From Rhodospirillaceae bacterium (GTDB lineage: Bacteria > Pseudomonadota > Alphaproteobacteria > UBA8366), in assembly GCA_002724395.1 (NCBI GenBank), contig PBOR01000037.1:12261-76260 (forward strand): DNA of 64,000 nucleotides. Direction: 5' to 3'. The number at the start of each line of letters is the position of its first letter. Position 1 is the first letter of the stretch. The notes beneath the pieces are model-generated. The model was not told the origin of the DNA. It did not search any database and saw only the letters and a program-made list of their open reading frames with translations. The position numbers and the translations under genes are program-made. This document shows, piece by piece, positions 1 through 64,000 of this stretch.

Positions 1-1
1 A

Positions 2-286
2 GGAACCATCGAAGTCATCACCGGAGCAGTCGAAAAATCAACTTCCAACGATATGATCTCTATTCTCGTTGAAAAATCAGTACGATCCAATCCATCCCAG
101 GCCAAGGCGATTGGACAAGCGGCTCTTCAAGCAAACCCCGGAGCTCTATCGGTCATAACAGACAGCATACTGACTGCCATGCCCGAAGCCGCAGGTTCTA
201 TTTCCCAATGGTTGGTGATCGATGGCGAAGATGGAAAAGATATTAAAAATGATCCACCTTCAGAGTACATTCCTATAGTCGATTAA
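2..286 (+). CDS. C-terminal part of an alanine-rich repeat protein, truncated by window edge
   Basis: The frame is open from base 2 with no stop, so the track start at 53 is probably an internal methionine and the gene begins before the window. About 94 residues are visible. They contain three to four degenerate repeats of roughly 16 residues with a Pro-x-x-Ala core (for example SNPSQAKAIGQAAL and ANPGALSVITDSIL), then an acidic tail ending in IPIVD. Short repeats of this kind occur in uncharacterised alphaproteobacterial proteins; I do not recognise a family or function. The gene converges on the tRNA-Ser gene that follows. Confidence 0.6.
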   Translation, partial: GTIEVITGAVEKSTSNDMISILVEKSVRSNPSQAKAIGQAALQANPGALSVITDSILTAMPEAAGSISQWLVIDGEDGKDIKNDPPSEYIPIVD

Positions 287-296
287 AGTACTTCCG

Positions 297-315
297 CCTC
301 CCATAGCGGAGGTTT
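297..315 (+). terminator. Possible weak terminator hairpin
   Basis: CCTCC and GGAGG arms with a six-base loop lie ten bases after the stop codon of the partial gene and are followed by only TTTG. An alternative pairing (CCGC/GCGG) competes. The position between convergent genes suits a terminator, but the stem is short. Confidence 0.3.
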
Positions 316-365
316 GACAACGAAGTTCAGATAGTCCGTTTTATCATTTAATGTTATACACTTAG

Positions 366-453
<88 letters not shown>

Positions 454-755
454 TTTGTTCGAAAAAGAAATTTAGGATAACCTGACCTTAAGTTTAAATT
501 TGTTTCTGCAGAGCGTTACCCAATCTAAGGCTATTTGCGACCCTGATACTATTTAGGATGCGTTGTCGTCTATTACAAAGTTAGCCGGACGAAATAGTAA
601 TAACTTCCTCAATTATAGTAACCTTTAATTTATGAGTGCTTTTGAATTTTTGGATGGTATTTTGAGATAATTGAGGTTAGACAATCTTTACAACGTAATA
701 GATGGTTCTGGTAACTCGCGGTTTCGGTTAGCAGAAAGAACATGGAGTGGAGCTA
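454..755. other. Intergenic region upstream of the multiheme cluster
   Basis: About 300 bases of AT-rich sequence between the divergent tRNA-Ser gene and the first cytochrome gene. It must hold the promoter(s) for the cytochrome gene and for the tRNA. I found no convincing FNR/CRP palindrome (TTGAT-N4-ATCAA or TGTGA-N6-TCACA) and no clear -35/-10 pair. The 60-codon ORF at 671-853 in the track has no recognisable features and runs into the cytochrome gene in another frame, so I do not call it. Confidence 0.5.
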
Positions 756-1706
756 ATGCGTTTTTTCTTAGAGATTGGAAAAGTCGTTGGGTCGCGTGTC
801 TGGCTGCTGGCATTAATGATCTTAATAGTTGCAGGTGCTTTCAATATTCATAGTGCTCAGGCTGGGCCTAATAATGTTGGCGCTAAAAAATGCAAGGAGT
901 GTCATAAGGCTGAGCATGGTGTTTGGAAAGGCACTAAGCATTTTAAGTCCTACCGCAAAGTTCACAAGAATAAAAAAGCCAAAAAAATCGTGAAAGCTGT
1001 TGGTGGCAAGCGGATGAAAAAAACAGCGCTTTGCAAGACATGTCACTACACAACGGACAAAAAGGATCGGCCGAAATCTGGCCCGAGTTGCGAAAGTTGC
1101 CATGGTGCTGCAAAAAATTGGATCAATATTCATAACGATTACGGTAAGGGTAAAACCCGTGAAACTGAAGATGCGGCGCATAAGGCTGCCCGTAAGAAAA
1201 ATGCCACAGCAGCTGGCATGATTTGGCCCTCTGAGACCTTTGACGTAGCTATGAATTGTAACGGCTGCCATGGCCTTGGAAACGTTCCAAACGGAGGTGA
1301 CATAGCAAAAATGCTTGATTCTGGTCACCCGCTTAATGCCGGCTTTGAACTTGTGAAATACAGTCAGGGCTCAGTTAGGCATCGCTTCTATCCGCCAAAA
1401 GTCACTGAGAATCAGAAGATGACTAAAGCACAAATGTCTGCGATGTTCGTAGCTGGTCAAGCAGCTTCTCTGGTTGCCGCGACAAAGGCGATCAAGAAAA
1501 GCAAGCATGCGAAGTTCGTTGCCGCTCAGAAAGAACGTATAGCATTGGCGAAGAAAGTCTTGGCTGCGGTAAAGGGTTCAGTGCCGGCAGCGGGTAAGGT
1601 CCTGTCTTCACCAACTGCAGCAAATGGACGTGCCTTATCGAAGGCTGTAGCGGGCAAAGATTTGACCGGTGCTGTTGGGAAATGGTTGCCGACAAGCTTT
1701 AAATAA
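756..1706 (+). CDS. Tetraheme c-type cytochrome, cytochrome c554-like
   Basis: Secreted cytochrome of 316 residues. The signal peptide ends near SAQA/GPNN. Four CxxCH haem sites follow at about Cys46 (CKECH), Cys93 (CKTCH), Cys112 (CESCH) and Cys168 (CNGCH). The haem half is lysine-rich and resembles the cytochrome c554/c' family, which shuttles electrons in the periplasm. The C-terminal third lacks haem sites and is Ala/Lys-rich, probably helical. I prefer the ATG at 756, eight bases after a GGAG, over the in-frame GTG at 747. It is the first gene of the multiheme cluster but is separated from the next by about 160 bases with a large hairpin, so it may be expressed at a different level. The partner is unknown; the high positive charge suggests docking to an acidic protein. 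Confidence 0.85.
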   Translation: MRFFLEIGKVVGSRVWLLALMILIVAGAFNIHSAQAGPNNVGAKKCKECHKAEHGVWKGTKHFKSYRKVHKNKKAKKIVKAVGGKRMKKTALCKTCHYTTDKKDRPKSGPSCESCHGAAKNWINIHNDYGKGKTRETEDAAHKAARKKNATAAGMIWPSETFDVAMNCNGCHGLGNVPNGGDIAKMLDSGHPLNAGFELVKYSQGSVRHRFYPPKVTENQKMTKAQMSAMFVAGQAASLVAATKAIKKSKHAKFVAAQKERIALAKKVLAAVKGSVPAAGKVLSSPTAANGRALSKAVAGKDLTGAVGKWLPTSFK

Positions 1707-1720
1707 CTCAGGAAATAGTG

Positions 1721-1763
1721 CCGGCAGAAAAAATCGTGTGCTGACAACGAGTTTTTCTGCCGG
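1721..1763. repeat. 12-bp perfect inverted repeat after the tetraheme cytochrome gene
   Basis: CCGGCAGAAAAA and TTTTTCTGCCGG form a perfect 12-base-pair stem with a 19-base loop, starting 14 bases after the cytochrome stop codon. No T-run follows on the plus strand, so it is not a textbook terminator. In RNA it would make a stable hairpin that could protect the upstream transcript or attenuate readthrough into the ferredoxin gene. Confidence 0.7.
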
Positions 1764-1818
1764 TTCGTTAATCTAGATTGCTAATCGTTTTAGGTTCTGT
1801 CAGCCAATAATAAAAAAA

Positions 1819-1848
1819 AGCTTCTAAGATAATTAAGAGCTTCTAAGA
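1819..1848. repeat. Direct repeat AGCTTCTAAGA upstream of the CRP-ferredoxin gene
   Basis: Two exact copies of AGCTTCTAAGA start at 1819 and 1838, 19 bases apart, 17 bases before the ATG at 1865. Two same-face copies of an 11-base word can be a tandem operator, but a chance or processing-related repeat is equally possible. Confidence 0.4.
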
Positions 1849-1864
1849 CATGGGGTCACTTTAA

Positions 1865-3532
1865 ATGAGCGCTATTCCCGCCGGTCCGACTATCGCGCGC
1901 CCACAGCGATGGGATTCTCCATTTGATTCTGAAATGACCGACGAAATGGTTGAAGGGCTTCTTGAAGTCAAGGAAATTGCCGGCATACAAGCCGATAAAT
2001 TTCCGGCGAGGATTCCGCTCGAGGGTATCCTAAAGAATGACACGCGCATTATTAAGTATGAATCTGGCGATATTATAGTTCGTCAAGGCGATTACGGGAA
2101 CTCAGCTTTTTTAGTTCTAGATGGTGATCTGCGTGTAGTTGTTTCTCCCGGATTGCCGGAGGACATAATAGGTCGCAGCGATGAAACGCAGCGTACTTTC
2201 TTTAATTCTTTATCCCAGCTATGGACTAATAGTTGGTTTCCAGAAGTTCGCGATGATTTTTCGGCATCTAAGACAGGGCTCAGACATAGCGAGGACAAGA
2301 CAGATGCGGTTCGTGGCGTCTTTTTACAGGATGTTCCCGCTGTCCTCGATCAACATAAAACGGTTGTTTTATCTGAGGGAGCTTTGTTTGGAGAGCTTGC
2401 GGCTCTTGGGCGAGTTCCTCGTACGGCTAGTATTTTTGCTGAGGGCGAAGCCACGCTGCTGGAAATTCGATGGCAGGGCCTTAGGGAGCTGCGGAATTAT
2501 GATGAAGGATGGCGCCGAATCATAAATCAACGGTATAGAGAAACGGCGCTGCGTACGCATCTTAATGAAACACCAATGTTTAAAGGTCTCAGCGATGAAG
2601 TAATGAAAAAAATTGCTGATCAATGCTTATTTGAGACCTATGGCAGTTTTGAATGGCATACGTCCTTTAAGCAGGCTCGCAACAGAGGCATTGATAAAGA
2701 ACCCATTATTGCTCGCGAGCGAGAATATCCAGATGGGCTATTGTTAATTCGAGCCGGATTTGCGCGCGAATCAATCAAACATGGCAACAGCCGCCGCACG
2801 GTAACCTATTTAGGGGCGGGGGATCATTATGGATTGGAAGAATTATATGCTGCGTGGAAAAATCCAGATGATGCAGATGGTGCACTCAAATCATCGCTGA
2901 CCTCCCTAGGGTATGTGGATGCCATTCGCGTACCTGCGACTGTCCTCGAAGAATTTATTTTCCCAAATATGTCTCCACCGGAAAGTCGAATTGAGAAGGT
3001 GCGATCTCGTTCGATTGATCAGGATTCCCTGTTAGAGTGGGCCGTCGAAGAGCGTTTTATCAATGCTCGGAAAGCTATGGTCATCGATATGGACAAGTGC
3101 GTGCGATGCGATGATTGCGTTCGCGCGTGTGCGTCAACCCATGGAGGGAACCCGAGGTTCCGACGTCATGGTAAAACCCATGATCATTGGATGGTAGCAA
3201 ACGCTTGCATGCACTGTGTTGATCCTGTTTGCATGATTGGTTGCCCAACAGGCGCAATTCATCGGTCTCTCAGCGGTGGTAGGGTCATCATCAACGATAA
3301 AACATGTATTGGCTGCGGTACTTGTGCGAATTCCTGCCCCTATAATAATATTTCAATGGTCAATATTGCAGATAGTGATGGCACGCGAATTGTTGATGAA
3401 GCAACTCACAAGCCAATTATGAAAGCAACTAAGTGTGATCTTTGTACAGGGCAGCTTGGTGGGCCCGCTTGCGTACGTGCTTGTCCTAATGGTGCTTTGA
3501 AAAGAGTGAGTTTCAATGAATTCGATGCCTAA
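1865..3532 (+). CDS. Fusion of tandem cyclic-nucleotide-binding domains with a four-cluster [4Fe-4S] ferredoxin
   Basis: A 555-residue cytoplasmic protein with no signal peptide or membrane segment. Residues about 55-215 form a CRP-like cyclic-nucleotide-binding domain; its phosphate-binding cassette FGELAALGRVPRTAS matches the consensus FGE-x-A-(x)n-PR-T/S-A, so nucleotide binding is credible. A second, more divergent domain spans about 235-375. Residues 405-550 are a ferredoxin module of the DmsB/NrfC type with four cysteine groups (CVRCDDCVRAC, CMHCVDPVCMIGC, CIGCGTCANSC, CDLC-x6-C-x3-C). No helix-turn-helix is seen, so it is not a transcription factor. It overlaps the next gene by 17 bases, so the two are probably translationally coupled. 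I infer an electron-transfer subunit gated by a cyclic nucleotide. Confidence 0.85.
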   Translation: MSAIPAGPTIARPQRWDSPFDSEMTDEMVEGLLEVKEIAGIQADKFPARIPLEGILKNDTRIIKYESGDIIVRQGDYGNSAFLVLDGDLRVVVSPGLPEDIIGRSDETQRTFFNSLSQLWTNSWFPEVRDDFSASKTGLRHSEDKTDAVRGVFLQDVPAVLDQHKTVVLSEGALFGELAALGRVPRTASIFAEGEATLLEIRWQGLRELRNYDEGWRRIINQRYRETALRTHLNETPMFKGLSDEVMKKIADQCLFETYGSFEWHTSFKQARNRGIDKEPIIAREREYPDGLLLIRAGFARESIKHGNSRRTVTYLGAGDHYGLEELYAAWKNPDDADGALKSSLTSLGYVDAIRVPATVLEEFIFPNMSPPESRIEKVRSRSIDQDSLLEWAVEERFINARKAMVIDMDKCVRCDDCVRACASTHGGNPRFRRHGKTHDHWMVANACMHCVDPVCMIGCPTGAIHRSLSGGRVIINDKTCIGCGTCANSCPYNNISMVNIADSDGTRIVDEATHKPIMKATKCDLCTGQLGGPACVRACPNGALKRVSFNEFDA

Positions 3533-4397
3533 TCCGGACATAAAGCCTGCGAATAGTTCCGATTCAAGCGTGTGGCAAAAGCTCAGTCAGCCTTCTCGCG
3601 ACTTAATTTTATTTACAGTAATCGCTGTGTCGGGGATTTTTGGACTTTTTTTATTGCTTGACGGGTATGAGAAAAGTTTAGTTCGAACCGATACGCTCAC
3701 GGGATATATTCTCTTTTCGCTGTTTATCTTTTTAGGCGCACTAAACTCACGTAAAAAATTATCGATGATCCCGTTGGGTCGAGCGAGCTTATGGCTTTCA
3801 GCACACGTTGTTTTTGGCGTTGCTGCAGTCGGATTATTCTGGCTTCATACCGGAACGATTTGGCCGCTCGGACTTTATGAACAGTTACTGACCGCAATAT
3901 TTTATTTGGTGGCAATCAGCGGTGTGGTTGGGTTCCTGCTCTATCGCATAGGTGCTGGGCAACTGACGCAAACAGGCGTGGAGGTTATCTACGAACGTAT
4001 ACCGGGTGAATTATACGAAATTCGGGAAAAGTCGGAAAAAATCGTATTGGAGTGCACTGAGGAGACTGGCAGCGATACGCTCGCGAAACATTACGAAGAT
4101 ACTTTGAGTTGGTTCTTCCGTAAGCCTCGGTTTTACTGGCAAAATATTTTCGGTTTACAAAGTGCAGATCACTGGATGCGTTTTCACGCAGGGTCTGTAG
4201 CTCGGTATCTTGATGAGAAAGAGACAGCCCATTTTGATGAGCTGATGACGTTGATGCGTGTTAAACGCAAGATTGATCACCACTACGCCGCGCAGGATTT
4301 AATGAAAAAGTGGCTTTTGGTGCATTTACCATTGTCGATAGCGTTACTTGTTTTGGCTGTTTGGCATTGGTTCTTGATTGAGGTTTACGCGATATGA
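3516..4397 (+). CDS. Di-heme b-type integral membrane cytochrome
   Basis: A 293-residue protein with about five hydrophobic segments: about 29-48, 62-76, 92-111, 122-144 and 268-288. Two helices each carry a His-x13-His pair (His97/His111 and His270/His284). This is the spacing by which cytochrome b proteins ligate two stacked haems across the membrane. A soluble loop of about 120 residues lies between the fourth and fifth segments. The gene overlaps both neighbours (the ferredoxin fusion upstream and, by ATGA, the decaheme downstream). It probably passes electrons between the cytoplasmic FeS protein and periplasmic c-haems, possibly coupled to quinone. I do not recognise a named family, and the haem count is inferred from histidine spacing only. 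Confidence 0.75.
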   Translation: MNSMPNPDIKPANSSDSSVWQKLSQPSRDLILFTVIAVSGIFGLFLLLDGYEKSLVRTDTLTGYILFSLFIFLGALNSRKKLSMIPLGRASLWLSAHVVFGVAAVGLFWLHTGTIWPLGLYEQLLTAIFYLVAISGVVGFLLYRIGAGQLTQTGVEVIYERIPGELYEIREKSEKIVLECTEETGSDTLAKHYEDTLSWFFRKPRFYWQNIFGLQSADHWMRFHAGSVARYLDEKETAHFDELMTLMRVKRKIDHHYAAQDLMKKWLLVHLPLSIALLVLAVWHWFLIEVYAI

Positions 4398-6232
4398 TCC
4401 TTGATCAAGACAAATTTAAGCAGGAAAACAGCGCCTATGAACGGCCGAACTTTCCCTTTCGCTGTGGTCGTGCCCTGAAGTGGGGCAAACCTTGTGCCCA
4501 TGGTCCAAACAATGACGGCACGTGCGGTGGCGTTTCGGAATGTCGTCCTTTTAACGACAATGGTCGTTGGCTCTGTCGAAAGACTGGCGGTTCTTGCGGT
4601 GATGGTCCGTTACCAACGGGTGAATGTTCGCAGCGACAACTTCCATGTCAGCCTTCAAGAACCATCCGCGGCATTCGTATGCGTCTGGCGTTCACATTTA
4701 TGGCAGCTATGGTGGCCTTAATCGCCGCATTTGGATTTGGCGGCGGAGGAGGAGACGAGGGTGGAGTTTTTCTAAGTCCAGGACCAATATCGGGTATTCA
4801 TCAAAACTTTACCGCTGATGCTGGGTGTGAATCGTGCCACAAGCCACATAACAAAAGTGCTGGCGGCGTTATAGCTGCAGCATTTTCGAAGTCTGGTCCG
4901 TCTGAGTCTTGCACCGACTGCCATGGGTTTGCTGGTTCGGCGACTGCAGCGCATAATGCTTCTTTTGCTGCTGGGTCGACTGCTGCTGGGTCGCCTCACT
5001 TGCTTAAAACTCAATGCAGTATGTGCCATACGGAGCACAAGGGTGTTGACGGAAAAATAACTAAGATGACAGACGAGCAGTGCCACGCTTGTCACAAGGT
5101 AAAGTTCGACTCCTTCACAAATGGACATCCGGCGTTTTCGGCAAACTTCCCAAGTCGCCAACGTGCTAAAATTGCGTTTAGCCATACGACGCATTTGGAA
5201 AAACACTTTGTTGATCCGCGGAACAAGGAGAATGCGCCGAAAGAGCGGTGTGTTAGCTGTCATAATGTAAGCAAAGCAGCGCAGGTCGTGCCTGTTAAAT
5301 CCTATAAAGAAATGTGTTCCAGTTGCCATGATGATGCGATTAAGGAAAGTTCTATGGTGTTTTTCCGCTTGCCGGAGTTCACCGACGATCCATTTGCTGG
5401 CAGTAAAACGACGCCAAGTATGGCTGAGGCGAAGAAGGAATTCGAAAGTGTATCCACGGAGCCGTTAACGTCGATTACCGCGCATTTGTTAAAGGTTGAA
5501 GCGGACGATCCCGAAGGCTACTCGGAGGCTGCTGGACAATTGCTCCGCGATATGGAGGAAACAGGCGTTGAAGCCTTCGCTCCTCTTTTGGAAGAGGCCG
5601 GCGGTAATCCAGTTTCTATGCTGCACGGGATGCCAGCAGAATTGACGAAGGCACTTACTAGCGCGTGGGCGGCCAATAAAGAGTATGAGCCGATAGGCTC
5701 TGAGGCGACCGGTGGCTGGTTTGCCACAGAATTGACGATTGGCTATAAGCCATCAGGTCATGGAGACCAGGTCGTTAAGGCGTGGTTAGATTTTGCGGCG
5801 AAACATGGGGCCGAATCACCGTTGGCTGAGTTGATGGATCCATCTGAAGGACCAGGCGCTTGCATCAAGTGTCACGCTGTCAGCCAAGTAGCTAAACAAG
5901 CGAAGGATGAGAAAGCACTGAAAATAGAGTGGGGTGCGGTGGATCGTTCGAAATCGCCCTTCTTTGCCTATAACCATGAACCCCATTTGAATTTTTTAAA
6001 AGTTGGTGCATATTGCGAAACGTGCCATAAAGTTGACCCGGGAGCAGATATTTCCAAGGCTTTCAAGCAATTTGATCCACTGATTGCTTCGAGCAGCTTT
6101 AAACCTATCAAGAAAGAAACTTGTGCGGAGTGTCATGGGCGTGGTGCTGTCGCACAAAATTGTTTAGAATGTCATAAGTATCATAATGAACCTGCAATCA
6201 ATAAGTCTCTGGGTCCGTTGGCCACAAAATAG
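4394..6232 (+). CDS. Membrane-anchored decaheme c-type cytochrome with cysteine-rich cytoplasmic head
   Basis: A 612-residue protein. Residues 1-88 contain eight cysteines (24, 34, 44, 50, 61, 68, 78, 85) in a Gly/Pro-rich stretch. An arginine-rich patch then precedes one membrane helix at about 97-115, so by the positive-inside rule the N-terminus is cytoplasmic and the rest periplasmic. The periplasmic part has ten CxxCH sites: six clustered at about 145-315, a haem-free helical insert of about 170 residues, then four more near the C-terminus (CIKCH, CETCH, CAECH, CLECH). Spacing in the first cluster resembles cytochrome c3/c7 folds. It is coupled by ATGA to the b-type gene. The cysteines of the head could hold FeS or zinc, giving a single chain that crosses the membrane; this is inference. 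Confidence 0.85.
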   Translation: MILDQDKFKQENSAYERPNFPFRCGRALKWGKPCAHGPNNDGTCGGVSECRPFNDNGRWLCRKTGGSCGDGPLPTGECSQRQLPCQPSRTIRGIRMRLAFTFMAAMVALIAAFGFGGGGGDEGGVFLSPGPISGIHQNFTADAGCESCHKPHNKSAGGVIAAAFSKSGPSESCTDCHGFAGSATAAHNASFAAGSTAAGSPHLLKTQCSMCHTEHKGVDGKITKMTDEQCHACHKVKFDSFTNGHPAFSANFPSRQRAKIAFSHTTHLEKHFVDPRNKENAPKERCVSCHNVSKAAQVVPVKSYKEMCSSCHDDAIKESSMVFFRLPEFTDDPFAGSKTTPSMAEAKKEFESVSTEPLTSITAHLLKVEADDPEGYSEAAGQLLRDMEETGVEAFAPLLEEAGGNPVSMLHGMPAELTKALTSAWAANKEYEPIGSEATGGWFATELTIGYKPSGHGDQVVKAWLDFAAKHGAESPLAELMDPSEGPGACIKCHAVSQVAKQAKDEKALKIEWGAVDRSKSPFFAYNHEPHLNFLKVGAYCETCHKVDPGADISKAFKQFDPLIASSSFKPIKKETCAECHGRGAVAQNCLECHKYHNEPAINKSLGPLATK

Positions 6233-6257
6233 AATAACTGGAAAAAGTGACGAAGAA

Positions 6258-8615
6258 ATGAAGATGTCCCTGCTTAATACCCTTTTTAAAACCTTTTTGA
6301 CGCGCGGTTTTGCTGCATTTTGCGCCATTTCCGTTCTTGTGTCGGGGCTTAGCCTCACATTCGCGAAGGTTAGCTTTGCACAAGACCAGAAGGTTGCATC
6401 GGCACCGGCTAAAGCAGATGCAAAAAGTGGAAAAAAAGCAAAAGCGGCGAGTGAATCGCATGCGGATTTGTTTGCAAAAGAAAGCTATCCGCGTGCGTCT
6501 CAATGTGGTGCGTGCCACACTAAGATTTACAAGGAGTGGGCCTCTTCAAACCATGCTTATGCATCTATTTCGCCGATGTTCCACAAGTTTGAACAACGTA
6601 TTTATGATTTAACTCAGGGAACAATGGGTAGCTTTTGTGTTCGCTGTCATCAGCAAGTTGGCACCCAGCGCGGAGAACCGAGAGAGCTACCGTTGTGGGA
6701 ACGCTCTCAAGTAGCACGTGAAGGCATCACTTGTGTGACCTGTCATCGTGTCAACGAAGAATTCGGTAAGGTCAATGGCGAGCGGCGTATTATTCCCGGT
6801 AATATCCATAAACCTGTTTACGGCACAGCAAAGGGTAGCGTGTTTGCGGATATGGTTAAGCAAAAGGCCGACTATAAAATGGCCACGAACGCAAAAGACC
6901 GCGGCGCCAAAGTCCACGCAAAGGTAGTTAAATTTACGCCAATTAAAAAATCCGAGTTTTGTGTGTCTTGTCACCAAGTCGCCGTTAATCTCGGCATTAA
7001 GCTTGAAGTTGTCTGGGAACAGTATCGTGACTCGCCAGCCTTCAAGGCAGGCGTCTCGTGTCAAGATTGTCATATGGGTAAAGTTCCGGGCAGAGCTGAG
7101 GGATATGATACGGCGCCGGTGGCAATCGTAAACGGCAAAGAGATAAATCCAGGTCGTAAGCATAGTAACCATGCATTCTACGGCCCAGGCTATCCAATAG
7201 CCCATCCTGGCATCTTTCCGCATAACCCAGAGGGGGAGCAGTGGTCCATTCAAAAATGGTTGAAGTTTGATTACAGAGCTGGATGGGGTACCCCAGAGTT
7301 TGAAGAGAAAATTGAGAAAACTATGGAGGCCTTCAGCCCTGTCGATGATGCGACGGGTACACTAGGAGTTATCGATATAGCGCGTGCGCTTGACGAGTTA
7401 AAAGGGGCTCTAAAATCGATGCAGCCTCGCGTGTCTGCTGGAAAATGGCTTGAATATCCACTGAACACCGCAACCGAAGCGTTAAATGCTCTCGGGGAAG
7501 TTGTGGAGAACGATGGTAAAGATGCCGAAGCTCGTGATGCGCTTGTAAAACAAGCTGAGGTTGTCAGAGTCCATGCTAGCAAACTCGGTAATGCCGGAGC
7601 CGCAACAGCCGCCTCTTCGATGGGGGCAACTGCAGCGAAGTTTAAAGGTACTTGGGCAAGTGGCAACGCGGTTGCGACGGTTGATGCGGCCAAGAAATAT
7701 TTGAAAGCGATCAGTAATGCCAAAAATTCCGATGGACGATTGGCTGCTTATCAGTCGCTAGTGGATGCAGAAGCGTCACTTCGAAAAGCTGCCGCGCCTG
7801 GGTTGAAATTAGCATCTGCGGTTTCAGCTTCTAAAGCCGGTTTCTCGGTTGATTTTCCGACTGCGTGGACCGATCCAGGTGATCGTGAGGAGGCAAGAGC
7901 TGTTGTCGAGGACAACCTTGTAGCGCTTGAGGAAAAGCGTGAGTTACGGCGCCAGGTAATGGAAAATGGTGGAACTATTGACGGGCCGTTCTTTAGTGGA
8001 AGCCCTAAAGTTGGTGGTTCTTTGGACTTTAAATACGTAATTAAAAATACGAACTCTGGGCATAATTTGCCATCAGGTTCCCTTGGTGCTCAACCAGAGG
8101 TTTGGCTAAATGTTGCTCTGACTGACCCTGATGGTAAAAATATCTGGGAATCAGGATACGTCGACAGTAACGGTGATTTTGCAGACAACCATTCGTTGGA
8201 TGTGGCTGCAGGTAAAATAAAATTCGACAAGCAATTGTTTAATTTGCAGACGAAGTTTTTGACAACGAATGTTAAAGGGACTGACCGTGAAATGTACCTG
8301 CCGGTTTCCTTTGACATCGATCAGCGACCGTTGCTGCGTCCGGCACCGCAACCGACGACTGTTATCAATCATCCACCATTTGCACGGATGGAGGGTCGCT
8401 CCATGCCTCCACTGTCAACACGGAATGTAAAATATTCGGTGCCTAGTGAGCTGATGAAAAAGCCAGGGAAATACAAATTATCTGTGCGTATGAGAACAAG
8501 AGCAGAGCCGATCTACTTTATGCGGTTTGTACAGGCGACCCCGGAAATGGAGCGGACCATGAACCAATGGATGTTGGATGTTCATCCGTATTCAGTAGAA
8601 TTTGATGTAAAGTAG
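6258..8615 (+). CDS. Pentaheme c-type cytochrome, c554 family, with C-terminal beta domain
   Basis: A 785-residue secreted protein. The track start at 6186 lies inside the preceding gene; ATG at 6258 gives a clean signal peptide cleaved near VSFA/QDQ. Five CxxCH sites lie at about Cys83 (CGACH), 127 (CVRCH), 159 (CVTCH), 235 (CVSCH) and 268 (CQDCH), in the arrangement of the cytochrome c554/c-prime domain. Residues about 370-530 are Ala-rich and helical. The C-terminal 200 residues look like a beta-sandwich with a SGHNLPSG motif, a motif I associate with large multihaem cytochromes of the cell surface and periplasm. The gene lies 25 bases after the decaheme gene. It could be a periplasmic redox enzyme or a carrier; the substrate is not evident. 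Confidence 0.82.
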   Translation: MKMSLLNTLFKTFLTRGFAAFCAISVLVSGLSLTFAKVSFAQDQKVASAPAKADAKSGKKAKAASESHADLFAKESYPRASQCGACHTKIYKEWASSNHAYASISPMFHKFEQRIYDLTQGTMGSFCVRCHQQVGTQRGEPRELPLWERSQVAREGITCVTCHRVNEEFGKVNGERRIIPGNIHKPVYGTAKGSVFADMVKQKADYKMATNAKDRGAKVHAKVVKFTPIKKSEFCVSCHQVAVNLGIKLEVVWEQYRDSPAFKAGVSCQDCHMGKVPGRAEGYDTAPVAIVNGKEINPGRKHSNHAFYGPGYPIAHPGIFPHNPEGEQWSIQKWLKFDYRAGWGTPEFEEKIEKTMEAFSPVDDATGTLGVIDIARALDELKGALKSMQPRVSAGKWLEYPLNTATEALNALGEVVENDGKDAEARDALVKQAEVVRVHASKLGNAGAATAASSMGATAAKFKGTWASGNAVATVDAAKKYLKAISNAKNSDGRLAAYQSLVDAEASLRKAAAPGLKLASAVSASKAGFSVDFPTAWTDPGDREEARAVVEDNLVALEEKRELRRQVMENGGTIDGPFFSGSPKVGGSLDFKYVIKNTNSGHNLPSGSLGAQPEVWLNVALTDPDGKNIWESGYVDSNGDFADNHSLDVAAGKIKFDKQLFNLQTKFLTTNVKGTDREMYLPVSFDIDQRPLLRPAPQPTTVINHPPFARMEGRSMPPLSTRNVKYSVPSELMKKPGKYKLSVRMRTRAEPIYFMRFVQATPEMERTMNQWMLDVHPYSVEFDVK

Positions 8616-8700
8616 GTGGGTGGTAAGGAAAGTTTATAAGAAGATTTAGACTTAAGAATTAAGGTCGATGTAGGAAAATGCGCGACCGGATAAAAAAGTT

Positions 8701-8720
8701 GGAGAGGAGCAACTCCATTG
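8701..8720 (+). promoter_or_regulatory. Strong ribosome binding site fixing a TTG start
   Basis: GGAGAGGAG lies seven to nine bases before a TTG codon at 8718, with no better ATG nearby. Starting here gives a full signal peptide, so the TTG start is credible. Confidence 0.7.
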
Positions 8721-10265
8721 TTTACTGACTGTACTAAAAACCACTTTTGTGTGCGGGCAGCGATTATTGCCGCAGGATTTGCAATTGCTATTTGTAGCAC
8801 ATCGACGTCTGCGTGGAGTGCCGATGCGCCGGTTAAGATGTCATCGGAAGCGAAAAAAATCCCGTTCGACCCAAATTTATTCCGCCCAGACCCGCAATAC
8901 GAGGACAAACCCTATAGCGCACCGAAGCAAATTGAGATTTATGGTGGTAAGTCGAGTATGGATGTTCCGCGTCCTCTTCTTGAGCTAGGACGTCCGATCT
9001 ACACGGAAGGCCCTTTTTCGGAGGGTTATAACCTTATAGGCAGAAAGAATATCGTTGATCCCGCACTTTCTGTTTACGGCGATATCAAGACTGCATTTGG
9101 CTTCAATAAAAACGGTGACCAGGATCAGGCCATACTCGCAACCCAGTTAAACCTCGATGTGGATTTAAAGTTAACAGGAACAGAGCGTATTCATGCGTTT
9201 TTTAAGCCTTTGGATAAGGGCGGGCAATTTACCAGTATTGAACTTTTTGGTTTTGGTGACGAAGACCAACCACGACTTGAGCTGGATTTAGATCCGGAGA
9301 CTATCTTTTTCGAAGGTGACATGGGAGCCATTGTGACTGGACTCACCGATGAATATCAAACCTTCGATTTTCCGTTTTCTATCGGCTATATGCCACTTCT
9401 CTATCAAAACGGCATTTGGATGGATGATAATATCATCGGCGGTGCTTTTGCTATTCCAGCGTTAAATAGTCCTAAACTCGATATATCGAATATGGACATA
9501 TCGGTTTTTGCTGGTTTTGACCGGGTCACTACACAAGCTATTAAGGACAGCCGTGGCGATAATGCTGATCATAATGTCGATATTTACGGTATCGCGACTT
9601 TTGTTGAAGCGCTTGAAGGTTACTGGGAAGCGGGCTTTGGCATTATTGATGGTGAGAGTGATTTCAAGGACTTAGATTATTACAGTGCGACGATAGCGTT
9701 TTCAAAGCGGTATGGAGGGTGGCTTTCAAACAGTGTACGCTTCCTGGCTGCGTTCGGACAAGATCGAGATAACAATGTCCAGCAAACCGCGGACGGTCAG
9801 CTTCTTTTGATAGAAAATTCTTTGATCACGCATTTGCCGAGCACTCTGGTGCCATATTTAAATGTGTTCGCAGGTTTCGATCGTCCTCGGCAACTGGCTG
9901 ATGATAACGGGCCCTTAAAAAATACTGGTATTAATTTTGAGGCTGACGCACTGAGCCTGTTCCCGAATTTGGATGATACTGGGCATGATACTTGGGGGGG
10001 TGCACTGGGGGTTGAGTATCTATTCAGTCTGGACCAGCAACTCGTTGTTGAAGTCGCGACAGTTCAGATTATTGGCGATGCTAACGAAGTTGGCCGTGCT
10101 GCTAAAGACGATCAGTATGGATTTGGCGTTCGTTATCAACGGCCACTCGGTCACAAAGGTGGTGAATTATCGAGGTGGATTGTGCGTTTGGATGGAATGT
10201 ATGGATTATTCAAGGATAACGACGATATTGCTGGGGCTCGCCTTGAATTCAGGCGCAAGTTTTAA
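8718..10265 (+). CDS. Outer-membrane beta-barrel (porin-like) protein of the multiheme cluster
   Basis: A 515-residue protein with a signal peptide (hydrophobic about 13-28, cleavage near AWSA/DAP). The mature part has alternating hydrophobic/polar strands with many aromatic residues and acidic turns. It ends in RRKF, and a C-terminal phenylalanine is the usual signal for BAM-dependent barrel assembly. There are no CxxCH sites. The start is TTG with a strong ribosome binding site. It sits between a pentaheme cytochrome and a reductase in the same orientation. It may be a substrate porin for the periplasmic enzymes or the sheath of an outer-membrane electron conduit, as MtrB-type barrels are; sequence alone does not decide. 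The family is not recognised. Confidence 0.75.
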   Translation: MFTDCTKNHFCVRAAIIAAGFAIAICSTSTSAWSADAPVKMSSEAKKIPFDPNLFRPDPQYEDKPYSAPKQIEIYGGKSSMDVPRPLLELGRPIYTEGPFSEGYNLIGRKNIVDPALSVYGDIKTAFGFNKNGDQDQAILATQLNLDVDLKLTGTERIHAFFKPLDKGGQFTSIELFGFGDEDQPRLELDLDPETIFFEGDMGAIVTGLTDEYQTFDFPFSIGYMPLLYQNGIWMDDNIIGGAFAIPALNSPKLDISNMDISVFAGFDRVTTQAIKDSRGDNADHNVDIYGIATFVEALEGYWEAGFGIIDGESDFKDLDYYSATIAFSKRYGGWLSNSVRFLAAFGQDRDNNVQQTADGQLLLIENSLITHLPSTLVPYLNVFAGFDRPRQLADDNGPLKNTGINFEADALSLFPNLDDTGHDTWGGALGVEYLFSLDQQLVVEVATVQIIGDANEVGRAAKDDQYGFGVRYQRPLGHKGGELSRWIVRLDGMYGLFKDNDDIAGARLEFRRKF

Positions 10266-10281
10266 ATTTCAGGTTTAATTT

Positions 10282-11565
10282 ATGGTTTCCATCTTAATTC
10301 AATACACATCTTTTGCGATATTAGCGGCGGCTTTAGCGTATTTAGCGCTTTTGGTTTACCGAAGCTATGGTGCCAGCATCGCAGCCACTGCTAATGCTGA
10401 AATTGAGCAAAAAATTCTAGCGGCTCGCGTGGGCGAAATAATGGATCGCCGACGCGTTTTCACACAAAAAGAAGAGTTATCCTGGCAGGGATTCCGTAAA
10501 TTCGAAGTTGTCGAAAAAAATGACGAGGGTGGGGATATTTGTTCGTTTTACCTTAAACCCCATGATCGTCGGGATTTGCCGCCGTTTGAGCCTGGGCAGT
10601 ATTTGACGTTCCAGTTGGATACGGGCGAAACCAAGCCTCTTATCCGATGCTATTCTTTGTCGGATAGCCCTAAGGCCGAATATTATCGTGTTTCGATTAA
10701 GCGTTGCCCGCCGCCTCGTGATAAGCCAGAAATTCCCCCGGGACGCTCGTCAAACTTTTTTCACGACTCCATCAATGTTGACGACATTTTAGATGTTAAG
10801 GCTCCGTCTGGAAAATTTTTTCTCGATACCAACCGCCAGACACCAGTAGTTTTAATCGGAGGTGGCGTCGGAATTACACCAGTGATGTCGATGCTCAATC
10901 AAATCGTTGAATCCGGCAGCAAACGCGAAACCTGGTTTTTCTATGGTGTTCGTAACAAAGCCGAAGAGGTGATGGGTGATCATTTAAAAGCGATTGGGGC
11001 CGCTCACGATAATATTCAAGTACGTATTTGTTATTCTAGGCCAGGCGACGATGACGTTGAAGGTGAGGATTACCATCACGCTTGCCGTGTGGGGGCAGAC
11101 TTATTCAAGGAAGTCCTGCCATCTAATAATTATGATTTTTACTTTTGTGGCCCACCGCCAATGATGAATACGCTGTTCGAGGGGCTGCGAGAATGGAACG
11201 TGCCTGAAGCTAACATTCACTACGAAGCATTTGGTCCAGCCACAGTTAAGAAGAAGAAAGAGGCGGATGACGCAGCTAAGCCAGAGGGTGATGGCGCAAA
11301 GAAAGCAAAAACATTTAATGTTATTTTTGATAAGTCGGGCAAGACAATTGAGTGGGACCCTGATGCAGAGACTTTATTAGACTTTGGCGAAGCTAATGGT
11401 ATAGCGATGGATTCCGGCTGCAGAGCGGGCAATTGCGGTACATGCATTACCGCGATTAAAAAGGGGAATGTAGCTTACGTATCTGAGCCTGGGGACCCGC
11501 CAGAAGAGGGATCTTGTCTGGCATGTATTTGCACACCCGATGGGGAATTGGTTGTCGATGCCTAG
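10282..11565 (+). CDS. Membrane-tethered NAD(P)H:flavin reductase with C-terminal 2Fe-2S ferredoxin domain
   Basis: A 427-residue protein. One N-terminal membrane helix (about 5-27) is followed by a ferredoxin-reductase fold with the FAD motif RCYSLSD, the nucleotide-binding GGGVGITPVMSML and CGPPPMM. A Lys/Ala-rich linker (about 318-340) leads to a plant-type 2Fe-2S domain with C-x4-C-x2-C (CRAGNCGTC) and a fourth cysteine near CLAC. The order, reductase then ferredoxin, is that of phthalate-dioxygenase-reductase and Hcr proteins, the reverse of NqrF. It begins 16 bases after the barrel gene. It probably exchanges electrons between NAD(P)H and the cluster's FeS/haem proteins at the inner face of the membrane; the direction is unknown. 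Confidence 0.82.
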   Translation: MVSILIQYTSFAILAAALAYLALLVYRSYGASIAATANAEIEQKILAARVGEIMDRRRVFTQKEELSWQGFRKFEVVEKNDEGGDICSFYLKPHDRRDLPPFEPGQYLTFQLDTGETKPLIRCYSLSDSPKAEYYRVSIKRCPPPRDKPEIPPGRSSNFFHDSINVDDILDVKAPSGKFFLDTNRQTPVVLIGGGVGITPVMSMLNQIVESGSKRETWFFYGVRNKAEEVMGDHLKAIGAAHDNIQVRICYSRPGDDDVEGEDYHHACRVGADLFKEVLPSNNYDFYFCGPPPMMNTLFEGLREWNVPEANIHYEAFGPATVKKKKEADDAAKPEGDGAKKAKTFNVIFDKSGKTIEWDPDAETLLDFGEANGIAMDSGCRAGNCGTCITAIKKGNVAYVSEPGDPPEEGSCLACICTPDGELVVDA

Positions 11566-11654
11566 CACCTAATCCATGACGAAAAGATATCTGGCCTTGC
11601 ACCTTTCAAGAACGTTAGAAAATTTTTTTATAAGAGCAATTTTTTTAAACAATA

Positions 11655-11674
11655 TGGTGACTTCAGAATCACCA
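11655..11674. promoter_or_regulatory. Inverted repeat TGGTGA-N8-TCACCA before gdhA
   Basis: TGGTGA and TCACCA form a perfect six-base dyad with an eight-base spacer, ending seven bases before the GGAGAG ribosome binding site of gdhA. It could be an operator or a small leader hairpin that affects ribosome access. No known consensus is matched. Confidence 0.4.
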
Positions 11675-11692
11675 AACCATGGAGAGATTTAA

Positions 11693-13060
11693 ATGTCGAA
11701 GGCTCATGAAAGCGATGCAAAAACAAAAGAATATTTAGAACGTTATATGGAAGGTGTGCAAAAACGTAATCCTGGTGAACCTGAATTTGTTCAAGCGGTT
11801 TACGAGGTTGCCTCGTCTATATTTCCTTACATCGCTGATAAGCCAATGTATCACGAGATGCAAATCTTGGAGAGAATGGCCGAGCCGGAACGTGTCATTT
11901 CGTTCCGTGTTCCATGGACTGATGATAAAGGAAATATTCGTACCAATCGAGGCTGGCGTGTGCAGTTCAATTCGGCGATTGGTCCGTACAAAGGCGGTAT
12001 TCGTTTTCATCCGAGCGTAAATCAGTCAATCCTGAAATTTCTCGGCTTTGAGCAAACTTTTAAAAACAGTTTGACCGGTCTGCCGATGGGCGGCGGTAAA
12101 GGTGGTGCGAATTTTAATCCAAAAGGAAAAAGTGATAATGAGGTTATGCGTTTCTGCCAATCGTTTGTGACGGAACTGTATCGTCATATTGGTGCAGACA
12201 CCGACGTTCCTGCTGGCGACATTGGCGTTGGCGGACGCGAGATTGGATTCATGTTTGGGCAGTACAAGCGCATCACTAATGAATTTGTTGGTGTGCTTAC
12301 TGGTAAGGGCATGGAATTTGGTGGATCGAAAATGCGGACCGAAGCTACAGGTTATGGCGCTGTCTTTTTCCTGCGCAATATGTTGGCACAGCACAAAGAT
12401 GCAATCGATGGCAAAAAGGTATTGATTTCTGGTTCTGGTAATGTCGCCACGCATGCTGCGGAGAAATGTCTGCAATTAGGTGCAACACCAATTACACTAT
12501 CGGATTCGGGCGGCTTCGTTCATTGCGCAGATGGCTTTACCCAAGAGCAGGTCGATTGGATTAAAGAACTCAAGGGAGCACGTCGCGGACGTATTTCTGA
12601 GGCAGCCGATGAATTTAACAACGTGACATTCCACGAGGGACGTCCTTGGGGTATCGAAGCCGATTGTGCGATCCCGTCTGCCACGCAGAATGAAGTTAAC
12701 GCGGAAGAGGCTGCTGTGATGATTAAGAATGGTGTAATGGCAGTCGCTGAAGCGGCTAACATGCCATGTGAACAAGGGGCTGTGGATTCATTCATGGAAG
12801 CAGGCACTCTTTTCGGTCCTGCAAAAGCTGTAAATGCCGGTGGTGTGGGTGTCTCAGGTTTAGAGATGAGCCAAAATAGTGCTCGTATTTCCTGGGATGA
12901 GGACCACCTACGGAAACTGCTGGAAGACATGATGCGTGATATTCATGATTCCTGTGTTCAGTATGGCGGAGACGGTGATAAAGTGAATTATTTGCAAGGC
13001 TCTAATATAGCAGGTTTTGTTAAGGTTGCCGACGCAATGCTTAGCTACGGTCACGTTTAG
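11693..13060 (+). CDS. gdhA: NADP-specific glutamate dehydrogenase
   Basis: Converts 2-oxoglutarate, ammonium and NADPH to glutamate in the cytoplasm. Its 455 residues match the usual length of hexameric bacterial GdhA. The family core is visible: GPYKGGIRFHPSV, then the active-site region GLPMGGGKGG and, in the cofactor domain, SGSGNVATHAAEK. The ATG at 11693 follows GGAGAG at a normal distance. It stands alone, with a dyad in the leader and a terminator after it. Its position next to the multiheme cluster might hint at nitrogen metabolism, but gdhA is a common housekeeping gene and the adjacency may mean nothing. Confidence 0.96.
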   Translation: MSKAHESDAKTKEYLERYMEGVQKRNPGEPEFVQAVYEVASSIFPYIADKPMYHEMQILERMAEPERVISFRVPWTDDKGNIRTNRGWRVQFNSAIGPYKGGIRFHPSVNQSILKFLGFEQTFKNSLTGLPMGGGKGGANFNPKGKSDNEVMRFCQSFVTELYRHIGADTDVPAGDIGVGGREIGFMFGQYKRITNEFVGVLTGKGMEFGGSKMRTEATGYGAVFFLRNMLAQHKDAIDGKKVLISGSGNVATHAAEKCLQLGATPITLSDSGGFVHCADGFTQEQVDWIKELKGARRGRISEAADEFNNVTFHEGRPWGIEADCAIPSATQNEVNAEEAAVMIKNGVMAVAEAANMPCEQGAVDSFMEAGTLFGPAKAVNAGGVGVSGLEMSQNSARISWDEDHLRKLLEDMMRDIHDSCVQYGGDGDKVNYLQGSNIAGFVKVADAMLSYGHV

Positions 13061-13080
13061 GCCATATAACTTATGAATTA

Positions 13081-13115
13081 AACGCCCTGGCTAACGAAAG
13101 CCGGGGCGTTTCTCG
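13081..13115 (+). terminator. Rho-independent terminator after gdhA
   Basis: AACGCCCTGGCT and AGCCGGGGCGTT form a GC-rich stem (AACGCCC with GGGCGTT, plus GGCT/AGCC with a small mismatch) around a short loop, followed by TCTCGTTT. It lies 20 bases after the gdhA stop. Confidence 0.75.
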
Positions 13116-13165
13116 TTTAATGTCAAACCAGATTCAGTGCAATAGGGAAGGTGTGAAGCACCACT

Positions 13166-14155
13166 CTATATAGTTGCGGCCATACTTGGGTTATCCTCGT
13201 TTAGGGTAAGGCGCCACATTTCACGTTTATTGTTCTTGTAGTCGAAACCAGTCGCAGCATGAATAGTAGAGCGGTTATCCCAAGCAACTATATCGCCAGG
13301 TTGCCACTCCCACTTTACACTAAATTCGGGTCCGGTGAGGTAAGGCAAAAGATCACGCAGTATAAGTACGCTTTTATCCTCGACGCCTTCAAGATCCCAG
13401 TGGTCGAGGTCCGACTGTTTTATCTGTTGTCCGATCGGTACTATTGCGCAAGTAGAACTGTTAAGTCCGTAAACAGCTACTTCCCCGGTTAGTGGATGTT
13501 TGAGTACTAGTGGTACTCGATTAGGCGGGTTTTCGGCACGCTGTTCAGGAGTAAGGACAGGATACTCAGGGGAATAAGCATTAATTTTTTTATCATGATG
13601 TGCGAGGGAACACACAGCTTCTAGGCTTGCTAAATCCTGCTGTTTTTCGGTATCCAGGCGTTCGTAAGCAGTCCGCATATCAGAAAATAGCGTTGCACCG
13701 CCCGCAGGCGGCGCGATTTTACAATGAAAAACTGAGCCGATGGGAGGTTTCTCTCGGAAGGTAGAATCCGTATGCCACACTGGCCTTCGTGTTTTCGGGT
13801 TGTAGCGAATATCAGTATCATCTTTTAACTGAGGTACGATCGCGAACTGGGCGCTCGGTTTACCGTTTTTACCTTTCACGTTGCCAATCCTAAGGATAGG
13901 AAAGCCTGGTACGATTTTATCTTCACGGCCGGTCTGTGTTTTTTGCTCAACGACCCCAAATACTTCGGACCAGGCCAAGAGTTCTTCGGGAAGGACATTT
14001 GCAAGGTCAGAACCTCTAACCGCCAATAGACCGCCGTGTTTCATCCAGAGATCGTAAGCTTCTGCTTTGAAACCGTCATCACACAAATCTTTTCGCGTGA
14101 CTTCCTCAATTTTAAGGCCAAATTCACCGTTCAATGTAGATATAGAATGCTTCAT
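13166..14155 (-). CDS. TauD/TfdA-family 2-oxoglutarate-dependent dioxygenase
   Basis: A non-haem iron dioxygenase of about 329 residues. The iron-binding HxD is in WHTDSTFRE; the distal histidine lies in RSTIHAATGFDY, followed by the 2-oxoglutarate-binding arginine in REMWRLTL. The pattern is closer to TfdA (2,4-D/alkyl ether type) than to TauD, but the substrate cannot be assigned. Two starts are possible: GTG at 14176 or ATG at 14155; neither has a strong ribosome binding site, and I chose the ATG because it begins near the conserved domain. The gene diverges from the AtuA-like pair, so they may share a catabolic role and control region. Confidence 0.85.
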   Translation of the reverse strand: MKHSISTLNGEFGLKIEEVTRKDLCDDGFKAEAYDLWMKHGGLLAVRGSDLANVLPEELLAWSEVFGVVEQKTQTGREDKIVPGFPILRIGNVKGKNGKPSAQFAIVPQLKDDTDIRYNPKTRRPVWHTDSTFREKPPIGSVFHCKIAPPAGGATLFSDMRTAYERLDTEKQQDLASLEAVCSLAHHDKKINAYSPEYPVLTPEQRAENPPNRVPLVLKHPLTGEVAVYGLNSSTCAIVPIGQQIKQSDLDHWDLEGVEDKSVLILRDLLPYLTGPEFSVKWEWQPGDIVAWDNRSTIHAATGFDYKNNKREMWRLTLNEDNPSMAATI

Positions 14156-14373
14156 CGGATCTTTATTACTATTCACTTATTTATTGAAATTGACACTGTA
14201 CTGATAATGATATCAGAAAATGAAAATGTAAATGTAAATGAGCCTTTCTTAGAGCAAGAGTATGCGAAACGGATCATTAGCTTTTTATCGAGGTGCCACT
14301 CTCTTCTAAAAGATCCCTAGTAATGCATAATACAAGTACGGAAAAAACAGTTTCACACAGATATGCGTTCTCT

Positions 14374-15705
14374 ATGACAAAAACACTTAAAATTGGTGGT
14401 GGTGCGGGTTTTCTCGATGACCGTATAGAACCCGCACTCGACATATTAGAAAATGCTGATGTGGATTTTCTAATGCTTGAACATTTGGCGGAACGCACTT
14501 TAGCGTTGCTTCAAGAGGCAAAGCGATCTGGCAAGCCGGGCCATGTAGCAAACCTTCGCTACCGAATGGAAACGCTTTTGCCACCAGCAGCCGAAAAGGG
14601 CGTTCGTATCGTTTCTAACCTTGGTGGCGCCGATCCTATAGGGGCAGCAGAAGTAGTGCGGAGTGTAGCTGCTGAAAAAGGCTTAGATCATTTAAAAGTA
14701 GCTGCGGTCACCGGTGATGATATAACTGAACTGGTTCGAGCGCTGGACCCCGTACTCGTAGAAACCGGCAAGAAACTATCTGATTTGGGTACGCCGCTCA
14801 TTTGTGCCAATGCTTATATCGGGGCGTTCCAAATGAAGGAAGCCCTAGACGCGGGCGCTGATGTAGTTTTGGCAGGCCGTGTTGCAGACCCAGCTCTTGC
14901 TGTGGCACCGTTAGCCCATCACTTTGGTTGGGAAACAGATGATTACGATAAACTGGCTCTTGGAACTATGGCGGGTCATATGCTGGAATGTGCAGGGCAT
15001 GCGACCGGCGGTAATTTTGCGGATGGAGGCAAGCGGGTCGTACCTGATCTAGACCGCCTTGGTTTTCCTATTGCCGAAGTAGATGAAGACGGCGTTGTCA
15101 TTACTAAAACAATTACGTCGGGCGGTCTTGTTGATCGTCATGTAGTCCGCCAGCAATTGCTTTACGAATTGGGCGACCCTGGAGATTATCAGACGCCGGA
15201 TGTTGTCATGGATATTTCCGGTGTTGCCGCAATCGATAAAGGACCTGACAGGGTTCATTTGTCTGGTGTTCGTGGCAGGAAAAGGCCGAACCAGCTCAAA
15301 GTATTGTGTGGTGTCGATAATGGTTGGCTTGGTACGGCAGAAATTTCTTATGGCGGCTGGAATGCTGCAGGCCGTGCCAAGCTTGCAGGCGAAATAGTTA
15401 CCAAGCGACTGCGGCGGGATAAGAAAGTATCTAACCTACCGCTACGCGTTGATGTTATCGGCGTAAACAGTGTTTTCCTATTTGGCAACCCACGCGAAGA
15501 TATGCTGGACGCACGCCTTCGGTTTTGTGTGCGCGCTCCTGATCAAGAAACTGCTCAACATGCATTGGCCGAAGCGGAAACCCTGGCCACGAATGGACCT
15601 GCTGGTGGTGGCGGTAAAACACAGTCATTGCGACGAACGATTAGAACCTTTGCGACTTTTTTACCACGCGATCAAATTCAACCGGAATGGCAGATGGTGC
15701 ACTAA
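14374..15705 (+). CDS. Acyclic terpene utilisation AtuA-like protein (DUF1446), N-terminal module
   Basis: About 443 residues of the AtuA/DUF1446 family, named after the acyclic terpene catabolic protein of Pseudomonas; the biochemical activity is not established. Visible features are an N-terminal KIGGGAGFLDDR strand-loop and a central GRVADPALAVAPLAHHFGW block. Three starts compete (GTG 14293, ATG 14323, ATG 14374); none has a clear Shine-Dalgarno, and the last begins right at the conserved domain. The stop codon overlaps the ATG of the next gene (TAATG), so the two are coupled. In many bacteria the two modules are one polypeptide. Confidence 0.82.
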   Translation: MTKTLKIGGGAGFLDDRIEPALDILENADVDFLMLEHLAERTLALLQEAKRSGKPGHVANLRYRMETLLPPAAEKGVRIVSNLGGADPIGAAEVVRSVAAEKGLDHLKVAAVTGDDITELVRALDPVLVETGKKLSDLGTPLICANAYIGAFQMKEALDAGADVVLAGRVADPALAVAPLAHHFGWETDDYDKLALGTMAGHMLECAGHATGGNFADGGKRVVPDLDRLGFPIAEVDEDGVVITKTITSGGLVDRHVVRQQLLYELGDPGDYQTPDVVMDISGVAAIDKGPDRVHLSGVRGRKRPNQLKVLCGVDNGWLGTAEISYGGWNAAGRAKLAGEIVTKRLRRDKKVSNLPLRVDVIGVNSVFLFGNPREDMLDARLRFCVRAPDQETAQHALAEAETLATNGPAGGGGKTQSLRRTIRTFATFLPRDQIQPEWQMVH

Positions 15706-16049
15706 TGGCGAGAATTCAACTCCACAAGATTGCTCATGGTCGAGCAGGAGATAAAGGAAATCGGTCCAATATAGGACTAATTCCCTATCGCGATGAAGAC
15801 TACGACTTGTTAGCTGAGCAGGTTACGGTTGAAGCTGTCCGAATTTTTTTTGAAGGAGTCGTAAAGGGCGAAATTACGCGTCACGACTTGCCGAATTTGA
15901 AGGCCTTTAATTTCGTGCTTGATGAAGCCCTGGAAGGTGGCGTCAATGATGCTCTCGCAGTGGATACCCACGGAAAATCTCGTGCGTCTATTCTTTTGTG
16001 CATGGAAATTGACGTTCCGGAAAATCACTGGGTATTTGAAGAAGAATAG
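15705..16049 (+). CDS. AtuA-like C-terminal domain protein
   Basis: A 114-residue small protein that matches the C-terminal domain of AtuA-family proteins: it starts MARIQLHKIAHGRAGDKGN and has the N-F-V-L-D-E-A-L-x-G-G pattern. The track start at 15687 is upstream; the ATG at 15705, overlapping the stop of the preceding gene, fits translational coupling. It probably forms a complex with the larger protein encoded by the upstream gene. It is downstream of no other enzyme in the operon, so the pathway (terpene, branched acid or other) remains open. Confidence 0.82.
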   Translation: MARIQLHKIAHGRAGDKGNRSNIGLIPYRDEDYDLLAEQVTVEAVRIFFEGVVKGEITRHDLPNLKAFNFVLDEALEGGVNDALAVDTHGKSRASILLCMEIDVPENHWVFEEE

Positions 16050-16056
16050 GTTCTAT

Positions 16057-16434
16057 TTAATGATGTTCGTCGCCTCGCAATCTTAGGTGCCACATCAGGC
16101 CGAGTAAGGCACCTTTCACACGCGGTAAAAAGTAAAACATCAAGATTAACGTCAAGACGGGCCATATCGCAAAATGTACCCATTGTTCAGGATGGTATTG
16201 CTGTTCCAGCATCAATAATGATGGCACGACTAAATGGCCAACTATGATTATTGTGAAGTAGGGAGCAATATCATCCGTTCGAATTTTTCCTAGATGTTCG
16301 CCGCATTGATTGCATGTCTTCATCTGCTTAAGATAGGTCTCAAACAATGGCTCGTGTCCACAGTTTGGACATTGCTTTCGCCAGCCTCTCAATAGAGGAC
16401 CCCAAGGAAATCCCTCTCCACGTCGATAAACCAT
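16057..16434 (-). CDS. DUF983 membrane protein with zinc-ribbon-like head
   Basis: A 125-residue protein. Residues about 22-47 contain two CxxC pairs (CPNC and CNQC), typical of a zinc ribbon, followed by two or three membrane helices (about 58-76, 82-103). This is the DUF983 layout, a widespread alphaproteobacterial family without a firm function, often found near cytochrome c oxidase genes. Here it stands between the AtuA pair and a PhyH gene, so its context gives no clue. The 3' end faces the AtuA gene end, seven bases apart. Confidence 0.85.
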   Translation of the reverse strand: MVYRRGEGFPWGPLLRGWRKQCPNCGHEPLFETYLKQMKTCNQCGEHLGKIRTDDIAPYFTIIIVGHLVVPSLLMLEQQYHPEQWVHFAIWPVLTLILMFYFLPRVKGALLGLMWHLRLRGDEHH

Positions 16435-16500
16435 ACATGGATAAATATAGCTGAAGCGGCCCGGTCACCAGGGGCCGCGACATTCGGCCTCGGTGCTTCT

Positions 16501-17331
16501 TTACGAGTAGTCTTGTCCAGTCCCCGCATATTTTACTTTGGCCCGATTTTCCATGACCTTTGTATGATGAATAATTGCATCACTATCCATGTCAGTCTTC
16601 GGGCCATATTCTACGTCGAAATGGCCATATCGGTCTTTACCTCGCACCAGCAACGCACTATCACGAATATTTCCCATTAATCGGACATGAGGTGCTGCGT
16701 AGCGAATGGCAAACCCAATACGCCGTTGATCGGTTTCATTTGGCTTTGAGCCATGAACAGACATGATGTGGTGGAGTGAAATCTCGCCTGGATCGAGGTT
16801 AAGGCTCACTGCTGCTTCTTCATTGGGCGGATCTACCAAACGTTGGCCACGCGCCAAAAGATTATCACCGGCAAACGTATCTTCATGATCAAGCTGTCCA
16901 AACTCGTGGCTACCGGGAATAATTTTCATCACACCGTTTTGTTCATTGGCAGGTGTTAGGGCAATCCAAGCTGAACACACATCGGGTTTACTTAATCCCC
17001 AATAGGTGGAATCCTGATGCCAAGTGACGTGCGCTGGGTCGTTTGCATTTTTAATAAAAAAACTAGAATTCCAGCATAGAATGTCAGGCCCCAGTACATC
17101 CTCAACCGCATCAAGCACAGTAGGATGAGAAACCATTGTGTAAACCCAAGTAAGTAGCAAATGCGATTTTATTTTTAATTTACCGGGGATTGATCCACCG
17201 TGCATGCGCTCGAAAGCTTCCAATTTTGCCAAATTCTCACTGGCATCCGAAGGACTCATGACTCGAATGGGAAAATGATATCCATTTCGTTTATAAGCGG
17301 CGATGTCCGCCTCGGTCATGAGATTTGGCAT
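16501..17331 (-). CDS. Phytanoyl-CoA dioxygenase (PhyH) family enzyme
   Basis: A 276-residue non-haem iron, 2-oxoglutarate-dependent oxygenase. The iron ligands are in TWHQDSTYWGL (HxD) and in HHIMSVHGSKPN; the arginine of DQRRIGFAIRY probably binds 2-oxoglutarate. The longer track ORF starts at TTG 17349; ATG at 17331 is more likely. A related protein is encoded at 61696-62559 (same HQD-x-YWGLS signature). PhyH enzymes hydroxylate diverse small molecules, and the substrate here is unknown. The AtuA-like pair and the TauD-like gene nearby suggest a small degradation region, but each is its own transcription unit. Confidence 0.87.
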   Translation of the reverse strand: MPNLMTEADIAAYKRNGYHFPIRVMSPSDASENLAKLEAFERMHGGSIPGKLKIKSHLLLTWVYTMVSHPTVLDAVEDVLGPDILCWNSSFFIKNANDPAHVTWHQDSTYWGLSKPDVCSAWIALTPANEQNGVMKIIPGSHEFGQLDHEDTFAGDNLLARGQRLVDPPNEEAAVSLNLDPGEISLHHIMSVHGSKPNETDQRRIGFAIRYAAPHVRLMGNIRDSALLVRGKDRYGHFDVEYGPKTDMDSDAIIHHTKVMENRAKVKYAGTGQDYS

Positions 17332-17405
17332 ACTCTGATCATAATACAATAGCCATAAACAAACACTGAAGCGAAGAGATACGCAAAAATGAGGTGGTTA
17401 GTAAA

Positions 17406-17882
17406 ATGTCTCTATTCACGGCTACCATATTAATTCGTCCGGTAGATCCTAAAGACGCTATTTTCTTGCGACCCTTACTACAGCAGCTAGGTTATGAAAT
17501 CGATAGTGTCCTGCTCAATAACTATATCGCTACCTATTCAGAGATCAAAGGTCACCATGCTTTTGTCGCTATATCGAAAGATGAAGCTGACGATATGGTT
17601 TTGGGATTTATTAGCCTCCATATCAGCTATTGGTTCCATCGGTCTGATCCCGCAGCACGCATATCCGCTCTAGTTGTAGACGACCATTGCCGGGGTAGGG
17701 GTATAGGCCAAATGTTAGTAAATCATGCTGAAGATGTAGCACGGGATGAAGGTTGCAAACTACTTGAACTGACCGCAGCGTCCCATCGACGACAAACGGG
17801 AACGTATGAATTTTATGAAAGTCTTGGCTTTATTGATTCTGATAAGGTTACTACCCTCTTCCGAAAGCAGTTGAATGAGTAA
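17406..17882 (+). CDS. GNAT-family N-acetyltransferase
   Basis: A 158-residue protein with the acetyl-CoA-binding motif A (RGRGIGQMLVNHAE) and the usual C-terminal FYESLGF strand. It transfers an acetyl group from acetyl-CoA to an unidentified amine. The ATG at 17406 follows GAGGTGG by eight bases; the track start (GTG 17394) lies within that ribosome binding site. It is divergent from the PhyH gene. Confidence 0.87.
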   Translation: MSLFTATILIRPVDPKDAIFLRPLLQQLGYEIDSVLLNNYIATYSEIKGHHAFVAISKDEADDMVLGFISLHISYWFHRSDPAARISALVVDDHCRGRGIGQMLVNHAEDVARDEGCKLLELTAASHRRQTGTYEFYESLGFIDSDKVTTLFRKQLNE

Positions 17883-17913
17883 TATCAATTAAAGATTTTA
17901 AAAAAATCGTTAA

Positions 17914-18636
17914 TTAACTGATTATTTTAATCTCCAGCATTGGTTCTTTATCAACAAACAACTCGGCTAAGGCATACGTTGCCCCGCGACCGATATCATC
18001 AGTGGGCGAGCCAGAATAGGCGGCGATTGTCCTATCGGTCACGAGTTCCATTGCCGCATGGTGATGCCCAAGTGCCACATAATCGCAAGGGCTATTTTCA
18101 ATGTCGGACATTAGTATGGGGGAAGACCTATCGGTATCTTCACCCCTTGGTACGAAGTGCCCATGCCCCATCCCAAGATACCAGAGACACTCATCAGGGC
18201 GAGCAGGACAATTGCCAAGCGGCCGATATTCCGGCGTGTGTTCTTCCATGCCTTTACCCCAGACCGCCACGCCTAATGCTTCGTCCCAGGCAGTCTCGCC
18301 TGAGGGTGCTAGAAGCATGTTCAGGTTATCAATGGCACCAAAATCATAGCGGGCAAATATACCCCCCGCCAACATGCAATCATGGTTGCCGGGGATCATG
18401 AAGATGGGTATGTCCTGAGCGGCTAAAATTTCCATAGACCACATAACGGTTTCATCGTCAGCACGATTACTGTCGAAAAGATCTCCAGCAATCAGCATTA
18501 AGTCTGGGTCGTGCGCGCGCATTTGCTCTAGTGCAAGAGCAAATCTGTCGCAATATTGGTTCCCATCGGCATCGGGCGACGCATCCGCATCAAGATGGAT
18601 ATCCGAGCAGTGGACGAGGCGTAGTCGGTTGTTCAT
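17914..18636 (-). CDS. Metallophosphoesterase, SbcD/Mre11-like exonuclease family
   Basis: A 240-residue calcineurin-like phosphoesterase. The dinuclear metal motifs are in order: SDIHLDA, GDLFDSN, PGNHD and GHHHA. They match the DNA repair exonuclease (SbcD/Mre11) group rather than cAMP phosphodiesterases, but the protein is short, lacks the capping domain, and has no SbcC-type ATPase gene next to it. The function is therefore set only at the family level: a nuclease or phosphodiesterase. Confidence 0.82.
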   Translation of the reverse strand: MNNRLRLVHCSDIHLDADASPDADGNQYCDRFALALEQMRAHDPDLMLIAGDLFDSNRADDETVMWSMEILAAQDIPIFMIPGNHDCMLAGGIFARYDFGAIDNLNMLLAPSGETAWDEALGVAVWGKGMEEHTPEYRPLGNCPARPDECLWYLGMGHGHFVPRGEDTDRSSPILMSDIENSPCDYVALGHHHAAMELVTDRTIAAYSGSPTDDIGRGATYALAELFVDKEPMLEIKIIS

Positions 18637-18707
18637 AGCGCTATTTCAAAAAGATTAGGTTTAATTCCGGGTGTCAACGCAGCAGATTAAATTCTCCATT
18701 AGTCTTT

Positions 18708-19181
18708 TTAGTAACTATATTCGCCGGTGGCTTCGAACGCTGTTATAGCGTTGTTTAAATCTTCTAACTCTTCGCAGCTTTCTGGACATATTTGTCGTAA
18801 TTTTGCTTGGAGCTTTTTAGCTTCCGTCAGTTTGCCGATTTGTAAATATAATTCCCCTTTATATTCCAGCGCCCCTTTGTGCTCGCTATTCAGTTCTAAA
18901 GCGCGATTATAGTTCTTCATTGATTTTTCAAATTTTCCAATCTTACGATATGAGTATCCGAGCCAATTATGGATATCGGCATTATCGTCATCCGCAGCTC
19001 GCGCCCTCTTAAGATGCGGGATCGCCTCTTTAAATCTTTTGGCTTCAATAAATTCTTTTGCTGCTGTTAAGTCGGATTTCGCAGTTTCAGCGGTATCCTC
19101 TTCATCTGATCCTGCCGCGTATGCTGGTATAGTAAATACTATGATGACAATAATGCTGAGAAGTGAGCGTAACGATAACAT
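18708..19181 (-). CDS. Secreted tetratricopeptide-repeat protein
   Basis: A 157-residue protein with a signal peptide (cleavage near AYA/AGSD) and an acidic linker. About three TPR units follow; IHNWLGYSYRKIGKFEKSMK and ALEYKGELYLQIGKLTEA are visible. Two cysteines (CPESCEE) lie near the C-terminus. TPR proteins of this size serve as periplasmic assembly or protein-interaction factors. It is transcribed away from nuoA and has no functional link I can see. Confidence 0.82.
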   Translation of the reverse strand: MLSLRSLLSIIVIIVFTIPAYAAGSDEEDTAETAKSDLTAAKEFIEAKRFKEAIPHLKRARAADDDNADIHNWLGYSYRKIGKFEKSMKNYNRALELNSEHKGALEYKGELYLQIGKLTEAKKLQAKLRQICPESCEELEDLNNAITAFEATGEYSY

Positions 19182-19566
19182 AGCTTAATCCTTTCAGGTC
19201 GGATTTTACCGAGGAGGAAATTTAGCGCAATTCTATCAATAATTTACATCAATGAATTTGTAATTCTACTGTGTATCGAAAAAGGTCGATTCATAGCGAA
19301 GTGATAGAAGTGTATACGATTCTCCCTAATAACCGAGCCAATCGACAGTGGAGCCCACTGTTCCTAATTTCTAATTTTTTTTGGCCAAGTATAATAGTTG
19401 ATATTGCAAGTTTTATATAATAAAAACAATTAGTTGAGTAAGATGGCAAAATCCCTTTAGATCCGTACTTGCACCTAAGGTGTCTAGTACTATATTGCTG
19501 AGTAACTAGGATTATTTGCTACTTATTGCCGTTTTTTTATCGTAGGTTGCCGCTCTTGGGGGAGAT
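19182..19566. other. Divergent intergenic region upstream of the nuo operon
   Basis: About 385 AT-rich bases between the TPR gene and nuoA. It carries the candidate nuo promoter described separately. I see no tRNA, small ORF or riboswitch-like structure. Confidence 0.5.
19469..19496 (+). promoter_or_regulatory. Candidate sigma-70-type promoter for nuoA-N
   Basis: TTGCAC (19469-19474) and TATATT (19491-19496) are 16 bases apart, giving an expected start near 19503 and a leader of about 64 bases before nuoA. The -10 matches five of six consensus positions; the -35 matches only the TTG. Other AT-rich pairs exist upstream. Confidence 0.42.
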
Positions 19567-19932
19567 ATGCAAGACCTGCTTCGTGAATACGTACCGATCG
19601 TCATTTTTCTCGCGATTGCTATTGGAATGGCGTGCGCAATGTTAATCGCCAGTTATATTATTGCGCGACAAAAACCTGATTCTGAGAAGTTGTCAGCTTA
19701 TGAGTGCGGCTTTGAAGCATTCGATGATGCTCGCAGTCAATTTGATGTTCGGTTTTATCTGGTGGCAATACTATTTATTATCTTCGATCTTGAAGTCGCT
19801 TTTCTTTTTCCTTGGGCAGTGGCACTGGGGGATATTGGGTTATTTGGCTTTTGGTCCATGTTTGTATTTCTTGTCATTCTCACCATTGGCTTTGTCTACG
19901 AATGGCGAAAAGGAGCTTTGGAATGGGAGTAA
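19567..19932 (+). CDS. nuoA: NADH-quinone oxidoreductase subunit A
   Basis: Small membrane subunit of complex I, 121 residues with three helices; part of the quinone-site loop region. The conserved [14 protein letters not shown] loop and the [11 protein letters not shown] helix are diagnostic. The ATG follows GGGGGAG by seven bases. First gene of a complete nuoA-N operon; the end overlaps nuoB by 10 bases. Confidence 0.97.
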
Positions 19933-20468
19933 CTGCTGGTTCAAACCAGGGTGTATTAAAGCCTGGTCCATCGCAAGATATCGCTTTGAGCGCTGTTACT
20001 GAAACGCTTAGTGATAAGGGATTTGTTATTGCTAATTTCGACAAGCTTGTGAATTGGGCTCGAACGGGTTCTCTCTGGCCTATGACATTCGGACTTGCTT
20101 GCTGCGCTGTTGAAATGATGCATGCCTACATGCCTCGCTATGACCTCGATCGGTTTGGCGTGGTACCGCGGGGCTCCCCTCGGCAATCTGATGTCATGAT
20201 TGTAGCTGGCACATTAACAAATAAAATGGCGCCTGCGTTGCGAAAAGTTTATGACCAAATGGCCGAACCACGTTGGGTGATTTCTATGGGAAGTTGTGCT
20301 AACGGTGGTGGGTATTACCATTATTCATACTCTGTTGTTCGGGGTTGCGACCGTGTGGTCCCAGTCGATATTTATGTTCCTGGGTGTCCGCCTACCGCTG
20401 AAGCTTTAGTCTACGGCATCTTGCAGCTTCAAAAGAAAATTCGCCGTATTGGTACTATCGCACGTTAA
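19923..20468 (+). CDS. nuoB: NADH-quinone oxidoreductase subunit B
   Basis: Holds the terminal iron-sulfur cluster N2 of complex I that reduces quinone. Cys-Cys in LACCAVEMM, the cysteine in GSCANGG and the cysteine in [11 protein letters not shown] are the cluster ligands. The ATG at 19923 gives 181 residues and overlaps nuoA; the track start at 19812 lies within nuoA and is rejected. Confidence 0.96.
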
Positions 20469-20478
20469 CGCAGGCAGC

Positions 20479-21129
20479 ATGGCGGATCTCGAATTAATGG
20501 ACGAACATAGTCTCATTTTAGAAGAGCTCGGGGAGCATATTGTCGAACAGTGTAAGGGTGACGTGCTCGATCACTTGGTCGCTCATGGTGAGTTATCGTT
20601 ATCCGTGGCGGCGAGTGATATAAAAAAGGTATTGAGGATTTTGAAGGCAGATACCGCGTGCCTTTTTCATGTATTGATCGACGTTTGTGGGGTTGATTTC
20701 CCAGAGCGAAAGCCACGTTTCGATGTAGTTTATAATCTTCTGTCCCTGAAACGTAACTTGCGTATTCGCGTAAAAGTGGCTGTTGGAGAAGATGATAAAG
20801 TGCCATCCGTTGCTGAAATTTTTCCTTCAGCTGGCTGGTACGAGCGTGAGGTGTGGGATCTCTATGGTATTTTCTTCAGTGGCCATACAGACTTACGCCG
20901 TATTTTGACGGACTATGGCTTCGATGGGCATCCATTGCGTAAAGATTTCCCGCTAACCGGCCACGTGGAAGTGCGGTATGACGATGAATACCGTCGCGTC
21001 GTTTATGAGCCTGTGAAATTGACTCAGGAATTTCGAAGTTTCGATTTTCTGAGTCCGTGGGAGGGTATGACGCCAACCTTGCCCGGTGATGAGAAAGCTA
21101 AAACGGAAGAAGAGCAGGAAGACGCTTAA
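20479..21129 (+). CDS. nuoC: NADH-quinone oxidoreductase subunit C
   Basis: Peripheral-arm subunit (30 kDa type), 216 residues, needed to assemble the N2-quinone module with NuoB and NuoD. The family block [20 protein letters not shown] followed by LTDYGF and HPLRKDFPL is present. Separate from nuoD, as usual in Alphaproteobacteria (E. coli has a fusion). The ATG at 20479 lies 10 bases after the nuoB stop; the track start at 20449 overlaps nuoB and is less likely. Confidence 0.95.
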
Positions 21130-21132
21130 GAA

Positions 21133-22311
21133 ATGTCCACCGAACATCAAATCAAAACGATGACCATCAACTTCGGTCCTCAACATCCGGCTGCACATGG
21201 TGTTTTACGTATGGTCATGGAGATGGACGGCGAAGTAGTGGACCGGATCGATCCCCATATTGGGCTTTTACACCGTGGAACTGAAAAACTTATCGAACAC
21301 AAGACGTACCTTCAGGCTATACCATATTTTGATCGGCTCGATTATGTAGCTCCGATGAATCAGGAACATGCCTTTGTTCTTGCAGCCGAAAAGTTGTTGG
21401 TATTAGAGGTACCAAAACGTGCCCAGTTTATCCGCGTGCTCTACGATGAAATAGGCCGAATTCTTAACCATCTGCTGAATTTAACCGCATTCGCCCTTGA
21501 TGTAGGGGCCATGACCCCCATGTTGTGGGCTTTTGAACATCGCGAAATTCTCATGGAATTTTACGAACGCGCTTCTGGGGCCCGTTTACATGCGGCCTAT
21601 TACCGGATTGGTGGCGTGCATCAGGATTTGCCAGCAGGCCTCCTCGAGGATATCGAAGAATGGACTGATGGGTTTCCTAAATTTATTGGTGAAATGGAAA
21701 CTTTGCTAAATGGCAACCGTATCTTCAAACAACGAAGCGTCGATGTAGGTATCGTATCTGCCGAGGATGCAATGGCTTGGGGCTTTACTGGGCCAATGCT
21801 GAGGGGGTCTGGTGTCCCATGGGATTTACGTAAATCGCAGCCTTATATGATCTATGATGAACTGGATTTCGATATTCCAGTTGGTAAAAATGGGGATTGT
21901 TATGACCGCTACTTATGTCGGGTCGAAGAGATGCGGCAAAGTTTAAAGATCATCAAGCAATGCATTGAAAAAATGCCTGAAGGATCAGTTTTAGCACGCG
22001 GTAAAGCGGCGCCGCCGTCCCGTGGTGAAATGAAAAATTCAATGGAAGCACTCATCCACCATTTCAAGCTGTATACGGAAGGGTTTCATGTGCCTCATGG
22101 AGATACCTATACTGCGGTCGAGGCTCCTAAAGGAGAATTTGGTGTTTATCTTATTGCTGACGGTTCCAATAAACCCTACCGCTGTAAAATTCGTGCGCCA
22201 GGTTATCCACATTTGCAAGCGATGGATTTTCTTTGTAAAGGCCACATGCTGGCCGATTCCGTAGCGGTACTCGGGTCCATGGATATTGTGTTCGGTGAGA
22301 TAGATCGTTAA
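21133..22311 (+). CDS. nuoD: NADH-quinone oxidoreductase subunit D
   Basis: The 49-kDa subunit of complex I, 392 residues, lining the quinone site with Nuo[13 protein letters not shown] at the start and the C-terminal [11 protein letters not shown] are signatures. It begins three bases after nuoC. Confidence 0.97.
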
Positions 22312-22320
22312 GGCAAAGGG

Positions 22321-22899
22321 ATGAGCAAAATATTTGAATTTTCAGCTGAATATTCACCACAGGTCGAACGAGCAATTGCGAAATATCCCAAGGGCCGTCA
22401 GCAAAGTGCCGTTTTGCCTTTGCTTGATCTCGCGCAGCGTCAGATAGGTGGGTACGTCTCCGATGAGGCGGTCGATGCGATTGCTGCAATATTAGAAATG
22501 CCGCGCATTAGGGTGATCGAAGTCGCCACATTTTATACGATGATTAATTTAAAACCGGTCGGAAAGTTCTTGCTTCAGTGTTGTACGACTACACCATGCT
22601 GGTTGCGGGATTCGGGAGCCGTCGTAGATGCCATAAAAGAGCATTTGGATATCGGCTTGGGCCAGACGACCAAAGACGGATTATTTAGTTTGATGGAAGT
22701 CGAATGTTTGGGAGCATGCGTGAATGCCCCAGTAGTACAAATCAACGACGACCTTTACGAAGATTTGACTGAAGACAATGTAGTCAAAGTGCTTGAAGAG
22801 CTGAAAGCCGGTAAAGTGCCGGCGATGGGCTCTCAAATAGGTCGTAAAGGTTCAGAGCCGATTGATGGTGCAACCACTTTAACAAGGGCAGCCGAGTAG
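22321..22899 (+). CDS. nuoE: NADH-quinone oxidoreductase subunit E
   Basis: The 24-kDa subunit carrying the [2Fe-2S] cluster N1a. Four ligand cysteines are seen in CTTTPC and in the [10 protein letters not shown] block. Its 192 residues include a short extra C-terminal tail. It lies between nuoD and nuoF, one base before nuoF. Confidence 0.96.
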
Positions 22900-22900
22900 C

Positions 22901-24202
22901 ATGCTGGAAGATAAAGACCGCATATTTACTAATTTGTATGGCTTTGAAGATTGGCGCCTCAAAGCTGCCAAATCACGTGGTGATTGGGATGGCACTGCCG
23001 GTATCATGAAAAAGGGACGTGATTGGATAGTTGAGGAAATGAAGGCATCAAGCCTTCGAGGAAGGGGTGGGGCCGGTTTCCCAACAGGTTTAAAGTGGTC
23101 CTTTATGCCAAAGGAGGAAGGTGAAAGACCTCATTATCTCGTTGTTAATGCGGACGAGAGCGAGCCCGGTACCTGCAAAGACCGTGATATTTTGCGTAAT
23201 GACCCGCACAAGCTTATCGAAGGCTGTGTATTAGCTGGTTTCGCCATGGGTGCACATGCGGCTTATATTTATGTGCGTGGTGAATTTTATAATGAAGCCA
23301 TGCGATTAGAGGCCGCCGTTGCAGAGGCTTATGAAGCGAATCTATTGGGCAACGACGCTGCAGGTTCTGGGTGGGCGTTTGATGTCTTTGTACATCGAGG
23401 GGCGGGAGCCTATATTTGCGGCGAAGAAACCGCTCTACTCGAGAGCCTCGAGGGAAAAAAGGGCCAGCCTCGACTAAAGCCCCCATTTCCGGCTATGTCA
23501 GGCCTCTATGGTTGTCCGACCACTGTTAATAATGTTGAAACCATAGCCGTCTCACCGACAATTCTGCGCAGAGGGGCAAAATGGTTTACCGGGTTCGGTC
23601 GTGAAAATAATCATGGCACGAAGGTTTTTTGTATATCGGGCCATGTTAACCAGCCCTGTAATGTGGAAGAATCTATGTCTATTCCGTTGAGAGAGCTGAT
23701 TGAAAAACATGCAGGCGGGGTTCGTGGCGGCTGGGACAATTTGTTGGCCGTAATTCCCGGCGGCAGTTCGACTCCTTGCATACCAAAAAACGTGTGTGAC
23801 GATATTTTGATGGATTTTGATTCCTTGGTCGAGGCCAAAACCGGACTTGGGACTGCGGCGGTGATCGTAATGGATAAATCGACTGACATTATTAAAGCCA
23901 TTGCACGGCTGGCGTATTTTTATAAACACGAAAGCTGTGGTCAGTGTACACCTTGCCGTGAAGGAACTGGATGGATGTGGCGGGTTCTAGAACGTATGGC
24001 GGCAGGTAACGCCTCCGTTGATGAAATCGACACATTACTGGACGTATCCCATCAGGTGGAGGGGCATACGATTTGTGCGCTGGGCGATGGTGCTGCTTGG
24101 CCAGTTCAAGGTTTAATCCGTCATTTTCGCCCCGTGATAGAAGAACGCATTATAAACGCTAAGACACATGCACCTGCGGTTATTGCGGCAGCAGCGGAGT
24201 AG
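22901..24202 (+). CDS. nuoF: NADH-quinone oxidoreductase subunit F (NADH/FMN site)
   Basis: The 51-kDa subunit, 433 residues, which oxidises NADH through FMN and passes electrons to cluster N3. The NADH/FMN glycine motif [13 protein letters not shown] is at about residue 51 and the 4Fe-4S ligands [10 protein letters not shown] are near residue 350. Normal length. Confidence 0.97.
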
Positions 24203-24211
24203 GGACAAGCG

Positions 24212-26281
24212 ATGCTAAAACTCACTATCGATGGTAAAGAGATAGAAGTTGAACCCGGTATGTCCGTGCTTCAAGCCTGCGAGCAGGCTGGTGTCGAAAT
24301 CCCCCGTTTTTGCTATCACGAACGCCTTTCAGTAGCCGGTAACTGCCGAATGTGTCTTGTAGAGGTTTCGCCAGGTCCGCCGAAGCCCCAAGCTTCCTGC
24401 GCACTTCCGGTAGCCGATGGCATGGAGGTAAAAACGAATACACCGAAAGTTGAGAAGGCGCGTAACGGCGTGATGGAATTTTTATTGATTAACCATCCGT
24501 TGGATTGTCCTATTTGCGATCAAGGTGGCGAGTGCGATTTACAAGACCAGGCTATGGCATATGGTTATGACGGCAGCCGGTACGCCGAAAACAAACGTGC
24601 TGTAAAAGAAAAGTATATGGGCCCGTTGGTTAAAACTATTATGACCCGCTGTATCCATTGTACTAGATGTGTCCGTTTCGCCTCTGAAGTGGCTGGCGTC
24701 GATGCCATTGGCCTCTTAAATCGTGGCGAAAATGCGGAGATTTCAACGCTTGAAGAAGCGATCCATTCCGAATTATCAGGCAACGTGATTGACCTTTGTC
24801 CCGTCGGAGCACTGACTTCCAAACCCTACGCGTTTACAGCGAGACCGTGGGAGTTGAGCAAAACCGAAAGTGTAGATGTGATGGACGCTCAGGGCTGTAA
24901 CATACGCATTGATGCCCGGGGCAATGAGGTATTACGCGTGCTGCCCAGACTTCATGAAGACATAAATGAAGAATGGATTTCCGATAAAACGCGGTTTGCC
25001 TGTGATGGTCTTAGCCGCCAGCGGCTGGATACGCCATATGTACGCGCTCCTGACGGGAAGTTGAAACCCACATCTTGGGGCGAGGCATTCAGCGCCATTG
25101 CGACAAAACTTAAGGATAGCGGCGGTGAGAAAATAGCAGCAATTGCAGGTGACATTATCGACGTTGAGGCCATGTTTGCGTTGAAGGGGTTAATGTCAGC
25201 ACTTGGCAGCACTAATATCGATTGCCGACAAGATGGTGCGAAGCTCAACGCTAATTCGCGTGCTGGGTATATATTCAATTCAAAAATTGCCGGGATTGAC
25301 GATGCGGATGCGTTGCTTTTAGTAGGCACTAATCCTCGTTTGGAAGCTCCCGTGTTAAATGCTCGTATTCGGAAGAACTGGCTTTATTGTAATTTACCAA
25401 TCGTATCAATCGGGGCGAACGGTGATTTCACTTATGAGTATGAAGATCTCGGTTTTTCCTTAGATATACTTGGTCAGATTGCCGATGGCAGTCATAGCTT
25501 TGCTAAAACCCTAGCAAGGGCAGAACGCCCAATGCTGATTATTGGTATGGGTGCACTATGCCGTCCGGATGGTGAAGGTGTTTTGGCTATGGCTAAGAAG
25601 ATCGCCGATGATACGGGGATGATAATAGACGGATGGAACGGATTTAACGTTCTAAATACAGCGGCAAGCCGAGTCGGCGGGCTCGATATTGGTTTTGTGC
25701 CCGGTAAAAACGGAAAGGATGTGGCGGCGATTCAAAATGCTGCTCAGTCGGGCGCGATTGATGTGGTTTACCTGCTTGGAGCTGATGAAGTTGATATGAA
25801 TAGTTTTGGTGATGCATTTGTAGTTTATCAAGGTCATCATGGTGACGCTGGTGCACATCGAGCTGATGTCATTTTACCAGGTGCCGCCTACACCGAAAAA
25901 AGTGCAACATATGTGAATTTAGAGGGTCGGGTCCAACTCGCTGGCCGCGCTACATTCCCTCCGGGTGAAGCGCGTGAAGATTGGGCGATTATTCGTGCTT
26001 TGTCGGGCGAAGTCGGCCAGCCGTTGCCCTACGACACACTCGAATCACTTCGAACTGCTTTACGTGCAGCGTACCCAACTATGTTAGCAATTGATACAGT
26101 TGAAGCTGCCGACTGGAGCGTATTTAGCCCCAAAGATATTGATTTAAATAGTTCCCCGTTAACAGGGGCGATCGATAGTTTCTATATGACTAATGCCATT
26201 GCACGGGCATCTGAAACCATGGCTCAATGTACTGAGGAATTCGGCAGTACTGATGCTAAAGCAACGGGCACCAATGGCTGA
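24212..26281 (+). CDS. nuoG: NADH-quinone oxidoreductase subunit G
   Basis: The 75-kDa subunit of 689 residues. An N-terminal 2Fe-2S domain (CRMCLVEV), a His-Cys3 cluster loop ([16 protein letters not shown]) and a 4Fe-4S site ([10 protein letters not shown]) are visible, followed by a molybdopterin-oxidoreductase-like domain without the cofactor function. The length is the mitochondrial/alphaproteobacterial form rather than the longer E. coli form. It overlaps nuoH by eight bases. Confidence 0.97.
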
Positions 26282-27308
26282 TTTTATTAATATATATGTA
26301 ATCCCAGTAGCTTGGATAGTGGGCGGAATTTTGGCCATCGTGGTTCCGTTGCTTCTAGGTGTAGCTTATTTGACCTTGGCAGAACGTAAAGTTATCGGTT
26401 GGATCCAGCTGCGTAGGGGGCCGAATGTTGTTGGTCCGTTTGGCTTATTGCAGCCTATTGCGGATGGACTAAAACTATTTTTGAAGGAAACTATTGTTCC
26501 TGCAAGTTCCAACAGGATAGTTTTTGTTTTAGCGCCAATGATCACCTTTATCCTAGCATTAGTTGCTTGGGCCGTTATCCCGTTCGGCCCTGGGTTGGTT
26601 CTGGCAGACATTAATGTCGGCGTACTCTATCTTTTTGCAATCTCGTCTCTGGGCGTTTATGGAATTATAATGGCTGGTTGGGCCTCTAATTCCAAATACG
26701 CTTTCCTCGGCGCTCTGCGCTCCGCAGCTCAAATGGTTTCCTATGAAGTGTCTATCGGTTTCGTTATCATTACGGTCTTACTAGCCGTTGGTTCCTTAAA
26801 TCTTTCCGATATAGTGATGGCGCAAAAAGGCGGTATTCACTGCTGGCACTTCCTGCCTTTGTTTCCGATGTTCATAGTCTTTTTCATTTCCGCGCTTGCG
26901 GAGACCAATCGTGCACCATTTGACCTCCCCGAAGCGGAAGCTGAATTAGTCTCTGGCTATAATGTCGAATATTCCTCGATGACATTCGCCATGTTTTTCC
27001 TCGGTGAATACGCCAATATGTTTTTAATGGCAGGTATGACGGTGGTTCTGTTCCTAGGAGGATGGTTGTCACCGATTGAGGTTTATCCACTAACCTTAAT
27101 CCCCGGGCCGATATGGTTTGTCCTAAAGGTTTGTGTAGTATTATTTGTGTTCCTTTGGGTTAGGGCTACTTTCCCAAGATATCGCTATGACCAGCTAATG
27201 CGGCTTGGTTGGAAAGTCTTCTTGCCGCTTTCCTTATTGTTTGTCGTACTCACGGCTGGATTCCTTTTCATATTTGATATGGTGCCAGTAGCCGGTGGGA
27301 GGAGTTAA
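26274..27308 (+). CDS. nuoH: NADH-quinone oxidoreductase subunit H
   Basis: Membrane subunit ND1, 344 residues with about eight helices, forming the quinone entry. The conserved [20 protein letters not shown] and the [20 protein letters not shown] loop are present. ATG at 26274, inside the end of nuoG, is chosen over the track start at 26193. Confidence 0.96.
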
Positions 27309-27311
27309 AAC

Positions 27312-27800
27312 ATGGCTTTATGGGATCGAACAGCGCGTGGATTTTTATTGGTCGAGATTGTTGCTGGTATGTGGCTTACCTTCAAAACGATGTTCAAGCG
27401 TAAGCACACCATTAACTATCCTTACGAAAAGGGCCCGCTCAGCCCAAGGTTTCGGGGGGAACATGCGTTGCGTCGCTACCCGAATGGTGAAGAACGTTGT
27501 ATCGCATGTAAGTTATGTGAGGCGGTCTGCCCAGCTCAAGCGATCGTTATAGAAGCTCAACCGCGCGAAGACGGTAGCCGGCGAACAACGCGTTATGACA
27601 TCGATATGACGAAATGCATTTATTGTGGCTTCTGCCAGGAAGCTTGTCCCGTAGATGCCATTGTAGAAGGGCCTAATTACGAATTTGCGACTGAAACGCG
27701 CGAAGAACTTTTTTATAATAAAGAAAAATTATTAGAGAACGGCGAACGTTGGGAAAGCGAGTTATCGAGCAGTATAACGCTTGATGCACCCTATCGTTAG
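27312..27800 (+). CDS. nuoI: NADH-quinone oxidoreductase subunit I
   Basis: The 23-kDa ferredoxin-like subunit, 162 residues, with two [4Fe-4S] clusters ([12 protein letters not shown] and [12 protein letters not shown]) that carry electrons to N2. An N-terminal amphipathic helix binds the membrane arm. Three bases separate it from nuoH. Confidence 0.97.
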
Positions 27801-27827
27801 AAGCATTGGTCTTTAGGAATTAATCCC

Positions 27828-28442
27828 ATGGAACTTCAAGCCATAGCCTTTTACGTTTTTGCGTGCGTGACCGTCGCAGCAGGTGTGATGGTAATAAGTT
27901 CGCGCAACCCGGTCCATTCGGTGCTATTTCTAATTCTTGCTTTCTTTAATGCTGCGGGCCTTTTTGTGCTTCTAGGGGCCGAATTTCTCGCCATGATATT
28001 GGTTATTGTTTATGTGGGCGCGGTCGCGGTGTTGTTTCTCTTCGTTGTTATGATGCTAGATATAAACTTCGTCGAACTGCGTCAGGGCTTTTTGCAATAT
28101 TTGCCCGTTGGTGGCCTGATAGGTTTTATTCTAATCGTCGAATTATTGCTTGTCGTCTCCGGCTGGGTAATCAAACCTGGCAAAATTACTGGTGCCGCGA
28201 TCAACTCGGAAGCGGCGGCTAATGTTACAAATACGTTAGCTCTCGGACGATTAATTTATACGGAATACATATATCTCTTCCAGGTCGCGGGGTTGATACT
28301 CCTCGTAGCAATGGTAGGTGCCATTGTTTTGACGTTGCGTCGACGCGAGGGCGTTAAACGTCAACGTATTGCGGATCAGTTGGACCGCAATCCGGAAGAC
28401 GCGATTGAAGTGGTCAAAGTAGATACCGGGAGCGGGATTTAA
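27828..28442 (+). CDS. nuoJ: NADH-quinone oxidoreductase subunit J
   Basis: Membrane subunit ND6, 204 residues with five helices; the conserved [17 protein letters not shown] segment with a pi-bulge is clear. The C-terminal tail is hydrophilic. The stop overlaps the nuoK start by one base (TAATG). Confidence 0.95.
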
Positions 28443-28753
28443 TGTTGGAAATTACTTTGGCTCATTACCTTAGCTTGGGGGCTATTCTTTTTGCATTGGG
28501 CTTATTCGGCATCTTTCTCAATCGTAAGAACGTCATCATCATCTTAATGTCCATCGAGCTAATGCTGCTTGCCGTAAATATTAATTTTGTCGCGTTTTCG
28601 AGTTATTTGTACGATTTGGTTGGCCAGATATTCGCAATTTTTGTCCTGACTGTAGCAGCTGCAGAAGCTGCAATTGGACTGGCCATACTAGTGGTATATT
28701 ACCGCAACCGCGGTTCCATCGCCGTTGAAGACATCAACATGATGAAGGGCTAG
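28442..28753 (+). CDS. nuoK: NADH-quinone oxidoreductase subunit K
   Basis: Membrane subunit ND4L, 103 residues with three helices; the buried glutamates of proton transfer lie in [13 protein letters not shown] and in [11 protein letters not shown]. Start overlaps nuoJ. Confidence 0.96.
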
Positions 28754-28759
28754 CATAAC

Positions 28760-30709
28760 ATGGAAGCTGCGGTTGTATTCCTTCCTCTATTGGGTGCCTT
28801 TTTAGCTGGGCTGTTTGGTTTTGTATTGCGAGACAAGGGCTCAATGTTGGTGACTTGCGCACTCCTTACACTTTCTGCGACACTGTCTTGGTATATATTC
28901 TTTGATGTGATTTGGGGTGACGGGCCTCGTATCGTCCAGCTATTGAGTTGGGTTCATGTAGATAAATTTTCTTTCGATTGGGTTTTGCGTGTAGATCAAC
29001 TGACCGCCGTTATGCTGGTTGTCGTAACGACCGTTTCGAGTGTCGTGCATTGGTATTCCATCGGCTACATGCATCACGATAAATCGATCCCGCGTTTTTT
29101 CTCCTATCTTAGTTTCTTCACGTTTTTCATGTTAATGCTGGTGACTGCGGACAATCTTATTCAAATGTTCTTTGGTTGGGAGGGGGTCGGGCTTTGTTCT
29201 TATCTGCTTATAGGCTTTTGGTTTGATAAACCGAGTGCCAATGCAGCTGCTATAAAAGCCTTCGTGGTCAATCGCGTAGGTGATTTTGGCTATGCGCTCG
29301 GTATCTTCGGGGTGTTTGTCTTATTCGGCAACGTCGGCTTTACTGAAATTTTTGCATCAGCAGCGTCAAAGAAAGACGCAACGATGGTCTTCCTTGATGT
29401 GGAATTCCACGCGCTGACCATCTTGTGTTTACTCTTGTTTATAGGAGCTATGGGAAAATCCGCTCAATTGGGATTACACACCTGGCTTCCAGATGCGATG
29501 GAAGGCCCAACACCAGTATCCGCATTGATCCATGCAGCTACTATGGTGACTGCTGGGGTCTTTATGGTCTGTCGTCTCTCGCCGTTGTTTGAATATTCTG
29601 AAACAGCCCTCGCAGTAGTTACAATAATCGGAGGATCTACAGCCTTTTTTGCGGCTACTGTGGGTCTTACGCAAACCGATATTAAACGGGTCATCGCGTA
29701 TTCTACCTGCTCGCAATTGGGCTATATGTTTTTCGCTGCTGGTGTCTCTGCCTACGGTGCGGCGATGTTTCATCTCTTCACCCATGCGTTCTTCAAAGCT
29801 CTTTTGTTCCTAGGTTCTGGTTGCGTTATCCATGCCATGTCTGACGAGCAAGATATGCGGAAAATGGGCGGTATCAGGAAGATGGTCCCGATCACCTATA
29901 TTTATATGTGGATCGGTTCTTTAGCTTTGGCTGGAATAGGTATTCCCGGATTGGGCGGCTTTGCGGGCTTCCATTCTAAGGATGTAATTCTCGAATCTGC
30001 CTGGGCTGCGCAGTCCTTTGTTGGTCAATATGCTTTCTGGCTTGGTATCCTTGCTGCCATGATGACGGCCTTCTATTCCTGGCGCTTGCTTTTCCTCACT
30101 TTCCATGGGGAAGCACGATGCGATGAAAAAACGCTAGCGCATGTTCATGAATCACCTGTCTCCATGTGGCTCCCACTTACTATCCTTGCGGTTGGGGCTA
30201 TCATTGCTGGATATATTGGACATGAGGCCTTTGTCGGTGGTGGTATGAAGGAATTTTGGGGTGCTTCAATCTTTACTTTGGATACGCATAAAGCACTAGA
30301 AAACGCACACAATGTGCCTTTATGGGTCAAACTTGCGCCATTAGTTGTTGGTATTGCGGGTATCTATATTGCTTATATATTTTATATTCAAAATACCTCG
30401 TTGCCTGGTAAATTTGCTGCAAAGTTTAGAACGCTATACCAAATCTCCTTCAATAAATGGTATTTCGACGAATTTTATGACCGGATCTTGGTGAAACCTA
30501 CTTTTGTCCTCGGCCGGCACCTTTGGAAGTCCGGCGATGGAGCGCTGATTGATGGTGTTGGACCTGACGGCGTTGCTTCCTTGACCCAACGGTTCTCGAG
30601 GATGGCAAGTGCGCTGCAGAGCGGGTATGTCTATCATTACGCATTCGCTATGCTGATCGGCCTGGTCGGTCTTGTCAGCTGGTATATCTATGGGGGCCTG
30701 TCGGGTTAA
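28760..30709 (+). CDS. nuoL: NADH-quinone oxidoreductase subunit L
   Basis: Antiporter-like proton-pumping subunit ND5, 649 residues. The conserved glutamate is in FFGWEGVGLCSYLLIGFW and the lysine region in HTWLPDAMEGPTPVSALIHA. The long lateral helix is accounted for by the C-terminal 150 residues. Confidence 0.97.
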   Translation: MEAAVVFLPLLGAFLAGLFGFVLRDKGSMLVTCALLTLSATLSWYIFFDVIWGDGPRIVQLLSWVHVDKFSFDWVLRVDQLTAVMLVVVTTVSSVVHWYSIGYMHHDKSIPRFFSYLSFFTFFMLMLVTADNLIQMFFGWEGVGLCSYLLIGFWFDKPSANAAAIKAFVVNRVGDFGYALGIFGVFVLFGNVGFTEIFASAASKKDATMVFLDVEFHALTILCLLLFIGAMGKSAQLGLHTWLPDAMEGPTPVSALIHAATMVTAGVFMVCRLSPLFEYSETALAVVTIIGGSTAFFAATVGLTQTDIKRVIAYSTCSQLGYMFFAAGVSAYGAAMFHLFTHAFFKALLFLGSGCVIHAMSDEQDMRKMGGIRKMVPITYIYMWIGSLALAGIGIPGLGGFAGFHSKDVILESAWAAQSFVGQYAFWLGILAAMMTAFYSWRLLFLTFHGEARCDEKTLAHVHESPVSMWLPLTILAVGAIIAGYIGHEAFVGGGMKEFWGASIFTLDTHKALENAHNVPLWVKLAPLVVGIAGIYIAYIFYIQNTSLPGKFAAKFRTLYQISFNKWYFDEFYDRILVKPTFVLGRHLWKSGDGALIDGVGPDGVASLTQRFSRMASALQSGYVYHYAFAMLIGLVGLVSWYIYGGLSG

Positions 30710-30715
30710 CGCATC

Positions 30716-32242
30716 ATGGCAAGCTTGCATATTCTCAGCATTATTATTTTTACCCCGTTGGTAGGGGTCCTATTCATCCTGCTCAGCTATTCTTTTAAGG
30801 GTGATGACGAAGCCGTTGCCAATAGTGCTCGTTGGGTAGCAGTCTGGGCCTCGCTAGCAACGTTCACTGTTTCACTATTTGTGTGGATGCAATTTGATTC
30901 CACACAGGCCGACTTCCAGTTTGTCGAAAAAGTGGAATGGATTAAATCATTCGGTATTTCTTATCACGTTGGATTGGACGGTATTTCTCTATTTTTCGTC
31001 TTACTTTCTACCTTTTTGACGCCCATATGCATTCTCTCTAGCTGGGAAGCGATAAAAACACATGTGCGCGAGTACATGATCGCCTTTTTGGTTCTTGAGA
31101 CATTTATGGTGGGCATGTTTTGCGCGCTGGATATGTTCCTATTTTATATCTTCTTCGAAGGCGTCCTAATACCGATGTTTGTAATAATAGGAATTTGGGG
31201 TGGTCCGCGTAGGGTTTATGCTGCGTTTAAGTTTTTTCTTTACACATTGTTAGGCTCAGTTTTGATGTTGTTGGCGATGATGGCGATGTACTTGATCGCT
31301 AAGACAACAAGCATTCCAGAGCTTATAGATCATGAGTTTGCTCGGTCGGTGCAGATTTGGCTTTGGCTGGCTTTTTTCGCTTCCTTTGCAGTGAAAATTC
31401 CGATGTGGCCAGTCCATACCTGGCTACCCGATGCTCATGTAGAGGCACCGACTGCAGGTTCCGTTATCCTTGCTGGTGTACTTCTGAAGATGGGTGGTTA
31501 CGGATTTTTGCGGTTCTCGTTGCCAATGTTCCCGCTCGCCTCCGACTTCTTCGCGCCTTTAGTATTCGGATTAAGCATAATTGCTGTCATCTACACCTCC
31601 TTGGTCGCTTTGGCACAGGAAGATATGAAGAAGCTAATCGCCTATTCTTCGGTTGCTCATATGGGATTTGTTACTGTCGGCATATTCGTTGCGAATCAAG
31701 AAGGAATTACTGGCTCGGTCATCCAGATGTTGAGCCACGGTATTGTTTCAGCGGCTCTTTTCTTATGCGTGGGCGTAGTCTATGACCGTATTCATAGCCG
31801 AGAAATCGCCGATTACGGGGGATTGGTTCATCGAATGCCGAAATATGCATTCGTCTTTATGGTTTTTATGTTGGCGTCTGTTGGGCTTCCCGGGACCAGT
31901 GGCTTCGTTGGTGAATTACTGGTTCTTGTTGGCGCGTTCCAGGTAAGTACTTGGCTTGCTGCCTTAATGGCCACCGGGTTGATTTTAGGTGCGGCCTATA
32001 TGCTTTATTTGTATCGTCGCGTCATTTTCGGCAAACTCACAAAAGAAGAGTTGAAATCTATATTGGATCTCAACATGCGTGAAATCATCGTATTCGTTCC
32101 GCTTATAGCGGTTGTGATTTGGATGGGTGTGTATCCCACGTCTTTCTTAGACCCAATGGATATTTCAATCACCAAACTGGTGGTTGAATACGAAAATGCT
32201 TTGTCGCTTTATGAGGCAGCAAGTAATCCGGCGGTTAAATGA
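30716..32242 (+). CDS. nuoM: NADH-quinone oxidoreductase subunit M
   Basis: Antiporter-like subunit ND4, 508 residues; key segments are [17 protein letters not shown] (pump glutamate) and [20 protein letters not shown]. Starts six bases after nuoL. Confidence 0.97.
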
Positions 32243-32276
32243 GGATGACTTTTAGCATTAGCGGGAGAAAGTCCCA

Positions 32277-33725
32277 ATGAAGGGCATGATCGATATTGTC
32301 ATCGCTTTGCCGGAGGTCTTTTTGGCTACAATGGCGATGCTTCTGATGATGGTCGGTGTCTATGCAAAGGCGCAACGGGCCTATTCACTCGTCACAAATT
32401 TAGCAATAATTTGCCTGCTGCTAGTGCTGACTTTAATAGTGTTTGGCAAGCCTTCAGCTACATTCGCGTTTAATAAGCTTTTCATCAACGATATTTTTGC
32501 TCAGTTCGTAAAGGTACTGATTGTGGTCGCTGGAATATTGATCTTGCTCATAGGCGATAGGTCCATGAAAGACCACAAAATAGACCGTTTTGAGTATCCG
32601 ATTCTACTTATGTTTGCGAGCGTCGGCATGATGCTAATGGTTTCAGCCAATGATCTGCTATCCTTATATATTGGCCTCGAATTGCAAAGCTTGTCACTCT
32701 ATGTCGTTGCGGCCTTAAGCCGGGATTCTGTGCGCTCAAGCGAAGCCGGTCTTAAGTATTTTGTGCTTGGTGCATTATCTTCGGGTATGTTGTTGTATGG
32801 TTGTTCCTTAATTTATGGTTTTGCTGGTACAACCGCCTTTGCCGTTTTACCGGACATAATTGCTAAAATCAGTGAGACACCACTTGGTTTGCTTACCGGT
32901 CTGATTTTCCTAATCGTCGGCCTTGCCTTTAAAGTCGCTGCCGTGCCGTTTCATATGTGGACACCTGACGTTTATGAAGGTGCGCCAACACCAGTAACCG
33001 CATTTTTTGCTGCTGCGCCAAAGGTTGCCGCCTTAGCATTGTTTATCAGAGTTACCATGGGGCCATTCCAAGCAATGGCCGATGAATGGCAACAAATTAT
33101 CATAGTGATTTCTATTCTATCTATGGTTTTGGCTGCTTTTGCCGCAATTAATCAAACCAATATCAAGCGGCTGATGGCTTACAGCTCTATTGGACATGCA
33201 GGTTATGCGCTAATCGGTTTGGCGGTCGGTTCTGAACGCGGCGTGGCAGCGGTGTTAATCTATCTCTCCATATACGTTGTTATGGTGATTGGCACCTTTT
33301 CATGCATACTTTGTATGAAACGAAGAGGTGAGGCAGTTGAAAATATTTCAGACCTGTCAGGGCTTGGAAAGTCCCACCCTGCAGTAGCATTCGCACTATT
33401 ATTGTTTATGTTTTCCATGGTCGGGATTCCGCCACTCGCTGGTTTCTTTGGAAAGCTTTACATCTTCCTCGCCGCCATCGATGCTAAACTCTATACTCTC
33501 GCTATCATTGGCGTACTTTCAAGCGTTGTTGGCGCTTTCTACTACCTTCGAATTATCAAAGTGATGTATTTCGATGATTTAGAGGAGCCATTGGATAAAA
33601 AGGTCGGGCGACGAATTGGAACAGTTATGTGCGTTACTGCTATGCTTATAACGCTCTTTATTCTAAGTCCGTCTCATTTAGTAGATCGCGCAACAGCGGC
33701 CGCATCAGTTCTCTTTAAGGGCTAA
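32277..33725 (+). CDS. nuoN: NADH-quinone oxidoreductase subunit N
   Basis: Antiporter-like subunit ND2, 482 residues, with YIGLELQSLSLYVVAAL and FHMWTPDVYEGAPTPVTAFF as signatures. Last nuo gene; birA follows 12 bases later, so the transcript probably continues. Confidence 0.96.
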   Translation: MKGMIDIVIALPEVFLATMAMLLMMVGVYAKAQRAYSLVTNLAIICLLLVLTLIVFGKPSATFAFNKLFINDIFAQFVKVLIVVAGILILLIGDRSMKDHKIDRFEYPILLMFASVGMMLMVSANDLLSLYIGLELQSLSLYVVAALSRDSVRSSEAGLKYFVLGALSSGMLLYGCSLIYGFAGTTAFAVLPDIIAKISETPLGLLTGLIFLIVGLAFKVAAVPFHMWTPDVYEGAPTPVTAFFAAAPKVAALALFIRVTMGPFQAMADEWQQIIIVISILSMVLAAFAAINQTNIKRLMAYSSIGHAGYALIGLAVGSERGVAAVLIYLSIYVVMVIGTFSCILCMKRRGEAVENISDLSGLGKSHPAVAFALLLFMFSMVGIPPLAGFFGKLYIFLAAIDAKLYTLAIIGVLSSVVGAFYYLRIIKVMYFDDLEEPLDKKVGRRIGTVMCVTAMLITLFILSPSHLVDRATAAASVLFKG

Positions 33726-33737
33726 TCGGTCGTCAAA

Positions 33738-34484
33738 ATGACCGCAATCGTTGATTCCCTCCGTATATTTCGATATTCCGTACTTGGTTCAACAAACGAC
33801 CAAACTCGGACCTTGATTTCCGCAGGTAAGGTGCCACCTAATTTCATTGTGGTTGCGAGCAAACAAACCTCTGGGCGCGGAAGGGCTGGGAAAGCATGGC
33901 AATCAATGCCTGGAAATCTTTTTTGCAGCTTTGCTTTAGCGCCATCGGTGCCAGCTATACGGCTGAGCGAGATCAGTTTAGTCGTAGCTGTTGCACTTCA
34001 AGCGGCGATTGCTTCTGTTCTTCCGTTTAGTAGTAAGCCAAAAATTAAATGGCCCAATGATATCCTCATCGACGGGTCGAAGATTTCAGGTATTCTATTA
34101 GAAGTTATGAACACTCCAGGGCAAGATTGCTCAACCGTGATTACGGGTGTTGGTGTAAATATCGTTTCACGTCCTCGATCATTAGACCGCCCCTCCACTT
34201 GTCTTTTAGATTTTGGCTATGCCGGTGACGCTCAGAGTTTTCTCGAAATACTAACGGGCCAGTTTCTTAGTTGTATGGCAGGTTGGGAAAAAAATGGATT
34301 TAATTCAGTAAGGCAAGCTTGGCTTGACCACGCAGTTGGATTGGGGGAAGAGATCGCTATTCGATGTGGGAATATACTACAAGAAGGTCTTTTTGAGACA
34401 TTGGATGGCACTGGTGCGTTAGTTTTGCGTTTACCAGGAGGATCGTTAAGAACCATAACAGCGGGTGATGTTTTTTTAGGTTAA
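33738..34484 (+). CDS. birA: Biotin--[acetyl-CoA-carboxylase] ligase
   Basis: Attaches biotin to the carrier protein of acetyl-CoA carboxylase. 248 residues: only the catalytic and C-terminal SH3-like domains; no N-terminal helix-turn-helix, so it cannot be the BirA repressor type. The biotinyl-AMP loop is SGRGRAGKAW and the active site KWPNDILIDGSKISGILLE. Placement after nuoN and before coaX is a common alphaproteobacterial arrangement. Confidence 0.95.
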   Translation: MTAIVDSLRIFRYSVLGSTNDQTRTLISAGKVPPNFIVVASKQTSGRGRAGKAWQSMPGNLFCSFALAPSVPAIRLSEISLVVAVALQAAIASVLPFSSKPKIKWPNDILIDGSKISGILLEVMNTPGQDCSTVITGVGVNIVSRPRSLDRPSTCLLDFGYAGDAQSFLEILTGQFLSCMAGWEKNGFNSVRQAWLDHAVGLGEEIAIRCGNILQEGLFETLDGTGALVLRLPGGSLRTITAGDVFLG

Positions 34485-34489
34485 GGATT

Positions 34490-35260
34490 ATGCTTCTAGC
34501 GATCGACTCAGGGAATACTAATGTGGTTTTTGCCGTCTATGATGGTAATAGTCGTAAGGCTGTTTGGCGGTGCGGGAATAATCCTAAACGTACGGCAGAT
34601 GAATACGCTGTTTGGCTCACACAATTGTTTGAATTGGAAGCTTTATCGCCAAAAGATATTCATGCAGCCATATTGGATAGTGTAGTGCCGGAAACAAAAT
34701 TTAATATTCTTACCCTCTGTCGAGAATATTTCGATTGCGACCCCATGCAGGTTGACGATCCCAGTATCGATTTAGGGCTAGAAGTACTTCTATCTCAACC
34801 CGATCAAGTCGGTGATGACCGACTTGCAAATGGTGTCGCAGCATTTTCTGAATATGGGGGCCCATTAATTATCGTCGATTTTGGCACCGCCACTACGTTT
34901 GATGTGATTGATGAAAATGGAAACTATGTTGGAGGGGTTATTGCGCCCGGTATTAACCTTTCTGTTGAAGCACTTTTCCGAGCGGCATCTCGTCTCCCAC
35001 TTGTCTCCATAGAGGTACCTGAAAAGGTGATAGGAAAGGCAACGGTGCCGGCCATGCAATCCGGGATTTTTTGGGGGTATATTGGATTGATCGAGGGCTT
35101 GGTTAGCCGTATTTCAAAGGAGTACGGAGCCGATATGAAAGTGGTCGCAACCGGTGGTCTCGCAAAAATTTTTGCTGATGCCACAGGCTCCATCCATGTT
35201 ATCGATTCCGATTTAACGACCCGCGGACTGGTTCAAATCTTCAGGCGTAATATTGCATGA
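34490..35260 (+). CDS. coaX: Type III pantothenate kinase
   Basis: First enzyme of coenzyme A synthesis, phosphorylating pantothenate. 256 residues of the ASKHA fold: DSGNTNVVFAVYD at the start is the phosphate loop, GDDRLANGVAA and VDFGTATTFDVID are further family motifs. It ends four bases inside rnj (ATGA), indicating coupling. Confidence 0.95.
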   Translation: MLLAIDSGNTNVVFAVYDGNSRKAVWRCGNNPKRTADEYAVWLTQLFELEALSPKDIHAAILDSVVPETKFNILTLCREYFDCDPMQVDDPSIDLGLEVLLSQPDQVGDDRLANGVAAFSEYGGPLIIVDFGTATTFDVIDENGNYVGGVIAPGINLSVEALFRAASRLPLVSIEVPEKVIGKATVPAMQSGIFWGYIGLIEGLVSRISKEYGADMKVVATGGLAKIFADATGSIHVIDSDLTTRGLVQIFRRNIA

Positions 35261-36933
35261 AGGACTACCTAACGTCTGGCAGCCCAGGTACTAGTGAATT
35301 ATTATTTTTACCCCTAGGAGGCGCCGGCGAGATCGGTATGAACCTAAATCTATACGGTCATGATGGCGCTTGGCTTATGGTTGATCTCGGTGTCAGTTTT
35401 GGGGAGGATTATATTCCTGGCATCGACGCAGTAATGCCTGACCCTAGTTTTATTGTAGAACGGCGAGATTCCCTTTCGGGTTTGGTGTTAACCCATGCAC
35501 ATGAGGATCATCTCGGTGCTGTTCCACATTTGTGGCCGGAATTACAATGTCCCGTGTATGCTACTGGTTTCGCAGCCAGTATGCTACGGCGGAAGCTTTA
35601 TGAATTCGGGTTGGAAGACAAAGTATCACTCATTGAAGTACCACTTTCGGGCCAGTTTGACGTAGGTCCCTTCGGCATCGAACTTATTTCGTTAACCCAT
35701 TCTATTCCTGAGCCAAATGCTTTGGTGATCAGAACCTCTGCAGGCACCGTCATGCATACAGGAGACTGGAAGTTCGACGATGACCCCGTGCTAGGGGAGC
35801 CGTCGGATGAGGAGGCTCTTCGTAGAGCCGGAGATGAGGGCATTCTCGCTATGGTTTGTGACTCTACCAATGCGTTGGTATCTGGCTCATCAGGGTCCGA
35901 AGGCTCCCTAGTGGTGCATCTGCAAAATTTGATAAGCGGATTAGATAACCGAGTGGCAGTTGGCTGTTTCGCATCGAATCTGGCCCGGTTACAGACCATT
36001 GCCCAAGTAGCACAAAACTGCGACCGCCAAGTCGCTCTAGTTGGGCGCTCACTACATCGTATGAACGAGATTGCGCGAGAACACGGTATTTTTGATAATT
36101 TAGCTTCCTTCGTTTCCGAAGAGGAGGCGGGTTACTTACCGAAAGACAAAGTTCTTTATATCTGCACAGGCAGTCAAGGCGAACCCAGAGCTGCACTTGC
36201 TCGCATCGCCCGGGGAGACCATCGCGAAGTAAAACTAGAAATGGGCGACGCGGTAATTTTCTCTAGCCGCGTGATCCCGGGAAATGAATTGGAGATTAGC
36301 CGCCTGCAAAATAAATTCCTAAGTGATGGCATCGATGTGATTACAGCTGATGATGCCGATATCCACGTTTCTGGACATCCAGCCTGCGATGAACTCGCGG
36401 AAATGTATCAATTCATTCGTCCCGAGATTGCCATCCCGGTACATGGGGAAATACGCCATCTGATTGCTCATCAGAAAATTGCAGAAACTTGCCAGGTACC
36501 ACACACGGTTTTGGCACCAAATGGTAGTCTTGTCCGTCTTGATGTGGGAGGCCCAAAAATTATTGACCAAGTGCCAACCGGTCGTTTAGGTATCGATGGG
36601 TGTCGATTGGTTGAACTCGATTCCTTCCCCATGCGTGAGCGCCGTCGGTTACAAACTACTGGTGCTGTTGCAGTTACAGTTATTCTAAAGGGCTGCGGCA
36701 AATTGGCGACAGAGCCTGAGGTTTCATCGTTTGGCTTAATTGATGAAGTTAAAGAGGAATATATTATATTTGAAGCTATCGATGCGGCGACACATGCGAT
36801 TGAACATTTAAGTAATCGCCAGCGTGATCGAGATGAGGCAATTATCGAAGCGGTGAAACGAGAGGTTCGGCAGGTTTTCCGAAGAGCGCTCGGGAAGAAG
36901 CCGATTATTCACATACACTTAACATATATTTAA
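35257..36933 (+). CDS. rnj: Ribonuclease J
   Basis: Metallo-beta-lactamase/beta-CASP ribonuclease of 558 residues, with 5' exonuclease and endonuclease activity in RNA maturation and decay. The zinc motif HAHEDHLGAVPHL is at about residue 80, followed by HTGDWKFDD and the beta-CASP segment with CTGSQGEPRAAL. C-terminal domain of the RNase J type. Overlaps coaX by four bases. Confidence 0.94.
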   Translation: MKDYLTSGSPGTSELLFLPLGGAGEIGMNLNLYGHDGAWLMVDLGVSFGEDYIPGIDAVMPDPSFIVERRDSLSGLVLTHAHEDHLGAVPHLWPELQCPVYATGFAASMLRRKLYEFGLEDKVSLIEVPLSGQFDVGPFGIELISLTHSIPEPNALVIRTSAGTVMHTGDWKFDDDPVLGEPSDEEALRRAGDEGILAMVCDSTNALVSGSSGSEGSLVVHLQNLISGLDNRVAVGCFASNLARLQTIAQVAQNCDRQVALVGRSLHRMNEIAREHGIFDNLASFVSEEEAGYLPKDKVLYICTGSQGEPRAALARIARGDHREVKLEMGDAVIFSSRVIPGNELEISRLQNKFLSDGIDVITADDADIHVSGHPACDELAEMYQFIRPEIAIPVHGEIRHLIAHQKIAETCQVPHTVLAPNGSLVRLDVGGPKIIDQVPTGRLGIDGCRLVELDSFPMRERRRLQTTGAVAVTVILKGCGKLATEPEVSSFGLIDEVKEEYIIFEAIDAATHAIEHLSNRQRDRDEAIIEAVKREVRQVFRRALGKKPIIHIHLTYI

Positions 36934-36964
36934 GTAGCGCACAAACTTCAAAGGACCCCGCACC

Positions 36965-37201
36965 ATGGCCTGGGCACACGGTATAATAATATTTATTTTA
37001 ATCTGGTGGATGGTGTTTTTTTCTGTTTTACCTTGGGGAAACCGTCCTGTAAAAAATCCGGAATCGGGACATGCAGACAGCGCTCCAATGAAACCTAGGT
37101 TAGGTCTCAAGGTTTTGGCTACAACTGTAATTGCAATAGTCTTTACTGGTATAGCTTGGCTAGTCATTTCCGCTGATATAATTAGCTTTCGGGTTCCATA
37201 G
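36965..37201 (+). CDS. DUF1467 small membrane protein
   Basis: A 78-residue protein with two membrane helices (about 4-24 and 49-70) and the WWMVFFSVLPWGNRP motif typical of DUF1467. In Alphaproteobacteria it often lies between RNase J and proS, as here. No biochemical function is known. It begins 31 bases after rnj and is probably the last gene of the nuo transcript. Confidence 0.9.
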   Translation: MAWAHGIIIFILIWWMVFFSVLPWGNRPVKNPESGHADSAPMKPRLGLKVLATTVIAIVFTGIAWLVISADIISFRVP

Positions 37202-37580
37202 ACAGAGTATCAACTAGTCAAAAAAAAGGACGGGTCTTAAAAGAGCCCGCCTCAAAAATTTGTTTATTTTTATATCCGAGGTTTCAAGCCATATTGCCTG
37301 GTCACTCGTTTTAGTTTCCTCCCCAAACCTGGACCGTCTTATTGGATGCAATTAATACTCCATCCAAAAACCCGCTCCTATGTACAGTTAATTTAGGTAT
37401 ATGTCATCCATTTTTGTAAAAATACTGCAAATACTCATAGGAAATAACTGTTCCATTTTGACCAAATCAAACTTTTATTCGAGAGTTTGCTCTTTGCTGG
37501 CACAATTAAACCTTCATTAAGTATAGTATGTTCTACAGGCTCTAAAATGCCTGAAATAGACTTGAGGTGAGATTAGCAGC
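37202..37580. other. Intergenic region after DUF1467
   Basis: About 380 AT-rich bases with a possible terminator near 37231-37249; otherwise I see no ORF, tRNA or clear regulatory element. The promoter of the following secreted protein is presumably near its 3' end. Confidence 0.45.
37231..37262 (+). terminator. Possible terminator of the nuo-birA-coaX-rnj transcript
   Basis: CGGGTCT and AGAgCCCG can form a stem with one bulged G and a TAAA loop, flanked by seven A before and T-rich sequence after. The stem is imperfect. Confidence 0.45.
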
Positions 37581-38078
37581 ATGAGGGAAAGTTTTATAAT
37601 TCTTGTAGCACTTTTGATTACTATCAACGCTGTTGCAGCGGAAAAGAATAATCCGCTGACAAATAAAGAACAGTCAACAGCACAAGGATCTGGAGGAACT
37701 TACTCAGCTCCTCTTGAGGTAGACTCAAGTAGCAGGACCGTGAAAATATCCGCTGAAGATTGCGCCCGATTAGTAACCCATAAACCGCAGGCTGATGTCG
37801 CTTACAGAGCTGGTGTAGATGTTGACGGTAACTATGTTACTCCAGCAGATGTAAGTAGCGCTAACGTTGTAATTAATGTCCCAAGTAAAGTCGAATTTGA
37901 TATTGCTTTCGATCCTTTAGATGGAACTTTGGCTGGAATGTTTTCGAAGACTAGTTTGTCTATCGGCCGAGTTAGTTATAATATTGAAAGTGGCGCAATG
38001 AGCTATAACGGCAAACCTTTGAGTGTCGCCGATAAAGTTATGCTTGGGCAGCGCTGTCGTGAGAAACTAGACCAATAA
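37581..38078 (+). CDS. Secreted protein of unknown function
   Basis: A 165-residue protein with a signal peptide (cleavage near AVAA/EKNN), then a Ser/Gly/Gln-rich linker. The remaining 110 residues contain SAEDCARLVTHKPQADVAYR near the start and a second cysteine near the end (GQRCREKLD), which could form a disulfide. I do not recognise a domain. The position before proS suggests a conserved alphaproteobacterial envelope protein. GAGGTGAGA lies about 12 bases before the ATG. Confidence 0.75.
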   Translation: MRESFIILVALLITINAVAAEKNNPLTNKEQSTAQGSGGTYSAPLEVDSSSRTVKISAEDCARLVTHKPQADVAYRAGVDVDGNYVTPADVSSANVVINVPSKVEFDIAFDPLDGTLAGMFSKTSLSIGRVSYNIESGAMSYNGKPLSVADKVMLGQRCREKLDQ

Positions 38079-38178
38079 TAATTTCTTGTGTGCCCTCGGG
38101 ACCGACATCATGGACAATGGTTGCTGCTTTACCTAGATTGCCTCTGACTGTGGATTCCATCATCAGGCCTATTTTTTT

Positions 38179-39525
38179 ATGAGTGACGATAATTCCCACG
38201 CCGTTCGTCGTTCGCAATTCTTCTTGCCAACGACTAAAGAGACACCATCTGATGCCCAAATCGCATCTCATCGTTTAATGCTACGTGCTGGCATGGTGCG
38301 CCAGTCCAGCGCTGGTATTTACTCATGGCTGCCACTGGGTTTTCGAGTTCTAAGAAAGATTGAAAAAATAGTTCGCGAAGAACAAAATTTGGCTGGTGCT
38401 CAAGAGTTGCTTATGCCCACAATCCAGTCTGCCGACTTATGGCGTGCTTCGGGCCGTTACGAGGATTATGGCAAAGAAATGCTGCGCATTTCTGATCGTC
38501 ATGACAGAGAAATGCTCTATGGCCCGACGAATGAAGAGCTCATAACTGAGATTTTTGCGGGTACCCTCCGTAGCTATCGAGATGTGCCCAAAACGCTTTA
38601 TCACATCCAATGGAAATTTCGCGATGAAGTCAGGCCACGCTTTGGTGTAATGCGTGGACGTGAATTTTACATGAAAGATGCCTATTCCTTTGATCTTACA
38701 TCAGAACTCGGGCGTGTTTCTTATAATAAGATGTTTATTGCCTACCTTCGAACTTTCGCAAGGATGGGTATAAACGCCATTCCCATGCGTGCTGATACAG
38801 GTCCGATTGGTGGAGAACTGAGCCATGAGTTTATAATACTGGCAGACACTGGCGAGAGTGAAATTTTTTGTGATCAGGATTTAATAGATATGGATGTCAT
38901 GGCCAGTGAGGTTGACTATGCAGTCGATTTACAGCCTATCGTGGATAAATGGACGGGGCTCTATGCTGCAACTGACGAAATGCATGATGAAAAGAAATTT
39001 GAAGCCAATGTACCCGAAGGTAAGCGTGTTTGTGCACGCGGAATTGAGGTTGGTCATATTTTCTTTTTTGGGACAAAATACTCCGAAAAGCTCGGCGCTA
39101 AAGTGAATTTGCAAAACGGCGACGAGCGGGCAGTTCAAATGGGATCCTACGGTATCGGCGTATCGCGTTTGGTCGGCGGAATAATCGAAGCAAGCCATGA
39201 TGAAGAGGGTATAATCTGGCCTGAGAGTGTAGCGCCATTTCGGGTTGGAATTATTAATTTACGCCAAGGCGATAATGCTTGCGATCAATCATGTAATGAT
39301 CTTTTTATCAAATTAGCCGAGCAGGGTGTCGAAGTGATCTATGATGACCGTTCGGAGCGGGCAGGTGGTAAGTTTGCGGACATGGAACTAACAGGTATTC
39401 CCTATCAAGTCATTATCGGGCCGAAAGGGGTCGAAAAAGGCGTTCTTGAATTCAAAAACCGCAAGACTGGTGAGCGGGAAGAATTTTCTAGCGATGCCTT
39501 ATTTAGCCGTCTAGGCATAAACTGA
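38179..39525 (+). CDS. proS: Prolyl-tRNA synthetase (short type without editing insertion)
   Basis: Charges tRNA-Pro. 448 residues, the compact alphaproteobacterial/mitochondrial bacterial-type enzyme, shorter than the roughly 570-residue form with the INS editing domain; no room for it is left between motifs 2 and 3. Class II motifs: motif 2 around [19 protein letters not shown] and motif 3 in [16 protein letters not shown]. The stop overlaps the lolC ATG by one base. Mischarged Ala-tRNA-Pro, if cleared, must be handled by a separate protein encoded elsewhere. Confidence 0.95.
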
Positions 39526-40769
39526 TGTTTAATGCATTCGAGCGCCTAATTGCGTTTCGGTATTTGCGAGCTAGGAGACAAGAGGGCTTTATATCAGTCG
39601 TTGCATGGTTTTCTCTACTGGGCATCATGTTGGGGGTTGCCACACTCATAATCGTGATGTCCGTGATGAACGGCTTTCGTGAGCAATTATTATCTCGTAT
39701 CGTCGGCGTTAATGGGCATGTAGAGGTCTTAAGTCCGGGGCGTCCTTTGGGTAATTTTAAAAAATTAGCACAAACTGTTCGCAGTCTGGATGGTGTTGTG
39801 GCTGTGACTCCAGTCGTTCAAGGGCAAGTTCTAGCCTCCACCAAGTTTCACGCTGCCGGTGCACTAGTGCGTGGGCTGACTTATGAAGATTTTCAAGAAC
39901 GCCCCATTTTGAAGAACAGTTTATTGGCAGGGTCACTTGATGATTTCAAGAGGGGGCGGGGTGTTTTGGTAGGAACTCGGTTCGCACGGCGTTTCGGCCT
40001 TGAACTCGGCTCTATGGTGAAACTAATTTCACCCCAAGGCACCAACACGGCGATGGGGCCTGTCCCGAGGGTTAAAACTTTTCGTGTCTCGGGGTTTTTC
40101 CGTGTTGGTATGTCAGAATATGACAGTAATTTCATTTATATGCCTTTGAAAATAGCCCAGATATTTTTTCGCCATAAAAATACCGTTTCAAAGCTTGAGG
40201 TAATTACCAATAATCCGGATAAGGCGGATGTGTTTCAGAAAATCATTGATGAAGGAATTCGGCCATTAGCTCGCGCTATGAGTTGGCAGCAGGTAAATTC
40301 TAGCTTCTTTGAGGCACTGCGTGTGGAACGAAATGTGATGTTCCTGATATTAAGCCTAATTATCATAGTCGCAGCATTCAACATTATTTCAAGTCAAGTG
40401 ATGTTGGTTCACGATAAAGGTAAGGGTATCGCAATTTTGCGCACTATGGGTGCGACACGCTTGATGGTTTTGAGAATCTTTTTTATGACCGGCGCTAGTG
40501 TCGGAATTCTCGGTACGATGATGGGTAGTACACTGGGGCTATTATTTACATTTAATATCGAAGCAATACGTCAATTCCTGCAGACCCTTCTGAGCACAGA
40601 ATTATTTCCAGCAGAAATATATTTTCTCTCGCGCATGCCTTCTAAGGTGGACAATTTCGAAGTTATCTTAGTTATTATAATGGCTCTCGTACTTTCGCTG
40701 CTAGCGTCGATTTATCCTGCATGGAAAGCCGCACGAATGGAGCCAGTTGAGGCACTTCGCTATGAGTGA
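39525..40769 (+). CDS. lolC: Lipoprotein-releasing ABC transporter permease LolC/LolE
   Basis: Inner-membrane subunit that extracts outer-membrane lipoproteins for hand-over to LolA. 414 residues; one helix near the N-terminus (about 24-46), a periplasmic domain and three C-terminal helices ending in PVEALRYE, the usual MacB/FtsX-type topology. Only one permease gene is present, as in organisms with a single LolF-like protein, so the assignment to LolC versus LolE is not possible. It overlaps lolD by eight bases. Confidence 0.92.
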
Positions 40770-41457
40770 TATGCCCGCAATACATCTGAAATCGATAGAG
40801 CGATCTTATAAACAACCCGAAAATACTCTGGAGGTACTACGTGGATTGACGCTCTCAGTGCGGTCTGGCGAGGTAGTTGCGCTCATGGGCCATTCGGGCT
40901 CCGGCAAATCGACATTGCTGCATATTGCGGGCCTCCTCGAAAGGCCAGATGGTGGTGATGTCGTGTTGGGCGGTCAAAGCTGCACCGACTTAAATGATAA
41001 TGAGCGTACGCTTGTAAGACGTCACCAAATCGGGTTTGTCTATCAATATCATCATCTAATGCCAGAATTTTCGGCATTAGAAAACGTAATGCTACCGCAG
41101 ATGATGGCCGGTGTTCGTAGAGGTATCGCGAGGGAAAAGGCCGCCGCACTGTTGGACTCTGTAGGCTTGATGAAACGTTATGCACATCGGCCAGCGAAAC
41201 TTTCTGGGGGCGAGCAACAACGTGTAGCAATCGCCAGGGCACTTGCAAATGATCCACGAGTTTTATTAGCCGATGAGCCGACCGGCAACCTGGATTTGGA
41301 GACCGCCGAACAGGTTTTCTCACTTTTGCAAAAGCTGATTGCTGAAAGCAATCTGGCAGCCCTGATTGCCACCCATAACCTTGATTTGGCTAAACGCCTC
41401 GACCGGCACTTTCTACTGGAATATGGGCTGCTAGTAAGGCAGGGCGATGAGTCGTGA
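40762..41457 (+). CDS. lolD: Lipoprotein-releasing ABC transporter ATPase
   Basis: ATPase partner of the upstream permease. 231 residues with Walker [10 protein letters not shown], signature [15 protein letters not shown] and Walker [16 protein letters not shown] at 40762, inside the permease end, is preferred over the track start at 40747. Confidence 0.94.
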
Positions 41458-41558
41458 ATCTAGATATACTTTAAGAAAATTAGGAAAAATAAGTTACTGA
41501 TAAAATGGATAAAAAAAGACTTTACTGATTTTTCTCGTCTCCGTGGCATTGTGTCATT

Positions 41559-44500
41559 ATGACCCATGCAGATTTCGTACATCTAAGAGTCCACTCAGCA
41601 TATTCCTTGTCGGAAGGCGCGATAAAAATCGGTGATTTAGCCGAACTTTGCACTACCTTCAATATGCCGGCAGTGGCGATCACAGATACCAATAATTTAT
41701 TCGGCGCATTAGAGTTTTCGCTAACCTTACGCAAAGTAGGGGTTCAACCGATTATTGGCTGTCAACTTTATCTAAAACGTGAAGATGGTTCGGGCGAAGC
41801 ATCAGGGCTTTCGCCCGATCAGATCGTTCTTCTAGCTCAGTCCGAAACCGGGTATCAAAATCTATTGAAGCTATCAAGTATCTCATATCTGGGTGGACAC
41901 AATAAAGACTCACTTGAAATTAGCTTAGATGACCTCGCCGCGAACGCTGAAGGATTGATTGCTTTAACCGGTGGTCCGGCGGGACCCATAGGCCGTAGGC
42001 TTGCTGAAGGGCAAGATCCCGCAGCGGATCAATGCCTCGAAAGATTGAAGTCCATATACCCAAATAGGCTTTATGTAGAGCTGATGCGACATGGGCTGGC
42101 TATAGAGAATAAAATTGAAGGGCGGTTAATCGACCTTGCATATAAACATAATTTGCCCCTGATCGCGACAAACGAGGTTTTCTTTGCTGATCGTGAAATG
42201 CATCAAGCGCATGATGCGTTAATTTGTATCGCTGCAGGTGTGACAATCGATGACGAAAATCGGCGGCAGGAGACACCTGAGCATTACTTCAAATCTGCAA
42301 GCGAAATGAAAGCATTGTTCGCCGATATTCCCGAAGCCATAGATAATACTCTTATCGTCGCCCAACGATGTGCTTTCATGCCTGAATCACGTGATCCGAT
42401 TTTGCCTCCCTATGCTCAATTGGAGGGTCGGACTGAAATCGATGCCCTTACGGAGATGTCCAAAAAAGGACTGGACAAACGGCTTGCTCTTGCCGGGCCT
42501 GAACATACGCCTGAGGAATATTACAAACGGCTTGAATATGAAGTCGGCGTGATTGAGGAAATGGGATATGCGGGCTATTTCTTAATCGTAGCAGATTTCA
42601 TTCAATGGGCTAAAAATAAGGGTATCCCAGTGGGGCCGGGACGTGGCTCCGGCGCGGGTTCCGTCGTAGCTTGGGCCTTAACTATTACCGATCTTGACCC
42701 TTTGAGATGGGGATTGTTGTTCGAGCGTTTTCTCAACCCTGAACGCATCTCTATGCCTGACTTTGATGTCGACTTTTGCAAGAATCGGCGCGATGAAGTG
42801 ATCGAATATGTCCAAACGACGTATGGTCGCGATAAGGTCGCCCAGATCATTACGTTCGGCAAGCTCGAAGCGCGTGCTGTATTGCGAGATGTGGGCAGGG
42901 TCTTGGGCATGCCCTACGGGCAGGTAGATCGGATTTGTAAGCTGGTACCTTATAACCCAGCCAAACCGATAAAATTGCAGCAAGCTCTGGAGTCTGAGCC
43001 ACAGTTAGCTGAACTGTTTGATCAGGAAGAGGATATTAGACGTCTCTTTAATATCGCATTGCAGTTAGAAGGTCTTTTCCGACACGCTTCTACGCATGCC
43101 GCTGGCGTTGTTATTGGTGACCGTCCATTAGATTCATTGGTGCCTCTCTATCGCGATCCACGCTCCGAAATGCCGGTGACTCAGTTCAACATGAAGTATG
43201 TAGAAATGGCAGGTTTGGTGAAGTTTGATTTTCTGGGGCTTAAAACTCTGACTGTTTTATCTGAAGCACAGAGCTTGCTCAAAGAACGTGGAGTAGATAT
43301 TGATTTAGAGACCGTACCGCTTGGTGATGAGCCAACTTATAAAATGTTCTGTCGTGGAGAGACAACTGGGGTCTTTCAGCTAGAATCAAGTGGTATGCGC
43401 GACGTTATACGCAAACTTGGGCCCGATCGATTTGAAGATATTATTGCCTTGGTTTCTCTCTATCGCCCCGGTCCAATGGATAATATTCCAAGCTATATAA
43501 ATAGAAAGCATGGTGACGAAGAACCCGATTATATGCATCCTCTTATTAAGGATATTCTCAAAGAAACTCATGGTATCATGATCTATCAAGAGCAGGTCAT
43601 GCAGATCGCGCAGGAACTATCGGGCTATACGCTCGGCGGTGCTGATCTATTGCGCCGCGCCATGGGTAAAAAAATTCAATCGGAAATGGATGCGCAACGC
43701 AAAACTTTCATTGACGGGGCAATGGAACGCCATGTTAGCAAAGGGGTTGCAGGTCATATTTTCGAGCAAGTCAACAAATTTGCGGGCTATGGCTTCAACA
43801 AATCCCATGCGGCAGCATATGCGCTAGTTGCTTACCAAACAGGCTATTTAAAAGCGAATTACCCTGTCGAATTTCTAGCGGCTTCTATGTCCCTTGATGC
43901 AGGCAATATCGATAAGTTGAATGCATTTCGAACAGAGCTTGATCGTCTTAAGATCGAATTATTACCTCCTGATGTTAACCGATCGGAGGCTAACTTTACA
44001 GTAGAGACAGCTGCAGGAGGCGCGCTATCGGTCCGTTATGCGCTTGGTGCGTTAAAAAATGTTGGCGCGGAGGCTATGAGGTTGCTTGTACTCGAGCGGG
44101 AGGAAAATGGTGTATTTGAAAGTATTTTTGATTTCGTTACACGGTTAGACACCCAAGTGGTTAATAAACGCCAAATGGAGAATCTAGCCCGCGCTGGTGC
44201 ATTTGACACGTTAAACCCCAATAGGCAGCAGGTATTTAGAGCAGTTGAACTGCTTTTGCGCCATGCAAGCCTTGCGCAGTCAGAACGCGCTAGCAATCAA
44301 ACAAATCTATTTGGTGATGTCATGAGCCAGGAAATCTTGCCTCCGTTGCCGGATATTGAAGATTGGGGGGGGCAAGAACGTTTACAAGAAGAGTTTCTAG
44401 CGATTGGGTTTTATTTATCAGCACACCCCTTAGAAGCATATGCTAAATCCTTCGAACGAATGAACGTGCGCTGTTGGCGAGAAGTCTCCACTGGAATGGT

Positions 44501-44987
44501 TAAAGAGACAATCATTAAACTTGCCGGTATCGTCGCGGGTAAGCGGGTTATCAATGGTAAGCGCGGAAAACTAGCATTCGTCCAGATGTCTGATATGACT
44601 GGTGTTTTCGAAATAACTATATTTTCGGAATTACTAGCTGGGGTGAGCGATTTGTTGGAGGGGGGCGTGCCACTTCTGGTAAATGCGACTGTCCAGAAAA
44701 ATGGCGAAGATTTCCGCGTGACCGCCACTCGAATTGAACCTTTGGAAGAGGCTGCATCTCGGGCTGCGGCCGGTTTGCAAATTTTTCTTAGAGATGACAA
44801 GCCTGTTAGGAGCCTTAGTTCAGTCATTAAAGAACACGGTGTAAGGGGTAATGGGCGGGTCTCAATAATGCTAGATATACAGGATCAGGATATAGAGATT
44901 GATCTCGATCAGCGTTATCGTATCACGCCGCAATTCCGTGCGGCGGTAAAGTCCATAGCGGGTGTTGTTGATGTTCGGGATATTTAA
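41559..44987 (+). CDS. dnaE: DNA polymerase III alpha subunit
   Basis: Main replicative polymerase, 1142 residues. N-terminal PHP domain (FVHLRVHSAYSLSEGAIK), a catalytic domain with PDFDVDF carrying two active-site aspartates at about 405, the GPGRGSGAGSVV loop, then helix-hairpin-helix and a C-terminal OB fold. The sequence is DnaE1-like. It is a single gene with its own promoter probably in the 100-base gap after lolD; the following rpsB has a separate leader. Confidence 0.97.
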   Translation: MTHADFVHLRVHSAYSLSEGAIKIGDLAELCTTFNMPAVAITDTNNLFGALEFSLTLRKVGVQPIIGCQLYLKREDGSGEASGLSPDQIVLLAQSETGYQNLLKLSSISYLGGHNKDSLEISLDDLAANAEGLIALTGGPAGPIGRRLAEGQDPAADQCLERLKSIYPNRLYVELMRHGLAIENKIEGRLIDLAYKHNLPLIATNEVFFADREMHQAHDALICIAAGVTIDDENRRQETPEHYFKSASEMKALFADIPEAIDNTLIVAQRCAFMPESRDPILPPYAQLEGRTEIDALTEMSKKGLDKRLALAGPEHTPEEYYKRLEYEVGVIEEMGYAGYFLIVADFIQWAKNKGIPVGPGRGSGAGSVVAWALTITDLDPLRWGLLFERFLNPERISMPDFDVDFCKNRRDEVIEYVQTTYGRDKVAQIITFGKLEARAVLRDVGRVLGMPYGQVDRICKLVPYNPAKPIKLQQALESEPQLAELFDQEEDIRRLFNIALQLEGLFRHASTHAAGVVIGDRPLDSLVPLYRDPRSEMPVTQFNMKYVEMAGLVKFDFLGLKTLTVLSEAQSLLKERGVDIDLETVPLGDEPTYKMFCRGETTGVFQLESSGMRDVIRKLGPDRFEDIIALVSLYRPGPMDNIPSYINRKHGDEEPDYMHPLIKDILKETHGIMIYQEQVMQIAQELSGYTLGGADLLRRAMGKKIQSEMDAQRKTFIDGAMERHVSKGVAGHIFEQVNKFAGYGFNKSHAAAYALVAYQTGYLKANYPVEFLAASMSLDAGNIDKLNAFRTELDRLKIELLPPDVNRSEANFTVETAAGGALSVRYALGALKNVGAEAMRLLVLEREENGVFESIFDFVTRLDTQVVNKRQMENLARAGAFDTLNPNRQQVFRAVELLLRHASLAQSERASNQTNLFGDVMSQEILPPLPDIEDWGGQERLQEEFLAIGFYLSAHPLEAYAKSFERMNVRCWREVSTGMVKETIIKLAGIVAGKRVINGKRGKLAFVQMSDMTGVFEITIFSELLAGVSDLLEGGVPLLVNATVQKNGEDFRVTATRIEPLEEAASRAAAGLQIFLRDDKPVRSLSSVIKEHGVRGNGRVSIMLDIQDQDIEIDLDQRYRITPQFRAAVKSIAGVVDVRDI

Positions 44988-45008
44988 CCCGCGGATGTTG
45001 TATTTTCC

Positions 45009-45037
45009 TTGCAGTACTGGCCTTTAGGGTCTATACC
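45009..45037 (+). promoter_or_regulatory. Candidate promoter of rpsB-tsf
   Basis: TTGCAG and TATACC are 17 bases apart and predict a start near 45044 and a GC-rich leader of about 105 bases. The -10 matches four of six positions and the -35 three. rpsB-tsf leaders are sites of S2 feedback in other bacteria, but no consensus is proven here. Confidence 0.4.
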
Positions 45038-45148
45038 GCGCGCCATCACACACGCGGTTAGACTGGCCCTTGGTGAGCAGGGGTCAATCCGGTGCCGAAT
45101 TATAGGTGACAGACCGCGGAGGCAAGAACCGGAAAAGGATACTGCATT

Positions 45149-46012
45149 ATGACAATGCCGTCGTTTACTATGCGTCAACTTCTCGAGTCTGGCGTCCATT
45201 TTGGCCATACCACCCGTCGCTGGAATCCGCGTATGGCTCCTTACATTTTTGGTGAGCGCAATGGCGTTCACATTATTGATTTAGAGCAGACTGTTCCGCT
45301 ATTGAACCGCGCGTTAGAAACCGTGCGCAGCGTTGCTCAAGGCGGCGGGCGTGTTCTGTTTGTTGGTACTAAACGGCAGGCTACTGAAGTAATAAAGGAG
45401 GCTGCAGAGCGAAGTGGTCAGTATTTTGTCAACCATCGTTGGCTTGGTGGGATGTTGACTAATTGGAAAACAATCTCGAATTCGATCAAACGCTTAAAAC
45501 AGTTAGAAGAACTTCTTAAAGCTGAAAGTGTTGGTTTGACAAAAAAGGAATTGTTGGGCCTTCAGCGTGAACACGATAAACTTGATCGCGCGTTAGGTGG
45601 TATTAAGGAAATGGCGGGCATTCCTGACCTTATTATTATCGTCGATACCAACAAAGAATCGATTGCAGTACAAGAAGCCCGTAAGCTCAACATACCGACT
45701 ATTGGTATTCTTGATAGTAATTCTAATCCTGAAGGTATTACCATGCCAGTCCCTGGTAATGATGATGCGATGCGAGCAATTTCTCTATATTGTAATTTGT
45801 TTGCCGATGCAGTGTTGGATGGCCTTCATGTAAGCTTGATGGGCGCTGATGGAGATCCTGGTGAAAGCCCAGAAGCACCAGTCGAAAACTTAGAGACTGA
45901 GACAGAAGTACCAACCGTGGATGAAGCGTCAGCAGAATCAGAATCTATAGAAGCACCAGTTGCGGTTGCAGCCGAACCTAAAGCGGGAAAGGCTGCTGCA
46001 GCGAAGGCTTAA
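45149..46012 (+). CDS. rpsB: 30S ribosomal protein S2
   Basis: Ribosomal protein S2, 287 residues. Standard body ([34 protein letters not shown]) plus an acidic-then-Ala/Lys-rich C-terminal extension of about 50 residues, common in Alphaproteobacteria. Start is ATG at 45149, 11 bases after an AAAAGGA ribosome binding site. Upstream of tsf, as usual. Confidence 0.97.
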
Positions 46013-46082
46013 AAGCCAACAGGAAGTTAATGTTATTGGCGGGACCTTCAACAGTCCGGTCTGAGAAATAAGAGGAAGTATA

Positions 46083-47009
46083 ATGGCGGCAATTAGCGCG
46101 GCGCTGGTGAAGGAGCTCCGAGATAAAACCGGCGCTGGAATGATGGATTGTAAGAAAGCGCTTTCCGAAACTGACGGTAGTATGGATGACGCAGTTGATT
46201 GGCTGCGAACAAAGGGTCTAGCAGCGGCAGCTAAAAAGGCGGGACGTGTGGCGTCAGAAGGTTTGGTTGGCGTAGTGTGTGAAGACAAATCTGGCGCTGT
46301 TATAGAAGTTAATTCTGAGACCGATTTTGTATCGCGGAATGAAGATTTCCAAGCCTTAGTCAAGTCGCTTAATGAGATTGCGTTAGTAAAAAATGGTGAT
46401 GCTGTGGCGATAAACGCGGCGGTCTATCCGGATACGGGGCGCACTGTAGAAGAAGAAATGACCCATCAGATCTCCACTATTGGCGAAAACCTCTCAATTC
46501 GTAGGGCCCAAACAATTAATGTCAGTAATGGTGTTGTTTCGGGTTATGTACATAGTGCGCTGACCCCTGGCCTTGGTAAAATCGGTGTTCTTCTCGCGCT
46601 GGAATCGGAAGGCGATAAAGCAAAACTTGAAGAAGTTGGCAAACAATTAGCAATGCATGTTGCTGCCGCTAATCCAGAATGGATATCCAAAGAAGAGGTG
46701 ACCGCCGAAGATCAAGAACGAGAACGTAAAGTTCTACGAGAACAGGCGGCGGATTCTGGCAAGCCTGATGAAATTATTGAGAAAATGGTTGATGGGCGTA
46801 TGCGTAAGTTCTACGAGGAAGTTTGTTTACTTGAACAAACCTTTGTCATCGACAACGAAACGAAAGTTTCTAAAGTGTTGGAAACCGTATCAAAAGAAAT
46901 TGGATCGGATATTAAAATTACCGGATTTGTCCGCTATGGTCTCGGCGAAGGGATTGCAAAGGAAGAATCTGATTTTGCGGCGGAGGTCGCAGCAACTATA
47001 GGTGACTAA
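46083..47009 (+). CDS. tsf: Elongation factor Ts
   Basis: Nucleotide exchange factor for EF-Tu, 308 residues. The N-terminal DKTGAGMMDCKKAL and the core EVNSETDFVSRNEDF are diagnostic. AGAGGAAG precedes the ATG. Confidence 0.97.
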   Translation: MAAISAALVKELRDKTGAGMMDCKKALSETDGSMDDAVDWLRTKGLAAAAKKAGRVASEGLVGVVCEDKSGAVIEVNSETDFVSRNEDFQALVKSLNEIALVKNGDAVAINAAVYPDTGRTVEEEMTHQISTIGENLSIRRAQTINVSNGVVSGYVHSALTPGLGKIGVLLALESEGDKAKLEEVGKQLAMHVAAANPEWISKEEVTAEDQERERKVLREQAADSGKPDEIIEKMVDGRMRKFYEEVCLLEQTFVIDNETKVSKVLETVSKEIGSDIKITGFVRYGLGEGIAKEESDFAAEVAATIGD

Positions 47010-47055
47010 GAGAGTTTCGACTTTTTCTTGACCTATTGGAGGCGCGGTTCGAAGA

Positions 47056-47784
47056 ATGGGTAAAAGAAAATCCGATTTCAACCGTGTGCTATTGAAGATT
47101 TCGGGCGAGGCCTTAATGGCCGATCGCGAATTTGGCTTAGACCAGGTAACGGTTGAGCGTGTATCTCACGAAATAAAAGCCGTTTATGACTTTGGCGTCC
47201 AGATTTGCCTTGTTATCGGTGGTGGCAATATTTTTCGTGGTGTCTCTAGTGCCGCAGATGGAATGGAACGGGCTTCAGCCGATTATATGGGCATGCTTGC
47301 TACGGTCATGAACGCACTAGCTGTCCAAAGCAACCTAGAAACACTTGGCGTAGATACACGGGTACAATCAGCTATTCCTATGGATGCCGTTTGTGAACCC
47401 TACATACGTCGTCGCGCAGTTAGGCATATGGAAAAGGGCAGGGTGGTGATATTCGCTGCCGGTACTGGTAATCCGTATTTTACAACCGATACTGCAGCAG
47501 CACTTCGGGCCTCTGAGATGGAATGTGACATATTATTAAAAGCCACCAAGGTAGACGGAGTTTATTCAAGTGACCCTATAACCAACCCTGACGCAATTCG
47601 GTATGATCAGCTAAGTTATATGGATGTTCTTGCGCAAGATCTAAAAGTAATGGATGCCGCTGCAATTTCATTGGCGCGAGAAAATGGCATCCCGATAATC
47701 GTTTTCTCCTTAAACGAAGAGGGCGGTTTCGCTAATGTTATAAAGGGCGAAGGCACGTTTACTACTATTTCAGAAGCGAGGTAA
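47056..47784 (+). CDS. pyrH: Uridylate kinase
   Basis: Phosphorylates UMP to UDP in pyrimidine synthesis; hexameric amino-acid-kinase-fold enzyme of 242 residues. [10 protein letters not shown] and [10 protein letters not shown] (phosphate binding) and [15 protein letters not shown] are conserved. Confidence 0.97.
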
Positions 47785-47787
47785 CAG

Positions 47788-48348
47788 ATGGCCGACGAAT
47801 TTGATATCGATGACATTCAGCGTCGTATGGATGGTGCACTGGCCGCATTAAAGAGAGATTTTAGCGGCTTACGAACAGGTCGGGCTTCAACGGCTTTATT
47901 GGATGCCTTGGACGTGGATGCATATGGGAGCCAAATGCCAATCGACCAAGTTGGCACTGTCAGCGTGCCTGAATCACGTCTCTTGACCATACAAGTTTGG
48001 GACAAGGGGCTGGTGGGTGCCGTGGAGAAATCCATCCGAGAATCAGAGCTTGGTTTGAACCCACAGTCGGAAGGTCAACTGATACGTATTCCAATTCCCG
48101 ATCTTAGCGAAGAACGCCGCCTTGAGATTAAAAAAATTGCTGCTAAGTATGCAGAACAAGCTCGCATCTCAGTTCGTAATGTTCGCAGAGATGGAATGGA
48201 CCAACTTAAAAAAGCCGAAAAAGGCGGAGAAATATCCCAAGATGATCAACGTATTTATGGCGACGAGCTACAGGATATGACTGACAACCATGTAAAGAAG
48301 ATCGATGAAACCCTAGCCCAAAAAGAAGAAGAAATCATGCAGGTCTAG
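47788..48348 (+). CDS. frr: Ribosome-recycling factor
   Basis: Frees ribosomes after termination together with EF-G. 186 residues; the [11 protein letters not shown] loop and C-terminal helical hairpin are clear. Starts three bases after pyrH. Confidence 0.97.
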
Positions 48349-48352
48349 GCAT

Positions 48353-49087
48353 ATGGCGCCTTTCTCCGAAGAACTTAAAGAGCCGCCTTGTCATGTGGCA
48401 ATTGTAATGGACGGCAATGGCAGATGGGCTAAAGCACGAGGTCTGCCGCGCGCCGAGGGACATCGGCGTGGTGCGGAAGCGGCGCGTAGGGCTGTCCAAT
48501 CCGCGTCCGATCTCGGCGTGCGTTACTTGACGCTCTTTAGCTTTTCGTCTGAGAATTGGCAGCGGCCTATTTCCGAAATCGACGACCTAATGGGTTTGCT
48601 ACGCTGGTATTTGCGCTCCGAAACAGCTGAACTACACAAGAATGGCGTTCGCTTGCGGGTGATTGGCGATCGCTCGCGCCTTCCAAACGACATCGTGGGT
48701 CTTATTGAAAGTGCCGAGAAAACCATGGAAGAAAATTCAGGCCTCTTCCTTGTTTTAGCGCTTAGTTACGGTGGTCGGCAGGATATTTTAAATGCTGCAA
48801 AGTCTCTTGCTGAAAACGCTGCTGCAGGACAATTGGATACAAGTCAGATAGATGAACAGCTTTTTCAATCTCGACTGGAAACCAATGGTTTACCCGATCC
48901 AGACTTGTTAATTCGTACCAGCGGCGAACAACGCATTAGTAATTTTTTAATTTGGCAAATGGCCTACACCGAGTTTGTATTCTCAGACGTATTATGGCCG
49001 GATTTCGATCATATTCATTTCGAGAAAGCAGTTGAAGAATTTCGCCGCAGGGATCGACGCTATGGCGCCACCATCGAATCCCGCTGA
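48353..49087 (+). CDS. uppS: Undecaprenyl diphosphate synthase
   Basis: Makes the C55 lipid carrier for cell wall and lipopolysaccharide synthesis. 244 residues; the DGNGRWAKARGLPRAEGH segment with the catalytic aspartate is at about residue 23 and RTSGEQRISNFL near residue 190. Overlaps cdsA by 26 bases. Confidence 0.96.
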   Translation: MAPFSEELKEPPCHVAIVMDGNGRWAKARGLPRAEGHRRGAEAARRAVQSASDLGVRYLTLFSFSSENWQRPISEIDDLMGLLRWYLRSETAELHKNGVRLRVIGDRSRLPNDIVGLIESAEKTMEENSGLFLVLALSYGGRQDILNAAKSLAENAAAGQLDTSQIDEQLFQSRLETNGLPDPDLLIRTSGEQRISNFLIWQMAYTEFVFSDVLWPDFDHIHFEKAVEEFRRRDRRYGATIESR

Positions 49088-49886
49088 ACCATCAAAACTA
49101 GGCAAACGTATCGTTTCGGCGCTGTTATTATTTTCAATTGCATCAGCTTCAATCTGGCTCAACGGTTGGTACACTGCAATATTTTTCAGCATTTTGGCAG
49201 CTATTATGTTGTGGGAATGGTTTCGTTTAACAAGCGTTAAAAGCGGGATTCTAATAATTATTTTAAGTGTTCTGGGTGGATGTCTGCCACTTTTAGCGGC
49301 ACAAATTACAACGATTATCCTTGTCGGTGTATTGGCTGCAGTGTTTATGATCGGACTGATTTTTTCATGGAGCCGATTTGGCATAATGGGGCTGATAATT
49401 GGCGTTGGGCCACCGCTAATTATGGGAACTATGTTTTCGCTTACCCATTTACGCGCGCTTCCCGAAGTGGGGCTACAAACCGTAATTTGGGTTATATTGC
49501 TGGTTTGTGCCATGGATATTGGCGGGTATGTAGTCGGCAAAACAGTTGGTGGGCCTCGCTTGGCGCCGGCTATAAGCCCAAATAAGACCTGGTCCGGTCT
49601 GATTGGGGGGGTATGCTTTGCAATAATTGTCAGCGGATCGTTCGCAAGTTTTATAGATGGAGGGTCCTTGTTCATTATGTCGACATTAGGGGGTATATTG
49701 GCGGTCATAGCTCAGGGAGGTGACCTCCTCGAGTCTGCCTGGAAACGACATTTTAATGTAAAGGATTCAAGTGCCCTATTGCCCGGGCACGGTGGGTTTC
49801 TTGACCGTTTTGATGGGTACTTGACGGTGGTCCCTATCGTAACCCTAATGACGTTTTTGGCCGGGAGCCCGATAACATGGCATTAA
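49062..49886 (+). CDS. cdsA: Phosphatidate cytidylyltransferase
   Basis: Forms CDP-diacylglycerol, the precursor of phospholipids; integral membrane enzyme of 274 residues with about eight helices. The C-terminal signature SPNKTWSGLIGG and the D-x-x-ESAWKRHFNVKDSS block are present. ATG at 49062 sits in the end of uppS; the track start at 48975 is inside that gene. Overlaps dxr by 10 bases. Confidence 0.93.
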   Translation: MAPPSNPAEPSKLGKRIVSALLLFSIASASIWLNGWYTAIFFSILAAIMLWEWFRLTSVKSGILIIILSVLGGCLPLLAAQITTIILVGVLAAVFMIGLIFSWSRFGIMGLIIGVGPPLIMGTMFSLTHLRALPEVGLQTVIWVILLVCAMDIGGYVVGKTVGGPRLAPAISPNKTWSGLIGGVCFAIIVSGSFASFIDGGSLFIMSTLGGILAVIAQGGDLLESAWKRHFNVKDSSALLPGHGGFLDRFDGYLTVVPIVTLMTFLAGSPITWH

Positions 49887-51070
49887 TGAGCGCTAAGAAG
49901 TCAGAGGTCTCAGCCCCGCGCCAGGTAGCGATTCTTGGATCGACTGGATCAGTAGGATCCCAGACGATTGATATTATTCGCCGAAATAGAAATCAGTATG
50001 AAGTAACCGCGTTGACCGCTCGACGCAATGTAGAGGAGCTTGCTGTACAAGCAAAAGAATTCAAACCATCTTTTATTGCTTTAGCTGAGCCCGATGGTTA
50101 TCAGGAGCTCAAAAACTCCCTATCAGGGTATGATATCGAAATAGCAGTAGGGTCAGAAGCAGTTGCCGAGGCAGCTCAGAGACCAGCTGAATGGGTTATG
50201 GCCGCCATCGTTGGCGCTGCAGGTCTTAAGCCAACACTAGCAGCAGTAGAGCGCGGGGCCATCGTAGCATTTGCAAATAAAGAATGTCTGGTTTGCGCCG
50301 GTGAATTAATGATGAATGAGATTAAACGTCAAGGAGCTACTCTGCTCCCGGTCGACTCCGAGCACAATGCTATTTTCCAAGTTTTTGATTTTGAGCGCCG
50401 TGAAGGTATAGAAAAGTTGATTTTGACCGCTTCTGGTGGTCCGTTTCGTGATTGGGACACCCAAGCGATGGGACAGGCTAGTCCGGCCCAAGCGGTCGCC
50501 CATCCCAATTGGGATATGGGGGCTAAAATTTCTGTTGATTCCGCTACTATGATGAATAAGGGCCTCGAGGTAATAGAGGCCTATCACCTTTTTGGCTTAC
50601 CGGAAGATAAGATTGATGTAGTTGTGCACCCGCAATCAGTCATTCACAGTATGGTTGCATATATTGACGGTTCGGTACTCGCTCAGATGGGAACACCGGA
50701 TATGCGAACGCCAATCGCCTATTCATTGGCCTATCCGGAACGACTGGAAACTCCCTGCGATCGTCTCGATTGGAATGAGATGAAGACATTGACCTTTGAA
50801 GCTCCTGATCCCGGTCGATTTCCAGCACTTCGTATTGCGCGCGAAGTATTAAGAGCAGGGGGCAGTGCGCCCATAGTCATGAATGCAGCAAATGAAATTG
50901 CTGTCGCTAATTTTCTTGATGGCCGAATTGGCTTTCTGCAAATAGCCGCAACGGTGGAGAAGGCGCTGGAAACCTTCCCGCATCGTCAACCTGAAACGCT
51001 GGATGACGTGCATTTGCTCGATAGTGAAGCCCGAACTCTGACCCATGACGTCGTCGCAACCCATTTTTAG
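49877..51070 (+). CDS. dxr: 1-deoxy-D-xylulose 5-phosphate reductoisomerase
   Basis: Second enzyme of the MEP isoprenoid pathway, NADPH-dependent. 397 residues; NADPH-binding GSTGSVGSQTIDII, substrate motif SEHNAIFQ and the C-terminal MNAANEIAVANFLDG are seen. Overlap with cdsA suggests coupling. The pathway provides the C5 units used by the UppS product. Confidence 0.96.
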   Translation: MALMSAKKSEVSAPRQVAILGSTGSVGSQTIDIIRRNRNQYEVTALTARRNVEELAVQAKEFKPSFIALAEPDGYQELKNSLSGYDIEIAVGSEAVAEAAQRPAEWVMAAIVGAAGLKPTLAAVERGAIVAFANKECLVCAGELMMNEIKRQGATLLPVDSEHNAIFQVFDFERREGIEKLILTASGGPFRDWDTQAMGQASPAQAVAHPNWDMGAKISVDSATMMNKGLEVIEAYHLFGLPEDKIDVVVHPQSVIHSMVAYIDGSVLAQMGTPDMRTPIAYSLAYPERLETPCDRLDWNEMKTLTFEAPDPGRFPALRIAREVLRAGGSAPIVMNAANEIAVANFLDGRIGFLQIAATVEKALETFPHRQPETLDDVHLLDSEARTLTHDVVATHF

Positions 51071-51126
51071 GTTAGGCGCTAATTTAATTTTCTAGGCTGG
51101 ATACTATTTAAATAAAAGAGGACCGT

Positions 51127-52224
51127 ATGGACTTTCTGTTTATCTACCTTTTGCCCTTTTTAGTACTTCTAACTGTTCTAGTCTTCGTTCATGAACTTGG
51201 GCACTACTGGATTGCGCGGAGAAATGGGGTCCGTATCGATGTATTCTCCGTTGGGTTTGGTCCGGAAATTTATGGTCGTACGGACAAGCATGGAACTCGC
51301 TGGAAGTTTAGCGCTATTCCTCTTGGAGGATATGTCAAAATGTTCGGCGAGGGAGAATATACTGGTGGTGGCGCTTCAGAACAGCCGCTGACCAAAGAAG
51401 AAAAAAAAGTTTCTTTTTATCACAAAAGGTTAGGGCAACGCGCGGCCATCGTATTTGCGGGCCCCGCAGCTAATTTTTTATTCGCAATTTTTGTATTAGC
51501 GGCCGTTTTTATGACGGTCGGCCAGCCCTACACACCACCAGAGGTTGGTGCTGTAGGGGCCGATAGTGCTGCTGCCGAGGCAGGTCTTGAGCCAGGTGAT
51601 AAGTTCGTGGAGATTGATGGAGCTACAATACAACGTTTTGAGGATGTTCAGCAAATCGTCAGGCTCAGCGCGGGAGAACAATTGACGCTAGTAATTGAAC
51701 GAGACAAAAAGCTTCTTACCCTATATGCCACACCAAAAATATCGGAACTTACGGATAGATCTGGCAATATTCATAAAATTGGCCTCCTTGGTGTGTCTCG
51801 CCAAGGCGTTGCCTATGTAAAACACGGGCCATTCAAAGCTATCTGGCAGGCTATGCGTGAAGGAGTACAGTTAACACTCGGCACATTCAAAGCAATTGGA
51901 CAAATGATAGACGGTACGAGAAGTCCGAAAGAATTGGGCGGTCCGGTTCGTATCGGCCAAATGTCTGGGGATTTCGCTAAGTCCGGGTTTATTCCCTATA
52001 TTTGGTTTATGGCTCTACTTTCAATCAACTTGGGCTTAATAAATCTATTCCCAATACCCATGCTAGATGGCGGACATTTACTGTTTTACGCCATTGAAGC
52101 GGTAACTCGACGTCCAGTTAACGAGCAGTTCCAAGAGTACAGTCTTAGAATTGGCCTTGCATTGATACTTGGATTTATGATCTTTGTTACGTTTAATGAC
52201 ATTAAAAGTCTTTTTAATGTTTGA
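51127..52224 (+). CDS. rseP: RIP metalloprotease RseP
   Basis: Site-2 intramembrane zinc protease that cleaves anti-sigma factors and signal peptides. 365 residues; HELGHYWIARR holds the HExxH motif, NLFPIPMLDGGHLL the third ligand (the usual LDG). A single PDZ domain lies in the periplasm (about 135-205). Located just before bamA, as in most Alphaproteobacteria. Confidence 0.95.
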   Translation: MDFLFIYLLPFLVLLTVLVFVHELGHYWIARRNGVRIDVFSVGFGPEIYGRTDKHGTRWKFSAIPLGGYVKMFGEGEYTGGGASEQPLTKEEKKVSFYHKRLGQRAAIVFAGPAANFLFAIFVLAAVFMTVGQPYTPPEVGAVGADSAAAEAGLEPGDKFVEIDGATIQRFEDVQQIVRLSAGEQLTLVIERDKKLLTLYATPKISELTDRSGNIHKIGLLGVSRQGVAYVKHGPFKAIWQAMREGVQLTLGTFKAIGQMIDGTRSPKELGGPVRIGQMSGDFAKSGFIPYIWFMALLSINLGLINLFPIPMLDGGHLLFYAIEAVTRRPVNEQFQEYSLRIGLALILGFMIFVTFNDIKSLFNV

Positions 52225-52274
52225 ATCGGCAAGAAAAAGGTCCTAAAAGCTGTTTATAATTTAAGAGGTATGAC

Positions 52275-54647
52275 TTGCCAGTACTAAGACGGATAGGCGG
52301 ACTGCTATGTATTATCGGCAGTGCTATGGTGTATGCGGGTGTTTCGTATGCGCAAGGGTCAACTGCGCCTCTTATAGTACCACCGGCGCCCCAGGGTGCG
52401 CCTAGTATCATGGCGGCACCAACACCGAGTGTTAGAGGCCAGTCTTTGCCAACAGGGCCGCTTATTAGTGAGCTATTTGTAGAAGGTACCCGACGGATAG
52501 ATCCTAGTACCGTGGTTTCATATATGACAGTGAAGGAAGGGGACCACTATACGGCTGATCAAGTTAATAAGTCTCTTAAAAAGCTTTACGCAACAGGGCT
52601 TTTTAGAGACGTAACAATTAATTTGGAAGGCACTATTCTCACCATAAGAGTTGTAGAAAACCCGGTCATTAACCGAATAGCGTTTGAAGGCAATAAATCT
52701 CTCGAAGACGATGCGTTAAATTTAGAAATTCAGCTGCGTACGCGGATAGTTTTCACGCGTACTCGTGTTCAACAAGATGTAAAACGTATTTTAGAACTCT
52801 ATCGACGGAGTGGTTATTTTGCTGCAGTAGTAGAACCGAAAGTCATCCAATTAGAACAGAACCGAGTTGATCTAGTCTTTGAGATCAATGAGGGTGCAAA
52901 GACTGGCATCAAACAAATTTCCTTTATAGGTAACCAAAAGTTCTCCGACAGTAATTTGAAGGAAGTTATTTTAACCAGAGTATCACGCTGGTATCGGTTT
53001 TTTTCTAGCTCGGACACGTATGATCCGGACCGATTAACCTTTGATCGCGAGTTATTGCGACGGTTCTATCTAGAACACGGATATGCAGATTTTCGTGTTA
53101 TTTCAGCTGTTGCAGAACTAACACAAGATGGCACCGGCTTTTTTATTACCTTCACTATTGACGAAGGCCCGCGATATAAATTTGGTAAGATACAGGTTGA
53201 ATCCAAAATTAAAGAAGTTGATCCGAAGTTTCTATACCCGGCTGTAAAAGCCGAAAAGCGTGATTGGTATAACTCGAAAATCGTAGAATCCGATATAGTA
53301 AGAATTACTACTGAAGTTGGAAACCGTGGCTTTGCTTTTATCAATATTAGGCCGGTAGTAAAGCGCAATACTAAAACACGTATTATCGACATTACTTATT
53401 CCGTTCAGGAAGGCCCCAAAACCTTTGTCGAACGTATTGATATACGTGGAAATGTCCGTACGTTAGAAGAAGTTATCCGTCGAGAGTTTCGCCTTGTTGA
53501 GGGTGATGCGTTTAATGCTGCAAAATTGAGGCGATCCAAGCAAAGGATAAGAAACCTAGGATATTTCTCTAAGGTTGATGTTATCAAAAAGCCTGGTAGT
53601 TCGCGGGACAAAACGGTCGTAGAGGTTGATGTCGAAGAACAATCAACAGGCGAATTAACTATTGGTGCTGGCTTTTCAACATCTGACGGATTGCTTGGGG
53701 AAGTATCGTTGCGTGAACGTAATTTGCTCGGGCGTGGACAGGATTTAGGTGTGAAAGCGCGCGTTTCCTCGCGTTCACAGGCATACAAATTGTCATTTAC
53801 GGAACCCTATTTCTGGGATCGCCAATTGGCCGCAGGCTTCGATATATTTAGGACTACACGCGATCGGGGCAGCCAAAGTGGCTTTGATGAGAAACGTACC
53901 GGTGGTGCGCTCCGCGTAGGCTATAACATTAACGAAGAGTGGAGCCATAACCTGAATTATGGTTTGGAGCGTCAGGATATTACGAATGTGCAAAGTGACG
54001 CCTCGCAGTTCATTAGGGCGGAAGAAGGCAATAAGATTAAATCGTCAGTCGGTCATACTCTTACGTTAGATACGAGGGACAGTCGCCAAGAGCCTACTGA
54101 AGGCTATATTTTTCGTCTATCTAACACCGTTGCAGGGCTGGGAGGAGATATCAAGAATGTTCGTTCTACGCTAAAGGGACAATATTTTTATCAATTTGCC
54201 AAGCAATGGGTAGGGACCATTAAGGGTGAGTACAGCAGAGTGTTCGGTATTGGCCAAGATGTCCGCGTGCTTGATCGGTATAGCCTCGGCGGTGACTCTT
54301 TCAGGGGATTCAATACCTCTGGTATTGGTCCAAGAGACAGAAGTACGAATGATGCGCTCGGGGGTTTAACCCGGGCCGTTGGGACTGCCGAGTTAGTATT
54401 CCCGCTCGGCCTTCCAGAAGAACTGGGAATTAATGGTGCATTATTTACTGACATTGGAACCGTTTTCGGAACTGATGAGAGTAGTGATCTCATTCAAGAT
54501 GAGTCCGAGCCGAGGATTACTGTTGGTGCAGGTATTTCCTGGAAATCACCGATGGGTCCTATGCGTATGGATTTTGGCTATCCGATCAAAAAAGCAGATT
54601 TTGATAAAACCGAGGTGTTCCGCTTTAGTTTCGGTACTAGGTTTTAG
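52275..54647 (+). CDS. bamA: Outer-membrane protein assembly factor BamA
   Basis: Core of the beta-barrel assembly machine. 790 residues: signal peptide (cleavage near SYA/QGS), a Pro/Ala-rich stretch, five POTRA domains (about 60-430) and a 16-strand barrel ending FSFGTRF. A TTG at 52275 starts the ORF with little Shine-Dalgarno; the ATG at 52326 would truncate the signal peptide, so I keep the TTG. It is followed three bases later by the Skp-like gene. Confidence 0.94.
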   Translation: MPVLRRIGGLLCIIGSAMVYAGVSYAQGSTAPLIVPPAPQGAPSIMAAPTPSVRGQSLPTGPLISELFVEGTRRIDPSTVVSYMTVKEGDHYTADQVNKSLKKLYATGLFRDVTINLEGTILTIRVVENPVINRIAFEGNKSLEDDALNLEIQLRTRIVFTRTRVQQDVKRILELYRRSGYFAAVVEPKVIQLEQNRVDLVFEINEGAKTGIKQISFIGNQKFSDSNLKEVILTRVSRWYRFFSSSDTYDPDRLTFDRELLRRFYLEHGYADFRVISAVAELTQDGTGFFITFTIDEGPRYKFGKIQVESKIKEVDPKFLYPAVKAEKRDWYNSKIVESDIVRITTEVGNRGFAFINIRPVVKRNTKTRIIDITYSVQEGPKTFVERIDIRGNVRTLEEVIRREFRLVEGDAFNAAKLRRSKQRIRNLGYFSKVDVIKKPGSSRDKTVVEVDVEEQSTGELTIGAGFSTSDGLLGEVSLRERNLLGRGQDLGVKARVSSRSQAYKLSFTEPYFWDRQLAAGFDIFRTTRDRGSQSGFDEKRTGGALRVGYNINEEWSHNLNYGLERQDITNVQSDASQFIRAEEGNKIKSSVGHTLTLDTRDSRQEPTEGYIFRLSNTVAGLGGDIKNVRSTLKGQYFYQFAKQWVGTIKGEYSRVFGIGQDVRVLDRYSLGGDSFRGFNTSGIGPRDRSTNDALGGLTRAVGTAELVFPLGLPEELGINGALFTDIGTVFGTDESSDLIQDESEPRITVGAGISWKSPMGPMRMDFGYPIKKADFDKTEVFRFSFGTRF

Positions 54648-54650
54648 GCT

Positions 54651-55244
54651 ATGCTGCGTATATTTAGGGTGACCAAAGTTGTATCCCTTACCTTGGCAGC
54701 AGTTGTTGTATTGTGCGCGTCAGCGAACTTTATGGCGCATGCAGAGGGTACAAAAGTAGCCGTTGTTGATCGAAATCTTATTACGCGCGATTCGAGCGCA
54801 GCGAAATGGATGCGATCTGTAATCGATAGCAAATACCAGCAATACCAGGCTGAAATAAAGAACGCTCAAAATGCTCTGGCAAGTGCTAGAGATGATTTAA
54901 AGCGCCAATCTCCCAATTTAGATGCGGGATCCATTAGAAAGAGGCGTGCTGAAATTCGTCAGCAAGCAAATGAGCTTTCTCGGGTTTTACAAGCTCGAAA
55001 AAGTGAACTTGATCAGATGTTAAATAAGGGAATGGCACAAATCGACAATGTGCTGAACGAAATTTTAAAAACATTAGCGCGGGAACGCGGCATAAAGATG
55101 ATCATGAACGCAACAAAAAGTCAGAGGATCGTTTTATTTATCGACAAAAATCTGATACTGACAGAGGAAGCGTTAAAAAGATTGAACCAAAGTTTGCCTA
55201 AAGTTGTACTGCCTGGAAAGCCAGGTCCGTCTAAAAGGCAATAA
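54651..55244 (+). CDS. skp: OmpH/Skp-family periplasmic chaperone
   Basis: Periplasmic chaperone for unfolded outer-membrane proteins. 197 residues: signal peptide (cleavage near AHA/EGTK), then long coiled-coil helices with many Lys/Arg/Gln. The Skp assignment rests on position between bamA and fabZ and on the coiled-coil pattern; the sequence is divergent. In many relatives lpxD follows at this point; here fabZ follows after 29 bases. Confidence 0.85.
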
Positions 55245-55273
55245 AATTAGGTTTTTTTGGGGTTCCTCGTACT

Positions 55274-55756
55274 ATGAGCAGCAAAGCGCAAATTGTTGAA
55301 TCGATAGCGGACGATGAGTCTACTATCGACATCCAACGTATTATGGAATTGATACCACACCGGTATCCTTTTTTATTAATTGATAAGATCATTGATGTAT
55401 TTAAGGATCAAAGCTGTACGGGCATAAAGTGCGTCTCTGTCTCTGAGCCGTTTTTCCAAGGACATTTCCCAGGTCAACCGATTATGCCTGGTGTTTTAAT
55501 AATCGAGGCTATGGCGCAAACAGCAGGAGCGCTTGTGGTGCATAACCTGCCGCCATCGGCATCCCAACGAGGTGTTTATTTTATGGCCATAGATAATGCA
55601 CGATTTCGTAGACCCGTAGTTCCCGGAGATACACTCCATTTGCACGTTAATAAAGTGCGTCAACGTGGCAAGGTCTGGAAATTTGAAGCAAATGCCATGG
55701 TAGATGGACAGTTAGCTGCGGAAGCCACGTACACAGCGATGATTGTAGAAGATTAA
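55274..55756 (+). CDS. fabZ: 3-hydroxyacyl-[acyl-carrier-protein] dehydratase FabZ
   Basis: Dehydrates 3-hydroxyacyl-ACP in fatty-acid synthesis. 160 residues; active-site [10 protein letters not shown] (His) and [11 protein letters not shown] (Glu) are present. The stop overlaps the lpxA start by one base. Confidence 0.96.
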
Positions 55757-56559
55757 TGGCGAATAAAATTCACTCGTCGTCGATTATCGAACGGGGGGCT
55801 GAGATTGGCGAAAACGTCAGCATTGGCCCCTTTTGCCATTTAGGACCTAAGATACAATTAGGCGATAATTCGTTATTACATTCAAACGTAGTCATAACCG
55901 GCAACACCAAAATTGGATCCGAAACCGAAATCTTTCCGTTTGCATCGCTTGGCCATGAACCCCAGGACCTTAAATTTACTGGAGAGGAATCTTTACTCAC
56001 TATTGGAAAAAAAAATACAATACGTGAGTACGTGACCATGAACCCGGGTACAAGCGGCGGCGGGTTGGTTACTCGGGTTGGTGAAGACGGGTTGTTTATG
56101 GTTGGTGCTCATGTAGCCCATGATTGTGATGTTGGTGATAATGTTATTATGGCAAATAATGCAACTTTAGCGGGCCATGTAAGTCTCGGGGACTATTCAA
56201 TTATTGGTGGCTTATCGGCGGTTCATCAGTTCGTTCGCATCGGCCATCATGCAATGGTTGGTGGGATGACCGGCGTCGAATTTGACGTCATCCCTTTTGG
56301 ACAGGTTCAAGGCGATCGTGCACATTTATCGGGCCTTAATTTAGTAGGCCTTAAACGGAGTAACTTTACCAAAGACAAGATCCGTGGACTCAGAACTGCC
56401 TACCGTATGTTGTTTGCGAATGAGGGAACGGCGGCAGAGCGTATCGAAGACGTTGCTACCCAGTTCTCCAAGGAGCGGGCAGTTATGGAAATTATAGATT
56501 TTATGCGAGCGGGTTCTCAACGGGGAATTACGCAGCCCAAATCAAGCAATGAAACCTAA
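55756..56559 (+). CDS. lpxA: UDP-N-acetylglucosamine acyltransferase LpxA
   Basis: First step of lipid A synthesis. 267 residues; left-handed beta-helix of hexapeptide repeats with the catalytic histidine in VGAHVAHDCDVGDN. Overlaps lpxI by 11 bases. Confidence 0.96.
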   Translation: MANKIHSSSIIERGAEIGENVSIGPFCHLGPKIQLGDNSLLHSNVVITGNTKIGSETEIFPFASLGHEPQDLKFTGEESLLTIGKKNTIREYVTMNPGTSGGGLVTRVGEDGLFMVGAHVAHDCDVGDNVIMANNATLAGHVSLGDYSIIGGLSAVHQFVRIGHHAMVGGMTGVEFDVIPFGQVQGDRAHLSGLNLVGLKRSNFTKDKIRGLRTAYRMLFANEGTAAERIEDVATQFSKERAVMEIIDFMRAGSQRGITQPKSSNET

Positions 56560-57367
56560 GCTTGGTATTTTGGCTGGTGGAGGCGAATTACCACGGCGCA
56601 TCGCTGATATTTGCGTTAAAGAAAACCGTCCCTATTGTATCTTAGCAATTGAAGGCCAAGCTAGCGCTAAAGAACTGTCGGGACATGCTGTTGCATGGTG
56701 TCGTCTTGGCGCTGCGGCAAAAGCCATAAGTTTCATGAAAGAGCAAAAGGTGCAAGAAGTTGTCATGGCTGGACCGGTAAAGCGTCCGTCGCTCTCGGCT
56801 ATCCATCCGGATATGAAGGCCCTTCAGGTCATTACAAAGGCAGGTGCACGAGCCTTTGGTGACGATGGCCTACTCCGAGCGGTAATCGATGTAATTGAAG
56901 AGGAAGGCGTAACAGTTATTGGGATCGACAGTATTTTGCCAAATCTAAGACCAGAGGCCGGACAGTTAGGGGATTACGGACCTAATGAAGCTGAGCAAAA
57001 AGACATTGAGCGCGGCGTACAAGTTTTGGCGGCGCTTAGCGCACTTGATGTTGGCCAGGCTGTGGTCGTTCAGCAAGGAATGGTGTTAGGTATCGAAGCA
57101 GCTGAGGGCACAGACAAATTGATAGAGCGTGCAGGAGCACTAAGTGGTCCAGGATCGCAAGGCGTTCTTATAAAGCTGCCAAAATGTGGGCAAGAGGAGC
57201 GTGTAGACTTGCCAACTATCGGACCCAAGACAATCGACCTTGCCGCGAAGGCCGGATTAGCTGGCGTTGCCCTCAAAGCTGACGGCGCTTTAGTAATCGA
57301 TAATGAGGAAACCGTTCGTAGATCCAATGCAGCAGGTATGTTTATTTTCGCGTTGGATATTCCGTAG
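56549..57367 (+). CDS. lpxI: UDP-2,3-diacylglucosamine diphosphatase LpxI
   Basis: Hydrolyses UDP-diacylglucosamine to the lipid X precursor, the alphaproteobacterial alternative to LpxH. 272 residues with the N-terminal LGILAGGGELPRRIAD and C-terminal GLAGVALKADGALVIDNEE of the family (formerly DUF1009). It lies between lpxA and lpxB. Confidence 0.94.
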   Translation: MKPKLGILAGGGELPRRIADICVKENRPYCILAIEGQASAKELSGHAVAWCRLGAAAKAISFMKEQKVQEVVMAGPVKRPSLSAIHPDMKALQVITKAGARAFGDDGLLRAVIDVIEEEGVTVIGIDSILPNLRPEAGQLGDYGPNEAEQKDIERGVQVLAALSALDVGQAVVVQQGMVLGIEAAEGTDKLIERAGALSGPGSQGVLIKLPKCGQEERVDLPTIGPKTIDLAAKAGLAGVALKADGALVIDNEETVRRSNAAGMFIFALDIP

Positions 57368-57383
57368 GAATCACTCTCGTTCT

Positions 57384-58568
57384 ATGAAAACAGAGCCTCC
57401 CTTACTTTTCCTAATTGCCGGCGAACCTTCAGGAGATGTACTCGGAAGTCGGCTTATGGCCGCACTGAAATTGGAAACAAAAAACAAAATTCGCTTCGTC
57501 GGGGTTGGCGGTCCATTGATGGAGGCCGAGGGCCTAAAAAGCCTATTTCCTATGCGAGATCTGGCAGTTATGGGGATTGCCGAAATTTTACCGCATTTAC
57601 CTAAGTTTTTGCGGCGTATCAAAGAAACTGTGAACGCAATTCATTTGTCCCAGCCTGATGCTATAATCACAATTGATTCTCCAACTTTTGCAAACCGTGT
57701 GGTACGGCGTCTAAAAGACTGTTCAGCCATTCGAATCCATTATGTCGCTCCTTCGGTTTGGGCCTGGCGTCCGTGGCGCGTGAATAAATATAAAAAGAAT
57801 TTCGATCATATCTTGGCGCTTTTTCCTTTCGAGCCGCCATATTTTGAGGCTGTAGGACTGCCATGTCATCATGTTGGGCACCCTGTTATCGAATATGGGG
57901 CCGATCGGGGAAACGGCGCGAAATTTCGGAAACAGCACGGTATAGCACCAGAAGAAATATTGATTTGTGTACTACCTGGAAGTCGTAACGGAGAAGTATC
58001 TCGGATGGGACCGGTATTTACCGCAACCTTACAAAAGCTTCACGACCGGGGGCATAGGTTTAAAGTAATTGTTCCTACCGTGGATACGGTTCGCGAATTA
58101 TTACCCGATATAATAGAGAACTGGCCTGGAAACCCAATAATTATAGACAATCAAGAGGAGAAATATGATGCAATGGCTGCAGCGAATACCGCATTGGCCG
58201 CATCTGGCACAATTTCACTGGAACTCGCAATAGCGCGTGTGCCTTACGTAATCGCCTATAAAGTCGCCTGGATTACAGGGTACATCGTACAATGTTTATT
58301 GCACGTTAAATATGCCAACTTGATAAACATTATTTTAAATGCGTCCGTCGTACCGGAGCGCATACAGCAATTTTGTGATCCAAATGTTTTATGTGACGAC
58401 CTAGCAAATATTTTAAAAGATGGCGGTCGCGCCCAATTGGATAATGTGGCTCCGGCATTGGAACAATTAGGCCTGGGTGATAGAAAGCCAAGTGTCCGAG
58501 CTGCACAAAAAGTCTTGGACATTTTAAAAAACGGACCCGAAAAACCAGAGCCACAAAAGCGTGATTGA
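57384..58568 (+). CDS. lpxB: Lipid A disaccharide synthase LpxB
   Basis: Joins two acylated glucosamines to the lipid A disaccharide. 394 residues of glycosyltransferase family 19; IAGEPSGDVLGSRL at the start and the CVLPGSRNGEV motif are diagnostic. ATG at 57384 is chosen: the track start at 57303 is inside lpxI. Converges on gltA. Confidence 0.95.
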   Translation: MKTEPPLLFLIAGEPSGDVLGSRLMAALKLETKNKIRFVGVGGPLMEAEGLKSLFPMRDLAVMGIAEILPHLPKFLRRIKETVNAIHLSQPDAIITIDSPTFANRVVRRLKDCSAIRIHYVAPSVWAWRPWRVNKYKKNFDHILALFPFEPPYFEAVGLPCHHVGHPVIEYGADRGNGAKFRKQHGIAPEEILICVLPGSRNGEVSRMGPVFTATLQKLHDRGHRFKVIVPTVDTVRELLPDIIENWPGNPIIIDNQEEKYDAMAAANTALAASGTISLELAIARVPYVIAYKVAWITGYIVQCLLHVKYANLINIILNASVVPERIQQFCDPNVLCDDLANILKDGGRAQLDNVAPALEQLGLGDRKPSVRAAQKVLDILKNGPEKPEPQKRD

Positions 58569-58606
58569 TTTAAATGGCCCGTGTTTTTCGGCTAGTTGGT
58601 TGGCAG

Positions 58607-59932
58607 CTAGCGTTTATGTAAGGCTACGACAGAACGTTCAGTTGCGCCTGTATATAGCTGGCGGGGACGACCTAACTTTTGTGTCGGATCTTCTATCATT
58701 TCTTTCCACTGGGCAATCCAGCCAATTGTGCGTGCAATTGCAAATAGAACTGTAAACATTGTGGTCGGCATACCAATCGCCTTTAAGATGATACCAGAGT
58801 AGAAATCCACATTGGGGAATAGTTTCTTCTCAATGAAATATTCATCTTTCAGCGCCATTTCTTCTAGCTGAACTGCAATATCCAAGAGCGGTTCATGTTC
58901 AATGCCAAGAGCATTTAAAACTTCGTGACAAGACTCTTGTAATACTTTAGCGCGCGGATCGTAGTTCTTATAAACCCGATGACCAAAGCCAAAGAGACGA
59001 AATTCATCTTCGGGATCTTTGGCTTTGTCTACATATTCCGGAATACGATCAGGCGTGCCGATTTCAGCCAGCATATTGATAACAGCCTCGTTGGCTCCTC
59101 CGTGGGCAGGCCCCCAAAGTGCGGCAATACCGGCAGCGACACTTGCAAACGGATTAGCACCAGTTGAGCCAGCAAGCCGCACCGTAGAGGTAGAGGCGTT
59201 TTGTTCATGGTCGGCGTGCAATAGAAAGATACGGTCCATTGCTTTAGCAACAACAGGATTTACCGGATATTCAGCCGCAGGCACCGCAAACATCATATGC
59301 AGGAAGTTCTCTGCATAAGTAAGATCGTTACGAGGATAGATAAATGGTTGGCCAATCGAATATTTGTATGCCATCGCACCTATGGTTGGCATTTTAGCGA
59401 CGAGACGATGTGCCGTAATTTTCCGCTGGACTGGATCGAGAATATCGATGGAATCGGGGTAGAAAGCGGATAGGGCACCTACAACACCGCACATAATAGC
59501 CATCGGATGTGCTCCACGCCGGAATCCGTCGTAAAACGTTTTCAATTGCTCATGGATCATCGAGTGTTCAGTGATTATCTTTACGAATTCAGCCTTTTCA
59601 GCTTTGTTCGGAAGATCATCGTTCAATAACATGTAGCAAAGTTCCATATAGTCACTGTGTTCGGCTAAATCCTCAATCATATAGCCTTTATGCATCAAGA
59701 TGCCCGCTTCACCATCGATGTAGGTCAGCTTTGATTCACAAGCACCAGTGCAGGTAAATCCTGGATCATAGGTAAAATGGCCGGTCTGACCATAGAGCTT
59801 GCCTATATTAATTACCTTTGGTCCGGTAGAACCTGGCATTAGTGGGAAGTCATGAGATTTCCCAGTGCTGTGATCTGTCAGAGTTACATATTCGTTTGAA
59901 CCACCAGAATTGGCGGCAGGTGATTTGGCCAT
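58607..59932 (-). CDS. gltA: Citrate synthase (type II)
   Basis: Condenses oxaloacetate and acetyl-CoA in the TCA cycle. 441 residues when started at ATG 59932 (MAKSPAAN), not at 60049 as in the track. Active-site [10 protein letters not shown] and [14 protein letters not shown] are conserved, and the N-terminal beta domain typical of the hexameric type II enzymes is present. Confidence 0.96.
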
Positions 59933-60057
59933 GTCAGCGTATCCCTGAATTTTGTTTTTGACTGAAAAGGCGCAGCTATTCGCGAGCCATAACACACGAA
60001 CACCACCCCTGTTGCACTGCAGTATAAACGGGTCTAACAAACATCGCAAATCGTCTG

Positions 60058-61473
60058 CTACGGCAAATTGACGTTCGGCACATCAGCTATGCGGCGAAGG
60101 GATTCTTCTTTACCGAGAACCGCTAATATTTCAAAAATGCCAGGCGATGTATTTGAGCCGGTCAGAGCGGCGCGAAGGGGTTGAGCAAATTTGCTAAGCC
60201 CTAAGGACTGCGCTTCTGACATTACCCTAATTCTCTCTTCCACGGAGTTTAAGGTCCAATCCATAATTTCATTTAAAGCACCGTGCATCTCTTCCAGAAG
60301 TTTCACGCCACTGGGATTCAAAAACTTAGCAGCCTTTGAATTCTCTAACGGATAATTAGGCCGTTGGGCGATAAAAAGAGCACTTTCCGTCAGTTCATTG
60401 AGGTTTTTAGCCCTTTTTTTCAACGGCTCTAGTAGTTGTAGTGCACGAATGCGCAAGTTCTTTTCGTCGATATCTGGAACAATTCCCAAAATAGCGGCAA
60501 CTAATGGATCAATAAGAATATCGTCCGGCATGTTTGCGATATAATGGCTGTTCAAATTCTCTAGGCGATCAAAATCAAATCGTGATGGTGATTTTCCTAT
60601 AGCATCCAGGTCAAACCATTCTATTGCTTGTTTACTCGAGATGATCTCATGATCACCGTGAGACCAACCAAGCCTCAATAGATAATTACGAATAGCGTCA
60701 GGAATATAGCCCATATCGCGATATGCATCGACGCCCAAAGCGCCGTGTCGCTTTGATAATTTCTGGCCATCGGCTCCATGAATTAGCGGAATATGCGCAA
60801 ATACCGGTCTATCCCAGCCAAAGGCACGATATAGATGATACTGACGAAAAGCGTTATTCAAATGGTCGTCACCTCGTACAATGTGGGTAATACCCATATC
60901 GTGGTCATCAACTACCACTGAATGCATATAAGTTGGGGTATTGTCAGAGCGCATGAGTATAAAGTCATCCAACTCGCTATTTTGCAGTGTAACCGGACCC
61001 TGTACCGCATCATCTATGGTTGTCTCGCCTTCTAATGGCATTTTGATACGAATAGTTGGGCTGATTCCAGACGGTGCGTCCGCGGGGTCTCGGTCGCGCC
61101 AACGGCGGTCGTATGATACAGAACGACCTTCGGTACGTGCGGTCTCGCGCATCTCCATTAATTCTTCTGGTGAGCAATAACAACGGTAGGCGTGCCCTCC
61201 CTCAAGGAGCTGCTTAACCGCATCTTTATGGCGTTGGATATTATGGGATTGAAAAACAATTTTATCGTCATGGTCTATACCCAACCAAGTAAGACCATCT
61301 TCAATGGCCGAAATAGCCTCAGGCGTCGACCGCTTACGATCAGTATCTTCTATTCGCAAGCGATATACTCCGCCATGATGGCGGGCAAAAAGCCAATTAA
61401 AAAGCGCTGTGCGGGCACCTCCAATATGCAAAAACCCTGTGGGCGAGGGGGCGAAGCGAGTTACGACAGTCAT
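60058..61473 (-). CDS. gltX: Glutamyl-tRNA synthetase
   Basis: Charges tRNA-Glu (and possibly tRNA-Gln where GatCAB is used). 471 residues, class I: HIGH-like [19 protein letters not shown] and the KMSKS-like KLSKRHGA. Start ATG at 61473. The spacing to gltA is 125 bases, so a joint transcript is possible. Confidence 0.96.
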
Positions 61474-61695
61474 GGAACACCAATTTTTCTAAGCCACGCT
61501 GCTTTAGCATGAGCAGCAATGCCGACGCACTATCTGATTTGGCATCGTTGTTAAACTTTCATCATAGTTAGGATGGTATTTGTTGTAGCAGGCGATAAAA
61601 CTGCACTCAAGATTCGTTGATGAATGAAATAGAGCTATCCTGCATCGCTTCGCACGTTTGACTGGCAATATGACAGGACGTTATGTTTTATTAAA

Positions 61696-62559
61696 ATGTT
61701 GAAACGATTAACCGAAGATCAAGCCACCGCTTACCGGCGAGACGGGTTTGTCTATCCTGTCCAAGTTATGGACAGAGAGGCAGCCGGAGAATTCCGCTGT
61801 TCATTGGAGCGTTTCGAACTCGAGCATCCCGACTATATGAGTGGGATAAAGGGTCAGAAACTACATCTGGTGACGACATGGATGGCCGAGCTTGTACGCC
61901 ATTCGGAAATTTTAGACGCTGTCGAAGATATCCTAGGTCCGAACCTTCTTTGTTGGCAGACCAGTCTGTTCATCAAGGAAGCAAGGGAACCAAGCTTTGT
62001 TTCCTGGCATCAGGATGGCAATTATTGGGGCTTGAGCAGTAACGACGTTGTAACGGCTTGGTTGGCGCTATCACCGTCGACGGTAGAAAGCGGATGCATG
62101 AAGATGATACCGGGTAGCCATGAATGGCGCAGAGTTAAGCACAAGGACACGTTCGAAAAAGGTAATCTGCTGACCCGCGGCCAAGTGATGGATATTAAAT
62201 TAGACGAAGCCAAGGCTGCGAATCTGGTCGTGCAACCGGGCGAGATATCATTGCATCACGTTAATATTGCCCATTGTTCGGCACCGAACCAAGCAGACGA
62301 GCGGCGTATCGGTATTGCTATGCGATATGTGACGCCCGAGGTGAAGCAAATAACTGGTGTACCAGATAGTGCCACTTTGGTGCGGGGTATAGATATGTGT
62401 GGCAATTTCGCGATAGAGCCTGCGCCGGCCTATGACTTCGCGCCCGCCGCTATGGTCTTTCATGAACGTGTGACGAATACTCGGTCTAATTTTATTTACA
62501 AGGATGCGGAACAACGGCCAAGCATCGTTGTGGAGACTTCTGTTCTAAATTCATCTTGA
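61696..62559 (+). CDS. Phytanoyl-CoA dioxygenase (PhyH) family enzyme, second copy
   Basis: A 287-residue non-haem iron 2-oxoglutarate oxygenase. HxD is in SWHQDGNYWGLSS, distal histidine in HHVNIAHCSAPNQ, and the arginine in DERRIGIAMRY. It shares the pattern Y-x-R-D/N-G-x-x-x-P-x-x-V-M and the YWGLS block with the gene at 16501-17331, so the two are paralogues or related imports. No ribosome binding site is clear. The neighbours are gltX and lexA, so the context does not reveal the substrate. Confidence 0.86.
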   Translation: MLKRLTEDQATAYRRDGFVYPVQVMDREAAGEFRCSLERFELEHPDYMSGIKGQKLHLVTTWMAELVRHSEILDAVEDILGPNLLCWQTSLFIKEAREPSFVSWHQDGNYWGLSSNDVVTAWLALSPSTVESGCMKMIPGSHEWRRVKHKDTFEKGNLLTRGQVMDIKLDEAKAANLVVQPGEISLHHVNIAHCSAPNQADERRIGIAMRYVTPEVKQITGVPDSATLVRGIDMCGNFAIEPAPAYDFAPAAMVFHERVTNTRSNFIYKDAEQRPSIVVETSVLNSS

Positions 62560-62743
62560 TTGATAAAGCTTAGTGCGCGCCGCTGCTCGACCATACCCAC
62601 ATGCAAAAAACGCCTTTAAGCAAATCGTCGCTTTATCTAATGGGTAACCATATATGCAGAATTTATGAGTTTTGGGCTCTTTCGTCCCTCCCGGTGTACA
62701 AGCTAGCAGGATAAAATTCGGAATATATTTTAATAAATATTCT

Positions 62744-63439
62744 CTAATAGTTGCGCATTAAGCCAGCCAGCTTTCCTTGAACCTTAACCCTATCAGGGCC
62801 GAAAATACGCGTTTCGTAATCTGTATTGGCAGGTTCAAGCGCGATAGAGTCTCCCCTTCGACGCAGACGTTTTAATGTAACTTCTGATTCGTCTATCAAA
62901 GCCACCACAATCATGCCGTTCTCTGCTAAATCGAAGCGTTCGATGATCACTGTATCCCCATCGAAGATACCGGCATCGACCATAGAGTCACCTTCGACCT
63001 CCAACGCATAATGTTCGCCGGAACTGAGAAATGCGGTAGGAACCTCGACCTGGGTAGTTTCGTCCCGCAATGCCTCTATTGGAGTGCCTGCAGCAATACG
63101 GCCATAATAGGGAAGGCTGACCACATCGGCTTCCGTGACCGGCGATGAGGAATGCACAAGAGGATTGTCATTACTGATAACAGTGGGCGAAAAACCTGTG
63201 TGAGCTGGCTTCTCACCGGGCATATTCTCTGGCAAACGTACCACCTCAAGTGCACGGGCTTTGTGGGGCAAGCGTCTAATAAAGCCTCTTTCCTCAAGGC
63301 CTGTTATTAGACGGTGAATACCCGATTTAGACTTCAAATTGACCGCTTTTTTCATCTCGTCATAGGATGGCGGTACCCCATCTTTGGTTAGGCATTTATG
63401 TATAAAACGCAATAAATCATATTGTTTACGTGTCAGCAT
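62744..63439 (-). CDS. lexA: LexA repressor
   Basis: SOS regulator. 231 residues: N-terminal winged helix ([15 protein letters not shown]), the Ala-Gly cleavage site in [11 protein letters not shown], catalytic Ser in EGDSMVDAG and Lys in [11 protein letters not shown] at 63439 is the canonical start; the track start at 63466 adds nine residues. A LexA box overlaps the promoter upstream, so it is autoregulated. Confidence 0.96.
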
Positions 63440-63573
63440 GGTTCCCACTCGACAATTACACGCCATTCAATCCGGCACTATTCTGAAACTTCTTAGGAAA
63501 GCGCACTGGTCACAGCTTCTGTCCAAAAAGATTAGGATGTAGAGACGCGAACAAAATAGCAACTTATACATAT

Positions 63574-63588
63574 GTTCTAGTAAAGTTC
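63574..63588 (-). promoter_or_regulatory. Alphaproteobacterial LexA (SOS) box
   Basis: GTTC-TAGTAAA-GTTC on the plus strand (GAAC-N7-GAAC on the lexA strand) is the exact direct-repeat LexA box of Alphaproteobacteria. It covers the -10 of the predicted lexA promoter, so bound LexA would block RNA polymerase. Confidence 0.88.
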
Positions 63589-63602
63589 GCGAATCGGGTC
63601 AA
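63574..63602 (-). promoter_or_regulatory. lexA: lexA promoter
   Basis: On the minus strand TTGACC (-35, 63602-63597) and TAGAAC (-10, 63579-63574) are 17 bases apart, and the LexA box lies over spacer and -10. Predicted transcript start is near 63567, leaving a leader of about 130 bases. Confidence 0.6.
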
Positions 63603-63781
63603 GAGAATATTTATGTACTTCACGATCCAATGGATCCTGTTACTAGACGAAATGCTTGTAACCACCAATGAAACTTCCCGATACATGCGTTTTCTTTAGT
63701 ATTTGCTCGCCCCACGGTTATGAATCTTTCGCAGATATTACAAAATAGCGTCACCGTCAAAACAATGATATTCAAAACGAC

Positions 63782-64000
63782 ATGGATAAGGATAAATGTG
63801 AGCGCGCGGCAACTATTATCGCTGATAATCGGCTGAATGGCACCAGGTTGGATGATTTGGGTGAGGCTATACGACCGGCTAATTTATATGAAGCCTACTC
63901 GGTGCAGACACGCCAAAATGAAATTCTCAGGGCAAAAAGAATGGGTGCGGTGTCTGGCTATAAAATTGGCTGTACGACCCCTGTCTTGCAAGAGTATATG
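63782..64000 (+). CDS. 2-keto-4-pentenoate hydratase/FAH-like protein, N-terminal part
   Basis: The first 73 codons are visible; the gene continues past the window. The segment with the conserved block from ARPANLYEAYSVQ-like (here RPANLYEAYSVQ) to SGYKIGCTTPVLQEYM resembles 2-keto-4-pentenoate hydratase/2-oxohepta-3-ene-dioate hydratase (MhpD-type) proteins of catabolic pathways. ATG at 63782 is the first start after an in-frame stop at 63746; it lacks a clear Shine-Dalgarno. Confidence 0.75.
   Translation, partial: MDKDKCERAATIIADNRLNGTRLDDLGEAIRPANLYEAYSVQTRQNEILRAKRMGAVSGYKIGCTTPVLQEYM

Follow-up and report, generated by a model that had tools for sequence, protein, structure and literature searches.

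Gene cluster and its components

The window, by which we mean the whole 64,000-nucleotide stretch of Rhodospirillaceae contig PBOR01000037.1 analysed here (from an assembly rated 7.65% contaminated), carries a set of seven genes for redox and envelope proteins. In gene order, their products and one internal feature are as follows.

747..1706, + strand: tetraheme c554-like cytochrome with a signal peptide (Pfam, motifs)
1865..3532, + strand: subunit of 555 aa with two cyclic nucleotide-binding (CNB) domains and four [4Fe-4S] clusters, ATG start, predicted cytosolic (the CNB-ferredoxin)
3516..4397, + strand: cytochrome b with five predicted transmembrane (TM) segments, TM4-TM5 segment at residues 150-260; no Pfam family, no PDB fold
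4394..6232, + strand: 10-heme c-type cytochrome, N-terminus inside, anchored by one TM segment (93-120)
4463..4648, + strand: cytosolic 8-Cys stretch of the 10-heme cytochrome, residues 24-85 (Cys conservation)
6186..8615, + strand: 5-heme c-type cytochrome with a signal peptide, start probably an internal Met near 6258
8718..10265, + strand: predicted outer-membrane beta-barrel with a signal peptide and an invariant C-terminal Phe
10282..11565, + strand: membrane-anchored NAD(P)H reductase with FAD_binding_6, NAD_binding_1 and a C-terminal Fer2 domain

The start of the 5-heme cytochrome is placed near 6258 because the first in-frame ATG gives an implausible N-terminus ahead of the signal peptide. 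In the 10-heme cytochrome, the eight Cys that precede the TM anchor are 94-100% retained among 67 homologues. The barrel ends in Phe, the usual ending of outer-membrane proteins; no Pfam family, MtrB included, scored above its cut-off in the three barrels searched, and a barrel profile run against the PDB gave no match. Features of the reductase are a TM segment at the N-terminus, an RxYS-type FAD motif, an NAD motif and four Fer2 cysteines (C380, C385, C388 and C415). Downstream of the cluster, on the same strand, lies a respiratory complex I (nuo) operon (19567-30709).

The cytochrome b family has four invariant His residues in 79 sequences, H97 and H111 in TM3 and H270 and H284 in TM5, the members of each pair lying 14 positions apart. 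NOX/ferric reductases likewise have a His pair on each of two TM helices, at a spacing of about 13-14 residues, and the pattern agrees with a stack of two b hemes through the membrane. Basic residues conserved at 79-80 (Arg/Lys) and 264 (Lys) suggest, by the positive-inside rule, that the TM2-TM3 loop and the TM4-TM5 segment face the cytosol. The family could not be assigned to any Pfam entry above cut-off; the matches to DUF4405 and Ferric_reduct were marginal, the latter at E~0.03 in two of 53 members. The structural model is confident (pLDDT 93), and comparison with the PDB returned neither a fold match nor a sequence match.

Conservation and distribution

A scan of 85,462 species genomes gave 430 relatives of the CNB-ferredoxin, and cluster content was determined from the best 80 loci. 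Nearly all of these 80 contain the seven-gene set. When neighbouring open reading frames (ORFs) were clustered, the seven families were each found in 56-79 loci, and no other family occurred in more than 11. Carriers among the best 80 loci belong to the Alpha- and Gammaproteobacteria, Nitrospinota, Verrucomicrobia, Omnitrophota, Elusimicrobia, Chloroflexi, Planctomycetes and Poribacteria, so that the cluster reaches at least seven phyla besides Pseudomonadota. In an evenly drawn sample of Pseudomonadota it was present in about 3% of genomes (12 of 398). The pair formed by the 5-heme cytochrome and the barrel is missing, or swapped for another multiheme c-type cytochrome, in some lineages, which leaves the reductase, the tetraheme cytochrome, the CNB-ferredoxin, the cytochrome b and the 10-heme cytochrome as the constant core.

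Neighbouring genes for a TPP enzyme, a metallo-hydrolase, an ABC ATPase, a MotB/OmpA protein and a TolC-like protein looked lineage-specific and were set aside from the core. The TolC-like outer-membrane efflux gene follows the reductase gene at four loci (L041, L045, L048 and L055). A glutamate dehydrogenase gene trails the cluster in several alphaproteobacteria (window 11693-13060; L081:15562-16757). The L081 enzyme is about 89% identical to that of the window, whereas the cluster proteins share 39-61%, which indicates a different history for the dehydrogenase. Some genomes, including G069, G080, G493 and G511, have two copies of the CNB-ferredoxin gene. At locus L022 (G020 C3:112152-113784) the CNB-ferredoxin is split into two overlapping frames by a frameshift or an assembly error, and the cluster is otherwise intact.

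The literature searched, in which subscription journals were mostly not included, contained no description of a CNB-[4Fe-4S] subunit or of the cluster, and the searched passages of Nitrospinota genome papers do not mention either. The seven-gene chain is thus widespread and apparently undescribed.

Architecture of the CNB-ferredoxin

The domains and sites of the CNB-ferredoxin are located as follows.

2036..2569, + strand: CNB1, residues 58-235 including the C-helix (AlphaFold2 secondary structure, Foldseek, alignment)
2156..2359, + strand: insert of about 68 residues in CNB1 (98-165), ahead of the cassette; part of it is disordered in the model
2387..2434, + strand: phosphate-binding cassette of CNB1, residues 175-190, FGELAALGRVPRTASI (conservation, entropy)
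2705..2950, + strand: CNB2, residues 281-362, with a degenerate cassette that lacks the phosphate Arg (alignment, entropy)
3050..3520, + strand: four-[4Fe-4S] ferredoxin domain, residues 396-552, 16 Cys (Pfam, PDB match, alignment)

Pfam places cNMP_binding (E 3.5e-18; 65.8 bits against a cut-off of 27.5) and a number of Fer4 models on the ORF at 1865-3532, in agreement with the initial annotation that both folds occupy one chain. The chain recurs at about 50% identity or more across several phyla, and the fusion is therefore not due to chance. The initial annotation had also noted that a DNA-binding domain is absent; no helix-turn-helix (HTH) model in Pfam matched the ORF, and CNB1 is followed by CNB2 and the Fer4 region where a CRP/FNR protein would have its C-terminal HTH. 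A reading of the protein as a transcription factor was rejected on this ground. The reported overlap with a b-type cytochrome gene holds as well, at 17 nt, the next ORF being that with the four invariant His. The assignment of the clusters to the DmsB/NrfC type needs revision: the domain does have four clusters and 16 Cys, but its closest relatives by sequence are the HycB/HydN-type four-cluster ferredoxins (7qv7, E 7e-20), with DmsB/NrfC more distant. Fourteen of the 16 cluster Cys are invariant in 81 homologues, which are mostly MAG sequences, and C451 and C536 are kept in 80. DmsB/NrfC-type proteins are exported, unlike the CNB-ferredoxin, for which neither a TM segment nor a signal peptide is predicted and which is, for that reason, probably cytosolic. 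Neither the cluster nor the genes that recur next to it include one for a molybdo-, tungsto- or hydrogenase catalytic subunit.

The AlphaFold2 model, built with 57 natural homologues, has a mean pLDDT of 79.6 and a pTM of 0.75. The best PDB relatives of the N-terminal part by sequence are cGMP-dependent protein kinases, and the top Foldseek matches are the tandem CNB structures of PKG-I and the PKA regulatory subunit (E ~1e-16).

The two nucleotide sites

CNB1 has the ribose Glu (E177) and the phosphate Arg (R186) of a canonical cassette. F175, G176, E177, A179, A180, R183 and R186 are each found in 81 of 81 homologues, and the motif FGELAALGRVPRTAS, given in the initial annotation as a canonical phosphate-binding cassette, is present exactly. 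With a mean column entropy of 0.69 bits over residues 172-190, the cassette is the most conserved stretch measured, above the average of the Fe-S domain (0.90 bits), and in the model its helix (177-182) sits in a confident block. Further support comes from the beta2-beta3 loop, a glycine of which co-evolves with the phosphate Arg in CNB domains (Kannan et al., PMC2246266). In CNB1 the loop glycines G75 and G78 are invariant (alignment A2, 57 sequences) and are flanked in the model by beta2 (69-72) and beta3 (80-86). The insert upstream of the cassette is variable (entropy 2.17), with pLDDT below 50 at 132-152.

CNB2 differs at each of these points. The stretch equivalent to the cassette has a mean column entropy of 2.02 bits, and its region 320-346 has no invariant position and no phosphate Arg among the 81 homologues. 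The tandem sensors described initially are thus tandem in fold, but not two live sites. CNB2 serves as an internal negative control, which implies that the CNB1 site has been held by selection while that of CNB2 has decayed. Only one of the domains, CNB1, looks able to bind a nucleotide.

Fused relatives and FHA variants

Distant relatives, among them those at L023, L025 and L026, encode a Pyr_redox domain, two CNB domains and four [4Fe-4S] clusters on one chain. In Sphingobium herbicidovorans this fused protein is annotated only as a cyclic nucleotide-binding domain-containing protein. Both of its CNB cassettes are canonical. Downstream lie genes for the same b cytochrome and a 10-heme cytochrome, with the 5-heme/barrel pair also present at L023-L025. 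No separate gene for the FAD/[2Fe-2S] reductase was found at fused-type loci. Conversely, Pfam detects no N-terminal pyridine-nucleotide oxidoreductase on the CNB-ferredoxin chain of the window, and the Pyr_redox flavoprotein is not homologous to the FAD/[2Fe-2S] reductase. The fused flavoprotein has replaced the reductase, which puts the CNB-ferredoxin directly after the NAD(P)H flavoprotein in the electron path. These fused proteins are, in our view, the strongest evidence for direct electron exchange between an NAD(P)H flavoprotein and the CNB-ferredoxin.

In fused-type clusters the 8-Cys stretch of the 10-heme cytochrome is replaced by an FHA-like domain, the match being over the cut-off in L025, just under it in L023 and weak in L108. 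Elsewhere an FHA domain is fused ahead of the FAD/[2Fe-2S] reductase (L021:10267-12309, 60.8 bits), and the reductase at L020:9899-11827 is similarly extended. Thus sensor folds appear repeatedly where this machinery faces the cytosol.

Association with cyclase genes

A class III cyclase (PF00211) is encoded by all 24 carriers tested, which come from many phyla. Within the Pseudomonadota sample it occurs in 12 of 12 carriers compared with 248 of 398 genomes overall (hypergeometric p ~0.003, calculated by hand and uncorrected for kinship). In 10 of 88 carriers the CNB-ferredoxin gene has a gene for a class III cyclase with a CHASE2 domain (Pfam) no more than 15 kb away, where 1.08 would be expected; the Poisson p of 2e-7 treats genomes as independent, and becomes 9e-4 when the cases are collapsed, by judgement, to six independent lineages. 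Such genes stand beside the cluster at L162, L163, L164, L167, L168, L054 and L090. At the linked loci mapped in detail, the cyclase is usually no more than two intervening genes away from the cluster edge, in either orientation, and in one Omnitrophota genome and one gammaproteobacterium the linked cyclase is the only PF00211 gene.

In the other 78 carriers, including that of the window, the CHASE2 cyclase is not close to the cluster; the cyclases of the window genome sit on other contigs, and one of them is a CHASE2 cyclase. This type is near-universal in the order to which the window belongs (41 of 44 genomes), so co-occurrence within that order carries no weight; the argument draws on linkage and on the phylum sample.

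Class III cyclases with Lys and Asp at the base-specifying positions are of the adenylyl type. Both residues are present (DKY.GD, LGD.VN) in the linked cyclases and in the unlinked copy of the window genome, which points to cAMP.

A putative nucleotide-switched electron conduit

The electron conduit and the conserved CNB1 pocket are well supported by the gene and residue patterns described above. The initial suggestion that cAMP or cGMP directly gates electron flow is the best explanation of them, and we give roughly even chances to the full proposal, in which the cluster would conduct electrons from NAD(P)H to the envelope and its cytosolic Fe-S subunit would be switched by cAMP or, less likely, cGMP. 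Three independent lines of evidence argue for gating: the constraint on the CNB1 cassette, the adjacent adenylyl-type cyclases in unrelated lineages, and the fused relatives with both cassettes intact.

We infer the following route. NAD(P)H would be oxidised at the membrane-anchored FAD/[2Fe-2S] reductase, which would pass electrons to the four [4Fe-4S] clusters of the CNB-ferredoxin. From these they would reach the two b hemes, cross the inner membrane to the 10-heme cytochrome, and continue by way of the tetraheme and 5-heme cytochromes to either the outer-membrane barrel or some other acceptor in the periplasm. The C-helix of CNB1 (214-235) leads into CNB2 and then into the Fe-S domain. Binding of cAMP, or with lower probability cGMP, to CNB1 would move this helix and the decayed CNB2, altering how the ferredoxin domain docks to, or is spaced from, the reductase or the b cytochrome, and electron flow would thereby be opened or closed. 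Exporting electrons from NAD(P)H would cost the cell reductant and membrane potential alike, which makes a switch physiologically plausible.

CNB1 might instead be a structural or assembly element of a real conduit, holding a cyclic nucleotide permanently or none at all, with electron flow not controlled. The loss of the CNB2 cassette indicates that CNB folds are tolerated as scaffold in this chain, whose only output is the Fe-S wire, there being no catalytic or DNA-binding domain. Conservation of exactly the ribose and phosphate contacts would, however, be unexpected of a ligand-free scaffold, as would cyclase genes beside the cluster, and we consider this explanation unlikely.

The conduit may also run inward: a donor in the periplasm or outside the cell would supply electrons that reduce NAD(P)+ by way of the hemes and clusters, and the CNB domains would switch this uptake. 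Sequence does not fix the direction of electrons; several carriers are Nitrospinota or other possible lithotrophs, and an outer-membrane cytochrome/barrel pair would suit uptake. Reduction of NAD(P)+ in this direction would be uphill against the membrane potential, the cluster encodes no energy-coupling subunit, and replacement of the 5-heme/barrel pair in some lineages means that the outer end is not constant. Inward operation therefore seems rather unlikely to us.

A third alternative, which we rate as improbable, keeps the switch and changes its ligand from 3',5'-cAMP or cGMP to, for example, another phosphodiester-bearing nucleotide. CNB-fold proteins with other ligands are known, such as heme in CooA and chlorophenols in CprK (PMC2246266), and nucleoside-bound kinetoplastid PKA regulatory subunits are among our Foldseek matches. 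Those proteins have non-canonical cassettes, in contrast to CNB1, which keeps its phosphate Arg and ribose Glu in all 81 homologues, and the adenylyl-type residues of the linked cyclases also disfavour another ligand.

The roles could also be reversed, with the CNB domain as output and the redox state of the Fe-S clusters, as sensor, setting how much cyclic nucleotide is held or released. The presence of sensor and redox cofactors on the same chain suggests this, but we find it very improbable: no enzyme or effector is attached to take the output, and the genes around the CNB-ferredoxin make up a full electron-transfer cluster that has a reductase and cytochromes of its own. A further reading put forward initially, a redox signal read by the sensor domain, found no support.

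Comparison with known systems

In 2007 Kannan et al. listed CNB domains paired with a pyridine-nucleotide oxidoreductase under the name Bact_Pyrredox (Genome Biol 8:R264, PMC2246266, Table 1 row 13). That entry gives only an N-terminal pyridine-nucleotide oxidoreductase, and the words ferredoxin, iron and electron are absent from the paper. The fused relatives fit this family, with tandem CNB domains on a redox protein and the same type of cassette. The protein of the window differs in having no flavoprotein domain, a separate and unrelated FAD/[2Fe-2S] reductase, and one dead CNB domain. The part already published is only the CNB-flavoprotein pairing of the fused relatives.

The fold and order of the two CNB domains resemble those of PKG-I and the PKA regulatory subunit, and the E-to-R spacing of 9 in the CNB1 cassette is that of PKA. 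Here the output is a [4Fe-4S] wire rather than a kinase, CNB1 carries the insert of about 68 residues, and the second site is non-canonical. The ferredoxin domain has the 16 Cys and four motifs of HycB/HydN/DmsB-type ferredoxins, its best PDB sequence match being HycB3 of 7qv7. Those proteins carry no CNB domain and serve Mo/W enzymes or hydrogenases, whereas the cluster lacks such a catalytic subunit.

NADPH oxidases (NOX) move electrons from NAD(P)H through flavin to two b hemes stacked across the membrane and can be switched by a cytosolic sensor, as by the EF-hands of NOX5. On paper the system predicted here and the NOX/ferric reductase systems work alike. Here, however, the b cytochrome is only marginally similar to theirs (Ferric_reduct below the Pfam cut-off), the reductase is encoded as a chain of its own, four [4Fe-4S] clusters come in between, and the electrons would continue to c hemes. 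Multiheme cytochromes and an outer-membrane barrel also recall porin-cytochrome conduits of the MtrCAB type, from which the cluster differs in a barrel outside the MtrB/PioB family and in a predicted input from NAD(P)H via Fe-S clusters and b hemes, not from a quinol cytochrome like CymA.

If gating can be demonstrated, this would be a new kind of system. It may constitute a separate class of ligand-gated electron conduit, a view we hold tentatively and at slightly less than even confidence, in which a cyclic-nucleotide-switched relay is joined to a di-heme cytochrome b that spans the membrane and whose fold is absent from the PDB; a second messenger would toggle NAD(P)H-driven export within seconds and without gene expression, and the FHA versions would add control by phosphorylation. 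The cluster occurs in many uncultured marine and groundwater lineages, Nitrospinota among them. Given this wide occurrence, and since neither a family nor a fold name exists for its cytochrome b, the system seems to have been missed rather than to be rare. It is the seven-gene conduit with its NAD(P)H reductase that gives the CNB-ferredoxin its meaning; the initial annotation had noted only the b cytochrome among its neighbours. Control of periplasmic and extracellular electron flow in bacteria is usually thought to be transcriptional. A second-messenger sensor inside the electron wire would, if the proposal is correct, give direct and fast control of respiratory or extracellular electron transfer, and would be a bacterial counterpart of the Ca2+-switched NADPH oxidases.
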